Assembly (NCBI GenBank): GCA_913062845.1
Contig: CAJXVZ010000004.1
Coordinates: forward strand, 30,011 to 94,010
Origin: an uncultured Psychroflexus sp.
Lineage (GTDB): Bacteria; Bacteroidota; Bacteroidia; Flavobacteriales; Flavobacteriaceae
DNA length: 64,000 nucleotides
Direction: 5' to 3'
The notes under the pieces are model-generated. The model had not been told where the DNA came from. It saw nothing but the letters and a program-made list of their open reading frames with translations, and made no database searches. Made by a program: the position numbers and the translations under genes. This document shows positions 1 through 64,000 of this stretch, piece by piece. Position 1 is the stretch's first letter; every line of letters begins with the position of its first letter.

Positions 1-3000
1 ATAAGATTCAGAGGGGTCAGAGGACCAGGATTTGCAAGCGATATTTCAATAGACGATGTTTTGGTAGACGAAGCACCTTCTTGTTTTGTGCCTTTAAACT
101 TAATAGCTTCGAACCCATCATTAGATGGTGCTGATATTACATGGGATCCGGTCGCTAATGCTACTGCCGGATACATATGGTCAGTTTTCAATTTTGGCGA
201 TGACCCTGCAGTTGATTCACCGGTACTAACCGGAAATGTTGCAGCCGGTGTAACTTCCACAACCATAACAGGCTTAAATTCTTCAACCATATATGACGTT
301 TATATTCAGGCAGATTGTGGTGCAACAGATGGTTTAAGTGATTTTTCTGTCGGCGCTACTTTTCAGACGCTTTGTGATGTTTTTGTAGCACCGTATTTTG
401 AAGATTTTTCAGCATTTCAGGTCACAACAAATTTTGTTGAAGAGGGTTGCTGGGAACAAGTTTCGACCGGAACTTTTGCATGGGATGTCTCTACAGGCGG
501 AACACCTTCGACATCCACAGGTCCGGATTCAGCAATTTTTGGGGATAATTATATTTTTACTGAAGCTTCCTCAGGAGCACAAGGTGATGAGGCTATTGTG
601 TTAACTCCGGAAATAGATCTGTCTGGTCTTACAACACCTGCATTGACCTTCTGGTATCACATGCATGGTGATGATATGGGGACTTTACACGTAGATGTTG
701 ATGATGGTACAAATTTGGATCTATCGGTCTTTTCAATCACAGGTGAACAGCAAACAGATAATTCTGATCCTTGGTTAGAACAATTGGTAGATCTTTCTGC
801 TTACGCTGGTCAAACAATACAGGTAAGATTCAGAGGAGAAAGAGGTCCAGGGTTCAACAGTGATATAGCATTGGATGGGGTTAGATTTGACGAAGCACCA
901 TCTTGTTTTACCCCGGTTAACTTATCTGTTTCTAATATAACAGAGACTACTGCAGATTTTTCCTGGGATGCTGAGGCTACAGCTACAGATGGTTATAATT
1001 GGTTTGTATTCAATGCCGGAGACGATCCTGATGTGGATACACCGATCGCTTCTGGTTCTGTTGCATCTGGCGTCAATAATGTGACAATTTCAAACCTGCC
1101 GAGTTCTTCATTTTTAGTTTTCTACGTTCAATCAGACTGTGGAACAAGCGGTACGAGTTTCCTTTCAGTACCATTGGCCTTTGAAACTTTATGTGATGTT
1201 TTTCCAACGCCTTATTTTGAGGATTTCTCAAACTTCCCTGTTACAACTAATTTTGTAGAGGAAGGTTGTTGGGTAGAAACATCACCAGGTACCTTTGCCT
1301 GGGATATTACTTCTGGAGGTACACCATCTACAGGAACAGGACCTACCAGTGCGCAGTTTGGATCTAATTATATTTTCACAGAATCTTCTAGTGGTTTTCT
1401 TGGAGATGAGGCTATTGTTCTGACGCCTGAAGTTGATCTTACAAATTTAAATGCTCCGGCTTTATCTTTCTGGTATCATATGTTTGGTGGGGATATGGGA
1501 ACATTACATGTTGATATAGATGACGGTACAAATCTGGATTTATCTGTATTCTCAATTTCAGGTCAACAGCAATCTGCTCAGGGCGATGACTTTATAGAGC
1601 AGTTTATTGATCTTTCTGCCTATGCAGGACAAATTATTCAGGTAAGGTTCAGAGTTGAAAGAGGAGATGGCTTCACAAGTGATGTGGCTATTGATGGTGT
1701 AAGATTTGATGAAGCACCTCCATGTTTAAAGCCAACAGGATTAACTCTGGTAGAAGCTTTCTTTGATTCAGCTGAGGTTTCCTGGTCTCCGGTCGGAAAT
1801 GCCACAAATGGTTACATTTGGGCAGTTTTCAACCAAGGAGATGATCCTGCAACAGCTACGCCGGTGTCCACGGGAACATTCCCGGCTGGTTCTACACAGG
1901 GAGTGGTTACAGGGCTTTCACCAGAAACGGATTACGATATCTATATTGAATCTGATTGTGGAACTGATGGTACTAGTGGCTTTACTTTACCTATAAGCAT
2001 AACAACTACACCTGTCTGTAGTGTTCCTGCTACTTTTGAAGTGTCCAATATTTTACCAGATTCAGTTGTGCTGTCATGGAGTACAATTCCAAATGCCTCC
2101 AATGGATATATTTGGTCCGTATTTAATGCAGGAGACGATCCGGCAACCGCAACTCCGGTTGCTACAGGTACAGCAGGAGCTTCAGATACTTCGGCTACAG
2201 TTACAGGACTTTCACCAGAGTCAGATTACGAAGCTTACATTATTACAGATTGTGGAGCTGCGGATGGCCAAAGCGACCTTTCAGCTGCTGTACCATTCAG
2301 TACACCTTGTGTTATTTTTGTAGCCCCGTATTTTAATGACTTTGAAAATTTTGCGGCAACAACTTCATTAGATGAAGATGATTGTTGGATTGAGGAGTCA
2401 CCTGGAGCATTTGGCTGGGATATATCAGATGACGATACACCATCAACTGCTACCGGACCTACAGTAGCTTTTAGCGGAACAAATTTTGCTTTCACTGAAG
2501 CTTCTAGTGGTGGACAAGGCGATGAGGCACTTTTAGTATCGCCTTTAATTGATGTAAGTGCATTAACCAGTCCTGCTTTATCATTCTGGTACCATATGCA
2601 TGGTGCCGATATGGGTACACTAAATGTTGATATCGATGACGGATCCGGCTATGATTTAGCTGTATTTTCATTATCTGGTCAGCAACAGCCTGTACAGACC
2701 GATGCATGGATTCAGCAATTTGTTGATTTATCTGCTTACGCAGGCCAAATAATAACAGTAAGATTCAGAGGAGAGCGTGGTTCTAGTTTTGAAAGTGACA
2801 TGGCTATTGATGATGTAAGTGTAGATGAAGCGCCGGCATGTCTTACGCCAACTGGTCTGGCAACGTCCAATATCACCACTAATGGTGTTGATATTTCATG
2901 GAGTCCTGTCGGTAATGCTACAGCGGGTTACAATTGGCTTGTATTTTTGGCAGGAGCAGACCCTGATGTAGATACTCCTGTTGCCACTGGCAATGTTGGA

Positions 3001-4551
3001 GCTGGTATGACAACGGCGACTATAACAGGTCTTAACCCGGCAACACTTTATGATGTTTACATTCAGTCTGACTGTGGATCTACAGATGGTCTTAGTGACC
3101 TTTCACCACCTAGTAGTTTCCAAACATTATGTGCAACTGTTCCTGCACCTTACTTTAATGATTTTGAAACATTTACACCAACAACAACTTTTGTAGAGCA
3201 ACAATGTTTTGTAGAAGCATCATCCGGGGCTTTTGCCTGGGATGTGTCAGGTGATGATACGCCTTCTATTGGCACAGGTCCAAATCAGGCTCAAAGTGGA
3301 ACAAATTTCTTATTTACAGAAGCTTCAAGTGGTAATCAGGGTGATGAAGCACTTCTGGAAATGCCAAGCATAGATTTATCAACACTTGGTACACCTGCGC
3401 TATCATTCTGGTATCATATGCATGGTGGAGATATGGGAACGTTGTTTGTAGATGTGGATGCAGGTTCTGGCTATGACTTGAGCGTGTTTACCCTTAGTGG
3501 AGAGCAGCAAGCTAATCAGGATGACGCTTGGGTTGAAGTGTTTGTGGATCTTAGTGCATACGCTGGTCAGGTTGTCACGATCAGATTCAGAGGAGAAAGA
3601 GGGCCTGGATTGGAAAGTGATATGTCAATAGACGATGTGAGTGTTGATGAAGCACCTACGTGTTTTGATCCCCTTGCTCTAAGTGTGTTATCTGTAACGG
3701 ATGTTACAGCCGATCTTACCTGGACACCTGGTTCTAATGAAACTGTTTTCGACGTAGAAATAGTCATCTCTGGTAATGCTCCTACGGGTGTTCCAACTTT
3801 TGAGGATGTTTCATTGCCATTTACTGCAACAGGCTTAACGCCTGAGACCAGCTATGAGTTCTATGTCAGAGCAGACTGTGGATCTGGTGATGTAAGTGAC
3901 TGGGTAGGACCAGGAAGTTTTACAACTTCATTCTCGCCAGTTACAGTCATTGTTAATGATCCTGCAATAAATGAAACTTACTGTTATGATAATAACGAAG
4001 TTAAAGAGTGGCTGTTTACTTCATCTGATGGCACAACACCGGTTGAAATTGATTTCAACGCTGGTCAAATAGAATCTGATCCCGATGCCGACGACAGATT
4101 CAGAGTTTTTGATGGCTTTGATACTTCTGCCCCTGTGCTTTTCGATTCAGATGTTGATGGTACTGATCTTGCCGGGGTACAACTCATTGCCAATTCAGGC
4201 ACAGCTTACATGATTTTAGAATCCGGTATTTTTGGGTCTTGTCAGGGTGGTGTCGAATCCCTCGATGCGTTTGACTTTGATGTTTTTGCAGGTACCTTTA
4301 TCAGCACAAGCGCTTTTTCATCAGAGAGTTTCACATACTATCCAAGCCCGGTAAAATCAATTTTGAATATTGAGTCTTCAAACAACATAGATTCTGTTCA
4401 GATATACGACATGTTGGGTAGAGAAGTATTAAATGGTAACTATAGTAATTCTAATATTGAAATGAATGTTCAGGGATTAAGTTCCGGAACTTATATTATG
4501 AAAGTAACTATAGGTGACTCATCTCAAAACTTCAGAATAATCAAGGAGTAG
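1..4551 (+). CDS. Giant secreted T9SS protein with repeated FN3 and MAM-like modules, a CUB-like domain and a C-terminal T9SS type A sorting domain (5' partial)
   Basis: Reading frame is open from base 1 (IRFRGVRGPGFASDISIDDVLVDEAP), so the true start is upstream of the window. Repeated FWYHMHG(G/D)DMGTLxVDxDDG...DLSAYAGQxIxVRFRGERG modules alternate with FN3-like modules. C-terminus ESFTYYPSPVKSILNIES...GTYIMKVTIGDSSQNFRIIKE is a typical sorting domain. Confidence 0.85.
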   Translation: MRFRGVRGPGFASDISIDDVLVDEAPSCFVPLNLIASNPSLDGADITWDPVANATAGYIWSVFNFGDDPAVDSPVLTGNVAAGVTSTTITGLNSSTIYDVYIQADCGATDGLSDFSVGATFQTLCDVFVAPYFEDFSAFQVTTNFVEEGCWEQVSTGTFAWDVSTGGTPSTSTGPDSAIFGDNYIFTEASSGAQGDEAIVLTPEIDLSGLTTPALTFWYHMHGDDMGTLHVDVDDGTNLDLSVFSITGEQQTDNSDPWLEQLVDLSAYAGQTIQVRFRGERGPGFNSDIALDGVRFDEAPSCFTPVNLSVSNITETTADFSWDAEATATDGYNWFVFNAGDDPDVDTPIASGSVASGVNNVTISNLPSSSFLVFYVQSDCGTSGTSFLSVPLAFETLCDVFPTPYFEDFSNFPVTTNFVEEGCWVETSPGTFAWDITSGGTPSTGTGPTSAQFGSNYIFTESSSGFLGDEAIVLTPEVDLTNLNAPALSFWYHMFGGDMGTLHVDIDDGTNLDLSVFSISGQQQSAQGDDFIEQFIDLSAYAGQIIQVRFRVERGDGFTSDVAIDGVRFDEAPPCLKPTGLTLVEAFFDSAEVSWSPVGNATNGYIWAVFNQGDDPATATPVSTGTFPAGSTQGVVTGLSPETDYDIYIESDCGTDGTSGFTLPISITTTPVCSVPATFEVSNILPDSVVLSWSTIPNASNGYIWSVFNAGDDPATATPVATGTAGASDTSATVTGLSPESDYEAYIITDCGAADGQSDLSAAVPFSTPCVIFVAPYFNDFENFAATTSLDEDDCWIEESPGAFGWDISDDDTPSTATGPTVAFSGTNFAFTEASSGGQGDEALLVSPLIDVSALTSPALSFWYHMHGADMGTLNVDIDDGSGYDLAVFSLSGQQQPVQTDAWIQQFVDLSAYAGQIITVRFRGERGSSFESDMAIDDVSVDEAPACLTPTGLATSNITTNGVDISWSPVGNATAGYNWLVFLAGADPDVDTPVATGNVGAGMTTATITGLNPATLYDVYIQSDCGSTDGLSDLSPPSSFQTLCATVPAPYFNDFETFTPTTTFVEQQCFVEASSGAFAWDVSGDDTPSIGTGPNQAQSGTNFLFTEASSGNQGDEALLEMPSIDLSTLGTPALSFWYHMHGGDMGTLFVDVDAGSGYDLSVFTLSGEQQANQDDAWVEVFVDLSAYAGQVVTIRFRGERGPGLESDMSIDDVSVDEAPTCFDPLALSVLSVTDVTADLTWTPGSNETVFDVEIVISGNAPTGVPTFEDVSLPFTATGLTPETSYEFYVRADCGSGDVSDWVGPGSFTTSFSPVTVIVNDPAINETYCYDNNEVKEWLFTSSDGTTPVEIDFNAGQIESDPDADDRFRVFDGFDTSAPVLFDSDVDGTDLAGVQLIANSGTAYMILESGIFGSCQGGVESLDAFDFDVFAGTFISTSAFSSESFTYYPSPVKSILNIESSNNIDSVQIYDMLGREVLNGNYSNSNIEMNVQGLSSGTYIMKVTIGDSSQNFRIIKE

Positions 4552-4574
4552 AATCCTGATTTGATTTATAAGTA

Positions 4575-4607
4575 AAAGTCCTGAAGATTTTTCTTCAGGA
4601 CTTTTTT
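4575..4607 (+). terminator. Rho-independent terminator
   Basis: AAAGTCCTGAAG - ATTTTT - CTTCAGGACTTT, 12-bp stem followed by a T run, just after the stop at 4551. Confidence 0.85.
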
Positions 4608-4717
4608 AGTTTATAACCAGGAATAAAGATTATCACCTTAGAAATGTTGATAAAAGTAATTAGAATTATAGTTAAACCTTATGTTAAGTATTTCCTTTTA
4701 GTTTTAATAAAATTTTA

Positions 4718-4725
4718 TATATTTG
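4718..4725 (+). promoter_or_regulatory. Putative Bacteroidota -7 box (TATATTTG) upstream of the 2706-aa T9SS gene
   Basis: Match to TAnnTTTG, 27 nt upstream of ATG 4753. No clear -33 element. Confidence 0.4.
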
Positions 4726-4752
4726 AGTGCATTTTAATTTAAACATAATTTT

Positions 4753-7700
4753 ATGAAAAAAATTACATTATTGATTACTTTCATTTTTGCATTTTCATGG
4801 CTTGGGAATGCACAAGTGTTAGTATCTGAGGATTTTGATTCTGGCACACCCGCCGGGTGGACAGATTCTTACGCTAATACAAGTACTGTAGCTTGTTCAG
4901 GGAATTCTGAACGAGATAATTTGTGGTCTTTTAGTTCAACAGGTGATTTAACATCGCCAAATTATGCTGCCGGTTCAAACGGCACAGATTTAACTGTAAG
5001 TTTCGACTACAAAATTGTAGAGTATGACTCTAGTAATCCAATTGTTCCACAAGGCCCAGGCTGGGGAACAGCAGAGCTTCAGTACTCTACGGATGATGGA
5101 GCCAATTGGACGACCATTCTTACCATAGATGATGGTAATCATACTGCATCTGCCGATTGTACAAATATCTCGGCGGTTATACCTGCAGCAGATTTGCCGG
5201 ATGGATCAGATGTTAAATTAAGAGTAAGCAATACCTGGGCATCAGGTGATTATTATTTTTATATTGATAATTTCGAAGCTAATCAGCAAATAAGTTGTGT
5301 ATTACCTGTTGCAACGACCACTGTTGTTGAAGATTGTGCAAATTCAGAATACTCCGTTGAGGTTGATGTTACGGATTTAGGAGATGCTACAGAACTGACT
5401 TTAACAAATGATATCGGATTGCCTGCACAGTCAATAACTTCTACCGGTGTAGTTACTTTTGGGCCTGTTGCTTCAGGTCAGGCGGTTGTTTTAGAGCTAA
5501 CCCACGATACAGACTCTGACTGTGATCTTAGTTTAGGTTCTGTTTCTTTTACTTGTCCACCAGTGAATGATAATTGTGAAGGTGCTTTGCCGCTTTCAGT
5601 TACAACAGATAACACTACTTTTACTGCTTTTGCTACAGATTTCGCAACAGGAAGTGCTTTAGAGCAGGTATCCTGTGATGATATTGGTACAAATCTAGGT
5701 GTATGGTATACTTTTACAGCGCCATCTGAACAACTTGAATTTTTACAAGGATCTGATGGAGATCCTGGAATAGCTATTTTTGAGGGTCCTGATTGCAGTA
5801 ATCTAACTGAGATCACGACCGGATGTACTAATAATGATGATGGCACCATAACTGGTCTGACAGTTGGTAATGATTACTATGCTATGGTCTTTACAGATTC
5901 ATCTCAGGATTTAGCGAACTTTGTTCTTTATTATATAGAATGTCCTGCACCGACAAATTTAACCGTTAGTAACATCACAACTTCAAGCGCAGATTTATCC
6001 TGGACTGCTGGTGATGCGGAAACAGAATGGGAGGTTCTTTGGGGACCAGCAGGTTTTGACCCTTCAACTGAGGGTACACTTGTAAGTGACGACGATGGTA
6101 CTTTGGGTGTGACGCTTTCAGGCTTGACTGAAAACACACCTTATGATTACTATGTAAAATCAATTTGTAGCTCTTCTTCCAGCAGTGATTTCGAAGGGCC
6201 TTTTGCATTTACGACCAGCTGTGAGGCTTTTGTAGCGCCTTTTAATGAAGACTTTAGTAGTTTGGCTTTGCCTAACTGTTGGTCTCAGGGTGCTGCTAAT
6301 CAAAAGGATTGGGAATTTGATGACAGTACATCCGGAACTAATATTGGTGATGACGGTACTGTAAATTCTACTTCTGCCAGTGGTGGTGGCTTTGCATGGT
6401 TGGATGATTCTTCGCCACATGAATTAGATACCCGACTTGAATCACCTTTTATTGATGTTTCAGGTCTTACTGTTCCTGCACTTAGTTTTTACTACATTAG
6501 TAACAACCAAGGAGATCTGAATGTTGACTTTAGAGTTGAAGTTTGGGACGGAGCAGCCTGGAACCAGGTATTCTTTAGTAACCAAAATACACCAAATGGA
6601 GAGTGGAGCGAGACATTTGTTGATTTATCTACGCTTACTATAACTGGAAATATTAAACTGGCATTTATCATTGACGAAAACAGTGAAACTGATTTCAATG
6701 ACGATATTGCACTTGATGATGTGACTGTTGATGAATTACCTAGTTGTATATCTCCCGCAGGTTTAACAGCATCAAACATAGGTTTAAATTCTGCTGACAT
6801 CTCTTGGGATAATGTGTCTACAGCAACCGATGGTTATATCTGGAGTCTTTATCTGGCCGGAGCTGACCCTGATGTTGATTCACCTGAAGATAGCGGAACA
6901 ACAGCTGCTGGTATAGAAACGGTTAGTTTTAACGCTTTGGTAGAAGGTACAGATTACGAATTTTATGTAGAATCTGATTGTGGTGCTGATGGTACAAGTG
7001 GATTATCTGCCGCTTTAGCATTTTCTACACTTACTCCCGGTTTAGATTGTTCAACACCAATAACTGCGACTGTTGCACCGGCCGGAGATACTACTCAGCC
7101 TATTATATTTGATACTACAGATGTCCCTGATATGTCAAGTGTGCCAAGTTGTGAAGGTTTTGATTCTACTGAACAAGGATTTTGGTACGAATTTACCACC
7201 AACGCTACTGATGGTGTTGCATTGAACCTTCTTTTAGGAGATGCAGGAGATTTAGAAGGAGCTGTATACGACGCCTGTGGAGGTACTGAACTATTATGTT
7301 TTGCAGATGGCGGTTCAGTTGACTTTTCTTCTGAAGTTTTAGTGACAGGTCTTATGCCAAATACAACATATATTCTTCAGGTTTATACAGAAACTTTTTC
7401 TGAGGGTGCGTTTGAACTTGCTATAACAGACTTACCGGCATGTACCCAACCTGTTAATTTAAGTGCTTCGAATCTACTTTCTGATAGCGCAACATTAAAT
7501 TGGGATGATGTAGCCAATGCCACTAATGGTTTCCAATGGATTGTTTATACTTCCCCAAGTGATCCATCAGTTGATACTGAGGCTGCTTCTGGAACAGTTG
7601 GAGCTGGTGTGACAACTGCTGATGTAATTGGTTTAATGCCAGCAACAGATTATGATTTTTACGTATTGTCAGATTGTGATGCTGATGGTCTGAGCTCTTT

Positions 7701-10700
7701 AGCTGGTCCAGCAACATTTACAACAGCATGTGCGCCTTTTCCCTTAAACTTTGAAGAGGATTTCACAGGACTAACTACGAACGTTAATACGTCTTTAAAC
7801 TGCTGGGAAGAAGGCTCAGGTATTTTCACGCCTGTCGGATCAAGCGGTTGGGGCGGTCAAACCTTCAATAATGATTCTTCAAATGATAATGGTAATGGAC
7901 AAGCTTTATATATTAACTTATACAGCTCAAGTCCTACTAATGCATTTGTGTCTACGCCTATTATCGATTTAGGTGCGGGCGATCCTTCATATGTCTTGAA
8001 TTACGATGTTTTTGTCAAACCATGGACAGGAAATGATCAGGTAACTGATATGGGTCCACATAGCGTAAGTGTTGTTATTTCAACTGACGGTGGAGTGACA
8101 TGGGATCTGGCTGCAAATACTTTGACAACTTACGATACTTCTAATATACCTAATGACCTGTCAAATACTTTAGAGAGTATTTCATTGGACGGTTATTCTG
8201 GTCAAATCAAGATAGGATTCTTAAGTGACGAGGATGGTACAGCATTCGACTTTAGATTTTATATTGATAATCTTTATGTAGGGCCACCACCGCCTCCGGC
8301 AAACGACAATCTTTGTGATGCAATACCATTGACTGTTGGTGCGCCTTCTTCAGGTGATGCGTTTACAAACGTATCAGCAACGGCAGAAGCAAGTGAGCCA
8401 GTAGCAGCATGTTTTAACGCTGGGATTAACGGTTCTGTCTGGTTTACATTCGAAGCTCCTGATTCTGGTGATGTAACAGTTACCACTGACATAGTAGGAG
8501 GTACTTTAAATGATACAGAAGTTGCCGTTTACGATGCTCCAGGAGATTGTGCTGATATGACTACCTTTGCTACTGAATTGGCTTGTAGTCAAGATATTGG
8601 GTTCCCTAATTTTTTATCTGAACTTGAAATATCAGGTCTCACACCAGGCGCAACGTATTACGTTCAAGTCGACCAGTGGGGAACGGCTACACCAGGTACA
8701 TTTGGTATTAGAGTGTTAGATAACAATCCACCATGTCCGGAACCAGCAAACTTAAATGTAACAGGTATCACATCTGATTCAGCAACATTAAATTGGGATG
8801 ATGATGTACTTGCGACATTAGGTTACTCATGGAGTGTTTTTGCTTCGCCAAGTGACCCTGCTGCAGATACTGCCGTTGCCTCAGGAACTACCGGAGCCGG
8901 AGTGTCTACTGCAAATGTTTCCGGTTTAATGCCACAAACAGACTATGACTTTTATGTATTTTCTGATTGTGATGCTAACGGACAAAGCATCTTAGCAGGT
9001 CCGGTAACATTCACAACAGATTGTGGACCGGCGGCACTAAACTATGAAGAAGATTTTACAAATCTTAATTTTGATCTGAATGATGGTTTTGATTGCTGGA
9101 ACGAAGGTACCGGCGTATTTGCTGTAACAGAAGGAAGTGGATGGGGACCTCAAACATTTAACAATGATGCAGCAAATGATAATGGTAATGGTCAATCGCT
9201 ATACGTTAATCTATATAACTCTGGTGGTCAGGTCAATAACTGGGCGACCACACAAAGTATAGATCTTGGCTCTGGTGATCCAGGCTATGTATTGTCTTAT
9301 GATGCATTTGTTAAGCCATGGTCAGGAAATGATCAGGTTACTGATATGGGGCTTCATAATGTTACAGTTGTTGTTTCGACTGATGGAGGCTCAACCTGGG
9401 ATTTAGCAAGCAATACATTAACTGTATATGACAATTCCAATATTCCTAATGATTTAACCGATACGAAAGAGGAATTTTCATTAGCCAGCTACAGTGGAGT
9501 AATTAAAATTGGATTCTTAACCAGTGAGGAAGGTATTGATACCGATTTAAGTTTCTACATAGATAATGTTTTTGTAGGGACTCCTCCGGTTTGTAATGAG
9601 CCAACCATTCTAAATGTCACAAATGTTACTTTTGACTCTGCTCAATTGAACTGGACAGGAGTTCCGGAAGCAACAAATGGCTACGAGTGGTCTGTTTATG
9701 CTGCTCCAAGTGATCCTTCAACAGATACCCCTGTTGCCTCGGGTACCGTTGGAGCCGGCGTCGAAATGGCCATGGTTTCAGGTCTTCTCATGCCGGAAAC
9801 CGATTACGATTTCTACGTGAGTTCAGATTGTGATGCTGATGGATTGAGTGATCTGGCCGGGCCAGAAACATTTACAACACCACCGGCGCCCGTCACAGTT
9901 GACTGTAGTACTGGTACTCCAGAAAATGTTACTGTGTGTTACGATAATAACGAAAACTTGATATATCCTTTTACGTCAAATGATGGCTCACAACTTAGAG
10001 TTACATTTATAGAAGGTTATTTTGAAGATTGTTGTGATGATATCATTGTATATGATGGATTATCAACAACAGATCCAATTCTTTTCCAAAGTGATACTAA
10101 CTTCAACAATGATGCTACAGGAATAGAAGCGACCTCAACTGGTGATTCTATTTTAGTACAGATTGTTTCTGATGGTAGTGTAAGCTGTGCGGCCGGCTCT
10201 GGTTCACCTGCATTGAATTTTGATGTTTCATGTGTTCCAACAGACGAATTGGATTACTATAATGTACAGTTCCCATCTAATGGTACTATAGCTTTAGGCG
10301 ATTCATTTACAGTGTTTGCTCAGGCTTATGAGGCGGGCTTAACAGATGCTTCGGATACACCTGCAGCAGGAATAGAAGCCTGGATAGGTTATAGTACAGT
10401 AGATTCTAACCCTAATACAATAGGAGACTGGACCTGGGTTCCTGCAACACCAAATCCTGGATTTGATTTTACACAAAATAATGACGAGTATCAGTTAGAT
10501 TTAGGGGCGGTAGTAGGTGATGTTGGAACATTCTACTACGCCAGCAGATGGAGATTGAATGGTGGACCATTTACCTATGGAGGTATTTTACCTGACGGAT
10601 CGAATGGTGGCCAATGGGGTACTAATGGATTTGTTTCAGGCGTCCTTACAGTTAATGCACCAGTTGGAGACAGTTGTTCAGATCCACTTGTTGTTGGGGC

Positions 10701-12873
10701 TTTACCTTTCAGTGATACAAATGACACGGCAAATTTCACTGACTTTTATGATGGTTCTCCGGGAGCAAATTGTGGATCCACAGCTAGTTACTTAGGTGGT
10801 AACGATGTGGTATATTCTTATACAGCAACCTTTGATGGTGAGATAAATGCTGAATTGATAGGAGCAGATAATTACACAGGTGTATTTATGTATAACGACT
10901 GTGCGGATATAGGTACGGCCTGTGCAGAGGGTGGCGTCAATGGATTTAGTGGCGGTGATATCTTCCTGGATAATATTCCGGTGACCAACGGTTCGACTTA
11001 CATCTTTGTTATATCAACCTGGCCATCTCCACAAGATACACCTTACACATTCAATATTAATGAATCGTGTAGTGCTGATGCCGGTACACTACTAGCAGAT
11101 GCTACACCTGTAATTTTATCAGGTGGTGTGGCAACAATAAGTGCGACTGAAGACGTTGCGCCAACAGTACCAGCGGGTTATCAAACTTTATACGTTTTGA
11201 CTTCAGGTTCTGGATTAGTTATCGAGCAAACTAATTCAACACCTACTTTTGATGTAAATGCGACTGGAGATTACACCATTCATACTTTGGTATATGATCC
11301 GGCAACATTGGATTTAAGTACGATCACACCTGGTGTTACAACCGGTTTCGATGTTAATGGATTACTGATTCAGGGTGGAGGCACAATATGTGGTGCTCTG
11401 GACGTTACAGGAGCGCCTATCAGCGTACAAAATGGTGCCAGTGCTCAAATTATACATAACTCAGCAGATCCTGCTGCCGAATTTGTAGATGTCTACATAG
11501 ACGGCAGTTTACAGTTGCCGAACCTGCAGTTTAGAACGGCAACACCTTATTTGCAGTTTTTGTCTGACACACCTGCACTCATTGAGATCACGCCGGCTGG
11601 AAGTTCGACTGTAGTGTACAGTACAACTGTTACTTTGACAGAGGGTGAAACCTATGCTATAATAGCTAGCGGCGTGTTAGATCCAACACAATTTGATAGT
11701 AGTGTGAATACTGTAGATTTCAACATAGAGATTTTTGCAGGCGCACAGCAGACCTCTACAAACCCTGGTGAAACAAGTTTATTAATACACCATGGTGCTA
11801 CAGATGCTCCTGCTGTTGATGCAATTGAAATCAGTGTACCCGCGGGACCACTGGCACAGGATATCGCATACCCACAATTCCAGGGTTATGTCGATGTGCC
11901 AACATCAGATTATCTGGTAAATGTTGAAACTGCAGATAACACAGGACTTGTAGCGACATATTCTGCACCTTTAGCAACCTTAGGAACAAACGATCTCGCT
12001 TTAACCGTTTTAGCAAGTGGATTCTTAAATCCTGCGGCTAACCAGAATGGTGCAGCATTTGGTCTGTGGGCTGCGTTGCCAACAGGAGGTGCATTGGTGG
12101 AATTACCAGTAGTGGAACCCGCTGTCGCGGCTCCGGACCCGGTTGAAGATCCAGCTAATGTGATTAGTTTGTTTAGTGGTGTTTATACGGATGTGACCGT
12201 TGATACATTCCTGACACCTTGGTCTAATGCGCAACTAAATGATGTACAGGTTCAAGGTAATGATGTAAAACGTTACCACGCACTTGACTTTGCAGGTATC
12301 GAAACCGTAGCAAATCCAATTGACGCATCTGGAATGGATTTCTTCCATATAGATGTATGGTCTCCTAATGCAACTACGTTTAGAGTAAAATTAGTAGACC
12401 TTGCTGCCGGTGTTGAAGGTGAACTTGCATTCAACATTGCCCAGCAACAATGGGTGAGCTTAGAGATTCCTCTGGAAGATTTTGCAGATCCTGCTTTAGT
12501 TACTGATCCTAATAACCTGCTGACATCAACATCATCAATACAGCAGTTGATTATTTCTGGTTTACCAGTAGGTGCGGTTACTGCTTATGTTGATAATATG
12601 TACTTTAGCGATGATCCTAATGTTTCTACAGTTGATTTTGATAGTGAGAACTTTAGTTTCTATCCTAATCCGACCAGAGGTGTACTTAATATTCAATCTT
12701 CAAATCAGATTGAAGAAATCAAAGTATTTAGTATACTAGGTCAGGAAGTACTGCGTTTAACACCGAATGCTGTATCGCCTTCAATTAATGTCGATGCTTT
12801 ACAAGCTGGAACTTATTTGATGAACGTTACAATTGATGGTGTAACTAAAAACTTCAAGTTTATTAAAGAATAA
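4753..12873 (+). CDS. Giant secreted T9SS mosaic protein (FN3, MAM/jelly-roll-like, CUB-like, DUF4397-like, carbohydrate-binding-like module, T9SS sorting domain)
   Basis: Signal peptide MKKITLLITFIFAFSWLGNAQ; repeated FN3-like modules (CxxPxxLxxSNxxxxSAxLxWxx); CUB-like VCYDNNENLIYPFTSNDGSQLRVTF; DUF4397-like IIHNSADPAAEFVDVYIDG; C-terminal FSFYPNPTRGVLNIQS...GTYLMNVTIDGVTKNFKFIKE. Confidence 0.85.
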   Translation: MKKITLLITFIFAFSWLGNAQVLVSEDFDSGTPAGWTDSYANTSTVACSGNSERDNLWSFSSTGDLTSPNYAAGSNGTDLTVSFDYKIVEYDSSNPIVPQGPGWGTAELQYSTDDGANWTTILTIDDGNHTASADCTNISAVIPAADLPDGSDVKLRVSNTWASGDYYFYIDNFEANQQISCVLPVATTTVVEDCANSEYSVEVDVTDLGDATELTLTNDIGLPAQSITSTGVVTFGPVASGQAVVLELTHDTDSDCDLSLGSVSFTCPPVNDNCEGALPLSVTTDNTTFTAFATDFATGSALEQVSCDDIGTNLGVWYTFTAPSEQLEFLQGSDGDPGIAIFEGPDCSNLTEITTGCTNNDDGTITGLTVGNDYYAMVFTDSSQDLANFVLYYIECPAPTNLTVSNITTSSADLSWTAGDAETEWEVLWGPAGFDPSTEGTLVSDDDGTLGVTLSGLTENTPYDYYVKSICSSSSSSDFEGPFAFTTSCEAFVAPFNEDFSSLALPNCWSQGAANQKDWEFDDSTSGTNIGDDGTVNSTSASGGGFAWLDDSSPHELDTRLESPFIDVSGLTVPALSFYYISNNQGDLNVDFRVEVWDGAAWNQVFFSNQNTPNGEWSETFVDLSTLTITGNIKLAFIIDENSETDFNDDIALDDVTVDELPSCISPAGLTASNIGLNSADISWDNVSTATDGYIWSLYLAGADPDVDSPEDSGTTAAGIETVSFNALVEGTDYEFYVESDCGADGTSGLSAALAFSTLTPGLDCSTPITATVAPAGDTTQPIIFDTTDVPDMSSVPSCEGFDSTEQGFWYEFTTNATDGVALNLLLGDAGDLEGAVYDACGGTELLCFADGGSVDFSSEVLVTGLMPNTTYILQVYTETFSEGAFELAITDLPACTQPVNLSASNLLSDSATLNWDDVANATNGFQWIVYTSPSDPSVDTEAASGTVGAGVTTADVIGLMPATDYDFYVLSDCDADGLSSLAGPATFTTACAPFPLNFEEDFTGLTTNVNTSLNCWEEGSGIFTPVGSSGWGGQTFNNDSSNDNGNGQALYINLYSSSPTNAFVSTPIIDLGAGDPSYVLNYDVFVKPWTGNDQVTDMGPHSVSVVISTDGGVTWDLAANTLTTYDTSNIPNDLSNTLESISLDGYSGQIKIGFLSDEDGTAFDFRFYIDNLYVGPPPPPANDNLCDAIPLTVGAPSSGDAFTNVSATAEASEPVAACFNAGINGSVWFTFEAPDSGDVTVTTDIVGGTLNDTEVAVYDAPGDCADMTTFATELACSQDIGFPNFLSELEISGLTPGATYYVQVDQWGTATPGTFGIRVLDNNPPCPEPANLNVTGITSDSATLNWDDDVLATLGYSWSVFASPSDPAADTAVASGTTGAGVSTANVSGLMPQTDYDFYVFSDCDANGQSILAGPVTFTTDCGPAALNYEEDFTNLNFDLNDGFDCWNEGTGVFAVTEGSGWGPQTFNNDAANDNGNGQSLYVNLYNSGGQVNNWATTQSIDLGSGDPGYVLSYDAFVKPWSGNDQVTDMGLHNVTVVVSTDGGSTWDLASNTLTVYDNSNIPNDLTDTKEEFSLASYSGVIKIGFLTSEEGIDTDLSFYIDNVFVGTPPVCNEPTILNVTNVTFDSAQLNWTGVPEATNGYEWSVYAAPSDPSTDTPVASGTVGAGVEMAMVSGLLMPETDYDFYVSSDCDADGLSDLAGPETFTTPPAPVTVDCSTGTPENVTVCYDNNENLIYPFTSNDGSQLRVTFIEGYFEDCCDDIIVYDGLSTTDPILFQSDTNFNNDATGIEATSTGDSILVQIVSDGSVSCAAGSGSPALNFDVSCVPTDELDYYNVQFPSNGTIALGDSFTVFAQAYEAGLTDASDTPAAGIEAWIGYSTVDSNPNTIGDWTWVPATPNPGFDFTQNNDEYQLDLGAVVGDVGTFYYASRWRLNGGPFTYGGILPDGSNGGQWGTNGFVSGVLTVNAPVGDSCSDPLVVGALPFSDTNDTANFTDFYDGSPGANCGSTASYLGGNDVVYSYTATFDGEINAELIGADNYTGVFMYNDCADIGTACAEGGVNGFSGGDIFLDNIPVTNGSTYIFVISTWPSPQDTPYTFNINESCSADAGTLLADATPVILSGGVATISATEDVAPTVPAGYQTLYVLTSGSGLVIEQTNSTPTFDVNATGDYTIHTLVYDPATLDLSTITPGVTTGFDVNGLLIQGGGTICGALDVTGAPISVQNGASAQIIHNSADPAAEFVDVYIDGSLQLPNLQFRTATPYLQFLSDTPALIEITPAGSSTVVYSTTVTLTEGETYAIIASGVLDPTQFDSSVNTVDFNIEIFAGAQQTSTNPGETSLLIHHGATDAPAVDAIEISVPAGPLAQDIAYPQFQGYVDVPTSDYLVNVETADNTGLVATYSAPLATLGTNDLALTVLASGFLNPAANQNGAAFGLWAALPTGGALVELPVVEPAVAAPDPVEDPANVISLFSGVYTDVTVDTFLTPWSNAQLNDVQVQGNDVKRYHALDFAGIETVANPIDASGMDFFHIDVWSPNATTFRVKLVDLAAGVEGELAFNIAQQQWVSLEIPLEDFADPALVTDPNNLLTSTSSIQQLIISGLPVGAVTAYVDNMYFSDDPNVSTVDFDSENFSFYPNPTRGVLNIQSSNQIEEIKVFSILGQEVLRLTPNAVSPSINVDALQAGTYLMNVTIDGVTKNFKFIKE

Positions 12874-12894
12874 CTTTAGTAGACCTGTAAACAT

Positions 12895-12929
12895 AAAATC
12901 CCAAAGTTCTTTGCTTTGGGATTTTTTTA
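12895..12929 (+). terminator. Rho-independent terminator
   Basis: AAAATCCCAAAG - TTCTTTG - CTTTGGGATTTTTTT: stem plus T run after the stop at 12873. Confidence 0.85.
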
Positions 12930-12948
12930 TTGAGTTATCTTTACACTT

Positions 12949-13965
12949 ATGAAGTATGATTTTTCTATCATTATACCTGTATACAATAGGCCAACCGAAA
13001 TTGAAGAACTATTAGAGTCGTTGCTGTGTGTTAGGTTCATAGATAAAACTGAAATAATTATTGTAGAAGATGGATCAGAGATTAAATGCAAGGATGTTGT
13101 TTCAAAGTATGATAGGCGCCTAAACATATTTTATTATTTCAAAGAAAATACCGGACCTGGCAATTCCAGAAATTATGGTATGGAAAAAGCAAATTCTGAT
13201 TATTTTTTAATTTTTGATAGTGATGTCTTACTCCCACAGAACTATTTAGAGAATTTGTACGATAATCTGAAAACAAATTACGCAGATTGTTATGGTGGTC
13301 CGGATAAAGCTCATGATGATTTTACAGATGTTCAAAAAGCTATAAATTACAGTATGACGTCATTTTGGACTACTGGTGGTATAAGAGGAGGGAAAGAGTC
13401 AAAAAAGAAAAACAGTTTTCAGCCCAGAAGTTTTAATATGGGCATTTCTCGCCATGCATTTCTAAGGTCAGGTGGATTTTCTAATATACATCCCGGTGAA
13501 GACCCGGACTTGTCTTTAAGGTTGATAAAACTAAACTTTAAAACCGCACTTTACAACAATTGCTATGTCTATCATAAAAGAAGAATAGATTGGAAAGGGT
13601 TTAGAATTCAAGTCAGCAAATTTGGCAAGGTAAGACCAATACTCAATTTGTGGCACCCTGCTTCTCACAGTATTGTTTATTATTTCCCCGGTTTATTTAG
13701 TTCAGGGTTGTTGTTTTCTCTTTTGCTTTGTTTATTTAATTTCTATTGGCTTTTTTTATTGTATGTATTATATTTTGTATTTTTAATGATAGACGCTTAT
13801 AAAGTGAATAAAAGCCTGAAATTGGCTTTATATTCCCTTTTTGCTGTATTCATTCAGTTTTTTAATTATGGTTTTGCTTTTTTTGAAAGTACTTTTAACG
13901 TCATTATTTTGAAAAAAAAGCCAGAAAAGATATACCCTGATTTATTCTACAAAAAATCATCATGA
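12949..13965 (+). CDS. Glycosyltransferase family 2 protein
   Basis: FSIIIPVYNRPTEIEELLESL, EIIIVEDGS, FLIFDSDVLLP, GEDPDLSLRL motifs; C-terminal hydrophobic segments. Confidence 0.85.
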   Translation: MKYDFSIIIPVYNRPTEIEELLESLLCVRFIDKTEIIIVEDGSEIKCKDVVSKYDRRLNIFYYFKENTGPGNSRNYGMEKANSDYFLIFDSDVLLPQNYLENLYDNLKTNYADCYGGPDKAHDDFTDVQKAINYSMTSFWTTGGIRGGKESKKKNSFQPRSFNMGISRHAFLRSGGFSNIHPGEDPDLSLRLIKLNFKTALYNNCYVYHKRRIDWKGFRIQVSKFGKVRPILNLWHPASHSIVYYFPGLFSSGLLFSLLLCLFNFYWLFLLYVLYFVFLMIDAYKVNKSLKLALYSLFAVFIQFFNYGFAFFESTFNVIILKKKPEKIYPDLFYKKSS

Positions 13966-14915
13966 AATTAAATCAACTTTTATCAAATCTACATTCTAAG
14001 AACTATAAGGCCTTTTCTTTGTTCTTATTTTTGACTTTAATATTGTGGTTTATTATTCAGATGACTAAGACATACGCGCTGAAAAGTCAAATAGGCGTAG
14101 AAATAAAAAATATTCCTAAATACATTATAATCGATTCGCTCAACAGTTCATTTGATGTTACAGTTGAATCCAATGGATTAAAAATGTGGCAATACAATAT
14201 TTCTGATAAAAAATATTCAATAGACTACAGCGAGGTAAAAAAAGATACTTTGAAATTGATCATAAAGTCTGAAGATATTAAGGACTACATTGTAGATCGA
14301 TTTGGTTTAAAGAATGATCAGATACAAATAAATCAAGACGTTTTTAACCTTTCTTATAAGAGAAAAGCCTCAAAATATGTTCCTGTGAAAAGTGACTTCG
14401 AAATAGATTTTGCCCCTGGTTATAATTCATTAAGCACAGTTGTAATTGAGCCCGATTCCATACTTGTTTCAGGTGCCAAATCTGCTTTGGATGAAATTTC
14501 TGAAATTAAAACTGATAAAGTTAAACTGAAACAGGTAAATAAAAACGTAAACAAGACAGTAGATTTATTGTCTCCTTCAGAACAAATAGCGCTTGAAAGA
14601 AAACAAGTTGATCTTTCTTTGGAGGTTGAGAAATTTTCAGAAAACTCAATCTTTGTTGATCTGCAGATCAAAAATAAGCCTGATAGTTTGGAGCTTAATA
14701 TTTTCCCTGAAAAAGCAAAACTATTTTTTCTGGTTTCGTTACAGGATTACGACAAGGTCTCAAAAATGGATTTTAGAGTGGTTTGTGACTATGAAAAACG
14801 TTTTCAGGAAAATGGTATAATGATACCTGAAATAGAAAAATATCCCGACAACATCTTAGAGCCTAAACTAAATATTAATAAAGTCGACTATCTGATAAGA
14901 AAAGCAAATGAGTAA
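13962..14915 (+). CDS. YbbR-like domain protein
   Basis: Single N-terminal TM helix followed by YbbR-like repeats (YVPVKSDFEIDFAPGYNSLSTVVIEPDSILVSGAKSALDEISEIKTDKVKL); sits between GT2 and coaE, overlapping both. Confidence 0.7.
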   Translation: MKLNQLLSNLHSKNYKAFSLFLFLTLILWFIIQMTKTYALKSQIGVEIKNIPKYIIIDSLNSSFDVTVESNGLKMWQYNISDKKYSIDYSEVKKDTLKLIIKSEDIKDYIVDRFGLKNDQIQINQDVFNLSYKRKASKYVPVKSDFEIDFAPGYNSLSTVVIEPDSILVSGAKSALDEISEIKTDKVKLKQVNKNVNKTVDLLSPSEQIALERKQVDLSLEVEKFSENSIFVDLQIKNKPDSLELNIFPEKAKLFFLVSLQDYDKVSKMDFRVVCDYEKRFQENGIMIPEIEKYPDNILEPKLNINKVDYLIRKANE

Positions 14916-15513
14916 ACCTTTGTTAGTTGCCATAACGGGCGGAATAGGAAGCGGAAAGACAACAGTTGTCAATATTTTTAAAGAGCTTGGTGTGCCTGCT
15001 TATATCGCAGATCATCAGGCTAAAGTAATGATGTCTGAAAACAAGGCGTTAAGAAATAAAATCAAAAATGAATTTGGAGAAGAATCATACCAGAATGGAG
15101 AGCTGAATAAGACATTTTTGTCTAAAACCGTTTTTGAGGATAATGATAAATTAACACAATTAAATAATATTGTACATCCAATGGTGAGGAAAGATTTTGA
15201 AGATTGGATAAAAGCTCAAAGTCACCCTTATTTAATTTATGAATCTGCTTTAGTATTTGAGCACAATCAACAAGACAGATTTGACAAAATAATTTTGGTT
15301 ACAGCACCGGAAAAGTTAAGAATTGAAAGGGTAAAAAAAAGGAGTAATATGTCCGAAAATGAAATAAGAAAGAGAATTCTTAAACAAATGCCGGATAATT
15401 TAAAAAAGGGAAATGTTAATTATATTATTGAAAATATAGATAAAGATCAATTAAATGCTATTGTATCCGATATAAATAATAAAATAATACAGGATATAAT
15501 TAAAAAAAGTTAA
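14908..15513 (+). CDS. coaE: Dephospho-CoA kinase
   Basis: LVAITGGIGSGKTTVVNIFKELGVPAYIADHQAK P-loop and full-length family architecture. Confidence 0.93.
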   Translation: MSKPLLVAITGGIGSGKTTVVNIFKELGVPAYIADHQAKVMMSENKALRNKIKNEFGEESYQNGELNKTFLSKTVFEDNDKLTQLNNIVHPMVRKDFEDWIKAQSHPYLIYESALVFEHNQQDRFDKIILVTAPEKLRIERVKKRSNMSENEIRKRILKQMPDNLKKGNVNYIIENIDKDQLNAIVSDINNKIIQDIIKKS

Positions 15514-15578
15514 AAAAATACCATACTCTCATCGTGTTAACAATAGGTTAAACCTACTTAGACTCAATAACAAAGCAA

Positions 15579-15586
15579 TAAATTTG
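15579..15586 (+). promoter_or_regulatory. Putative -7 box TAAATTTG upstream of the two-component operon
   Basis: Match to TAnnTTTG, 18 nt upstream of ATG 15605. Confidence 0.4.
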
Positions 15587-15604
15587 AATGTTTTAGTATA
15601 AGCT

Positions 15605-17170
15605 ATGAAATATTCATATTTCAAATTTATTGTGGTCCTGATGAGTATTTCGCTCATTGGAATTATTTTAGTACAGGGCTATTGGATAAAGAACACCGTT
15701 GTAAATAGTTCAGAACAATTTTCTATTAGCGCTAAGCAGGTTCTGATTAATGTTGCAAATACAATAGAGAAAAATGAACTGGACAGCTACTATTATAAAT
15801 ACTTATCAATTTCAGATACACTTAAACCTGTAAAAACACAATTAAGCGAGATTTTTAAGCTGGATGAAGAGAATTATTCTACTGACTATCTGATATACAC
15901 CAATAGCATTCTCAGAGAAGACTATAAATTGGCTTCACCCTTTTTGCCCGGGAATAAAGACAGCATTGAATTTAAAAAATTCATCAACAAAAAAGTTACA
16001 AAAGTAGTACGTAACAAATATATTGATGGAAAGCCAAGAAGTTTGGAAGAGGGTTATGAGAAGATAAACAATCTTAGCGATATCGATAGAATGCTTATCT
16101 CTGATTACGTCATGGATGCTGCCAACAATATTCCAATACATCAAAGACTTCAAAACGAAGAAATCAATTCTTTAATCGCTTCGGAGATAGAGAAAAGAAA
16201 TATAGAGTCTGAATTTGAGTTTGGAATTTTCAACGATTCTTTACCAACAAAAATTCAATCAGAGGATTTTAGTCTTGACCAGGATTCAACTTATGGCATA
16301 CCTATTTTTGATTATAATGACAATAGTCTGAATTATACATTATACGTAAGTTTTACAGATAAGAAAGCTCAAATACTTTCTTCTATAGCCCTTATGGGCG
16401 GAATGTCTATCGTTTTCACCTTAATAATTGTACTGGCATTTACTTCTGCTATTTCACAACTTATCAAGCAAAGGCAGATCTCTCAGATAAAGACAGATTT
16501 TATAAACAACATGACACATGAGTTTAAAACGCCTATAGCAACTATTAATCTGGCCTTAGATTCTATGAATAATCCGAAGGCATTTGACAGGCCTGATATG
16601 ATCAAGCGTTATCATAAAATGATAAGGGATGAAAATAAAAGAATGCACGCTCAGGTGGAAAACGTACTGAGAATGTCTAAATTAGAAAGGAATGAGTTAG
16701 ATATTTCAAAGGAGCGTTTAAAACTTCACGATATTGTAGAGCAGGCTATATCTCATGTAGATCTCATAGTGAAAAACCGCAACGGTTTTATCAATACACA
16801 TTTTGACGCCAAAAAGTCATCAATTTTAGCTAATGATTCACATTTTACAAATGTCGTGGTGAACATTTTAGACAATGCCATAAAATACTCCACCGGAGAG
16901 CCTAAAATTGATGTATATACAGAAAACATTAAAAATTTCATTATTCTCAAAATTCAGGATCAGGGTAATGGAATGTCTAAAACAGTTCAAAAACACATTT
17001 TTGAAAAGTTTTACAGAGAACACACCGGTGATGTGCACAATGTAAAAGGTCATGGTTTAGGTCTGGCCTATGTTAAACAAATTGTAGAAGATCACCACGG
17101 TGAAATCACGGTTGAAAGTGAAAAAGGAAAAGGAAGTACATTTATAATAAAATTACCATTAATATCTTAA
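15605..17170 (+). CDS. Sensor histidine kinase
   Basis: H-box NNMTHEFKTPIATINLALDSM, N-box NILDNAIKYS, G-boxes IQDQGNGMS and GHGLGLAYVKQIVEDHHG; two TM segments. Confidence 0.92.
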   Translation: MKYSYFKFIVVLMSISLIGIILVQGYWIKNTVVNSSEQFSISAKQVLINVANTIEKNELDSYYYKYLSISDTLKPVKTQLSEIFKLDEENYSTDYLIYTNSILREDYKLASPFLPGNKDSIEFKKFINKKVTKVVRNKYIDGKPRSLEEGYEKINNLSDIDRMLISDYVMDAANNIPIHQRLQNEEINSLIASEIEKRNIESEFEFGIFNDSLPTKIQSEDFSLDQDSTYGIPIFDYNDNSLNYTLYVSFTDKKAQILSSIALMGGMSIVFTLIIVLAFTSAISQLIKQRQISQIKTDFINNMTHEFKTPIATINLALDSMNNPKAFDRPDMIKRYHKMIRDENKRMHAQVENVLRMSKLERNELDISKERLKLHDIVEQAISHVDLIVKNRNGFINTHFDAKKSSILANDSHFTNVVVNILDNAIKYSTGEPKIDVYTENIKNFIILKIQDQGNGMSKTVQKHIFEKFYREHTGDVHNVKGHGLGLAYVKQIVEDHHGEITVESEKGKGSTFIIKLPLIS

Positions 17171-17173
17171 ATC

Positions 17174-17896
17174 ATGGAAACAGAAAACAAAAAAATCCTA
17201 TTAGTAGAAGATGACCCTAACTTCGGAATAGTTCTAAAAGATTATTTAGGGATGAATGATTATAACGTCACACATGCGAAAAACGGTATGGAAGGTTTTG
17301 AAAAATTCAAAAAAGAAAATTTTGACCTTTGCATTCTTGATGTCATGATGCCTTACAAAGATGGCTTCACCTTAGCAAAAGAAATCAGAGAGAAAAATGA
17401 AAATATCCCTATTATTTTCTTGACAGCCAAAGCTATGAAAGAAGATGTCTTAAAAGGATATAAGGTCGGTGCAGATGACTATCTTAACAAGCCATTTGAC
17501 AGTGAAGTCCTGTTGATGAAGATAAAGGCGATCATGCAACGTAAAACTGTTGACAGTCTTGCAGATTCCAAACAATTTGAATTTGAAATTGGAAATTTCC
17601 ATTTGAATTCCAAATTAAGATTTCTGACGTACAAAGAGGAAGAGCCGATAAAGTTATCGCCTAAAGAAAATGAATTGCTGAGACTTTTGGCCTTACATGA
17701 AAATGATCTGATGCCTAGAGAGCTCGCTTTAACCAAAATCTGGAGAGACGATAATTATTTCACCTCAAGAAGCATGGATGTTTATATTGCAAAGCTTAGA
17801 AAGTATCTTAAGAAAGATGACACTGTTGAAATTTTGAATATTCACGGCGAAGGTTTTAGATTGGTCGTTCACGGTAAAGACAACGATAAGGCCTAA
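17174..17896 (+). CDS. OmpR/PhoB-family response regulator
   Basis: KKILLVEDDPNFGIVLKDYL, CILDVMMPYKDGF, GADDYLNKPF receiver motifs plus winged-helix C-terminus; adjacent to the kinase. Confidence 0.92.
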   Translation: METENKKILLVEDDPNFGIVLKDYLGMNDYNVTHAKNGMEGFEKFKKENFDLCILDVMMPYKDGFTLAKEIREKNENIPIIFLTAKAMKEDVLKGYKVGADDYLNKPFDSEVLLMKIKAIMQRKTVDSLADSKQFEFEIGNFHLNSKLRFLTYKEEEPIKLSPKENELLRLLALHENDLMPRELALTKIWRDDNYFTSRSMDVYIAKLRKYLKKDDTVEILNIHGEGFRLVVHGKDNDKA

Positions 17897-17913
17897 ATTT
17901 GCATGAAATTTGT

Positions 17914-17957
17914 AAAGTCTATCCATTAATCATTACTGATGATGGATAGATTTTTTT
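17914..17957. terminator. Tail-to-tail terminator between the response regulator and miaA
   Basis: TCTATCCAT ... ATGGATAGA followed by TTTTTTT; the right arm lies in the last codons of miaA. Confidence 0.6.
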
Positions 17958-18847
17958 ATATAGCCAATAATTTTTTGAACATCTGTATCATATTGGAACC
18001 AATTGATATCAGTCTCCTTTCTATACCAGGTCAATTGTCGTTTTGCAAATCGTCTTGTGTTCTTTTTAATTTCCGCTTTAGCCTCTTCCAGGCTTAACTT
18101 ATTTTCAAAATATTGGAAAAGTTCTTTGTATCCAACTGTATTGAGCGCGTTCAAACCTTCATAAGGCAGTAGTTTTTTAGCTTCATCTATCAACCCTTCT
18201 TTAAACATATTATCGACGCGCTTTTCTATTCTTTGATAAATAATTTCACGATCTGCTGTCAATCCTATCTTTAATGAATTAAAACCCCTGTTAATTGTCT
18301 TTTGCCGTAGATAAAAGCTAAAAGTTTTACCTGTGCCTATACATATTTCCAATGCTCTTATAAGACGATGAGGATTTTCCTGATCTACCCGAGAATAATA
18401 TTCAGGGTCCAGGCTGCTTAGTTTCTTTTGTAAAGCTTCAATACCTTCGGTTTCATATAACTGATTTAGTTTTCTTCTAATTTGAGAATCTACCTTTGGA
18501 AAATCATTTAATCCTTCCAGAACGGCTTTTTGGTAAAGACCACTTCCACCGGTTAAGCATAAAACATCCTTATTTTGAAATAATTTCTCTATTCGATCTA
18601 TCGCGTCAATCTCAAATTTACCAACATTATATTCATCAAAAATTGAAATATGCTGGATGAAATGATGTTTTACAGCATTCAATTCTTCAGTTTCAGGAAC
18701 TGCCGTTCCTATTTTCATTTCCTTAAAAAACTGTCTGGAATCGCATGAAATTATTTCAGTGTTTAAGGCCTTGGCTATTTCTATACTGATTCGGGTCTTA
18801 CCAATTGCTGTTGGACCTACAATGCTTATAAGCGTTTTGTTCTTCAT
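17933..18847 (-). CDS. miaA: tRNA dimethylallyltransferase
   Basis: SIVGPTAIGKTRISIEIAKAL, EIISCDSRQFFKEMKIGTAVP, LTGGSGLYQKAVLEGL, RFAKRQLTWYRKE. Confidence 0.95.
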   Translation of the reverse strand: MKNKTLISIVGPTAIGKTRISIEIAKALNTEIISCDSRQFFKEMKIGTAVPETEELNAVKHHFIQHISIFDEYNVGKFEIDAIDRIEKLFQNKDVLCLTGGSGLYQKAVLEGLNDFPKVDSQIRRKLNQLYETEGIEALQKKLSSLDPEYYSRVDQENPHRLIRALEICIGTGKTFSFYLRQKTINRGFNSLKIGLTADREIIYQRIEKRVDNMFKEGLIDEAKKLLPYEGLNALNTVGYKELFQYFENKLSLEEAKAEIKKNTRRFAKRQLTWYRKETDINWFQYDTDVQKIIGYIKKSIHHQ

Positions 18848-19656
18848 CGGTCTTTATTCAGCGAGTAACCACATTGGTGACAAACCTTGGCTCGGTCAGG
18901 ATGTCTGTCTTCTCCGCAATTGAAACAGGATTGTGTATTGTTATGTTTAGTTGTGCCTGATGTAGCATATTCCGCACCTACAATACCTGTTGGAACAGCA
19001 ATTATGCCATATCCAAGAATCATCACTAAAGTTGCTATAAATTGTCCAACAGGAGTTACGGGATGAATATCACCAAAACCTACTGTTGTAAGGGTGACGA
19101 TAGTCCAGTATATGCTTCGGGGTATAGACGTAAAACCATGTTCAGGACCTTCAACAAGGTACATCAAAGTCCCGACAATAAAGGAAACGATGATTACACT
19201 GTACAAAAACACAAAGATCTTGGGTAAACTGGACCTTATTGCTACAGCCAAACGATTGCCTGCTCCAATGTATTTCGTTATTTTTAAAATTCTGAATACC
19301 CTAAGCAACCTGAGGGCTCTAAGTGTTAAAAGCGGCGAATTACCAACAATGATAAGGCTTAAATAAAGTGGTAGCGTAGAAAGAAGATCTACTATGCCGT
19401 AGAAGCTGAAAATGTACTTAAAGGGTTTATTGGTACAAACAATTCTGAGTACATATTCTATGCTGAATAAAATAGTAATGACCCACTCTGCGATAAGAAA
19501 AAACTCCAGATAGGCCATGTGAATTGAAGATACGCTATCAAGCATGACTAAAATCAGGCTCAAAATAATTACGATAATGAGAATGACATCAAACCATTTG
19601 CCGGCTGGTGTATCTGCCTCGTAAATGATTTCATGTAGTTTTTCTCTCCAACTCAT
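18844..19656 (-). CDS. Voltage-gated-type potassium channel/ion transporter with C-terminal zinc ribbon
   Basis: Several TM helices, selectivity filter TLTTVGFGDIHPVT, S4-like LRALRLLRVFRILKITKY, C-terminal CFNCGEDRHPDRAKVCHQCG. Confidence 0.88.
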   Translation of the reverse strand: MSWREKLHEIIYEADTPAGKWFDVILIIVIILSLILVMLDSVSSIHMAYLEFFLIAEWVITILFSIEYVLRIVCTNKPFKYIFSFYGIVDLLSTLPLYLSLIIVGNSPLLTLRALRLLRVFRILKITKYIGAGNRLAVAIRSSLPKIFVFLYSVIIVSFIVGTLMYLVEGPEHGFTSIPRSIYWTIVTLTTVGFGDIHPVTPVGQFIATLVMILGYGIIAVPTGIVGAEYATSGTTKHNNTQSCFNCGEDRHPDRAKVCHQCGYSLNKDR

Positions 19657-21020
19657 AATTCTAATATTTTAAAGCGATTTGGATATTGTCTTAAATAACT
19701 CTGAACGATATGTTTTGCATCACGGTGATGTTCTACAGGCGTAATAATCCGCTCTAAAATGCTGGTGTTTGTAATCTGTAAATTTAAACTAAAATAACCA
19801 AATCCATAAACCTGACCGGATTTTATCCATATCAGAGATTTTTCGCTTGTTTCACGACCTTTTCCGATAAGTATGAAATTGTCATTTTCAAAACTGTATT
19901 TGTTAATGAGTTGATCAACTCTATTGTTGTAGACGTTTGAAGATTCTTTGCCAACGCACGCACCATAACAGGTTTTGATACCATAATTAAAACATGCTTT
20001 TTGACTGGAACCAAGTACTGTTTTATTCAGGCAGAGCTCATGTTCTTCTACGACATTTTCAATAAAGCTCCTTGCAGATTGTAAGCTGGAGAAAGTTGTC
20101 AAAAAATCGGTTTTTTCATTATTTTTTTTAATCTTAAGGGTTTTATAACCAAATTTATCCTCAGAAATCACCACACCATGTGTGAATCGGGTTTTAGTGA
20201 GTGCCCTGTTATATTTTGGTTTTAGCGTTTTTATGTATTGATTTTCTTTCAACAGCGCCATTAATTCGTTGCCTGTTTTCTCAAAACGAACCTCTTCTGT
20301 GAGTTTCTGTAGAGTTTTTGATTTTGAGCCTGGATTGGTAAAGTGCTGGTTTACCCTTTTGTAGATGTTTTTGCTTTTACCAACATACAACAATTCTCCA
20401 TTTTCATTGTAAAAAAAATAAACTCCAGAAGATTTTGGTAAGGGGTCAAGAAGTCTCAAGAGTTTTGAGTCTACCTGTTTTTTTGGCTTTACTCGAATAT
20501 GATCAGTAAGAATATTTTTATCCCTGTCTTTGTCCAAAAGTATTTTAAGAAGAGCCACAGTTGCGCGAGCGTCACCTTCTGCACGATGTCTTTTGCTTAA
20601 GGGAATACCAAGTGATTTTGTAAGTTTTCCAAGGCTGTAGGAAGGCAGATCCGGAAGTAGTTTTTTGGATAATTCGACTGTACATAAGGATTGTCTCTGA
20701 TAGTCATACCCCAAACGATCAAACTCTGTTTTAAGTAACCTGTAATCAAATTTTGCATTATGTGCTACAATGATACAGCCTTCTGTAATTTCAATTATAC
20801 GTTTGGCCACTTCATAGAACTTCGGCGCATACCTTAGCATTTCCTGATCAATGCCTGTAAGCTTAACCACGAAGGATTGAATTTTTCTTTCGGGATTAAT
20901 GAGGCTTGAAAATTTATCAACAATATCATGACCGTCAAACTTAAATATTGAAATTTCGGTAATACCTTCTTCATTGTATTTTCCGCCTGTGGATTCTATG
21001 TCGAGTACTGCGTAGATAAT
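19653..21020 (-). CDS. DEDDh 3'-5' exonuclease fused to GIY-YIG nuclease domain; probable non-ATG start
   Basis: The ORF track begins at GTG 20870, but the frame extends upstream as (ATA)ATT ATC TAC GCA GTA CTC GAC ATA GAA..., encoding IIYAVLDIESTGGKYNEEGITEISIFKFDGHDIVDKFSSLINPERKIQSFVVKLTG, which carries the exonuclease DxE motif. In-frame TAA at 21029-21027 leaves only ATA/ATT/ATC as starts. C-terminal GIY-YIG: GVYFFYNENGELLYVGKSKNIYKRVNQH. Confidence 0.75.
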   Translation of the reverse strand: MIYAVLDIESTGGKYNEEGITEISIFKFDGHDIVDKFSSLINPERKIQSFVVKLTGIDQEMLRYAPKFYEVAKRIIEITEGCIIVAHNAKFDYRLLKTEFDRLGYDYQRQSLCTVELSKKLLPDLPSYSLGKLTKSLGIPLSKRHRAEGDARATVALLKILLDKDRDKNILTDHIRVKPKKQVDSKLLRLLDPLPKSSGVYFFYNENGELLYVGKSKNIYKRVNQHFTNPGSKSKTLQKLTEEVRFEKTGNELMALLKENQYIKTLKPKYNRALTKTRFTHGVVISEDKFGYKTLKIKKNNEKTDFLTTFSSLQSARSFIENVVEEHELCLNKTVLGSSQKACFNYGIKTCYGACVGKESSNVYNNRVDQLINKYSFENDNFILIGKGRETSEKSLIWIKSGQVYGFGYFSLNLQITNTSILERIITPVEHHRDAKHIVQSYLRQYPNRFKILEL

Positions 21021-21153
21021 TATTTTTTAAAGTAGTAATTTCAATAAATCTAAAAATAAATAGGAGAAATTGGTTTCCTGTTATTAAAAAATTGTTGTTA
21101 ATTCTATGATCAATGAAAACTGATCACCAGTAAATCTATTAATTAAATTGGCA

Positions 21154-21819
21154 TTACCAGGCGCTGTTTTTTCTTTTGCCAAATATCTTACTGCCAATTC
21201 TTACCATTGTGCTGTGGTGTTCTAGAGCTAATTTATAATCACCACTCATACCCATGGATAAGGTATCAAAGCGGTATTGGTCTTTTAATTCAAAATATAA
21301 GTTTTCCAGCTGTGAGAATTCACGATGAATTTGAGCTTCATCATCTGTAAATGTAGCCATGCCCATCAAGCCAACAACTTTTACATGCTTGAAGTTCTTC
21401 AAATTATCACTTTGTAGAATACCCATCAATTCATCTTTGCCTAACCCAAACTTAGAGTCCTCTTCCGCAATTTTTAATTGCAATAAGCATTGTATTTGAC
21501 GGTCTTCGTTTTGAGCTCTTTTGTTTATTTCTTTCAATAGCTTTAAACTGTCTACTGCATGAATCAAGTGCACATATTTTGCCATATACTTCACTTTATT
21601 GCGTTGTACATGCCCAATCATATGCCATCGGATATCTTTTGGTAATGCTTCAAATTTATCGGTCATTTCCTGAATTTTGTTTTCCCCAAAATCTCTGTGA
21701 CCTGCATTGTAAGCTTCAAGAATATCTTCATTTGGTTTGGTTTTGGAAACTGCTACCAAAGTAATCTGATCACCTAATTCAGATTTTATTATTTCTAAGT
21801 TGTCTTTTACATCTGCCAT
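21154..21819 (-). CDS. YggS-family pyridoxal phosphate-binding protein
   Basis: ITLVAVSKTKPNEDILEAYNAGHRDFGENKIQEM, WHMIGHVQRNKVK, LSMGMSGDYKLALEHHSTMVRIGSKIFG. Confidence 0.93.
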   Translation of the reverse strand: MADVKDNLEIIKSELGDQITLVAVSKTKPNEDILEAYNAGHRDFGENKIQEMTDKFEALPKDIRWHMIGHVQRNKVKYMAKYVHLIHAVDSLKLLKEINKRAQNEDRQIQCLLQLKIAEEDSKFGLGKDELMGILQSDNLKNFKHVKVVGLMGMATFTDDEAQIHREFSQLENLYFELKDQYRFDTLSMGMSGDYKLALEHHSTMVRIGSKIFGKRKNSAW

Positions 21820-21829
21820 CTTTCCTTAT

Positions 21830-23068
21830 TTAAAATTCATAAATAGTAACTCCGCTTCTAAGTTTAGGCTCTATATAAGTTGTTTTAGGCGGCATTACAA
21901 ATCCTTCATCGGCTATACTTTTTATATCTTCTATATCCGGAGGTAACATTCCAAATCCAACTCTGAATTCACCCTGGTCTATAACACTTTTTACGTAGGC
22001 CATATCTTTTTGACCTTTAACATAATCTATTCTGCTATCGTTTTTGAGATCCGTAATGTCCAAAATAGGTTTTAATACTGTTCTATATAGAATTTGTGCA
22101 TCCAGTTCCTCAAGCGCATTGTCAAAATTATAGTTCGTTTTTCTTAGATACAAGGAGTAAAACTCACCATCCAGATACATACTGAAGTGATGCTTTTTGT
22201 TTGGTTTGTAATATGTTTCACCACGGTTTTCAATTTTGAAAAACTCATCCAATTTAATCAGGAATTCATCCTTGTCCAAACCATTGAGATCTTTGACTAA
22301 TCGGTTGAATTCATGTATTTCTAATTGTTTTTCTGAGATCAGAAAACTCATGAAATAGTTATAATCCTCATCTCCTGTATGCTCTGGATTTTCAGCTTTC
22401 ATTTTTTCAGACAAAAGGGCGGAGGAAGCACATCTGTGATGTCCGTCTGCAATGTAGATACTTTGCATTTTTGCAAAATTCTCTTCTATGGTCTTTATGT
22501 CATCCTCATCTTCCAATAGCCACAAATAATGAGTTTCTCTTGAGGTGGTTGTAAATTCAAATTCTGCCCTGTTTTGGCTATGTTTGTCTATTATAGATTC
22601 AATTTCCTGATTTTGCGTATAAGTCAATAAAACAGGATCAGCATTAAAGTTAACCGTTTTTAAGTACTCAGAGAACAAATTTTCTTTTTCAGAAATGGTG
22701 TCTTCGTGTTTTTTTATTTTTCCGTTCAGGTAATCATTGCAACTGCTTTTGGCTACTATGCCTGTAAATACTTTCTTGTTTCTTACCACAATTTTATGGA
22801 TGTAGAACATAGGTTTGTCATCTTTAATGAAGATGTTGTCCTCTTTAAATTCTAAAAACCTGTTCTTTACAAGCCTGAAGCGCTGCTGACCGGAGATTTC
22901 CCTGTGATATTTATATCCGGGATTGACGATCTGCAAAAACGAAAATGGATTATAATCCAGTCTGGCTTCACGTTCTTTTTTAGAATAGCTTTCATAAGGG
23001 CGTGAAGAAATAAGGCTAACCATATCCCTTGTTGGCCTGGTCGCACGAAATGCCTTAACTATAGACAT
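21830..23068 (-). CDS. DUF1015 family protein
   Basis: MSIVKAFRATRPTRDMVSLISSRPYESYS..., YIADGHHRCASS; start reassigned to ATG 23068, directly after the upstream stop at 23070. Confidence 0.85.
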   Translation of the reverse strand: MSIVKAFRATRPTRDMVSLISSRPYESYSKKEREARLDYNPFSFLQIVNPGYKYHREISGQQRFRLVKNRFLEFKEDNIFIKDDKPMFYIHKIVVRNKKVFTGIVAKSSCNDYLNGKIKKHEDTISEKENLFSEYLKTVNFNADPVLLTYTQNQEIESIIDKHSQNRAEFEFTTTSRETHYLWLLEDEDDIKTIEENFAKMQSIYIADGHHRCASSALLSEKMKAENPEHTGDEDYNYFMSFLISEKQLEIHEFNRLVKDLNGLDKDEFLIKLDEFFKIENRGETYYKPNKKHHFSMYLDGEFYSLYLRKTNYNFDNALEELDAQILYRTVLKPILDITDLKNDSRIDYVKGQKDMAYVKSVIDQGEFRVGFGMLPPDIEDIKSIADEGFVMPPKTTYIEPKLRSGVTIYEF

Positions 23069-23069
23069 A

Positions 23070-23960
23070 TTATGAGGTAAATTGTGAGGATACTTTTTCT
23101 GCTTTTCTGCTTTCTGAATAATCGTAAAAACCTTCACCCGACTTCACGCCCAATTTACCGGCTCTTACCATGTTTACCAATAAAGGACAAGGTGCGTATT
23201 TCGGATTCTTAAAACCATCGTACATGACCTCGAGAATAGAAAGGCATACGTCTAATCCTATGAAATCGGCCAGCTGCAATGGTCCCATGGGATGGGCCAT
23301 GCCAAGCTTCATAACAGTATCAATTTCCTCAACGCCGGCAACATTATTATAGAGTGTTTCAACGGCCTCATTTATCATTGGCATTAAAATACGGTTGGCA
23401 ACAAAACCCGGATAGTCATTGACCTCAGTAGGTACTTTATCAAGTTTCTTTGATAATTCCAGAACAGTATTGGTAGTTTCATCAGAAGTATTGTAACCTC
23501 TTATGACTTCAACGAGTTTCATCACAGGAACCGGATTCATAAAGTGCATACCAATAACCTGTCCTGGTCTTTTTGTAACTGCAGCTATCTTTGTGATAGG
23601 GATTGAACTTGTGTTGGTTGCCAATATGGTGTCTTCCGGACAAACTTCATCTAAAGTTTTAAATAATTCAAGTTTTATCTTTTCATTTTCTGTGGCTGCT
23701 TCAACAACCAGACCAGAATACTCCGCGCCTTTTTCAAGATTGGTGAATGTGGTTATATTTTCTAAAGTATTCTTTTTGTCTTGTTCAGAAATTTTTTCTC
23801 TGGCCACCATTCTGTCTAAATTTTTAGTAATAGTAGCAACACCTTTATCAAGGCTCTCCTGTGAGATGTCGATTAAACTTACTTTATAGCCGTATTGTGC
23901 AAATGTATGAGCAATTCCATTCCCCATCGTACCTGCACCTATAACTGCAATATTTTTCAT
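23070..23960 (-). CDS. 3-hydroxybutyryl-CoA dehydrogenase
   Basis: IAVIGAGTMGNGIAHTFAQYGYKVSLIDIS, ATNTSSIPITKIAAVTKRPGQVIGMHFMNPVPVMKLVEVI, GPLQLADFIGLDVCLSILEVMY. Confidence 0.93.
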   Translation of the reverse strand: MKNIAVIGAGTMGNGIAHTFAQYGYKVSLIDISQESLDKGVATITKNLDRMVAREKISEQDKKNTLENITTFTNLEKGAEYSGLVVEAATENEKIKLELFKTLDEVCPEDTILATNTSSIPITKIAAVTKRPGQVIGMHFMNPVPVMKLVEVIRGYNTSDETTNTVLELSKKLDKVPTEVNDYPGFVANRILMPMINEAVETLYNNVAGVEEIDTVMKLGMAHPMGPLQLADFIGLDVCLSILEVMYDGFKNPKYAPCPLLVNMVRAGKLGVKSGEGFYDYSESRKAEKVSSQFTS

Positions 23961-23971
23961 AGTTGTTTATT

Positions 23972-24931
23972 TTAAAATTTTTCAATTATTGATTTTGCGA
24001 CCTTCAAAGCGTCCGCCGCTTCTCTGTAGGTGACAGCCGTTGGTGTATCTTCATTAATGCTTTTTGCAAAACTTTCCAGTTCGTCCAAAATGGCGTTATT
24101 TTCAACAACTTGTGGATTATCAAAATATATTTGTTTTTTCACACCTTCTGCATTTTGAAGAATCATATCAAAATCTCCTGGTTTTTCAGGAGCATTTTTC
24201 ATTTTCACTACTTCTGATTTTTTTTCCAGAAAATCGACCGAAATGTAGGCATCTCTCTGGAAGAATCTGGCTTTTCTCATATTCTTCAGAGATATTCGGC
24301 TTGCTGTAAGATTGGCTACACAGCCATTTTCAAACTGAATCCTGGCATTGGCAATATCCGGTGTTTCGCTAATCACTGATACGCCACTGGCATTGATTGA
24401 TTTTACTTTAGATTTTACAACGCTTAGAATAGCGTCAATATCATGAATCATTAAATCCAGTACAACCGGTACATCTGTTCCTCTTGGATTGAATTCGGCC
24501 AGGCGATGCGCTTCAATAAACATCGGATTTTTAATTTTTGGAGCACTCGCTATAAAAGCCGGATTGAACCTTTCAACATGACCAACCTGACCTTTGACGT
24601 TGTGTTTCTCTAAAAGGTCAATAAGCGCTTCAGCTTCATCTATAGTGTTGGTGATAGGTTTTTCTATAAAAGTATGTTTGCCAGCTTCAATGGCCTGTTT
24701 TGCCATATCGTAGTGTGCAAGTGTTGGCGTAACAATATCAATGACATCTACATCATCTATTAATTTTTGATAATCATCATAATATTTATAACCGTACTGA
24801 CGGGTTATGGTTTTTGCATCAAATTCATTTGTATCATAAAAACCAACCAGCTCGTAAGCTTCTGAAGATTCTGCCAGCCTGAGATGTATTCTCCCTAGAT
24901 GACCAGCACCAACCACACCTATTTTTAGCAT
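23972..24931 (-). CDS. Gfo/Idh/MocA family oxidoreductase
   Basis: KIGVVGAGHLGRIHLRLAE Rossmann motif, HTFIEKPITNTIDEAEALI, GHVERFNPAF. Confidence 0.92.
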   Translation of the reverse strand: MLKIGVVGAGHLGRIHLRLAESSEAYELVGFYDTNEFDAKTITRQYGYKYYDDYQKLIDDVDVIDIVTPTLAHYDMAKQAIEAGKHTFIEKPITNTIDEAEALIDLLEKHNVKGQVGHVERFNPAFIASAPKIKNPMFIEAHRLAEFNPRGTDVPVVLDLMIHDIDAILSVVKSKVKSINASGVSVISETPDIANARIQFENGCVANLTASRISLKNMRKARFFQRDAYISVDFLEKKSEVVKMKNAPEKPGDFDMILQNAEGVKKQIYFDNPQVVENNAILDELESFAKSINEDTPTAVTYREAADALKVAKSIIEKF

Positions 24932-25076
24932 ATTTACATTTTTTTCAAAAATAACATTTCTTTTTTGAATTGGCTTTAATGCGCATGATGCTTTAACCTA
25001 AATTATTGGTTTTTTAATAAATCTGTTTTTCGGTTTTAGTTTTATCTTTATTAAAGTATTTTTAATGGGCGTGACT

Positions 25077-25367
25077 TTATCTGCCGGACTTGTATTTCTC
25101 TCTGTACACCATTTTTTGCTGCTCTCGTTCTATCAGAAGTCTTGCTAAAATAACCCCATTGGTTTCATCTTCTTTTTTGTTGGCCAGTGCCTGCTTTGCC
25201 TTTTCTTCTGAAACATCTATTCGGTACAATATACTGATAAGTTTATTAAAGTCATAAGACACCAGGTTGTCCAGATATCCAGCCAATTTCTGAAATTTCA
25301 AATCAAATGATGAAGCTGTATCCTGCAATTGAAGATGCTCAAATATTAGTGATAAAGCTTTTTGCAT
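25077..25367 (-). CDS. Hypothetical protein (96 aa)
   Basis: Intact ORF between coding neighbours on the same strand; no recognised motif. Confidence 0.6.
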   Translation of the reverse strand: MQKALSLIFEHLQLQDTASSFDLKFQKLAGYLDNLVSYDFNKLISILYRIDVSEEKAKQALANKKEDETNGVILARLLIEREQQKMVYREKYKSGR

Positions 25368-25372
25368 AAAAT

Positions 25373-25840
25373 TTATTTTAAAACCTGCAGTATTTTTTTA
25401 CTGCTCATATATTGAAAATATCTGGATAATAATTTGAAGTCTTTATCTAAGATCACCATTGTAGGGGCAACAAATTGACCATCTCTTAATGCCAGCAATT
25501 GGGCAATTTGATGAATGGGGTTTCTCGTTTTTCCTACCTGATCATTCGTAAAAGTTTTCCCTCCAAAAGTAAATTCAACATCAGATTCAGCATCAAAACG
25601 GACAGCATAATAATTTTCGTTGAGAACTTCAATAACTTTCGGATTTGTAAACACTTTTCTGTCCATTTTTTTGCAATATACGCACCAGTCGGTATAAAAA
25701 TCTATAAAAACTGGTTTCGGATTTTCATTCAAAGCCACTTCTAACTCTTCAAACGCCAACCAATTTATAGAATTCTCGTTTTGAGCATGCATATCAAAAC
25801 TCAAAAAACAAATGACAACAACTAGTACTAGTTTACTCAT
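25373..25840 (-). CDS. Thioredoxin-fold protein, secreted
   Basis: Signal peptide MSKLVLVVVICFLSFDMHAQ; active site YTDWCVYCKKMDRKVF. Confidence 0.87.
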   Translation of the reverse strand: MSKLVLVVVICFLSFDMHAQNENSINWLAFEELEVALNENPKPVFIDFYTDWCVYCKKMDRKVFTNPKVIEVLNENYYAVRFDAESDVEFTFGGKTFTNDQVGKTRNPIHQIAQLLALRDGQFVAPTMVILDKDFKLLSRYFQYMSSKKILQVLK

Positions 25841-25845
25841 TATTC

Positions 25846-25859
25846 ATCACTTAAGTGAT
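25846..25859. repeat. 14-bp perfect palindrome ATCACTTAAGTGAT upstream of the thioredoxin-fold gene
   Basis: Directly visible; 5 nt upstream of the start codon, next to a minus-strand TAAATTTG box at 25863-25870. Confidence 0.5.
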
Positions 25860-25946
25860 ATCCAAATTTAGTTCAAATATTTAAAATACGCATGGCATAC
25901 ATCTCTCCAATGGGGAGACCGAGAGGAGCTTTCAATAGTGGCTTCT

Positions 25947-28280
25947 TTACCCGCCAATCTTAACTCCGACAAAAACAGATCTCGGGGCAGCAGGGCCAAA
26001 TATAAAATCTGAATCCCTTGTCGGACCAACATCAAACTCATCCTGATAAGAATTAAATATGTTTCTGAATCCACTGCTCACTTCCATTTCGAAATCTTCG
26101 GTAAGGCTAAAGTTGTAGCTGAACTTTAAATTAGCGTCCAAAAAAGGATCAGAATCTATAAGATTGAAAAATTCTTCTCCTCCAACCAAACGAGGAACAA
26201 TCATACTCCCGGTGTAAGTACCTGTAAAGTCAATTTTAAAATCATCTGAAATTTTGTAAAAAGATGTGAAATACCCATAAAGATTTGGGTTTCTGGTGAA
26301 TTCGGTGATGGTAATTGTATTATCATTAGCTGTTGAAAATTCCTGCGGTTCATCAAATTCAGTTTGTTGTACTGTACCTCCAAGCTGAAATGTGAATTTC
26401 TCATTTGGCGAATAACCGGCCTCAAAATTTAAGCCTGAGACGGTTGCGCCTTTTCCGTTTACAACTTCTTCAACAATAATTCCACCAGGTTGCGTTCCTG
26501 TGTTGACTTGCGTAAATGGATTGTTCAGGCTGGTGTAGAAGCCCTCGACTAAAAAGTTAAGCTGAGATAATCCCATGCTTTTGGTGTAATTAAAGGAAGC
26601 TGTAAAAGCATCTGAAGTCTCTTTGTCCAGACCATCAGACAAAATTGTAAAAACCTGATCTCCACCGGCAGATGAAATATGAAGGTCTTCATTGAATGCC
26701 TGAGGCGCACGAAATCCTCTGGCGTAACCACCTCTAAAGCGTAAATTGTCATTAATCTTATATAACAATGTAAATCGTGGACTAAATATGCCTACATTCA
26801 CATCAGAGCTTCTGTTCAAACTTCCTACGCTATAGTCTCCTTTTACATTGGTGACATCATATCTGCCGCCCAGTAGTGCTGTAATTTTTTCATTAGGTTT
26901 CCACTCGTATTGCGCATAAACACCGGTAGTATTAACCCTTTGATCTACCAAGCGGTTGTAACCTGCAATTTCATCCTGAGTGTCATTAGTCTGATTTTCG
27001 ATTCCTGCAGTTAGCACGTCATTGTTATCAAAATAATGATTGTATTGAACACCTGCTACTATGGCCAGGTCTTCGGTGATCCCATACGCATTAAGAGCCA
27101 AAGTGCTATCGGCAGCTGTTCTTCCACCACCAAGACCGCCGTAGTAGCTGTCTCTGTTTGTTCTTTGGCCTGAGGCATAAATGGTGTATTTATTCTTGTA
27201 ATCTTTACTCCATTGTTCATAATTTATGCCTGCAAATAAGGTATTGTGGTCCAGTTTCTCGGTGATGTCCGTAAAATGTGGTGCCAGAACCAATCGATCG
27301 CCACCTCTTCTGTATTCTTCCAAAGCACTAAAGTCCAGGGTTATTTTGCTATAATCTGTAGGTTTTAGAAAAGCCTTGGCACCAAATACTGTATTTTCCA
27401 ATTTTACCAACTCAGTAAAGCCGTCATCATTGGCATCATAGCTGTCTCTGTTTCGATTCATACCGTAAACAGTCACACCACTTGTAAGTTCTTCATTCAC
27501 AATCGAGGCATTCATGTTTATAGTTTGGTCGAGTGCATCACCGTCAATTAAAGCAGTGTTAGAACTCAACTCCCATGAATTCAGAACAGGTTCTTTGGTG
27601 ATGATATTTATTGTGCCGGCGATGGCATTGGAGCCATACAAGGCTGAACCGCCACTGCGAACGACCTCTACACGATCTACAATACTCGTCGGGATTTGAT
27701 CAAGACCGTAAACGCTGTTCAAAGCACTAAAAACAGGTCGGCTGTTGATTAAAATTTGTGAATAAGCCCCTTCTAAACCATTTAATCTTACTTGAGTAAA
27801 GCCACAATTCTGGCAGTTGGTTTCTACACGTACACCAGGATTAAAATTTAGTCCTTCTGCAATAGCCATTGACTGGGTAGCATTAAAAAGTTTGGCATCC
27901 AGCACGCCAACCACTATAGGGTTATTTACCCTGTCCTGAGAGTACCTTGTCCCCGAAATAACCACACCATCTAAGTTTAAGGCGTCCTCCTGTAACTGGT
28001 AATTTTTATTTAAAGTTTGTCCTTCTTCAATAGAAATCTGATCATTTATAGTAATGTATCCAAGGTATTTTATGGTTAGAGTGTAGTCACCGGCTGGTAT
28101 GTTTTGGATCTCATATTCCCCGTTGGTATTGGTTGTACCTCCAAACTCTGTATTTTTTAAAATCACATCTGCAAAAGCCACCGGTAAATCTTTTGTGGTA
28201 ATTTTACCTGTAATACTGGCATTTTGTGCATTCGAATGATAACTGAATAAAATTATAAAGAATGTAAAATAATATTTCAT
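25947..28280 (-). CDS. TonB-dependent receptor with N-terminal carboxypeptidase-regulatory-like domain
   Basis: Signal peptide; ASITGKITTKDLPVAFADVILKNTEFGGTTNTNGEYEIQNIPAGDYTLTIKYLGY; plug VVRSGGSALYGSNAIAGTINIITK; barrel with GGRYDVTN and terminal APRSVFVGVKIGG. Confidence 0.92.
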   Translation of the reverse strand: MKYYFTFFIILFSYHSNAQNASITGKITTKDLPVAFADVILKNTEFGGTTNTNGEYEIQNIPAGDYTLTIKYLGYITINDQISIEEGQTLNKNYQLQEDALNLDGVVISGTRYSQDRVNNPIVVGVLDAKLFNATQSMAIAEGLNFNPGVRVETNCQNCGFTQVRLNGLEGAYSQILINSRPVFSALNSVYGLDQIPTSIVDRVEVVRSGGSALYGSNAIAGTINIITKEPVLNSWELSSNTALIDGDALDQTINMNASIVNEELTSGVTVYGMNRNRDSYDANDDGFTELVKLENTVFGAKAFLKPTDYSKITLDFSALEEYRRGGDRLVLAPHFTDITEKLDHNTLFAGINYEQWSKDYKNKYTIYASGQRTNRDSYYGGLGGGRTAADSTLALNAYGITEDLAIVAGVQYNHYFDNNDVLTAGIENQTNDTQDEIAGYNRLVDQRVNTTGVYAQYEWKPNEKITALLGGRYDVTNVKGDYSVGSLNRSSDVNVGIFSPRFTLLYKINDNLRFRGGYARGFRAPQAFNEDLHISSAGGDQVFTILSDGLDKETSDAFTASFNYTKSMGLSQLNFLVEGFYTSLNNPFTQVNTGTQPGGIIVEEVVNGKGATVSGLNFEAGYSPNEKFTFQLGGTVQQTEFDEPQEFSTANDNTITITEFTRNPNLYGYFTSFYKISDDFKIDFTGTYTGSMIVPRLVGGEEFFNLIDSDPFLDANLKFSYNFSLTEDFEMEVSSGFRNIFNSYQDEFDVGPTRDSDFIFGPAAPRSVFVGVKIGG

Positions 28281-28441
28281 GATTCTAAAAATAAAATTTT
28301 AGACAAAGCTAAAAAATATATTTGGTGTATATAAAATTATTTAAGAAGATATTATAATTGAATTTTATCGTCAAATAAGGCGAAAATCATAGCTTCATTT
28401 TTTCATGAATAACTACTTTTACATTTTCACTATAGTGCTGT

Positions 28442-29086
28442 ATGTTCAAAGATTCCTACAAACATCAAGGTAAACGTAAACAACTGATAGAAAAGCTTAA
28501 ATCTAAAGGGATTAGCTCAGAAAATGTCTTGAATGCCATCAACCAAATTCCACGGCATTTATTTATGGACAGCAGTTTTGAGGATTTTGCATATCAGGAC
28601 AAGGCATTTCCTATTGCTGAAGGCCAGACGATTTCTCAGCCCTTTACAGTTGCCTTTCAAACACAGCTTCTGGAGGTAAAAAAAAATGATAAGATTTTGG
28701 AGATCGGGACAGGTAGTGGATTTCAAACAGCCGTTTTATGTGAGTTGGGCGCGCAGGTCTTTAGTATAGAAAGACAACAGAAACTCTATAAATCCACTAA
28801 ACGTTTTTTAGAAAAACTTGGTTACAGGCCCAAATACCTGAGCTTTGGTGATGGCTATAAAGGTCTACCGGACTATGCACCATTCGATAAAATTATCGTC
28901 ACTGCCGGTGCGCCATTTGTTCCTAAGCCATTGATGGCTCAATTAAAAATCAATGGAAGGCTTGTTATTCCCGTGGGTGAAGATCCACAAATTATGACTT
29001 TGTTTATTAGAAAGGGCCAATCGAAGTTTGACAAACATACTTTTGGTGAATTTCGTTTTGTGCCTCTACTTGAAAATAAAAATTAA
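28442..29086 (+). CDS. pcm: Protein-L-isoaspartate O-methyltransferase
   Basis: IPRHLFMDSSFEDFAYQDKAFPIAEGQTISQPFTVAFQTQLL, ILEIGTGSGFQTAVL. Confidence 0.95.
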   Translation: MFKDSYKHQGKRKQLIEKLKSKGISSENVLNAINQIPRHLFMDSSFEDFAYQDKAFPIAEGQTISQPFTVAFQTQLLEVKKNDKILEIGTGSGFQTAVLCELGAQVFSIERQQKLYKSTKRFLEKLGYRPKYLSFGDGYKGLPDYAPFDKIIVTAGAPFVPKPLMAQLKINGRLVIPVGEDPQIMTLFIRKGQSKFDKHTFGEFRFVPLLENKN

Positions 29087-29089
29087 CTT

Positions 29090-29851
29090 ATGAAAAGATA
29101 TATCATTTTTTTGAACATTTTTTTGACTCTTGGTTTATGGAGTTGTAACAAAAAGAATGAAAAGGAAGTACAAATAGTTAAAGCTCAAAATATACTGGTT
29201 GAAGAATCAATATCCGAAAATGATAGTTTAAAGAAATTCATTGAGCCCTACAAATCTTCAATTGAAGACGAGATGAACAAGCCATTGAGCTATGCTCAAA
29301 CTTCAATGCGTAAGAATGATACACCTTATAATACGGCTATAGGCAATATGATGGCAGATGCTGTTTTTGAAATGGCAAATCCCGTTTTTATGAACCGCCA
29401 CAAGAATTCTATTGACGGTGTATTGCTTAATCATGGTGGTATACGAGCCGGAATCAGTAAAGGCGTGATTACCACCAGAACGGCTTATCAGGTCATGCCT
29501 TTTGAAAACCTCGTCGTCGTTGCCAGGTTAAAAGGAATGCAGGTCAAGGAAATGTTTGAATATCTATCCAGAGCCAAAAAGGCACACCCTGTTTCTAATA
29601 TGTCTGTTGTCGTGGACGACGATTGGTCGTTAGAGGATTACAGTCTTAATGGGAATAACGTGAAAGATGATGAATATTACCATATTGCTACATCAGACTA
29701 CTTGGTCAATGGTGGAGACAATATGAAATTCTTTCAAAAAGCAGATACGGTTTATCAGATTGACTACAAGCTCAGAACCCTGCTTATCGATTACTTTCAG
29801 CAAAATGATACCATCAATCCCAAGGTTGACGATAGATTTAAGAAAAACTAA
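29090..29851 (+). CDS. 5'-nucleotidase C-terminal domain lipoprotein
   Basis: Lipobox-like LWSCNKK; TPYNTAIGNMMADAV, LLNHGGIRAGISKGVITTRTAYQVMPFENLVVV, VNGGDNMKFF. Confidence 0.87.
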   Translation: MKRYIIFLNIFLTLGLWSCNKKNEKEVQIVKAQNILVEESISENDSLKKFIEPYKSSIEDEMNKPLSYAQTSMRKNDTPYNTAIGNMMADAVFEMANPVFMNRHKNSIDGVLLNHGGIRAGISKGVITTRTAYQVMPFENLVVVARLKGMQVKEMFEYLSRAKKAHPVSNMSVVVDDDWSLEDYSLNGNNVKDDEYYHIATSDYLVNGGDNMKFFQKADTVYQIDYKLRTLLIDYFQQNDTINPKVDDRFKKN

Positions 29852-29852
29852 A

Positions 29853-30767
29853 ATGAAAAGAAGAGATTTTATTCAATACAGCGTGTTAGCTACTTCTGCT
29901 TTGTCTTTGCCTTATAGAGCTATTTCTAAAGTAGCTTCTGGAGATGAATCTTTAAAGCATATCACCATACTGCACACCAATGATGTACACAGCCATATTG
30001 ACCCATTTCCTATGGATCATTATCGAAACCCGGGTAGAGGTGGCGTAAGTAAAAGGTATACTTTAATCCAAAAGGTGAAGGCTGAAAATCCAAATACACT
30101 GGTTTTGGATGCCGGAGATTCATTTCAGGGAACTCCTTATTTTAATTTTTACGGCGGTGAACTGGAGTTTAAATTGATGAGTAAAATGGGTTATCACGCT
30201 TCAACCATTGGTAATCACGAGTTTGATAATGGTATAGACAACATTGCTGCACAATTACAACATGCTAAGTTTGATATGTTGAGTGCCAACTATGATTTTA
30301 GAAACACAAGTCTAGATGGTTTAACCAAAAAACACCAGGTTTACGAAGTTGACAACGTAAAGATTGGAGTTTTTGGTTTGGGTATAGAACTTGAAGGTTT
30401 GGTTTCAAAAAATCTTTACAAGGAAACTAAGTTTCTGGATCCTCTCGAAGTTGCGCAAGAACAAATTAAAACATTAAAGGAAGATTACAGCTGTGATTTG
30501 GTAATTTGCCTTTCCCATTTGGGCTACCAGTATGATTCTCAAAAAATAGACGACATCAAATTAGCCGAAAATACATCCGGTATTGATTTAATTATCGGAG
30601 GTCACACCCATACATTTTTAGAGATACCAACTAAAGTAAAAAACAAGTCAGGCAGGACTACTTTGGTCAACCAGGTGGGCTTTGCGGGCTTGTATCTTGG
30701 CAGAATAGATTTTTATTTAGGGTCTCGTGATCAGCATACCTCAAAAGAAACTGTTTTTGAGTTGTAA
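29853..30767 (+). CDS. Metallophosphatase (N-terminal half of a UshA-type 5'-nucleotidase) with Tat-like signal
   Basis: Start reassigned to ATG 29853 (MKRRDFIQYSVLATSALSLP); HILHTNDVHSHIDP-type motif, GNHEFDNG, IGGHTHTF. Confidence 0.9.
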   Translation: MKRRDFIQYSVLATSALSLPYRAISKVASGDESLKHITILHTNDVHSHIDPFPMDHYRNPGRGGVSKRYTLIQKVKAENPNTLVLDAGDSFQGTPYFNFYGGELEFKLMSKMGYHASTIGNHEFDNGIDNIAAQLQHAKFDMLSANYDFRNTSLDGLTKKHQVYEVDNVKIGVFGLGIELEGLVSKNLYKETKFLDPLEVAQEQIKTLKEDYSCDLVICLSHLGYQYDSQKIDDIKLAENTSGIDLIIGGHTHTFLEIPTKVKNKSGRTTLVNQVGFAGLYLGRIDFYLGSRDQHTSKETVFEL

Positions 30768-30792
30768 AGGCAAACCTTATAACCTATTTTTG
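30762..30792 (+). promoter_or_regulatory. Putative Bacteroidota promoter (TTG-N20-TATTTTTG) for the DHH gene
   Basis: -33 TTG at 30762-30764, 20-nt spacer, TATTTTTG at 30785-30792, ATG at 30797. Confidence 0.5.
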
Positions 30793-30796
30793 CAAT

Positions 30797-31822
30797 ATGC
30801 AGAAAGATAATATTCAGGCTTTAGGAAAGCTTATCGCAACTCCCAAAAATGTTTTAGTCATTGGTCACAAGAATCCTGACGGAGATGCCATAGGCAGTTG
30901 TATGGGTTGGGCCTTATTCTTAAGGTCTCTTGGACATCAGGTTGAGGTTATCATGCCAAATGATTATCCTGATTTTTTGACCTGGGTACCTGCTCAGGAA
31001 GAGATTGTTTTGTTTTCAGAAAATCCAGACAGCGTCCAAAAATCAGTCTCGGATTCAGATCTCATCTTTACTTTGGATTTTAATCATTTTTCAAGGCTTG
31101 GAGAAGACTTTGCCAGGGTTTTGAAAAGTTCAGATAGTACATTTGTGATGATTGATCATCACGAACAGCCAGACGACTATGCTGAAGTCTGTATTTCTCA
31201 TCCGGAATACGGTTCAACTGCCGAGTTGGTATTTGAATGCATATTTCATTTGGATATGCTGGATAAAATAAATAAGGAAGTTGCCAGTTGTCTATATCTC
31301 GGCATAATGACCGATACAGGTTCTTTTAAGTTTCCTTCTACAACAGCTAGAACGCATGAAATTGCCTCAGTGTTAATTACAAAAGGAGCAAAATCCAGTG
31401 AAATACAGCAAAAAACCTTCGATTCCAGCTCTTATCATCGCCTTAAATTGTTAGGTCAGGCTATGCAAAATTTGAAATATTTACCTGAATATAGTACGGC
31501 ATACATTCATTTATCTCAGGATGAAATGGATAAGAACAATTTTCAAAAAGGTGATACAGAAGGTTTCGTAAATTATGGTTTGTCTATCAAGGGCGTTGTT
31601 TTAGCTGCTATTTTTAAGGAAGATAAAAATCAAAATATCATAAAAATATCTTTTAGATCAAAGGGGAATTTCGATGTCAATAAACTTGCAAGGACGCATT
31701 TTCATGGTGGAGGACACATAAATGCAGCCGGAGGAAGAAGTGATTTATCACTTAAGGAAACCATGGAAAAATTTGTACATTTGCTCGATGCTTATAAAAC
31801 AGAATTGAATGCAGCATTATAG
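30797..31822 (+). CDS. nrnA: DHH/DHHA1 phosphoesterase, NrnA-type oligoribonuclease/PAP phosphatase
   Basis: VIGHKNPDGDAIGSCMGW, FMIDHHEQPDD-like DHH, GGGHINAAGGRSD. Confidence 0.88.
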   Translation: MQKDNIQALGKLIATPKNVLVIGHKNPDGDAIGSCMGWALFLRSLGHQVEVIMPNDYPDFLTWVPAQEEIVLFSENPDSVQKSVSDSDLIFTLDFNHFSRLGEDFARVLKSSDSTFVMIDHHEQPDDYAEVCISHPEYGSTAELVFECIFHLDMLDKINKEVASCLYLGIMTDTGSFKFPSTTARTHEIASVLITKGAKSSEIQQKTFDSSSYHRLKLLGQAMQNLKYLPEYSTAYIHLSQDEMDKNNFQKGDTEGFVNYGLSIKGVVLAAIFKEDKNQNIIKISFRSKGNFDVNKLARTHFHGGGHINAAGGRSDLSLKETMEKFVHLLDAYKTELNAAL

Positions 31823-32357
31823 ACTGATATGTGCTTTTCTTATCATTGTTTTGAGTGCTTGTCATAAACAACCGCAACCCAGAAAACCTGTGAGCTATAA
31901 AAGTGGTTCTTTTTTGGATGAATCCTTAAAAAGGAATATTGCCATCTTAAAATCTGAAGAAGAAGTCATATTCAAAATAATAGAAGAGGACAGTTCTAAT
32001 ACTTATTTCAATTCGTCAAATGGTTTTTGGTACCACTATGTCAAGAGAAACACTACAGACACAATTACGCCTGAATTTGGAGATCAGGTTACATTTACAT
32101 ATAATCTACGAACTTTTTCGGACGATACCATCTATACCATGGCAGAAATAGGTGAGCGAAAATATGTCATGGAGCAACAGCGCTTAATGACCGGACTAAG
32201 ACAGGGCTTGAAGCTTATGAAGACCGGTGAACAAGTCAATTTCTTATTCCCGTCGTCCAGAGCTTATGGATTTTATGGTGATAAGAAAAGGATAGGCTCC
32301 GATGTTCCATTAAAAGCTACTATAAAATTAAAATCTATCAAAAAAACTGAAAAATGA
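31809..32357 (+). CDS. gldI: Gliding motility-associated peptidyl-prolyl isomerase GldI (lipoprotein, FKBP-type)
   Basis: Lipobox FLIIVLSACHKQ; FKBP-like GDQVTFTYNLRTFSDDTIY, GLRQGLKLMKTGEQVNFLFPSSRAYGFYG. Confidence 0.78.
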   Translation: MQHYRLICAFLIIVLSACHKQPQPRKPVSYKSGSFLDESLKRNIAILKSEEEVIFKIIEEDSSNTYFNSSNGFWYHYVKRNTTDTITPEFGDQVTFTYNLRTFSDDTIYTMAEIGERKYVMEQQRLMTGLRQGLKLMKTGEQVNFLFPSSRAYGFYGDKKRIGSDVPLKATIKLKSIKKTEK

Positions 32358-33400
32358 GAAAAATTTCAAAATTACTTTTATTAACTATTATTATCATGAG
32401 TATGTCCTGTAAAGAAGAATACCCAAACCTGGAAGATGGTTTGTACGCCAGGTTTAACACCAATTATGGCGATTTTGTAGCTCAGTTATATTACGATAAA
32501 GCACCAATGACGGTTGGTAACTTCGTAAGCCTGGCCGAAGGTACAAACCCAAAAGTCAATGAAGAATACAAGGGTCAGAAGTTCTATGATTCTTTGATCT
32601 TTCACAGAGTAATGAAAGATTTTATGATTCAGGGAGGTGATCCTCTTGGTTCCGGACGCGGCGGACCAGGCTATAAATTCCCCGATGAAACCAAGCCGGA
32701 ACTGAAGCATGATACCTTAGGGATTCTATCTATGGCGAACAGCGGACCAAACACAAACGGAAGCCAGTTTTTTATTACCCATAAAGCTACACCTTGGTTA
32801 GATGGTAAACATACGGTTTTCGGTAAGGTAAAGGAAGGCTTCAATATTGTGGATTCAATTGCCAATGTCGAAACAGCCGGAGCGAATAAGCCGGTTGAAG
32901 ATGTTGTGATAAATACAATTGAAATTATTAGAAAAGGCAAGGATGCTCAGGCCTTCAATGCCGTGTCTGCTTTTGATGAAGGAATCGTGGCCTTTGAAGA
33001 AGAAAAAGCTAAAAAAGCAGCTGAAAAAGAAGCTAAGTTAAAAAATATGTACGGAGACTACACCAGAACAGATTCGGGTCTCAGATATAAGATCACTAAA
33101 GAAAATCCCTCAGGAGAATCTCCTCAAACCGGAGATGAGGTAAGTGTTCATTACGAAGGAAGATTGCTGGATGGAACTGTATTTGATTCTTCTTACAAAA
33201 GAAACGCACCTATAGAATTTCCTTGCGGTCAGGGAAGAGTAATCCGTGGCTGGGATGAAGGTATAGCATTGCTTAAGAAAGGTGAAAAAGCTACGCTTGT
33301 CATACCACCAGACTTAGGTTACGGAGCCAGAGGAGCCGGCGGAGTTATTCCTCCGAATGCTTATCTAATCTTCGATGTTGAGCTTGTGGATATCAAGTAA
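32354..33400 (+). CDS. Peptidyl-prolyl isomerase: cyclophilin domain fused to FKBP domain, lipoprotein
   Basis: Cyclophilin FHRVMKDFMIQGGDPLGSGRGGPGYKFPDE, GSQFFITHKATPWLDGKHTVFG; FKBP VSVHYEGRLLDGTVFDSSYKRNAPIEFPCGQGRVIRGWDEGIALLKKGEKATLVIPPDLGYGARG. Confidence 0.93.
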   Translation: MRKISKLLLLTIIIMSMSCKEEYPNLEDGLYARFNTNYGDFVAQLYYDKAPMTVGNFVSLAEGTNPKVNEEYKGQKFYDSLIFHRVMKDFMIQGGDPLGSGRGGPGYKFPDETKPELKHDTLGILSMANSGPNTNGSQFFITHKATPWLDGKHTVFGKVKEGFNIVDSIANVETAGANKPVEDVVINTIEIIRKGKDAQAFNAVSAFDEGIVAFEEEKAKKAAEKEAKLKNMYGDYTRTDSGLRYKITKENPSGESPQTGDEVSVHYEGRLLDGTVFDSSYKRNAPIEFPCGQGRVIRGWDEGIALLKKGEKATLVIPPDLGYGARGAGGVIPPNAYLIFDVELVDIK

Positions 33401-34522
33401 ATGAACTTTTCATTAGATATTAAAAACTGCAATCGTATCATAAATACAATTGCAGTTTTTTTGTTTAGCACCATACTTTTCAGTTGTGGATCATCAAGGA
33501 TTGGCGATAATAATTTATACGAAATCAATTTTTTGGATGAGTATATTCTTGAAAATGGAATACAATTCAAAGGGCAGGAGATTGGTGGATTATCCGGAAT
33601 AGATTACAACGGTGAAAATTTCATTCTTGTTTCTGACCATTCTAAAAGACCTTTCATTTACTTTGTCGATATCAGCTTAAAAGGTAATAGTATTGACAAT
33701 ATCCAATTCAAAAAATCTGTCCCGATAAGCTGTGATGATATAATTGGTTTTGATACTGAAAGTGTACGGTTCAATCCTGTTAATGAAAATTTTTTACTTG
33801 CCGGAGAAGGAAATATAAATAAATTTCAAGATCCTGTAATTTTTGAAGTGAATGCTGAGGGCAGTTGCTCAAGAATATATGATTTACCTGATCATTTTGA
33901 GGCCAAAGCGATAGATGGCCCTAGGTCCAATGGTGTTTTTGAAGGTTTGACTGTCGACTATAAGCAAACAGGTTTTTGGGTAATTAATGAGTTACCCTTA
34001 AAACGAGACGGAATTAAACCTAAACTTTATAATACCAACTCGCCTCTGCGGTTAACACACTATAGATTTGAAAATCCCGGTCCTGATTTTCAGCTGTCTT
34101 ACGACCTGGACAGGTTAAGGAGACTCCCTTTATTGCCATTTGGCCTAAATGGAGCTACTGAATTACTCCAAATAGATGCTGAAAATATTTTAGTTTTGGA
34201 ACGTGCCTACTCCGCAGGTCATGGTTCAAAGGCTAATAGAATAAGAATATTCATGGTGAATCTGTCGGGCCATGAAAACCTGTTGAATGTCAATAGCCTG
34301 AAGGAAAATAAATCTTTTAACCTCAAAAAAATATTGCTATTCGATTCAAAGAAGATTAAGAAGAAATTGAAATTTAGGTTTATAGATAATATTGAAGGAA
34401 TTACGTTTGGGCCAAAACTGGATAATGGAAATAATAGCTTAATTTTGGTCAGTGATAATAATTTCAATGCTTTTGGGAATCAAATCAACCAGTTTATATT
34501 ACTGGAGATTTTAAAAAAATAG
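33401..34522 (+). CDS. Esterase-like activity of phytase family lipoprotein
   Basis: Lipobox FSTILFSCGSS; GGLSGIDYNGENFILVSDHSKRPFIYFVD, GFDTESVRFNP, NIEGITFGPKLDNGNNSLILVSDNNF. Confidence 0.75.
   Translation: MNFSLDIKNCNRIINTIAVFLFSTILFSCGSSRIGDNNLYEINFLDEYILENGIQFKGQEIGGLSGIDYNGENFILVSDHSKRPFIYFVDISLKGNSIDNIQFKKSVPISCDDIIGFDTESVRFNPVNENFLLAGEGNINKFQDPVIFEVNAEGSCSRIYDLPDHFEAKAIDGPRSNGVFEGLTVDYKQTGFWVINELPLKRDGIKPKLYNTNSPLRLTHYRFENPGPDFQLSYDLDRLRRLPLLPFGLNGATELLQIDAENILVLERAYSAGHGSKANRIRIFMVNLSGHENLLNVNSLKENKSFNLKKILLFDSKKIKKKLKFRFIDNIEGITFGPKLDNGNNSLILVSDNNFNAFGNQINQFILLEILKK
33422..33463 (+). terminator. Perfect terminator-like hairpin inside the 5' coding region of the 33401-34522 gene
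   Basis: AAAAACTGCAAT - 15-nt loop - ATTGCAGTTTTTTT; 12-bp perfect stem with U tract. Confidence 0.65.
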
Positions 34523-35077
34523 ATGATGAAATATATTTTTTACTTTTTTGTATTAATTTTTCTTACCTCATGTGTTTCAGACAAGAAAACAAAAAGACAG
34601 CTCGCCGTGCCTGAAGGAAAAACAGCCTCTGAAACTACGTATTATTTGATTCGACATGCTGAAAAATTAAGAGATGATCCCGCTAACAAAAATCCTCAAC
34701 TCAGCGAAAAAGGCTTTAAACGAGGTAAATTATGGGGAGAATATTTCAGTGATAAAAACTTAGATTTATTTTACACCACAGATTATTTGAGGACCTTCCA
34801 AACTTTAATACCCATTGTCTATGACTATAAAGGCGAAATAGAGTTTTACAAGGCAAATGATACTTTATTTACAAATGCTTTTTGGAATGCAACATACGGT
34901 AAGAACACCATCATTGTTGGACACAGCAATACTACACCAGAATTCGTAAACCAAATTATAGGTGCAGAAAAATATGAGGACATTCCGGATAGTATTAATC
35001 ACAGAGTTTATAAAGTTGTTGTGGATAAAAAAGGCTTTATAAAACAAGACACTTTTATAAATGTTTTATTTAAGTGA
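34523..35077 (+). CDS. Histidine phosphatase superfamily lipoprotein
   Basis: Lipobox FLTSCVSD; ETTYYLIRHAEKLRDDP, LFYTTDYLRTFQTL, IIVGHSNTTP. Confidence 0.87.
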   Translation: MMKYIFYFFVLIFLTSCVSDKKTKRQLAVPEGKTASETTYYLIRHAEKLRDDPANKNPQLSEKGFKRGKLWGEYFSDKNLDLFYTTDYLRTFQTLIPIVYDYKGEIEFYKANDTLFTNAFWNATYGKNTIIVGHSNTTPEFVNQIIGAEKYEDIPDSINHRVYKVVVDKKGFIKQDTFINVLFK

Positions 35078-36141
35078 TGTTAGAGGAGTTTGGTATAATA
35101 GGGTTAATATTGATTTCAATCCTCCAGTATTTTCCGTCGAAGCACTGGATTTTCAGAACACTGGACTTTGCTAAAATTCAATTGACGTTCATTCAAATTT
35201 CAGTCTTGTTGATCATAGCAGTCAGGTTCCCGTTTTTAAGTCAAACGAGTTCTATTCTAAGTGCTTTTATCTTAATCCTGTGTTTGCATAACCTGTATAT
35301 TCTTTTTCCATTTACCAAGTTTTATCCTTTAGAAAGCAAACAAATCAAAACTTCAGAAACTCCCGTCAGATTTCTTTTTGTAAACGTGTATCAGTTCAAC
35401 AAAAAAAAGAATTTGTTAGTGGACTTAATTAAAGCTATAGAACCCGACATCCTTCTGACTTTTGAAACTGATAAGGCATGGGATAAGTCTCTAAATGAAA
35501 TTGACTACTTATTTAGGGCTTCAAAAAAAGTTCCTCAGGATAATACATACGGCTTGCACTTTTATACAACTTTAGAATCCGAATACATTAGCGCCAATTA
35601 TCTGGTTTCAGATGATATACCGAGTATTGAGGCCAAATTAAAAACAAGAAATGGGGAAGATTTCATTTTTTTCGGGATTCATCCACCGCCACCAGGGCCT
35701 GTTCAGGAGGAAACAACAATAGAAAGAGATGCTGAAATCCTTGCAGTATCAGAAAAAATTAAAAGCAGCAGTTTACCTTGTATTTTGACCGGTGATTTTA
35801 ATAATGTTGCATGGTCCAGGTCTGCCAAATTGATGAAAAAAAACGCACAGCTTTTGGACCCAAGAATAGGAAGAGGCTTTATTTCCACCTTTCACGCTAA
35901 ATATCTTTTTTTTAGATTTCCAATTGATTTAGTGTTCCACACCAGGTCAATTTATTTTAGTAAACTAAAGACCGAAAAGGCCATCAATTCAGATCATCTT
36001 CCTGTTTATGGCGAATTTATTGTAGATACCAGTCTTGAGAAACAAAACTCATTTGCCGGAAATACTGAATTAACAGAAAAAGATGAAATCAGTGAAATGA
36101 TCGTTGAAGGCAAAAATGCAGACTCTGATAAAAGAAATTGA
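35077..36141 (+). CDS. Endonuclease/exonuclease/phosphatase family protein, membrane anchored
   Basis: N-terminal TM helices; RFLFVNVYQFNKKKNLLVDLIKAIEPDILLTFET, ILTGDFNNVAWS, INSDHLPVYGEF. ATG at 35077 is an alternative to GTG 35074. Confidence 0.85.
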   Translation: MLEEFGIIGLILISILQYFPSKHWIFRTLDFAKIQLTFIQISVLLIIAVRFPFLSQTSSILSAFILILCLHNLYILFPFTKFYPLESKQIKTSETPVRFLFVNVYQFNKKKNLLVDLIKAIEPDILLTFETDKAWDKSLNEIDYLFRASKKVPQDNTYGLHFYTTLESEYISANYLVSDDIPSIEAKLKTRNGEDFIFFGIHPPPPGPVQEETTIERDAEILAVSEKIKSSSLPCILTGDFNNVAWSRSAKLMKKNAQLLDPRIGRGFISTFHAKYLFFRFPIDLVFHTRSIYFSKLKTEKAINSDHLPVYGEFIVDTSLEKQNSFAGNTELTEKDEISEMIVEGKNADSDKRN

Positions 36142-36251
36142 CTATGTTTTAGGAATAGTTATGATATTATAGATGACGTAATGATCAATAATATTAAAAA
36201 CTTGAAACTTCTAAGTAGCGCATGGGAATTTCAATATTTAAGCACCCAAAA

Positions 36252-37016
36252 TCAACATTTGTCAGAGGTCACTTCAACGCTTATATTGGTATTCTCAATT
36301 TTTGAAAGTAATTCAAGTTGATCATTTTGGTAAGCTTTAGAAATATCCTCTAAGCTTGTTTTTTTGGATATAGGTTTATAATTTTTGTAATCTACAAATC
36401 TTATACCTTTAATATACCTTTCATTATATGCCTCTCGGAATCGAATTCCACCACCATTCACTGTAAAACTATAGGCTAGAAAATTTAATTTAAAATCCTC
36501 ATAGCCAAACCAATATAAATATTCGTCCTGATAATCTGTTCCACCACCTTCTTTTTTAAAGTTCACTTTTACCTTGTGGTAGGCCTTGTCATTTATAGTG
36601 TCTATACCCAAATAGGTCTTTTGTACAGCATTATCGTTTAGCCTGTATGGTAATTGTACAAAATAGTGAACTGAATTTATAGATTCAGAATGTTTGAAGG
36701 CTAAGGAATCTGCAATATTGATCATCCTATCATTTACATACCTCGTAAATTTACCATTTGGTTTTAGAATATCGGTTATTGATTCGTCCTGATCAATTTG
36801 GATTCTTTTTAAAGTGATATTGTTACAATCTCCAGTACTGGCATAAGTTTTTCCTCTAAAATCAAATTTGAGCTCAGCCTTTGATAGCGTTGACTTTCCT
36901 GATTTTTCAATGGCTTTGTCTACGATATGCTGTGCCGTAATATTTTTATTGTTTTTTTGACTGCAGCTTAGAACTGTAATAATACCCAAAATCAGTAATA
37001 GTTTATTTCTCATCAT
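36252..37016 (-). CDS. Hypothetical lipoprotein
   Basis: Start probably MMRNKLLLILGIITVLSCSQ (ATG 37016/37013); no confident family. Confidence 0.6.
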   Translation of the reverse strand: MMRNKLLLILGIITVLSCSQKNNKNITAQHIVDKAIEKSGKSTLSKAELKFDFRGKTYASTGDCNNITLKRIQIDQDESITDILKPNGKFTRYVNDRMINIADSLAFKHSESINSVHYFVQLPYRLNDNAVQKTYLGIDTINDKAYHKVKVNFKKEGGGTDYQDEYLYWFGYEDFKLNFLAYSFTVNGGGIRFREAYNERYIKGIRFVDYKNYKPISKKTSLEDISKAYQNDQLELLSKIENTNISVEVTSDKC

Positions 37017-37075
37017 CTTCCTGTATTTTGCTACAATATTAATCAATTGTGGGCATTCGCATCAGCATGTTTTCT

Positions 37076-37083
37076 TATATTTG
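37076..37083 (+). promoter_or_regulatory. Putative -7 box TATATTTG upstream of pheT
   Basis: Match to TAnnTTTG, 64 nt upstream of ATG 37148. Confidence 0.4.
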
Positions 37084-37147
37084 CGAATTGTTTTTTAATG
37101 AAGATTGATTAATTAACTAACCAGAAATTAATTTATAAAATAACCCT

Positions 37148-39568
37148 ATGAAAATTTCCTACAACTGGCTAAAAGACTTTGTTGACATTGATTGGTCGTC
37201 TCATAAAGTAGAAGAATTACTTACAGATTTAGGCTTAGAAGTTGAAGGCATATCTAATTTTGAATCTATTAAAGGCGGATTGGAAGGAATTGTTGTTGGT
37301 AAAGTTTTGGAATGTAAAAAACACCCGAATGCAGATAAACTGAAATTAACAAAAGTAGATATAGGAGAAAAAGAAGCTGTTCAGATCGTATGCGGCGCAC
37401 CAAATGTAGATGCTAATCAATGGGTGCCGGTCGCTACAGTTGGAACAACATTATACAATAACAAGGGAGAATCCTTGAAGATCAAAAAAGGCAAAATCCG
37501 AGGAGAAGTCAGTTTTGGTATGATCTGTGCCGAAGATGAGATTGGACTTGGTGATTCACACGACGGAATAATGGTTTTAGAAGGAAATTATAAACCAGGT
37601 CAGGCCTTGAATGAAGTTTTTCCGGTTGAAAAAGATGAGGTTTTTGAAATAGGACTCACCCCAAACCGTGCAGACGCCATGAGCCATTTGGGAGTAGCCA
37701 GAGATCTTAGAGCCGGAATTATTCAACAGGGTAAAACACTGGCTTTGAATACACCTTCCACAAGTAGCTTTCACGTAGAAGACCGTTCAAGGCGTATAAA
37801 AATTGATGTTATGGATTCCGGTTTGGCTCCAAGATATTGCGGTGTAACCATATCCGGTATCAAGCTGGCGCCATCTCCGTCATGGCTCCAAAGCAGGCTA
37901 AAGGCAATAGGAATTAATCCTAAAAACAATGTAGTGGACGTCACTAATTATGTTATGCACGAATTGGGACAGCCTTTGCATGCTTTTGATGCAGATAAAA
38001 TTGCTGAAGATAAGATTATAGTTAAAACCTTAGATAACGAAACAAAGTTCACAACACTGGACGGAGAAGAGCGAATACTTTCAAATGAAGACCTGATGAT
38101 ATGCGATGCAGAAAAGCCACTTTGTATGGCCGGGGTTTTGGGTGGATTGAGCTCAGGTGTATCAGAAAGCACAAAAAGCATATTTTTAGAAAGTGCCTAC
38201 TTTGACCCTGTAAGCATAAGAAAAACAGCCAAAAGACATGGCATAAATACCGATGCGTCCTTCAGATTTGAAAGAGGAATCGATCCCGGAATAACAGAAG
38301 ATGCACTTATGCGCGCTGCTATTCTCATATGTGAATTAACCGGCGGCAAGGTTACAAGTGATCTGGATGATATTTATCCCAAAAAATTCGAAGACCGTCA
38401 GGTTTTTCTAACGTTTGATAAGATCAATTCACTTGTTGGAGAAGAAATAGACAAGGGAATAATAAAATCTATCCTGACAATGCTTGAGATCAAGGTGAAC
38501 AACGTTTCTGAAAGTGGAATGGGCCTTACCATACCATATTACAGAGTAGACGTAGAAAGAGAGGTAGATGTGATTGAGGAAATTCTTAGAGTATATGGTT
38601 ATAATAATATAAAGCTAGACAATAAATTTAATGTTTCTGTTGCCAATTCCTCAAAATTTGAAGATTATAAGGTTCAGAATATTATTGCAAATCTCTTGGT
38701 TTCTAAAGGCTTCTATGAAACCATGGCAAATTCACTCACTGCCGATTTTACAGAACACACCAAAGAAATACTTGAGGATAATAATATCAAGATCATCAAC
38801 CCTTTGAGCCAGGATTTATCTGTTATGAGGCAAAGTTTGCTGTTTTCAGGATTAGAAAATATCAGATTTAATCTCAATAGAAAAAATGAGGATTTGAAAC
38901 TTTTTGAGTTTGGCAAAACTTATCATAAGGCGGATTCCAAAATAGAGGAAAACAAAAGACTTAGCATTTTTGTAGTCGGTAATAAGACCAAAGAGAGCTG
39001 GACCAGTCAGCCTTTGAAAACAGATTTCTTTTACCTGAAAGGTATTGTCAACAGTATAATGCAAAAGCTTAATATTGATTATCGTGTAGAAAAATCTGAT
39101 TCTGATACTATATCAGAAGGCCTCAATTATATTGTAAATGATAGCGTTATCTTAAGTTTCGGACGACTGTCTGGTCAACTTACAAACGAATTTGATATTA
39201 ATCAGGAGGTTTTATATGCTGATTTTGATTGGGGTTATATTTTGAAACTGGTTCAAAAGAGTAAATTTCAGTCTGAAAATATTCCTAAATATCCAGAAGT
39301 CAGAAGAGATTTTGCGTTGTTGTTGGATGAAAATATTAAATTTAGTCAGATTGAGGATATTTCAAAAAGTGTAGATCGAAAACTTCTAAAACATATAAAT
39401 CTTTTTGATGTCTACGAAGGCAAGAACTTGCCAGAAGGAAAAAAAAGCTATGCTGTAAGCTTTACTTTCAGAGATCAAAATAAAACCTTAACCGACAAAC
39501 AGGTCGATAAGATAATGGGAAAACTTCAAAGGGAATTTGAAAAGCAACTTAAAGCAGAATTGCGATAA
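37148..39568 (+). CDS. pheT: Phenylalanyl-tRNA synthetase beta subunit
   Basis: MKISYNWLKDFVDIDWSSHKVEELLTDLGLEVEG, KHPNADKLKLTKVDIG, PNRADAMSHLGVARDL, FRFERGIDPGITEDAL; full-length 806 aa. Confidence 0.97.
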   Translation: MKISYNWLKDFVDIDWSSHKVEELLTDLGLEVEGISNFESIKGGLEGIVVGKVLECKKHPNADKLKLTKVDIGEKEAVQIVCGAPNVDANQWVPVATVGTTLYNNKGESLKIKKGKIRGEVSFGMICAEDEIGLGDSHDGIMVLEGNYKPGQALNEVFPVEKDEVFEIGLTPNRADAMSHLGVARDLRAGIIQQGKTLALNTPSTSSFHVEDRSRRIKIDVMDSGLAPRYCGVTISGIKLAPSPSWLQSRLKAIGINPKNNVVDVTNYVMHELGQPLHAFDADKIAEDKIIVKTLDNETKFTTLDGEERILSNEDLMICDAEKPLCMAGVLGGLSSGVSESTKSIFLESAYFDPVSIRKTAKRHGINTDASFRFERGIDPGITEDALMRAAILICELTGGKVTSDLDDIYPKKFEDRQVFLTFDKINSLVGEEIDKGIIKSILTMLEIKVNNVSESGMGLTIPYYRVDVEREVDVIEEILRVYGYNNIKLDNKFNVSVANSSKFEDYKVQNIIANLLVSKGFYETMANSLTADFTEHTKEILEDNNIKIINPLSQDLSVMRQSLLFSGLENIRFNLNRKNEDLKLFEFGKTYHKADSKIEENKRLSIFVVGNKTKESWTSQPLKTDFFYLKGIVNSIMQKLNIDYRVEKSDSDTISEGLNYIVNDSVILSFGRLSGQLTNEFDINQEVLYADFDWGYILKLVQKSKFQSENIPKYPEVRRDFALLLDENIKFSQIEDISKSVDRKLLKHINLFDVYEGKNLPEGKKSYAVSFTFRDQNKTLTDKQVDKIMGKLQREFEKQLKAELR

Positions 39569-39593
39569 TTTGAAGAGCTTCAAATACAGCCAT

Positions 39594-39959
39594 TTAATGT
39601 AGTTTTTCCCTGTCCTTTTTTGGTAGTTTACTTACAACAAGTTCGTAACTATGGTTGATAAGGTGTTTAATAAATTTTTCCTTTAAATTCCCGTATTCTA
39701 TAACCACTGTATTCCAGTGCTTTTTACTCATATGGTAACCCGGGAAAACATCGTCAGGATATCTCTCTCTAAGTTCTAGGGCTTTTTGAGGATCACACTT
39801 TAGATTTATACTATGATCGCCTTCTTCCCATTTTTTTAATGAGGTCAGGGTAAACATTTTATTCATGACTTTAAAGACCAATACATCTTCGTCAAATGGA
39901 AAAGATTCTGTCGTTCCAGGCTTTGACAGGCAGTATGTTCTGTATTCTTCAATACTCAT
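39594..39959 (-). CDS. MmcQ/YjbR family protein
   Basis: MSIEEYRTYCLSKPGTTESFPFDEDVLVFKVMNKMFTLTSL, INLKCDPQKALELRERYPDDVFPGYHMSKKHWNTV. Confidence 0.9.
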   Translation of the reverse strand: MSIEEYRTYCLSKPGTTESFPFDEDVLVFKVMNKMFTLTSLKKWEEGDHSINLKCDPQKALELRERYPDDVFPGYHMSKKHWNTVVIEYGNLKEKFIKHLINHSYELVVSKLPKKDREKLH

Positions 39960-40572
39960 GCGTTAGAATAATATAAAGTCCAATAAAAATAAACACAAAT
40001 ATTTGAATATACTTTAATATCAAGGCAGATTTTGGATATTGGTTTAAGAAGTTGTAAAATTTACCAGCAAGTAGAGCTACCAGACTGAATATAACAAGCG
40101 CCTGAAACATAAATAAAAATCCTAAAACATAGAATTGAAAAACCTGGTCTTCCTGATTATCCCACAAAAAGGCAGGAAGAAAAGCCATGAAAAACAAAGT
40201 TACTTTTGGGTTAAGAACGTTCATCCAAAATCCCTGTGTAAAATAAGATTGTTGGGGTCGTTTAGAATTCGCAAGATTAATTTCTAATTCAGCAGGTGCT
40301 TGATATACTTTAGAAGCCAGATAAAACAAATATATTGCTCCGGCCAGTTTGATTCCTAAAAATAAATTTGGAGAAGCCTTAATGATACCTGAAATACCTA
40401 AGGCAACAAGACTGGTATGGATAATTATACCTGAAACTAATCCTAAAGTCAGCAAAAGACCACACTTAAATCCTTTTCTGATACCGACAACCAAAACATA
40501 AAGAATATCAGGACCAGGCGAAATGGTGAGTAATACAGATGCAATTAAAAATTCAATAAAAGAATTTATCAA
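39949..40572 (-). CDS. LysE/RhtB family translocator
   Basis: ASVLLTISPGPDILYVLVVGIRKGFKCGLLLTLGLVSG; WMNVLNPKVTLFFMAFLPAFL. Confidence 0.9.
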   Translation of the reverse strand: MINSFIEFLIASVLLTISPGPDILYVLVVGIRKGFKCGLLLTLGLVSGIIIHTSLVALGISGIIKASPNLFLGIKLAGAIYLFYLASKVYQAPAELEINLANSKRPQQSYFTQGFWMNVLNPKVTLFFMAFLPAFLWDNQEDQVFQFYVLGFLFMFQALVIFSLVALLAGKFYNFLNQYPKSALILKYIQIFVFIFIGLYIILTHEY

Positions 40573-40658
40573 CTTATATTTTTTAAATGTACACTTCTAA
40601 TTAAGATAGTCTAATTTCAGTAACAAACTCCCAAATACTTACGACTAACGACTATGGA

Positions 40659-41678
40659 CTAACTGCTGACTAACAATGCTTTCTTAATATCTTTTATGAG
40701 TTGAGGACCTTCATATACAAACCCCGTATAAAGCTGAATGAGGTCGGCGCCTGCTTCAAATTTCTCCATCGCATCTTTACTGCTGTGAATCCCGCCAACA
40801 CCAATTATCGGAAATGGTTTTTTAGCATTTTGTTTTAGAAATCTTATGACTTCTGTAGATCTGTTTTTTAGGGGTTTACCGCTCAAACCACCGGATTCTG
40901 CCTTGTTTTTTGAAATTAGCCCATCTCTTTGTATAGTCGTATTCGTGGCGATAACACCGGCAATACCTGTATTTTCTACAATTTCAATAATATCAGTTAA
41001 CTGAGCATCACTCAGGTCTGGTGCAATTTTCAATAATATGGGTTTTGGTTGGTCTTTGTTGTTATTGACATTCTGAAGATGTTGAAGAATTTTTGTCAAC
41101 GGCTTTTTATCCTGAAGCGCTCTAAGGTTAGGAGTATTAGGAGAACTGACATTAACCACAAAATAGTCCACATAATCGAAAAGTGCATTGAAGCAAATAT
41201 CGTAATCCTCTACGGCATTTTCATTTGGTGTTGTTTTATTCTTTCCAATATTTCCTCCAATTGTTATATCGCCCTTATTTCTCAGGTTCTTTACGACGGC
41301 TTCAATACCTTTATTATTAAAGCCCATTCTATTAATAAGTGCTTCATCTTCCCGAAGTCTGAACATTCGTTTTTTTGGATTTCCATCCTGTGGTTTTGGG
41401 GTTACGGTTCCTATTTCAATAAATCCAAATCCTAATTCATTCATGTCTTTGTAAAATTCTGCATTTTTATCAAATCCAGCGGCAAGCCCAATTGGATTTT
41501 TAAAAACAATATCAAAAACATTTTTTTCAAGTTTTTTATTTTCTAATGTGTAATTCGATTTATAGATGCTCGATATAATTGGAATATTCAAAATGCTGTG
41601 AAGAAGACCAGTTGTAAAATAGTGTATTTTTTCGGGATCAAATTTAAAAAGTAACGGCCTGATTAGACTTTTGTACAT
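40659..41678 (-). CDS. pyrD: Quinone-dependent dihydroorotate dehydrogenase
   Basis: [100 protein letters not shown]. Confidence 0.96.
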
Positions 41679-41949
41679 ATAGAGAATTTGATAACAAAAA
41701 TAGCCATTTTTGAGATAGTTTTAAATTTCAGTATATGTATTTGATAGTATTTTTTTGAATTGACAAATTAGAATGCGCTAAACAGGTAGATTTAGACCAT
41801 AAATAAACAATCAATTGTGTGCTATTTATAATAGTTTTAAAAATTTTATTCACAAAAACACTACATAAACTATACAAAAAGCAGTAAAGTATATATTCAA
41901 TGCAGTTAGATTTATATGTAAAGCCCTAAAAAACAATATTATAAATTAA

Positions 41950-41973
41950 AAAATATGACAGCGGTCATATTTT
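41950..41973. promoter_or_regulatory. Dyad AAAATATGAC-AGCG-GTCATATTTT in the pyrD/SusC divergent intergenic region (candidate operator)
   Basis: 10-bp perfect inverted repeat with 4-nt spacer; not followed by a long T tract; about 57 nt upstream of a TAATTTTG box. Confidence 0.5.
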
Positions 41974-42029
41974 ATTGAATGTTAGTTCGTTGTATAGGAG
42001 TATAAATTATCTTAAAGTAACCAAAACCT

Positions 42030-42037
42030 TAATTTTG
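42030..42037 (+). promoter_or_regulatory. Putative -7 box TAATTTTG for the SusC operon
   Basis: Match to TAnnTTTG, 22 nt upstream of ATG 42060; no clear -33. Confidence 0.45.
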
Positions 42038-42059
42038 CGTTAACAAAAAATTTATACTC

Positions 42060-45000
42060 ATGAATAAATGGATTTATTTGCTAGTATTTAGCATTACTAC
42101 ATCGATTGCGTTTTCGCAAAATACAGTTTCAGGAACTGTAGTCGATGATGCCAGTATTCCGATTCCTGGCGTTAACATTTCTGTAAAAGGAACGACTCAA
42201 GGTACAATTACCGATTTTGACGGCAATTATACACTTGAGGGATTGGAGTTAGATCAGGTCATCGTTTTTTCTTACGTTGGTTTTAAAACTCAGGAAATTA
42301 CTTACACTGGTCAGACAACCCTAAACGTTCAGTTGGTGGAATCAGCTGAAGCGCTTGACGAGATTGTTGTTATTGGTTATGGCGCCTCGAGCAAGAGGAT
42401 GATTACCGGCGCTGTTTCAACTGTTAACGCTGAGTCTATTGAAGATTTAGAGCCATTGAACGCTGCAAATGCTTTACAGGGTACTACGGCTGGTGTAAAT
42501 GTACTTCAAGGCTCAGGTGCGCCAGGAGCTGAATCCAATATTAGGATTCGTGGTATTTCCTCAAATGGGAATAATGCGCCTTTAATTATTTTAGATGGTT
42601 TTCAATATGACGGTGGTCTTAATTCAATTAATCCACAGGATATTGAAAGCATAACAGTTCTAAAGGATGCACAGGCTGCGATCTATGGATCTATAGGTGC
42701 AAACGGTGTTATTTTAATTGAAACTAAAAAGGGTTCTTTTAATCAGAGTCCGACCGTCAACTACAATACCTATTACGGCATTCAGGAAACATCTAGAACT
42801 TTACCGCTTTTAAATGCTACAGAATACACACTTTTATTAAACGAAAGTTATGCTAATGCAGGTCAGGCTCTGCCTTTTCCAAATGTAAATAATATTGAAA
42901 ATGACACAGACTGGCAGGACGAAGTTTTTGATACTGCAGCTATTACAAGTCATAATTTTTCGATTCAAGGAGGTTCAGAAAAGACCAGGTACGTTATGAG
43001 TGCTTCAAACCTTCAACAGGATGGTATTGTTGGACAGGAAAAATCTAGCTTTGACAGAACAACGGTCAGACTGTTTGTAAATTCAGAGGTCAGAGATTTC
43101 TTAACAGTTTCTGCTAATGCCATACATACAACCAACAGATCAAGAGGTCTGAATACATTTGGATTAGGTTCAGTTTTGTTCAATGCGGCAAATATAGCGC
43201 CTATAATAAGTCCTGATCGAGATAATCTGGACGGTACAATAGATTTAGGAAATGAGGTTGTAAACCCACTAACCCAAATCAACCAAACCTTTAATGACTT
43301 TGAAAGTAATCGCTTAAGTGGTAACTTTAAAGCAGATCTTGAATACGCAAAAGACTTCGTCTTAACAGCACGATATGGTTTTAACTTTTCTAATCTAAAT
43401 AACAGAGAATTTTTCCCGGAATTTGATTATGGTAATGGTAAGGTATTTTCAAGACCGGAAAATCAGGTGAATCAAAATCAACAGGAATTTTACGACTACA
43501 CTTTTGATCTTTTCCACACTATAGATAAAACTATTGCCGATTATCACGATATAAAATTCACAGCTGGTATGACAGTTTTCAGAACACATGGAGAAGGCTT
43601 ATTTGCCAGCAGAACAGGTGTGCCAAATAACAGCTTTGGCTTTGCGGATGTAGGCCAGGCAACTGGTACAGGTGATGACCAAACCAATGGATCTTTTGTA
43701 AGTGAACTTCGCAGATTATCTTATTTTGGTAGGGTTGAATATGCTTTTAAAGACAAATACCTATTCTCTGGTATGTTAAGACGAGATACCTCATCTTTAT
43801 TCGGGCCTAACAATCAGGTCGGTTGGTTTCCTTCTGCAACAGCAGGGTGGATCATTTCTGAAGAAGATTTTTTCAATTCAGATGGAATATTTAATTTTAT
43901 TAAACTTAGAGGTAGTTATGGCGGTTTAGGTAATGATCAAATTCCCGCAAACGGATTTTTATCTCTTCTCGTTGGAGAGGCAGAATATGTACTTGGTCAG
44001 GAGCAGGAATTAGTCAATGGACAGGCCTTAGGGCCGCTTGCAAATCCTGATATTAAATGGGAGACGGCGGTAAAGACCAATGTAGGCTTAGATTTAAGAC
44101 TTTTTGACAGGGCTTTGGACGTGACCATAGATTATTATAACGACGAGCGTAGAGACCTATTGATTGGAGGTATTCCCACATCAGGAATTCTCGGAACTTC
44201 AGCACCTGCCAGTTCACCTCCTACCAAAAATGCCGGTACAGTTACCAATAGCGGTATAGAAGTATCCTTCAATTATTCAAAAGACGTGTCAAAGGATTTT
44301 AGTTTTGCAGTAGGATTCAATTTTGCGACTATAAACAATGAAGTTACAGAAATCATTGATGCAGAATTCCTGGAAGGTGGTCAATTCGGAGTAGGCCAAC
44401 CTTTACCATCACGAATGGAAGTTGGACAACCATTAGGCTATTTTTATGGATTAAAAACCGATGGAATTTTTCAAACACAGGCAGAAGTAGATGCACACCC
44501 TTCTCAATTATCCTTGGGTGCGGAAGCTCAGCCCGGAGATATCAGATTTGTAGACGTGAACGGTGATGGTATTATAAATGATGAGGACAGAACCAACATA
44601 GGTGATCCAATACCTGATGTGACCATGGGTTTTAATTTATCTTTAAATTATAAAAACTTTGAATTCAACACTTATGCTTTTGGAAACTATGGCAACGAGA
44701 TTGTAAGAAATTTTGAAAGAGACCAGGTAAACGTTAATGTAATGCGAAGAAGACTTGATCGTTGGACAGGTCCGGGAACCAGTAATGTAGAACCACGAGT
44801 GACCTCAGGAATAAATACTAACAAAGTTTTTTCAGATTATTTTGTAGAGGATGGCTCATTCTTGAGAATCCAGACTATTTCTCTGGGTTACAACTTCCCG
44901 GAAAAGATTTATTCAAAAATTGGAGCAAGCTCAATAAAAATTTATACCAAAGTTGATAATGCATTTACTTTCACGGAGTATTCAGGATATGATCCTACAG

Positions 45001-45092
45001 CATCAACAGGAGCGCCAATTGGAGGTGGTATAGATTTTGGATTCTATCCCATTCCAAGAATATATACACTTGGACTTAATGTAAAATTTTAA
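42060..45092 (+). CDS. SusC/RagA family TonB-linked outer membrane protein
   Basis: Signal peptide; TVSGTVVDDASIPIPGVNISVKGTTQGTITDFDGNYTL; TonB box EALDEIVVIGYG; SNIRIRGISSNGNNAPLIILDGF; DAQAAIYGSIGANGVILIETKKG; C-terminal F. Confidence 0.96.
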   Translation: MNKWIYLLVFSITTSIAFSQNTVSGTVVDDASIPIPGVNISVKGTTQGTITDFDGNYTLEGLELDQVIVFSYVGFKTQEITYTGQTTLNVQLVESAEALDEIVVIGYGASSKRMITGAVSTVNAESIEDLEPLNAANALQGTTAGVNVLQGSGAPGAESNIRIRGISSNGNNAPLIILDGFQYDGGLNSINPQDIESITVLKDAQAAIYGSIGANGVILIETKKGSFNQSPTVNYNTYYGIQETSRTLPLLNATEYTLLLNESYANAGQALPFPNVNNIENDTDWQDEVFDTAAITSHNFSIQGGSEKTRYVMSASNLQQDGIVGQEKSSFDRTTVRLFVNSEVRDFLTVSANAIHTTNRSRGLNTFGLGSVLFNAANIAPIISPDRDNLDGTIDLGNEVVNPLTQINQTFNDFESNRLSGNFKADLEYAKDFVLTARYGFNFSNLNNREFFPEFDYGNGKVFSRPENQVNQNQQEFYDYTFDLFHTIDKTIADYHDIKFTAGMTVFRTHGEGLFASRTGVPNNSFGFADVGQATGTGDDQTNGSFVSELRRLSYFGRVEYAFKDKYLFSGMLRRDTSSLFGPNNQVGWFPSATAGWIISEEDFFNSDGIFNFIKLRGSYGGLGNDQIPANGFLSLLVGEAEYVLGQEQELVNGQALGPLANPDIKWETAVKTNVGLDLRLFDRALDVTIDYYNDERRDLLIGGIPTSGILGTSAPASSPPTKNAGTVTNSGIEVSFNYSKDVSKDFSFAVGFNFATINNEVTEIIDAEFLEGGQFGVGQPLPSRMEVGQPLGYFYGLKTDGIFQTQAEVDAHPSQLSLGAEAQPGDIRFVDVNGDGIINDEDRTNIGDPIPDVTMGFNLSLNYKNFEFNTYAFGNYGNEIVRNFERDQVNVNVMRRRLDRWTGPGTSNVEPRVTSGINTNKVFSDYFVEDGSFLRIQTISLGYNFPEKIYSKIGASSIKIYTKVDNAFTFTEYSGYDPTASTGAPIGGGIDFGFYPIPRIYTLGLNVKF

Positions 45093-45098
45093 AATAAA

Positions 45099-46607
45099 AT
45101 GAATATGAAATTATATAAAGTAATAATAGCAATTTGCTTAGTGGGAATGTGTTTTTCCTGTAGCGATGAGTTTGCGCTGCCAGATCCGCCATTTGCGGTG
45201 ACTTCGGACGCCTTTTTCCTTTCTCAGGGGGATTTTGAGAATTCACTTATAGGAGCATATGATCCATTACAGGCTACCTATGCTAATGTTATTCTGGGCG
45301 AAATCGCTTCAGACAACACACATGCCGGAGGTGAAAGCGCAACAGACGTTATTGGCTGGCAGCAGGTGGACAGAATGATCCATACCGAGGTCAATGATAA
45401 CCTTGATGATATATGGGACTTTAACTTTGCTGGTGTCTATAGAACATCTTATATCATAGAAAATGCAGACAACGAAGTAGAGTTCGATAGTAAAGCTCAA
45501 ATCATTGCCGAGGCAAAATTTTTAAGAGCATATTTCAATTTTGAATTGGTGAAGTGGTTTGGTGGTATTCCCATAAAACCTGAAGGAAAATTTGAACTTG
45601 GAGAAGAACGCAGTATTCCGAGATCAACAGTAGAAGAGGTTTATGCCTACATAGAAAATGATTTGATCCAGGCTATTCCTGACCTGGCAGAGCAGGCTCC
45701 TCAAGTAGGAAGAGCTTCTAAGTTTGCTGCTCAGGCTTTACTCGGTAAAGTTTATTTGTATCAAGATAAATTTGCTGAAAGTGCGCAAGAACTACAAGCT
45801 GTAATAAATTCCGGACAATATCACCTTTACGGTACCCAGGAAGGCGAGGATTTTTTAAATCTGTTTGAGTTCTTTGTAGAAAACGGCCCTGAATCTGTAT
45901 TTGAAATTCAATATACGGGTGCTCAGGGAGCTGGTTTTGGATGTTTACAATGTAGTGAAGGTAATGTTGCTGTTGGTTTTAGCGGCGTTCGTGGTTATAA
46001 CGGACCGGTTTTTGAATCTGGTTTTGGTTTTAACTTACCAACGCAGGAAGCCGTTGATGCTTTTTCCGATAATGACCTGCGAAAACAACTTACGATTTTA
46101 GATATTGAAGCTTGGGTAGCCGATTTTCAGGATCAGGGTGTTCCTGTAACATACAATATTGGTAATCAAGACCCTCAAACTGGTCATACTGGCTTTTACA
46201 ATAGAAAATATTTACCAAGAGAAAATGATAATTTGCCGGATGTAAATTTAACGCATCCAAATAACTACAGAGCAATAAGATACGCAGATGTCTTGTTAAT
46301 GGCCGCTGAAGCTTTAAACAGAGGAGGCATAGACGATGCATTAGCCAGGGACTATTTAAATCAGGTGAGAGAAAGAGCAGGTCTGGCGCCTACAGATGCG
46401 TCCGGCAGTGTTCTTTTAGAAACGATTTATCTGGACAGAAGACTTGAATTAATGGGAGAAGGTCACCGATTCTTTGACCTTGTCAGAACGGGAAGAGCTG
46501 CTTCCTTCATTGACGGATTTCAGGAAAACAAAAACGAAGTATTCCCTATTCCTTTAGAAGAGATCCAATTTGCACAAGGCAACTGGGAACAAAATACGGG
46601 TTACTAA
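45099..46607 (+). CDS. SusD/RagB family nutrient-binding lipoprotein
   Basis: Lipobox MCFSCSDE; AEAKFLRAYFNFELVKWFGGIP; YRAIRYADVLLMAAEALNRGG, YLNQVRERAGL, ERRLELMGEGHRFFDLVR-type motif. Confidence 0.95.
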   Translation: MNMKLYKVIIAICLVGMCFSCSDEFALPDPPFAVTSDAFFLSQGDFENSLIGAYDPLQATYANVILGEIASDNTHAGGESATDVIGWQQVDRMIHTEVNDNLDDIWDFNFAGVYRTSYIIENADNEVEFDSKAQIIAEAKFLRAYFNFELVKWFGGIPIKPEGKFELGEERSIPRSTVEEVYAYIENDLIQAIPDLAEQAPQVGRASKFAAQALLGKVYLYQDKFAESAQELQAVINSGQYHLYGTQEGEDFLNLFEFFVENGPESVFEIQYTGAQGAGFGCLQCSEGNVAVGFSGVRGYNGPVFESGFGFNLPTQEAVDAFSDNDLRKQLTILDIEAWVADFQDQGVPVTYNIGNQDPQTGHTGFYNRKYLPRENDNLPDVNLTHPNNYRAIRYADVLLMAAEALNRGGIDDALARDYLNQVRERAGLAPTDASGSVLLETIYLDRRLELMGEGHRFFDLVRTGRAASFIDGFQENKNEVFPIPLEEIQFAQGNWEQNTGY

Positions 46608-46616
46608 ATTAATATT

Positions 46617-48641
46617 ATGATGAAGACACATATTTATAAATACTTATTGATTTTCACAGCATTATTTTTTATTGCCTGTGAAGAAGAGGATGGACTGCAA
46701 AATGCTCAGATTCCAATGCCTCAGAACATTAGTGTAGATTTTATTCTCACGCAGGATAATTCAGGTCTAGTTACTTTAAGGCCAAAAGGGGAAGGTGCAA
46801 ATACCTTTGCTATAGATTTTGGAGATGGTTCTGAGCCTCTGACAGAAATTGAACCCGGAACTGTAGTTGACCATATTTACGATGAGGGTAATTATTCAGT
46901 TGAGGTTACCGGGTTCAATATTAAAGGTGAATCTACTGCTGTTTCACAGGAATTGGTAGTATCTTTTCTTCCTCCTGAAAATTTAGAGGTTACTGTAGTA
47001 AAAGATCAGACAGATCCTCTAAAAATAAGCGTTTCTGCTACAGCAGATAATGCCGCTGCCTTTGAAGTTCTATTTGGTGATGAGGCAGACGGGGAAGACC
47101 CAACACCAATGATGATTGGAGAAACCCTGGAGCATAGTTATTCAACCGTAGGGACATTCACGGTGACAGTGACAGCTCTTAGTGGTGGTGCTGCCACAAC
47201 TTCAGCTTCCGAAGAGGTTGAAATCTTTGATCCGCTGGTTTTTCCTATTGATTTTGAATCTTCCACAGTTGACTATACATTCTTTAACTTTGGAGGCGGT
47301 GAAGATATTGGTGTACCTATCATATCTAATCCTGACCCAAGTGGAGTTAATGATAGCCCCACAGTCGCAGAATATACAAAAGTTAATGCTTCAGAGCCAT
47401 GGGCCGGTACTTCGGTAACGCTTAATGAACCAATAGATTTTTCAACTACAACCACAGTAGCCATGGATGTTTGGTCACCGGCTGCAGGCACACCGATCCT
47501 CTTTAAGGTTGAAAACTCTTCTGATAATACCTTATTTTCAGAGATACAGGCTTCAACAACGGTATCCAGTCAATGGGAAACAGTTGAGTTTACTTTGCCA
47601 AGTATAGATCAGAATGTAGATTATGATGTTATAGCAATCTTCTTTAATTTCAATACACCTGGTACAGGAGAAACCTATTATTTTGACAATTTAAGAACGA
47701 CTCAACCATTTGAAATTAACCTGCCTTTGGACTTTGAAGGTAATGCTATCGCCTATCCATTTACAGATTTTGGTGATGCTGTAACATCCGTTATCGCCAA
47801 TCCGGGACCAGATGCTGAAAATTCAAGTAGTCAGGTGGCCTCAACATTGAGACCAAACGGCGCACCAAATTTTGCAGGTACTTTTATAGATCTGGAAAAT
47901 CCGGTTGATTTTTCTGTGAGTACAGATATCTCTTTAAAAGTATGGTCGCCAGCTCCGAATACGACGGTTACCATAAAATTTGAAGAAATTGGGAATGGCA
48001 GTAATGCGGTTGAACAATCAACAACCACAACTGTAAGTAATGCCTGGGAAACAGTGACGATAGACTTTTCATCATTTGGCAACACGCCAACAGTCTTTGC
48101 CAGAATGGTTGTATTTTTCAACTTAGGACAGAATGGTGCAGGAAACACCTATTATTTTGATGACATCAGCTACGGCAGTTTTGGCGTTCAGGATTTTGAA
48201 GGTACCGCACCAACATTTACCGTCTTCGGCAACATTGCAGATACCGAAGTTTTAGCAAATCCTAACCCTGATGCAGTAAACTCCACTACTAATGTTGCAA
48301 ATCTTACCAAAACAGCAGGTTCTGAGGTTTGGGCCGGTACATTTTTTGAATTGAATCAGCCCTTAGATCTGGATAGTTTTTCTAAAATCAGCGTGTTAAC
48401 GCATGCCCCAACTTCAGGGATCACGGTAAAACTCAAGATTGAAGATCAACTTGGTGATAATGGTGGTATCACTCATGAAGTGGATGTTGTAAATACTGTA
48501 GCGAATGGATGGGAGGAACTTGTTTACGACTTTAGTTCAGCACCTGAAGCAGATTACGTTAGGATAGTTATATTCTTTGATTTTGGAAATGCAGGTGATG
48601 ATAGTGAGTATTATTTTGATGAAATTAAACTTAAAAACTAA
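46617..48641 (+). CDS. PKD-containing lipoprotein with three tandem jelly-roll-like (CBM-like) modules; candidate surface glycan-binding protein
   Basis: Lipobox ALFFIACEE; PKD-like FAIDFGDGSEPLTEIEPGTVVDHIYDEGNYSVEVT; three repeats with DFEG/DFES...ANP-P-AxNSS...WAGTxxxLxxPxDF...VWSPxxxTxxxxKxE...YYFDxI. Confidence 0.85.
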   Translation: MMKTHIYKYLLIFTALFFIACEEEDGLQNAQIPMPQNISVDFILTQDNSGLVTLRPKGEGANTFAIDFGDGSEPLTEIEPGTVVDHIYDEGNYSVEVTGFNIKGESTAVSQELVVSFLPPENLEVTVVKDQTDPLKISVSATADNAAAFEVLFGDEADGEDPTPMMIGETLEHSYSTVGTFTVTVTALSGGAATTSASEEVEIFDPLVFPIDFESSTVDYTFFNFGGGEDIGVPIISNPDPSGVNDSPTVAEYTKVNASEPWAGTSVTLNEPIDFSTTTTVAMDVWSPAAGTPILFKVENSSDNTLFSEIQASTTVSSQWETVEFTLPSIDQNVDYDVIAIFFNFNTPGTGETYYFDNLRTTQPFEINLPLDFEGNAIAYPFTDFGDAVTSVIANPGPDAENSSSQVASTLRPNGAPNFAGTFIDLENPVDFSVSTDISLKVWSPAPNTTVTIKFEEIGNGSNAVEQSTTTTVSNAWETVTIDFSSFGNTPTVFARMVVFFNLGQNGAGNTYYFDDISYGSFGVQDFEGTAPTFTVFGNIADTEVLANPNPDAVNSTTNVANLTKTAGSEVWAGTFFELNQPLDLDSFSKISVLTHAPTSGITVKLKIEDQLGDNGGITHEVDVVNTVANGWEELVYDFSSAPEADYVRIVIFFDFGNAGDDSEYYFDEIKLKN

Positions 48642-48646
48642 AAATT

Positions 48647-49567
48647 ATGAATATCAATAAAATTTTAATCTTATTTCTGTCTATCGGCTTATTTGCCTGT
48701 CAGGAAGACGATCAACAATTTGGTGATGTCACGGTTCCGACAAATCTGACGATACAAGCCGAGATAGTTGGAGCCGATGCTGATAACCCAAATGGAGATG
48801 GTTCCGGTGAAGTTATTTTTACAGCAAATGCCGATAATGCCATCTCTTACGCTTTTGTGTATAATACTGATAAAAGAAGTGCACCAGGTGGATCACAGTC
48901 GTTTATTTTTTCAACCCTAGGTGTCAATACTTACACAGTAACAGCAATTGCCTATGGGACAGCAGGAGTTTCAACATCTGAGACAATAGAGGTTGATGTT
49001 TTGGCTTTGTATGAGCCACCAATAGAATTAAGAGCAAAGCTTTTCAATTTTGATCCGGACAATCCGGATGCTGAGACTTCTAAGACCTGGAGAATTAAGT
49101 CAGAAGTCCCTGGTCATTTTGGTCTTGGGCCGGTTGGTGGTGAGATTCCAACAGAATGGTATGGTGCAAGCGTTAATGAAAAAGCAGGTGTAGGTATGTA
49201 CGACGATAGGTATGTCTTTAATTCTGATGGTACTTTTGAGTTTATAACCAATGTAAATAGTGGAGACTCTAGTGGTACTGTTTTTGGAAGAGCGGGATTG
49301 ATTGATCAACTAAATGGTTCCGGAGGTACTGTGAACGGAGCAGACGTAGAAAATTTACCTTATGAGGATTTTGAAGTGGCTTATTCTTTGATTGCTCCCG
49401 GTGGAACTGAAACCATTAGTTTTTCAGGAAATGGTTTTATAGGTTACTTTACGGGAGGAACGCAAAATTATGAGATATTCGACAGGTCTGTGCCTGGAGA
49501 ACTTATTTTGAAAACAACAGATGGTAATAATGAATTCGATTGGTGGTTTATCTTAACATCAGAATAA
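48647..49567 (+). CDS. PUL-associated lipoprotein, putative glycan binding
   Basis: Lipobox IGLFACQED; PKD/FN3-like N-terminus; TWRIKSEVPGHFGLGPVGGEIPTEWYGA...FILTSE; follows SusC/SusD. Confidence 0.7.
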   Translation: MNINKILILFLSIGLFACQEDDQQFGDVTVPTNLTIQAEIVGADADNPNGDGSGEVIFTANADNAISYAFVYNTDKRSAPGGSQSFIFSTLGVNTYTVTAIAYGTAGVSTSETIEVDVLALYEPPIELRAKLFNFDPDNPDAETSKTWRIKSEVPGHFGLGPVGGEIPTEWYGASVNEKAGVGMYDDRYVFNSDGTFEFITNVNSGDSSGTVFGRAGLIDQLNGSGGTVNGADVENLPYEDFEVAYSLIAPGGTETISFSGNGFIGYFTGGTQNYEIFDRSVPGELILKTTDGNNEFDWWFILTSE

Positions 49568-49600
49568 GAAATAAGACTTAAACAGATTTTTTAATTTGAG

Positions 49601-49629
49601 AAGGAGGGCTTAAAAGTCCTCCTTTTTTA
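49601..49629 (+). terminator. Rho-independent terminator ending the SusC/D operon
   Basis: AAGGAGGGCTT ... AAGTCCTCCTT plus T6 run. Confidence 0.8.
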
Positions 49630-49683
49630 GTTATGTTATTTTTTAAATAATTACATTTGAACGTTATCAATTATAAATTTACA

Positions 49684-50931
49684 ATGATAGACAGGACTAC
49701 AATATTAGATCGATTCATAAAATACATAAAAATAGATTCACAAAGCGATGCCGAAAGCGATTCTACTCCGAGCACTCATAAGCAATGGGATATGGCCAAT
49801 TTGCTGAAGGCCGAATTAGAGGAGATAGGTATGAGTGAAGTAAGCATAGATGAAAACAGCTATGTTATGGCTACTCTGCCCTCAAATACAGACAAAGATG
49901 TACCATGCATTGGATTTGTATCTCATTTTGATACAACACCGGATTATACCGGGACAAATATAAATCCTCAAATCCATGAGAATTATGATGGAAAAGACAT
50001 TGTCTTGAACAAAGAAAAGAATATGCTGCTATCTCCGGATTATTTTGAAGAACTCAGAGATTATAAAGGCCAGACCTTGATCACAACAGACGGAACAACA
50101 TTGCTTGCAGCAGATGACAAAGCCGGAATTACTGAAATCATGTCTGCTATGGAATATCTTATTCAACATCCAGAGATCAGGCATGGAAAAGTGCGCGTTT
50201 GTTTTACACCTGATGAAGAAATTGGGCGAGGTGCTCACAAGTTTGACGTAGAGGCCTTTGGCGCAGAATGGGCATATACCATGGATGGAAGCCAGATAGG
50301 GGAGCTTGAATATGAGAACTTTAATGCAGCATCAGCAAAAATTACTATAAGCGGTAAAAGCGTCCACCCGGGTTATGCTAAAGGAAAAATGATAAACAGC
50401 ATGCTTATTGCAAAAAAATATATGGCTTTTTTGCCTGATAATGAAGTGCCTGAAAAGACTGACGGAAGGGAAGGCTTTTTTCATCTCACATCTATGAGTG
50501 GTAGCATTGAGCTGTCCAATTTGTCATATATCATTAGAGATCATGATAAATCAAAATTTGAAGAGCGTAAAAGCTTATTACACAAAATTGCAGGCCAACT
50601 TAATAAGGAATATAATGAGGACTTAATTAAAGTCGAGATAGTTGATCAGTATTACAACATGAAGGAGAAAGTAGAGCCGGTGATGCACATTGTTGATATA
50701 GCTAAAAAAGCTATGAAAAGTTGCGGAATAAAACCAATAATTAAACCTATTCGTGGAGGTACAGATGGTTCACAATTATCCTATATGGGTCTGCCGTGTC
50801 CTAATATTTTTGCCGGTGGGCATAATTTTCACGGACCATACGAATATGTGCCTTTGGAAAGTATGCAAAAAGCAACAGAAGTTATAATAAAAATCGCAGA
50901 ATTAACCGCTGAAAACCATTCCAATAAATAA
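49684..50931 (+). CDS. pepT: Peptidase T (tripeptide aminopeptidase)
   Basis: [115 protein letters not shown] 49684 preferred over TTG 49657. Confidence 0.95.
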
Positions 50932-50948
50932 CAATTGAATATCGATTA

Positions 50949-53735
50949 ATGGCTAAGCACAGGCTTTTTTTAAAACTGTTTTTCATCTGTACTCTTTGTT
51001 CGGCAGATTTTATTAGTGCCCAAACTCTGCCGCCTGTAGCACACTATCTCCCCGAAGATTATGAAGCCGATAATCAAAATTGGTCTATAACCCAAACACG
51101 GGATAATGTCATTTTCATTGCAAATGGTAAGGGTCTTTTAAAGTTTGATGGTGAACAGTGGGAACTGCTTGGTTCGCCAAACAATACAATTCTTCGGTCC
51201 GTATATGCATTAGAAGATAAGGTGTACACGGGCGCCTACATGGAATTTGGTGTTTGGGAAAAAGACGAGTCAGACCATTACAAATACAAATCACTTTCTG
51301 CAGACATTGGACTTATAGAAGATGAACAATTCTGGACCATAAACTCTTTGGAACATTTTATAATATTTCAGTCTCTTGATGCCATTTATATGTACAATTC
51401 GAAAACTGGAACTATTAACAGCATAATAGCCAATGGAGAAATAACTAAAATGGTAGTTCTTGACAAAGAAATATATTTTCACAGCAAGAATGAAGGCTTA
51501 TTTCAATTAGTAAATGGCAAAAAACAGCTTTTGAATGATAGCGAAATTATTAAGAAAAGTACCCTGATTAATATTTACAAAATTAATGAACAGTTGTACG
51601 CTCAAACACAATTTAATGGTATAATAAATTTAGCTAACAACCTTGAGTACATCCCAAAGAGTCTGGAGAAAGAATGGTCCGATTTATCCGTATACAGCAG
51701 TCTTCAAAAAGAAAACGGCGACATTTTTCTTGGAACAATCTCCAATGGTCTTTTTAAAATTTCAAAAGATAATTTGTTGTACCATTTAAATCAAAAAAAT
51801 ACACTGAGTAACAATACCATCCTAAGTATTTTTAACGATAATTCTAATAATATCTGGCTCGGGCTGGACAATGGTATAAACATCATTGATGATGACTCAA
51901 ATCTCTCTCTATTCCGGGATAAAGATGGTGAACTCGGGACCATTTATACTTCAATAACCTATAATGATGTACTTTACGTCGGCTCCAATCAAGGCTTATT
52001 CTATTTTGACACTGATTTAAATAAATTTACCCTGGTAAAAGGAACAAGTGGCCAGGTCTGGAATCTATTTGTGTTCAGGGACACATTATTTTGTGGTCAT
52101 CATAATGGGACTTATGTTATAGAGAACAAAACCTCAAGGTTTATAGAAAATACAAGAGGAACCTGGACCTTTAGGATTAAAGAAGAAAATACGCTGGTGT
52201 CAGGTAATTATGACGGCTTGTATGTATACAAATATGATGGTCAATGGTCTTTAGACAAGAAAATAAAAGGTTTTGAAATATCGACTCAGTACTTTGAGTT
52301 TATTGACAAAAACTCTATTCTGATTAATCATGAATATAAAGGCTTGTTCAAATTGGATATAAATGATGACTTTTCTAAGGTGGATAAAGTTCAGACTATA
52401 ACCTCTGTTGAGAAAGGCTTATTCTCATCAATAGTTAAATTTAAAGATAAAATACTTTATGCATACAGAGAAGGTGTTTTTGCCTATGATAGAAAAGATA
52501 ATACGTTCATTAAAGATTCCCTGCTTTCAGAAATCGTAAATCCCGATAACTTTTCATCAGGCCGGATGGAAATAACCAAAGATGAAAAATTGTGGTTTTT
52601 CAACAAAACAGATATTGTGAGTGTAGTACAAAGCCCGGTAAACAATCAATATCTGGTCAATAAGATTCCAATAAATAATGAGTTCAGACATCAGATTTCC
52701 GGTTATGAAAATATAAGCTTAGATGGCCAAAACACTTACCTATTAGGTGGAAGTAATGGTTTTATCGAAATAGATATAGAAAAGCCCCGGGATTATAATA
52801 CAGATATTTCGATCAGCAATATATCGGTATACGATAAAAACAGTAATCAAGTTGAGAAAATCGAATTGTCTGGTATTGATAATAAATATAATAATCTCAG
52901 ATTTCAGATAAGTGCCCTCAACTTTAGCCCATTGCTCAAAAGTGAATATCAGTATAAATTGATTGGATACAATGACAGCTGGAGTTCATGGCAGGAGAAT
53001 ACACAGCTCAATTTTAAAAATCTAAAGTACGGTAATTATACCCTGAAAATAAGAAGTAGAATAGGTGAAGATAATATAAGTGAAACCAAAAGCCTGAAAT
53101 TTTTCATAGAGAAACCATTTTTCTTATCAACTAAAATGATTTTGTTATATATAATCCTTGCGGTTATTTTAATTATCAGTGTGCATCTTATGTACAAAAG
53201 TTATTACAAAAAGCAAAAAATTGCGATTCAGGAAGAGGCTAATAGGAAACTTAAAGTGAAGGAGCTTAAAGCTCAAAAAGAAATAATGGATGTCAACAAT
53301 AAACAATTAAAGCAGGATATAGAAAACAAGAACAGAGAGCTGGCAATTTCTACAATGAGCCTTATTAAGAAAAATGAATTTCTTTCTCAGATAAAAGGTG
53401 ATTTGAAACCTTTAAAGTCTTCGGACAATATAATAAGAAAGGTTGTAAAATCAATTGATTCAAATATTAACAGTAAGGACGACTGGAAATTTTTCGAAGA
53501 AGCCTTTAATAATGCTGATAAGGATTTCTTTAAAAAGCTCAAAGAGCTTCACCCTTCATTAACTCATAATGATTTCAAACTATGCGCCTATTTAAGGCTA
53601 AATTTAAGCTCAAAAGAAATAGCACCCCTGTTTAATATTTCAACAAAAAGCGTAGAGATCAAACGATATCGATTGCGTAAAAAGATGAATTTGGACCGTG
53701 ATCAAAGTTTAACGGATTACATTTTAGAGATATAA
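50949..53735 (+). CDS. Membrane-bound propeller/Y_Y_Y (triple-tyrosine) sensor with C-terminal LuxR-type HTH; PUL regulator
   Basis: Signal peptide; propeller-like repeats (NNIWLGLDNGINIID); YKLIGYNDSWSSWQENTQLNFKNLKYGNYTLKIRSR; TM helix MILLYIILAVILIISVHLMY; coiled coil; HTH LTHNDFKLCAYLRLNLSSKEIAPLFNISTKSVEIKRYRLRKKMNL. Confidence 0.88.
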   Translation: MAKHRLFLKLFFICTLCSADFISAQTLPPVAHYLPEDYEADNQNWSITQTRDNVIFIANGKGLLKFDGEQWELLGSPNNTILRSVYALEDKVYTGAYMEFGVWEKDESDHYKYKSLSADIGLIEDEQFWTINSLEHFIIFQSLDAIYMYNSKTGTINSIIANGEITKMVVLDKEIYFHSKNEGLFQLVNGKKQLLNDSEIIKKSTLINIYKINEQLYAQTQFNGIINLANNLEYIPKSLEKEWSDLSVYSSLQKENGDIFLGTISNGLFKISKDNLLYHLNQKNTLSNNTILSIFNDNSNNIWLGLDNGINIIDDDSNLSLFRDKDGELGTIYTSITYNDVLYVGSNQGLFYFDTDLNKFTLVKGTSGQVWNLFVFRDTLFCGHHNGTYVIENKTSRFIENTRGTWTFRIKEENTLVSGNYDGLYVYKYDGQWSLDKKIKGFEISTQYFEFIDKNSILINHEYKGLFKLDINDDFSKVDKVQTITSVEKGLFSSIVKFKDKILYAYREGVFAYDRKDNTFIKDSLLSEIVNPDNFSSGRMEITKDEKLWFFNKTDIVSVVQSPVNNQYLVNKIPINNEFRHQISGYENISLDGQNTYLLGGSNGFIEIDIEKPRDYNTDISISNISVYDKNSNQVEKIELSGIDNKYNNLRFQISALNFSPLLKSEYQYKLIGYNDSWSSWQENTQLNFKNLKYGNYTLKIRSRIGEDNISETKSLKFFIEKPFFLSTKMILLYIILAVILIISVHLMYKSYYKKQKIAIQEEANRKLKVKELKAQKEIMDVNNKQLKQDIENKNRELAISTMSLIKKNEFLSQIKGDLKPLKSSDNIIRKVVKSIDSNINSKDDWKFFEEAFNNADKDFFKKLKELHPSLTHNDFKLCAYLRLNLSSKEIAPLFNISTKSVEIKRYRLRKKMNLDRDQSLTDYILEI

Positions 53736-53915
53736 GCCTCTACATTTTGTTTTCAAAGCTATACATTAGCTTTACATTTGCATTTTAATGAATTTTAACA
53801 ACCATATGTTAAATTTCATAAAACATTGAAAAACAATTTTTAAAAAGGGTCGACACTAATTTACAGGGCTTAAAATGTTAAAGTTTCAAATGTATATTTT
53901 TTGTTAAGTTTATTT

Positions 53916-53948
53916 TTTGGCTTTAGCTTACGAAAACGATTAAGTTTG
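53916..53948 (+). promoter_or_regulatory. Putative Bacteroidota promoter (TTTG-N21-TAAGTTTG) for the glycosidase operon
   Basis: TTTG at 53916-53919, 21-nt spacer, TAAGTTTG at 53941-53948, ATG at 53973. Confidence 0.6.
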
Positions 53949-53972
53949 TTAACATCATATTAATTCAACCTT

Positions 53973-56900
53973 ATGAAAAATATATTTCTTTCTTTTATTT
54001 TGATGTTATGTTCCATGTCCATTTATGCGCAGGGACATAATGTGCAGGTTATAGACGATAGTAAAGGTCAGTATCTTTTAGTGGATGGTGAACCTTTTAT
54101 GATCAATGGTATGAATTGGGATTACTTCCCTATTGGTACAAATTTCAATTACAGTTTATGGAATCAACCGGACGAAATCATTAAGGCCGCTCTGGACGAT
54201 GAAATGGGCTTGTTGAAAAATATGGGTGTTAATACTGTAAGACTTTATACTGGTATTCAGCCTAAATGGATTACTTATATTTACGAAAATTACGGTATCT
54301 ACACGATGTTGAATCACTCATTTGGTAGATATGGTCTCACTATAGACGGCGTGTGGACACCGGTTACAAAATATGACGACCCCGCGACAATAGATCTGTT
54401 AATGTCTGAAGTTACCGAATTGGCATCTACATATAAAGGTACAAAAGGACTATTAATGTATCTTTTAGGTAATGAGAATAACTATGGTTTGTTCTGGGCT
54501 GGTGCGGAAACAGAAGATTTTCCTGAAGGCGAAGAGCAAATCCGAGCGATAGGTGAGAACAGAGGTCGACCGATGTATAAATTGATGAATGATGCTTCAA
54601 ACAAAATGAAATCTATTGATGGCAACGTTCCGGTGGCTATATGTAATGGAGATGTATTGTTTATCGAAATCATCGCTCAGGAATGTCCTGATGTAGACAT
54701 CTATGGTACCAATATGTATCGAGGTGAATCTTTTGGTGATGCTTTTGAGAAAATCAGACAAGTATATGGCAAACCAGTTTTATTTACAGAATTTGGTTCA
54801 GATGCTTTTAATGCATTAAGTAATCAGGAAGACCAAAAAATGCAGGCGTATTTCATGGTTGAAAACTGGAAAGAAATCTACCAGAACGCTGCAGGATTAG
54901 GTCTTTCAGATAACTCTATTGGTGGTTTTACATTTCAGTTCAGTGATGGCTGGTGGAAATTCGGACAGACAAAGAATTTAGACGTTCACGACAGTAATGC
55001 TTCCTGGTCTAATGGTGGTTATTATATTGATCACGAGGAAGGCAGGAATAATATGAATGAGGAATGGTTTGGTATTTGTGCAAAAGGACCTACAAATGCC
55101 AGAGGACTTTATACGCTTTATCCAAGAGCAGCCTATTACGCATTGAAAGACGCTCATAAGATAAATCCTTATGTAGAAGGTGTTGATTTGGATTTTATTG
55201 ATAATTATTTTGAAAATAACATTTCTCTCACCGACGCAATGCTGAGAGCAAGAGGTGATAAAGCGGCAATGGATGGTGGCGGTTCAAGTGCTTTAGGTAT
55301 CACAAGACTATCTGCACACTTATCTACCTTCTACACAGGCGGTAGTTTGATCACAACTCCGGACAACCCAGACCCGGACGAAAACACCTTTCCAAACCAA
55401 TTAGGTTTCGATCAAATGCAATCTTATTTTATAGGGATAGGCGGAAAGCCTGCACCAAATGTGAGCTATGATGTGCAATTCAACATTGTTGGTGATGTGG
55501 CACAAAATCCTATCAACGAAATCTTTTATGAAAACAGAAACAGAATAGTTACTATACAAACTGATCAGGGAGAAGTAACACTGGAAGATGTTAACAGACT
55601 TAATCTGTATCAGGCCGAATTTGAATGGAACCACGATGCTTTTGATCTGAGAGGATTTTTCAGAACAGGTCACTACCACTGGGGTTATGAGGGTGATTTC
55701 TTTGGATTATATCCTGAGGCTAACTATGGTCCTAACCTGGATATCTATGGCGGTATTATCTCTGGTATTGAAGTTGATGCTAAAGGAGATTTGGAAGGAC
55801 TCAAAGCGGCTATTGGTCCTCAGTTATGGTGGGGCGCAAACCCAACCATGTTGTTCAAGTATTCTAAAACCATAGGACATTGGGATGTCACGGGTATCTA
55901 CAACAGAGACCTGGAAACAGATATAGAATTTGACGAGAACGGAAGACGTATTTTAGACCAGAATCAGGTGCGTTCCGGTGTTATTCCACCATGGCCAATG
56001 GAAAGAGCAACTCTTGCACTCGAAAGAGACTTTGGTAAATTTGGTTTAACCGTCGGTGGTATATGGGGTGGAAGACCTCTAAACGGAAGTACTTACCAGG
56101 ATATTGATGATAATGGTAACGTAGTTGTAGATAGAATTACTTCCGATGATAATTGGGGTGGAAAAGCAAAAATCACCTATGCAGGAGGTAAATTCAACTG
56201 GTATGCACAAGGTGCAGTAATGGGACTTGTTGCCAACGGTAGTGCAGATCCAACCCTTACTTTTACAGGATGGAAGTTAAAAGATACGGGTAGTGGTAAT
56301 CAACAGAATTTTCTGACCGGCTTCACGTATAATATTGGAAAATGGCAAATAGCACCTAACTTTATGTGGCAACAACCTCTGGTTGATCCTATGCCAAATG
56401 GTGTAGATGCGCCTGGACGTTTAAGAAATTTCATCGACGATCCTTTTGCAGTGCGTTGGAACCGTGAAACCACAGCTGGAGAAATATTATTCACTTATGA
56501 CCCAACACCCGGTACATATATGTATAATTGGGATAATAACAGGGCGGAAGATGCCAAGTTTGCCATGAGTGCAGGATTTGTATACAGACATTTACCTACA
56601 ACCATGGATGCGCACATTGGTTTCCTGGATACTCGTGAATTTTTTGCATTTGCTGAATCTGCACCGGCAGAAGATCTTTGGGAAGCCCACGCAAGGGTTG
56701 TTTCAAAGTTAAGCCCGGAGTTGGGTATCGTAGGTACTTTCTATTACGGTAATGGTCAGGCAAGAGGTGATTCTCAAAGATTAGTAACCGACAGATTTGG
56801 TGCTAATGTAGATATCAGATATAAGAAATTCTGGATACAGGGAGATGTTAAGGTTAATGACTGGGGTCCTTTTGACTACCACAGGGACTTTAACCTTACA

Positions 56901-57146
56901 TTCCCGCTGCAGTTAATGCTGGATTTATCCACTACATTGAGTAAGCCTGAATGGTATGTTTTACCTACAACTCAAGTTGGTATAAGAGGCATCTGGAGAT
57001 CATTAAATGAATTTTCACCAAGATATTCTCCAACAGCAACACCACTGGGGACTTTTAATCAGGATCCGCCGCTGAGCGCAGTTGGATTCCCAAATGGTTC
57101 AGAGTGGGAAATCATGACATACATTAGATTTAACATTGGAAAATAA
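53973..57146 (+). CDS. Clan GH-A-like glycosidase (TIM barrel) with C-terminal outer-membrane beta-barrel-like domain
   Basis: Signal peptide MKNIFLSFILMLCSMSIYAQ; VDGEPFMINGMNWDYFP..., LLKNMGVNTVRLYTG, GNEN (E168), PVLFTEFGSD (E273) typical of beta4/beta7 catalytic Glu; from residue ~480 alternating aromatic/hydrophobic beta-strands ending EIMTYIRFNIGK. Confidence 0.75.
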   Translation: MKNIFLSFILMLCSMSIYAQGHNVQVIDDSKGQYLLVDGEPFMINGMNWDYFPIGTNFNYSLWNQPDEIIKAALDDEMGLLKNMGVNTVRLYTGIQPKWITYIYENYGIYTMLNHSFGRYGLTIDGVWTPVTKYDDPATIDLLMSEVTELASTYKGTKGLLMYLLGNENNYGLFWAGAETEDFPEGEEQIRAIGENRGRPMYKLMNDASNKMKSIDGNVPVAICNGDVLFIEIIAQECPDVDIYGTNMYRGESFGDAFEKIRQVYGKPVLFTEFGSDAFNALSNQEDQKMQAYFMVENWKEIYQNAAGLGLSDNSIGGFTFQFSDGWWKFGQTKNLDVHDSNASWSNGGYYIDHEEGRNNMNEEWFGICAKGPTNARGLYTLYPRAAYYALKDAHKINPYVEGVDLDFIDNYFENNISLTDAMLRARGDKAAMDGGGSSALGITRLSAHLSTFYTGGSLITTPDNPDPDENTFPNQLGFDQMQSYFIGIGGKPAPNVSYDVQFNIVGDVAQNPINEIFYENRNRIVTIQTDQGEVTLEDVNRLNLYQAEFEWNHDAFDLRGFFRTGHYHWGYEGDFFGLYPEANYGPNLDIYGGIISGIEVDAKGDLEGLKAAIGPQLWWGANPTMLFKYSKTIGHWDVTGIYNRDLETDIEFDENGRRILDQNQVRSGVIPPWPMERATLALERDFGKFGLTVGGIWGGRPLNGSTYQDIDDNGNVVVDRITSDDNWGGKAKITYAGGKFNWYAQGAVMGLVANGSADPTLTFTGWKLKDTGSGNQQNFLTGFTYNIGKWQIAPNFMWQQPLVDPMPNGVDAPGRLRNFIDDPFAVRWNRETTAGEILFTYDPTPGTYMYNWDNNRAEDAKFAMSAGFVYRHLPTTMDAHIGFLDTREFFAFAESAPAEDLWEAHARVVSKLSPELGIVGTFYYGNGQARGDSQRLVTDRFGANVDIRYKKFWIQGDVKVNDWGPFDYHRDFNLTFPLQLMLDLSTTLSKPEWYVLPTTQVGIRGIWRSLNEFSPRYSPTATPLGTFNQDPPLSAVGFPNGSEWEIMTYIRFNIGK

Positions 57147-57153
57147 TTTTAAA

Positions 57154-58602
57154 ATGATAAAGCATAAATTCACATATTTAAAATTCTTTGGACTTGTATT
57201 GTTATCAGGAATGGTATTTACAAGCTGCGAAAGAGAAATTTCAGACCAGGCCGTACCGGCAACTTTTCCAAATACGGCTGAAGTCTACACTGACAACCCG
57301 GTTGGATTAACCGATGAGTTCTTTGAATCTTTTGATCCTGCAACCGGTGCAAATACAGAAGCCTTTGGAACTGATGACGAGGTTTCGTATTTGGGTTCTT
57401 CTTCAATAAGGTTAGATATTCCTGCACCAAACGATCCTGATGGTGGTTTTATAGGCGGAATTTTTAAAGATAGAGGCGAAGGCCGGGATTTATCGGGTTA
57501 CGATGCTTTGACTTTTTGGATAAAAGCTTCGAGAACTGCTGCATTTGATCAAATTGGTTTTGGAGCGGACTTTGAAGAGGGTAAATTCACTACAGCAAGG
57601 TTCAACATACCTTTGTCCACTGATTGGAGAAAAATAACAATTCCAATTCCAGAGCCTTCAAAACTGACTCAGGAAAAGGGTTTGTTTTTATTTTCAACCG
57701 GAACAAACAGTACAGATGGTGTTGGCTTTACGGTTTGGATTGATGAAATACGATATGAAAATCTAGGCACAATTGGACAAAAGCAATCAAGTATTTTTAA
57801 TGGGAATAATGTAAATCAGGATGCTTTTGTTGATGTACCAATTCAGATTGAAGAATTTTCAGTTTCTGCAAATCTGGCATCCGGCGAAAATGTTACAGTT
57901 CAGGCATCTCCTCAGTATTTTGATTTTTCATCTTCAAATCCTGATGTTGCAACTGTCAGCGAAACAGGACTGGTCTCAGTTATAAGTACTGGTGAAGCTA
58001 CAATTTCTGCGACTCTTGGTAATACAGCAACTCAGGGAACACTCAACTTAAATGTTGAAGGAGGATTCAACTTTGCTCCTGTACCAACCAGACCAGCAGA
58101 AAATGTTGTTTCAATTTTTAGTGACGCCTACCTGAACATTCCTGTATCACGGTATAATTCCTTTTTCGAGCCTTTTCAAACCACACTGGGAGGCGTACAA
58201 CAAGTAGGTTCTCAAAGCATTATAAGTTACACAAACCTTAATTTTGTCGGTATTGTATTTAACGATGTTATTTTTCCGGCAGAAGCTGTGCAACCCGTCA
58301 ATGCAACAGGCCTGACGCATTTACACATCGATGTAAACGTACAGGAACCTGTGCAGGCTTCAGATAGACTTTTACTGCAGTTAACTAATTATGGTGCAAC
58401 AGAAACAGTTGGTTCTTTCCTTATCAACGGTTCAGACCTACTAGAAGATGAATGGGTCGGATTTGATATACCATTATCTGATTTCTCTGGGTTGACCGAC
58501 AGAAACAGAATTGGATTACTATTGTTTAATTCTGAATCAGGCCCGGCAAACCCAACAATTTCCAATATATTTCTCGATAACATTTACTTCTACACGGAAT
58601 AA
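57154..58602 (+). CDS. PUL lipoprotein with Big_2-like Ig domain and C-terminal carbohydrate-binding-like module; candidate surface glycan-binding protein
   Basis: Lipobox SGMVFTSCERE; Big_2-like ATVSETGLVSVISTGEATISAT; C-terminal module resembles that of the 2706-aa T9SS protein. Start reassigned to ATG 57154. Confidence 0.78.
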   Translation: MIKHKFTYLKFFGLVLLSGMVFTSCEREISDQAVPATFPNTAEVYTDNPVGLTDEFFESFDPATGANTEAFGTDDEVSYLGSSSIRLDIPAPNDPDGGFIGGIFKDRGEGRDLSGYDALTFWIKASRTAAFDQIGFGADFEEGKFTTARFNIPLSTDWRKITIPIPEPSKLTQEKGLFLFSTGTNSTDGVGFTVWIDEIRYENLGTIGQKQSSIFNGNNVNQDAFVDVPIQIEEFSVSANLASGENVTVQASPQYFDFSSSNPDVATVSETGLVSVISTGEATISATLGNTATQGTLNLNVEGGFNFAPVPTRPAENVVSIFSDAYLNIPVSRYNSFFEPFQTTLGGVQQVGSQSIISYTNLNFVGIVFNDVIFPAEAVQPVNATGLTHLHIDVNVQEPVQASDRLLLQLTNYGATETVGSFLINGSDLLEDEWVGFDIPLSDFSGLTDRNRIGLLLFNSESGPANPTISNIFLDNIYFYTE

Positions 58603-58613
58603 AATTTAACATT

Positions 58614-59450
58614 ATGAACAAAATAAAATATATAGCAATCATTCTTATCTTCTCGACAAGTTTTGTCAGTTGCGACCTAGACGAAACCCAGGAAGTAGTG
58701 ACCAAAAACAATCTCGTATGGTCAGATGAATTTGATACCGATGGTGCGCCTGATCCAAATAATTGGAATTATGAGATTGGAGATGGTTCGGCTCAGGGTA
58801 TTCCGGGTTGGGGAAATAACGAGTTACAATATTATACCGACCGACCAGAGAATGTGAAAGTAGAAAACGGTGTTCTTGTCATTACAGCCCGACAGGAATC
58901 CTTCCAGGGCAGTAATTACACTTCTGCAAGATTAACAACAAAAGGCTTAATGGATAGACAATACGGTCGTTTTGAAGCAAGAATCAGAGTGCCTTACGGA
59001 AAAGGATACTGGCCTGCATTCTGGATGTTGGGCGATGATAGTGATGGTGAAATTTGGCCTCAAATAGGTGAAATTGACATTATGGAAAATGTTGGTGATG
59101 AGCCTACAGTTGCTTTTGGTAGCATTCACGGGCCAGGTTACAGCGGCGGAGAATCTATTGGTAAAGATTTTGAATTAGAAAACGATAGATTCGATACTGG
59201 CTTCCATATCTTCGGTATTGAATGGTCACCAAACCGTATCAATTACTACATAGATGACAAATTATACCAGTCCTTAACCCCTGAAGATGTTGATGAAGAA
59301 ACTGATGGAGAAGGTGTTTGGGTATTTAACGACAGATCTTTTTATATCATTCTTAATTTGGCTGTAGGTGGTAATCTGCCTGGAAGTCCTAATGCTGAAA
59401 CAGAATTTCCGCAAAGTATGATAGTGGATTACGTTAGAGTTTATGAATAA
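58614..59450 (+). CDS. GH16 family lipoprotein, laminarinase-like endo-beta-1,3-glucanase
   Basis: Lipobox TSFVSCDLD; NLVWSDEFDTDGAPDPNNWNYEIGDG, WGNNELQYYTDRPENVKVENGVLVITAR, catalytic GEIDIMENVG, GSIHGPGYSGG. Confidence 0.95.
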   Translation: MNKIKYIAIILIFSTSFVSCDLDETQEVVTKNNLVWSDEFDTDGAPDPNNWNYEIGDGSAQGIPGWGNNELQYYTDRPENVKVENGVLVITARQESFQGSNYTSARLTTKGLMDRQYGRFEARIRVPYGKGYWPAFWMLGDDSDGEIWPQIGEIDIMENVGDEPTVAFGSIHGPGYSGGESIGKDFELENDRFDTGFHIFGIEWSPNRINYYIDDKLYQSLTPEDVDEETDGEGVWVFNDRSFYIILNLAVGGNLPGSPNAETEFPQSMIVDYVRVYE

Positions 59451-59466
59451 TCAAAATATTTCTAAA

Positions 59467-60234
59467 ATGCAATTAAAACAAAATATCATATTGTCAACAT
59501 TGTTCGTTCTTTCTGCGTTTTTATTCTCGTGTGAAGAAAATGAAAGCGGAGTAGATTTCGTTGGATTTGAAGCCAGATTCATCAGTGATATTGATGGGCG
59601 AACCGTTAATTTTAATAATTTGTCAACCAATGCGGTCAGCTTCCAATGGGACTTTGGTGATGGTACAACTTCTGTATTGGAAAATCCTTCTAAAACTTAT
59701 AATGTAGGAGGAACGTTTACGGTGACACTAACGGCTACCAGTGATGATGGTATTACAGACTCTTTTCAGGATTCATTTGTATTCGAAGACCCTTTTGACT
59801 CAGGATTACTTGTAAATGGTGATTTTGAAAATGGTTCACAAGGCTGGATCGTTGGTGTTGATGATTCTGCCCCTGCACCTGTTGTTACTGAGGATGGTAA
59901 TACATTTTATGAAGCCAATATTACTAATCCGGATCCAAATGCGCCTTTTTTGGTCAACATCAGTCAAAAACTGGCAATCGAGCAGGGCAACACATACACA
60001 TTAACTTTTGATGCATCTTCCGATCAGGACAGAACGATAATTGCCGGTATAGGTCTTAGTGGAGGTGATTTTTCAAATGATACAGAAATTGTAAACTTAA
60101 CCAACACAACACAGCAATTTAGTCTTACATTGAGTTCGCAGGATTTTGGTGCGCCTGATGCAAGAGTGTTATTTGATTTAAATGGAGATGCTGGTTTGGT
60201 GCGTATAGATAATGTGTCATTAGTTCTTCAGTAA
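59467..60234 (+). CDS. PKD-domain lipoprotein with C-terminal CBM4/9-like module
   Basis: Lipobox SAFLFSCEEN; PKD FQWDFGDGTTSVLENPSKTYNVGGTFTVTLTAT; LLVNGDFENGSQGWIVGV...RIDNVSLVLQ. ATG 59467 preferred over 59443. Confidence 0.82.
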   Translation: MQLKQNIILSTLFVLSAFLFSCEENESGVDFVGFEARFISDIDGRTVNFNNLSTNAVSFQWDFGDGTTSVLENPSKTYNVGGTFTVTLTATSDDGITDSFQDSFVFEDPFDSGLLVNGDFENGSQGWIVGVDDSAPAPVVTEDGNTFYEANITNPDPNAPFLVNISQKLAIEQGNTYTLTFDASSDQDRTIIAGIGLSGGDFSNDTEIVNLTNTTQQFSLTLSSQDFGAPDARVLFDLNGDAGLVRIDNVSLVLQ

Positions 60235-60294
60235 AATTTAATTTTACTATTTTATCATCTCAAAATCATTATTCAATAAAATTTATTTTATAAA

Positions 60295-63200
60295 GTGAGT
60301 ACACAACAGGATCAACTTGAAATCGTAAAAATAAACGGGGAAAAATTTCTTAAAATTTCAAACAGTGACAGCATACGACCATTCTTTATGAGCATCGTAA
60401 GCCCTTACAACCATTGGATGTTTTTATCCAGTAACGGAGGAGTGACCGCTGGTAGAAAAAATAAAGAATTTGCGCTTTTCCCTTATTATACAGATGATAA
60501 AATAACAGAATCAGCCGATATCACTGGCAGTAAAACTATCTTAAAAGTGGTAGGTCCAAATAAGACATTTTTCTGGGAACCTTTTGCTAAACGATTTGCC
60601 GATCAGTATAATATCACCAGAAATCTATACAAGAATATTTGGGGAAATAAGGTGGTTTTTGAAGAAATAAACCACGATTTACAATTAAAATTCATTTACA
60701 GACTGTCATCAAGCGATGACTTCGGTTTTATCAAAGATGCCTCTGTTGAGAATTTAAGTCAAAAGGAAGTGAATTTTGAAATCTTAGACGGTTTTCAAAA
60801 TATTTTACCTGCCAGTGTAAACAGCGATTTGCAATCAGCACAAAGTAACCTGGTTGATGCTTACAAGAGAAATGAACTGGAACCTAATGTAGGCATGGGA
60901 ATTTATGCGCTAAGCGCAGTACCTGTAGATAAAGCCGAACCAAGTGAGGCTCTAAAAGCCAATGTCGTTTGGTCGCTTAACGCTCATACGCCAAAATTTT
61001 TAGTGTCATCCCTTCAATTAGAAAATTTTAGAAATGGTAAAGAAATCACCCAGGAAGTTGATGTCAAAGCAGAAAAAGGGGCTTATTTCATACACCAAAA
61101 TTTAAAGTTAGACTCTAAAGCCTCCAAATCATGGAAAATTGTGGCCGATGTTAACTTTAACCATGCTAAAGTTGTTGACTTCATTCATCGTATCAAATCA
61201 AATCCCGAACTTGAAAAAGCGATTGAAGATGATATTGAAAAAGGCACTCAAAAACTTATCAAATTAAACGCCTCGGCGGATGGGTTGCAATACTCAAGTG
61301 ATAAACTAAGAGACATTCGTCATTATTCCAACACACTTTACAATATTATGCGTGGAGGAATTTTTGACGATAATTACAATATTGAACTTAACGACTTCAA
61401 ACCTTACATCAAAACTGCCAATCTCGAGGTCTACAATAAATTTGAAAAAGATCTCGATAAACTTGGCGATGTTTTTACGCTTGCGGATTTAAAAGCTTTG
61501 GTCAAGGAGGAAAGCGATAAAGATTTTACCAGACTTTGTCTCGAATATTTACCACTAAAATTCAGCCGTAGACACGGTGACCCAAGTCGTCCGTGGAACC
61601 AGTTTTCTATCAATACAAAAGATGAAAACGGCAATAAAATTCTGGATTATGAAGGTAACTGGCGGGATATTTTCCAAAACTGGGAAGCACTCTCATTTTC
61701 CTATCCTGAGTTTTTGGAGAGCATGATTTACAAGTTTTTAAACGCTTCTACTTTTGATGGTTACAATCCATACCGTGTGACAAAAGATGGTTTTGACTGG
61801 GAGATTATTGAACCGGACGACCCATGGTCTTATATTGGCTATTGGGGTGACCACCAGATTATCTACTTACTCAAATTTCTTGAAGTTCTGGAAAACGTGA
61901 AACCCGGTAAGCTTGCAAAGCTATTCAAATCTGATGTATTTGTTTACGCTAATGTGCCTTACAGAATTAAATCTTATGAAGATACTTTAAAGGATCCTAA
62001 AGATACTATCGTTTTTGATCATGACCTTGACAAAAAAATAAGAGAAAAAAGAGAATCGCTGGGAGCTGACGGCGCTTTACTTGAGGACCAGAAAGGGAAC
62101 ATCATTCATGTTAACTTTATCGAAAAAATACTGGCAACCGCTCTGGCAAAGGTCTCTAACTTTATACCTGAAGGCGGTATTTGGATGAATACACAGCGCC
62201 CTGAATGGAATGATGCCAATAATGCGTTGGTAGGTAATGGGGTATCAATGGTCACACTTTATTATCTGAGAAGATTTTTCGATTTTTTCAAAACGATATT
62301 TAAAGGCATAAATGATGCTGAAACATTTGAATTGTCTAAAGAGGTTTTCGATATGTTCATGGCCATGCATCAGGCCTTGGACGCGCATAAAGGAGTTCTT
62401 TATTCTGAAATTTCAGACAGAGAAAGAAAAGCCGTTCTTGATGCTGTTGCTATTCCGGCAAGTCAATTCAGGACTTTTGTATACGAGAAAGGATTTACAG
62501 GTGAAAAGGTATCTGTAAATATTACAGATTTAGAAGCATTTATAGATAATATTCTGGAGTTTTTGGAACAATCTATCGAAGCCAATAAACGCCAGGACAA
62601 CCTATATCACGCCTACAATTTGATGACATTAAACGATGACAATAGCATATCAATTTCCTACCTGGATGAAATGCTGGAAGGTCAGGTGGCAGTTTTGAGT
62701 GCTAAGTATTTATCTTCAGAAGATGCAGTGAGTGTTTTAGACGCCTTAAAAGATTCGGCGCTATTCAGACCTGATCAGTATAGTTACATCTTGTATCCTA
62801 ACAAGGCGCTTAAAGGCTATTTACAACGCAACAACATCCCTGAAAACCTCGTAGAGTCTTCAGAGTTATTGAAAACGCTGGTAGAGGACCAAAACACTAA
62901 GATTATTGAAAAAGATGTTGAAGGTCATTACCATTTCAATGCCAATTTCAACAATGATAAAAAACTGAAAGCAGCCCTTGAATCCATGAAGGATTCTAAA
63001 TATGCAGGTTTAGTTGAAAAAGATTTCGACGATGTAGTTCGTATTTTTGAAGAAGTCTTTAACCATAAAGCATTTACCGGTCGTTCAGGAACATTTTATG
63101 GCTATGAAGGCCTTGGTTCAATCTATTGGCATATGGTCTCAAAACTGCAACTGGCCGTATTTGAATGCTGTCAAAAAGCGATCGAGGAGAAAGCCGCAGA

Positions 63201-63726
63201 TGAAACCATTGGTCGACTACTGGAGCATTATTATGAGATTAATGAAGGCATTGGTGTGCACAAATCTCCTGAGTTATACGGAGCCTTTTCTACGGATCCC
63301 TACTCACATACACCATACGGAAAAGGAGCTCAACAGCCTGGTATGACCGGCCAGGTTAAAGAAGATATCCTGAGCCGATTTGGTGAAATAGGAATAACTA
63401 TGCACAAAGGTCATCTGGCCTTTAAGCCATACATGCTGCGCAAAGATGAATTTTTTAAGAAAGCAAAACAAGTTAATTATATTGATTTAGAGCATAATTT
63501 AAAAACACTTGAAGTACCCGAAAACTCGCTATGTTTTACGATATGTCAAACACCTGTAATTTACAGTATTTCAGATCATAACGAAATAGAAGTTACTCAA
63601 AGTGACAATTCTTCCCATTCTATCAACGGGCTTGAGTTACCTGAAGATATCAGTAGCTCAATCTTTAAGAGAGAAGGCAAGGTTGAACATTTACGAGTTT
63701 TTGTTGACCAATCTATCTTAAAATAA
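60295..63726 (+). CDS. GH94/GH149-like beta-glucan (beta-1,3-oligoglucan) phosphorylase, predicted cytoplasmic
   Basis: 1143 aa, GTG start, no signal peptide; WND motif RPEWNDANNALVGNG (D640) as in GH94-type inverting phosphorylases; located next to GH16 and GH17-like genes. Confidence 0.7.
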   Translation: MSTQQDQLEIVKINGEKFLKISNSDSIRPFFMSIVSPYNHWMFLSSNGGVTAGRKNKEFALFPYYTDDKITESADITGSKTILKVVGPNKTFFWEPFAKRFADQYNITRNLYKNIWGNKVVFEEINHDLQLKFIYRLSSSDDFGFIKDASVENLSQKEVNFEILDGFQNILPASVNSDLQSAQSNLVDAYKRNELEPNVGMGIYALSAVPVDKAEPSEALKANVVWSLNAHTPKFLVSSLQLENFRNGKEITQEVDVKAEKGAYFIHQNLKLDSKASKSWKIVADVNFNHAKVVDFIHRIKSNPELEKAIEDDIEKGTQKLIKLNASADGLQYSSDKLRDIRHYSNTLYNIMRGGIFDDNYNIELNDFKPYIKTANLEVYNKFEKDLDKLGDVFTLADLKALVKEESDKDFTRLCLEYLPLKFSRRHGDPSRPWNQFSINTKDENGNKILDYEGNWRDIFQNWEALSFSYPEFLESMIYKFLNASTFDGYNPYRVTKDGFDWEIIEPDDPWSYIGYWGDHQIIYLLKFLEVLENVKPGKLAKLFKSDVFVYANVPYRIKSYEDTLKDPKDTIVFDHDLDKKIREKRESLGADGALLEDQKGNIIHVNFIEKILATALAKVSNFIPEGGIWMNTQRPEWNDANNALVGNGVSMVTLYYLRRFFDFFKTIFKGINDAETFELSKEVFDMFMAMHQALDAHKGVLYSEISDRERKAVLDAVAIPASQFRTFVYEKGFTGEKVSVNITDLEAFIDNILEFLEQSIEANKRQDNLYHAYNLMTLNDDNSISISYLDEMLEGQVAVLSAKYLSSEDAVSVLDALKDSALFRPDQYSYILYPNKALKGYLQRNNIPENLVESSELLKTLVEDQNTKIIEKDVEGHYHFNANFNNDKKLKAALESMKDSKYAGLVEKDFDDVVRIFEEVFNHKAFTGRSGTFYGYEGLGSIYWHMVSKLQLAVFECCQKAIEEKAADETIGRLLEHYYEINEGIGVHKSPELYGAFSTDPYSHTPYGKGAQQPGMTGQVKEDILSRFGEIGITMHKGHLAFKPYMLRKDEFFKKAKQVNYIDLEHNLKTLEVPENSLCFTICQTPVIYSISDHNEIEVTQSDNSSHSINGLELPEDISSSIFKREGKVEHLRVFVDQSILK

Positions 63727-63738
63727 ATACCAGTAAAA

Positions 63739-63999
63739 ATGATAAAGTTGAGCCACATAGCAGTATTTTTTATTGTTCTATTGCTTATGTCGTGCGGTAA
63801 ACAAAAAAATAAGGAAGAAAAATCGATGGAAGAAAAAAAGAGCAAATCCAGTCTAACAGCTAAGGATATTCTTGGTAATCCAGACTATAGAGCTATTTCT
63901 TATGGCGGCTATCGTATGAAAAAAAGAGACAGTCAACCAACAATCCCTCAGCTGATGCCACTTGCGTGTTTGCATCAAAAGATTCACTGTTGTAGCTAG
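63739..63999 (+). pseudogene. N-terminal fragment of a GH17-like lipoprotein, apparently interrupted near 63955
   Basis: Lipobox IVLLLMSCGKQ; KDILGNPDYRAISYGGYRMKKRDSQPTIPQL resembles the start of flavobacterial GH17 proteins, but the sequence then becomes MPLACLHQKIHCCS followed by TAG, with no expected continuation in any frame. Could also be interrupted by an element continuing beyond the window. Confidence 0.45.
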
Positions 64000-64000
64000 C

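Follow-up and report, generated by a model that had tools for sequence, protein, structure and literature searches.

In a 64,000-nucleotide stretch of DNA from an uncultured Psychroflexus sp. (contig CAJXVZ010000004.1; hereafter the window, to which all plain coordinates refer), one gene encodes a predicted glycosidase of clan GH-A joined in the same polypeptide to a predicted 24-stranded outer-membrane beta-barrel. Comparison among Bacteroidota indicated that the fusion is conserved within a beta-1,3-glucan (laminarin) locus and that the SusC/SusD module next to it is dispensable. On the basis of structural models and gene context, we consider it somewhat probable that the protein acts as a channel-hydrolase for beta-1,3-glucan, combining an outer-membrane channel and a periplasmic glycosidase in one chain.

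Integrity and distribution of the fusion gene

53973..57146, plus strand: fusion gene (1057 aa), with signal peptide, clan GH-A glycosidase domain and predicted 24-stranded outer-membrane beta-barrel
53973..54032, plus strand: probable signal peptide I, residues 1-20 (MKNIFLSFILMLCSMSIYAQ), read from the sequence; a lipobox Cys is absent at its end

The gene is a single open reading frame on the plus strand with no internal stops, and both halves are kept in 110 distinct full-length sequences that are 51-86% identical. A tblastn search of representative genomes returned at least 585 relatives, 80 of which were retained as essentially full-length matches (63-86% identity), each being one open reading frame of 1042-1110 aa. 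These relatives, together with the 110 aligned sequences, rule out an assembly artefact or a chance fusion; judging from the reading frames, the fusion of enzyme and barrel is real. An initial sequence-only reading of this DNA had placed a glycosidase and a barrel in one polypeptide, and this is now upheld by the uninterrupted frame, the modelling of both folds and the conservation of the fusion. Residue Q20, at the end of the signal peptide, is invariant in 79 aligned sequences.

Beyond Flavobacteriaceae, Persicobacter and the gut species Bacteroides finegoldii have the fusion (54-59% identity); these two taxa also supplied the two relatives in a plasmid collection. The fusion is present in further families of Bacteroidota. 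Among 396 genomes, every intact barrel half shared its frame, of 1046 aa or more, with the enzyme half, the exceptions being contig ends, broken genes and one short remnant; two broken fusions (G355 and G397) and an enzyme standing alone at the end of a contig (G342) were left out. Fusion genes disrupted by stops or frame shifts were seen in L138 (genome G238), L137 (G120) and L143 (G355). In G120, the frame stops at a TAA after the enzyme half and only a short remnant of the barrel is left, suggesting that some stand-alone enzymes arose through loss of the barrel.

A candidate Bacteroidetes-type promoter 5' of the ATG (TTTG-N21-TAAGTTTG, 53916-53948) was given no weight, because the strict pattern lies upstream in only 3 of 129 loci; 1.4% of shuffled sequences have it. 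Scans for sigma-70 promoters and terminators found fewer sites than in shuffled sequences.

The catalytic half

54036..55262, plus strand: predicted glycosidase half, residues 22-430, (beta/alpha)8 (AlphaFold2; best Foldseek match GH158; Glyco_hydro_2_C over its cut-off in the B. finegoldii relative)
54474..54476, plus strand: codon of E168, presumed acid/base (GNEN following beta4; aligned with GNE of beta-galactosidase 1yq2)
54789..54791, plus strand: codon of E273, presumed nucleophile (in TEFG, which closes beta7 and aligns with the same motif of GH158 9oro)

The full chain was modelled by AlphaFold2 from 79 aligned sequences with moderate confidence (mean pLDDT 73.7, pTM 0.54). In this model, residues 24-320 form an alternating beta/alpha domain, in which GNEN (E168) directly follows beta4 (160-166) and beta7 (269-274) ends at TEFG (E273). 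Both glutamates are invariant in the 110 sequences, and a Foldseek search with the full chain ranked GH158 endo-laminarinases first, with other glycosidases and outer-membrane barrels below. A clan GH-A TIM barrel with its two presumed catalytic residues at beta4 and beta7, as originally proposed, is supported by the model.

The family had been left open as GH2/GH5/GH17/GH72-like, and it can now be narrowed, short of any single family. Searches of curated libraries with the window protein yielded in Pfam only a sub-threshold match to Glyco_hydro_cc, in NCBIfam no match, and with phmmer no PDB chain. A profile of 55 sequences matched beta-galactosidases weakly through GNE and GH158 through TEFG; for the fusion profile, sequence similarity to GH158 was not significant (E 0.009-0.011, partial match), and significant similarity (2.7e-10) was confined to a distant stand-alone relative of 337 aa. 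The GH158 endo-beta-1,3-glucanases (BuGH158 6PAL; GH158(Pro) 9ORO) share with the fusion the clan GH-A fold, the aligned TEFG and a beta-1,3-glucan locus, but identity is 12-14% and the GH158 chains in the PDB stand alone at about 400 aa. The GH2 TIM-barrel model (PF02836) did not match the window protein but exceeded its cut-off of 21, at 35.5 bits, in the B. finegoldii relative, which is so named in its record; no GH2 jelly-roll or Ig-like domain was detected in the fusion. As modelled, the catalytic half appears to belong to clan GH-A. Its fold is closest to that of GH158 and its sequence to the GH2 TIM-barrel model; it does not clearly belong to either family.

The enzyme half also occurs alone elsewhere, in proteins of about 340-480 aa whose genes often adjoin GH149 and sometimes GH17 and GH30 genes. 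Relatives of 336-352 aa (L144:5911-6930, L145:4792-5808, L146:5758-6768 and L140:9145-10203) adjoin GH149, and in L145 also GH17 and GH30; they exceed the Glyco_hydro_2_C cut-off where tested, match GH72 weakly and have a significant phmmer match to GH158. They probably represent a still unnamed family of glycosidases found in beta-1,3-glucan loci. Some stand-alone relatives carry lipoprotein-type signals, indicating that the enzyme family is not always in one place.

The barrel half

55296..57140, plus strand: predicted barrel half, residues 442-1056, 24 strands (AlphaFold2 of the whole chain and of the half alone, Foldseek, hydrophobicity contrast, alternation scan)

The full-chain AlphaFold2 model contains 24 long strands across residues 442-1056, and the C-terminal half folded alone gave the same 24 strands (pTM 0.75). 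When this C-terminal model was compared with the PDB by Foldseek, all of the 50 matches listed were outer-membrane barrels, among them TonB-dependent receptors (including Bacteroides BtuB), ScrY, LamB, MOMP, AlgE, OccK and others. TM-scores were low (0.23-0.36 over the query), and none of the solved barrels can serve as a close model. The substrate-specific porins LamB and ScrY, like the TonB-dependent receptors, have 18 or 22 strands and are enzyme-free, whereas the fusion is predicted to have 24 strands, has no detectable plug and bears an attached enzyme. Pfam found no plug domain (PF07715) in the fusion; the SusC encoded in the window has one. A search of a viral fold library added nothing.

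The hydrophobicity contrast between the two faces of the strands was 3.10. In 2000 null draws taken from the enzyme half, the contrast averaged 1.30 and never rose above 1.97; the comparison is biased in favor of the strands, since they were picked from the model. A dyad alternation scan that preceded the model found the C-terminal half above shuffled sequences (z=4.6) and the enzyme half not (z=-1.0); the control SG57, affected by a mislabelled open reading frame of 2706 aa, was left out of this comparison. The porin-like alternation first noticed by eye in this half is thus corroborated by model, structural matches and amphipathicity, and soluble CBM-like beta-sandwiches, the fold named at that time as its alternative, are ruled out by AlphaFold2 and Foldseek. 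Amphipathic strands, short periplasmic turns and long outer loops, all traits of outer-membrane barrels, are predicted for the fusion. Inward-facing strand residues are conserved above outward-facing ones (mean difference 0.107), as expected of a working lumen.

The laminarin locus

50949..53735, plus strand: regulator (Y_Y_Y, Reg_prop propeller, LuxR-type HTH), upstream of the fusion and often staying beside it
57154..58602, plus strand: probable surface glycan-binding lipoprotein (Big_2, weak CBM11); a homologue adjoins the fusion in 73 of 76 loci
58614..59450, plus strand: GH16 glucanase; a homologue lies downstream in 69 of 69 loci
59443..60234, plus strand: PKD and CBM4_9 lipoprotein
60295..63726, plus strand: GH149 beta-1,3-glucan phosphorylase (NF058639, 1759 bits; cut-off 1150); a homologue lies downstream in 60 of 66 loci

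The surroundings of the fusion are a beta-1,3-glucan (laminarin) locus, in which the genes are ordered regulator, fusion, binding protein, GH16 and GH149. Relatives with longer flanks add GH17, GH30 or MFS genes further on, as read from sequence and confirmed by Pfam in sister loci. In B. finegoldii, the order is DUF6377, fusion, hypothetical, GH16, fimbrillin, hypothetical and GH3. Elsewhere in the window, two large proteins (4753-12873, 2706 aa; 61-4551, 1496 aa) contain fn3, MAM or T9SS-associated galactose-binding domains, and each has a Por_Secre_tail type IX sorting domain.

Comparable loci are known. Laminarin polysaccharide utilization loci (PULs) of variant B or variant 1 in Formosa and Polaribacter share GH16, GH17, GH30, GH149 and MFS genes (PMC6298971, PMC6246565, PMC10108472); these papers classed them through SusCD and CAZymes, and we found no mention of a barrel-bearing enzyme in them. 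A 'GH2' gene has been reported upstream in Muricauda loci, one of them on contig SGIU01000001, the source of our L023 (PMC13188888), and an unclassified 'GH0' in GH149-GH0-GH16_3 loci, where it was highly transcribed in one Aurantivirga MAG (PMC10108472). Judged by position, both are likely to be the fusion gene. The locus is a known one, and the gene in it has probably been annotated already.

SusCD as an optional neighbor

42060..46607, plus strand: SusC-like TonB-dependent receptor and SusD-like lipoprotein, which form an optional module of their own upstream
46617..49567, plus strand: two binding-protein-like open reading frames (46617-48641 and 48647-49567) travelling with SusCD

In the window, SusC/SusD is followed by the two binding-protein-like genes, a peptidase T-like gene, the regulator and the fusion. 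The open reading frame at 49657-50931, which we take to be peptidase T-like, sits after the SusCD module and before the fusion module, and is also retained beside the latter in L002 and L005.

SusD was found upstream in 27 of 87 loci and was absent upstream in the other 60. Where at least 8 kb of upstream sequence was available (63 loci), 23 had SusD, 38 had the regulator but no SusD, and two had neither. On a tree of the 87 fusions, the SusD label needs 15 changes, and branches with strong support make at least 13 of these unavoidable. In the group outside Flavobacteriaceae, none of the 19 loci has SusD upstream; in B. finegoldii, SusCD is not annotated within the 30 kb. Furthermore, three fusion-bearing genomes that are 99-100% complete (G051, G066 and G255) gave no match to any of the SusD models PF07980, PF14322, PF12771 and PF12741. 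The SusD-free status initially given to five genomes was reduced to these three, as PF12771 and PF12741 matched SusD relatives in G145 and G203. In the loci of the three genomes, the fusion adjoins the binding protein and GH16, and L130 adds a ROK regulator, an MFS and a GH17 gene. A ROK-type regulator gene is likewise seen in L129, and no GH149 was seen in the 20 kb examined of L127, L129 and L130, the loci from genomes without detectable SusD.

SusCD is dispensable in the locus, and SusD in three genomes. The minority of loci with SusD upstream, the repeated changes of the label and the three SusD-free genomes suggest that the fusion module is autonomous, with SusCD appearing to have joined it repeatedly. 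A conserved hydrolase-barrel fusion with SusCD as an optional neighbor departs from the usual separate lipoprotein enzyme plus SusCD, just as the sequence-only reading had supposed.

The repeated joining of SusCD modules, one of which lies in the window, would also be compatible with the fusion being an accessory docked in a SusCD complex or on another TonB-dependent receptor that does the importing, and accessory lipoproteins do occur in known Bacteroides uptake complexes. We regard this as doubtful, because SusCD is not nearby in most loci, three near-complete genomes have no SusD detectable with the four Pfam models, and the conserved lumen-facing surface would be left unexplained.

Orientation of the protein

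55344..55403, plus strand: residues 458-477, predicted to form extracellular loop 1, which joins strands 1 and 2 (AlphaFold2 and loop analysis)

Loop lengths in the model alternate, with a mean of 23.7 residues for the 12 OUT loops and 4.8 for the 11 IN turns (p=9e-5), and nearly all length variation among the 110 sequences falls in OUT loops (p=0.005). Barrels assembled by BAM have their C-terminus in the periplasm; with an even strand count (24), the short turns and residue 441, at the end of the enzyme, would then be periplasmic as well. We infer from this model that the enzyme faces the periplasm. The P/D/N-rich stretch TTPDNPDPDENTFPNQ, which had been read as a linker between the halves, lies between strand 1 (442-457) and strand 2 (478-494) and is instead the predicted loop 1; the domain junction is near 433-441. 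Several outer loops are near-invariant (565-595, 618-624 and 964-976, with entropies of 0.35, 0.09 and 0.11) and may line or constrict the channel.

These features bear on whether the barrel is a mere anchor, the enzyme being displayed at the surface in autotransporter-like fashion or threaded through the barrel to cut laminarin for SusCD. The order of the domains is that of type V autotransporters, which have an N-terminal passenger and a C-terminal barrel, and SusD does lie upstream in the 27 loci noted above. However, the classical autotransporter barrel has 12 strands in roughly 300 residues against the 24 predicted here in about 615, strand parity sets the junction in the periplasm, and a mere anchor would not need a conserved polar inward face; we judge this explanation unlikely. 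Of the two roles first suggested for the barrel, conduction of oligosaccharides is the better supported, and surface anchoring is disfavored by the 24 strands and the periplasmic position of residue 441.

Proposed mechanism

For the channel-hydrolase, we infer transport, catalysis and specificity as follows. The adjacent lipoprotein and surface GH16 would bind laminarin and cut it to oligosaccharides, which may cross the lumen of the 24-stranded, plugless barrel, with its long and partly highly conserved loops selecting the sugar. The GH-A glycosidase, tethered by the same chain at the periplasmic mouth, would shorten or debranch the arriving oligosaccharides, and this trimming could keep the inward gradient steep. 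Final breakdown would fall to GH17, GH30 and GH149 together with the MFS transporter. Such a plugless pore would be passive and would probably admit oligosaccharides and not whole laminarin. The channel-hydrolase could cooperate with an adjoining SusCD module without requiring it. The broader claim, that this constitutes SusCD-independent uptake of beta-1,3-glucan across the outer membrane, with a single polypeptide forming the channel and also supplying the periplasmic enzyme that uses up what passes through it, is more tentative, and we give it not quite even credence.

The reverse direction, in which a transglycosylase or trimming enzyme acts on beta-glucan leaving through the barrel (cf. 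PgaA/PgaB and AlgE), recalls the exporter AlgE among the structural matches listed and the weak resemblance of some stand-alone relatives to GH72 glucanosyltransferases, but is highly improbable, since the labelled neighbors are glycosidases, a phosphorylase, binding proteins and a sugar MFS, with no synthase seen among them, and since laminarin induces PULs of this variant B or variant 1 kind in Formosa (PMC6246565).

The channel-hydrolase proposed here has a close precedent in FbGH17B-MFS of Formosa (PMC6246565), a laminarin enzyme-transporter fusion from a similar locus for which the same logic has been proposed; its transporter consists of inner-membrane MFS helices, whereas the fusion described here has an outer-membrane barrel. 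One NS4 MAG has been recorded without susCD (PMC10108472), and the parts seen of a paper on laminarin use in Maribacter (PMC11345257) do not treat the fusion protein. In the open-access literature, we found no description of a barrel fused to an enzyme, or of the fused module standing without SusCD, and within that literature both appear to be undescribed.

Implications

Laminarin ranks with the largest stores of organic carbon in the sea, and bacterial uptake of it has been read almost wholly through SusCD genes. If the fusion is a channel, loci that lack SusCD would nonetheless count as uptake loci and be missed by surveys that require susCD, and import across the outer membrane would be coupled to hydrolysis in one chain, an unusual arrangement. 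If this is true, a distinct route of glycan import would be widespread across Bacteroidota, masked so far by the labels 'GH2' and 'GH0'.
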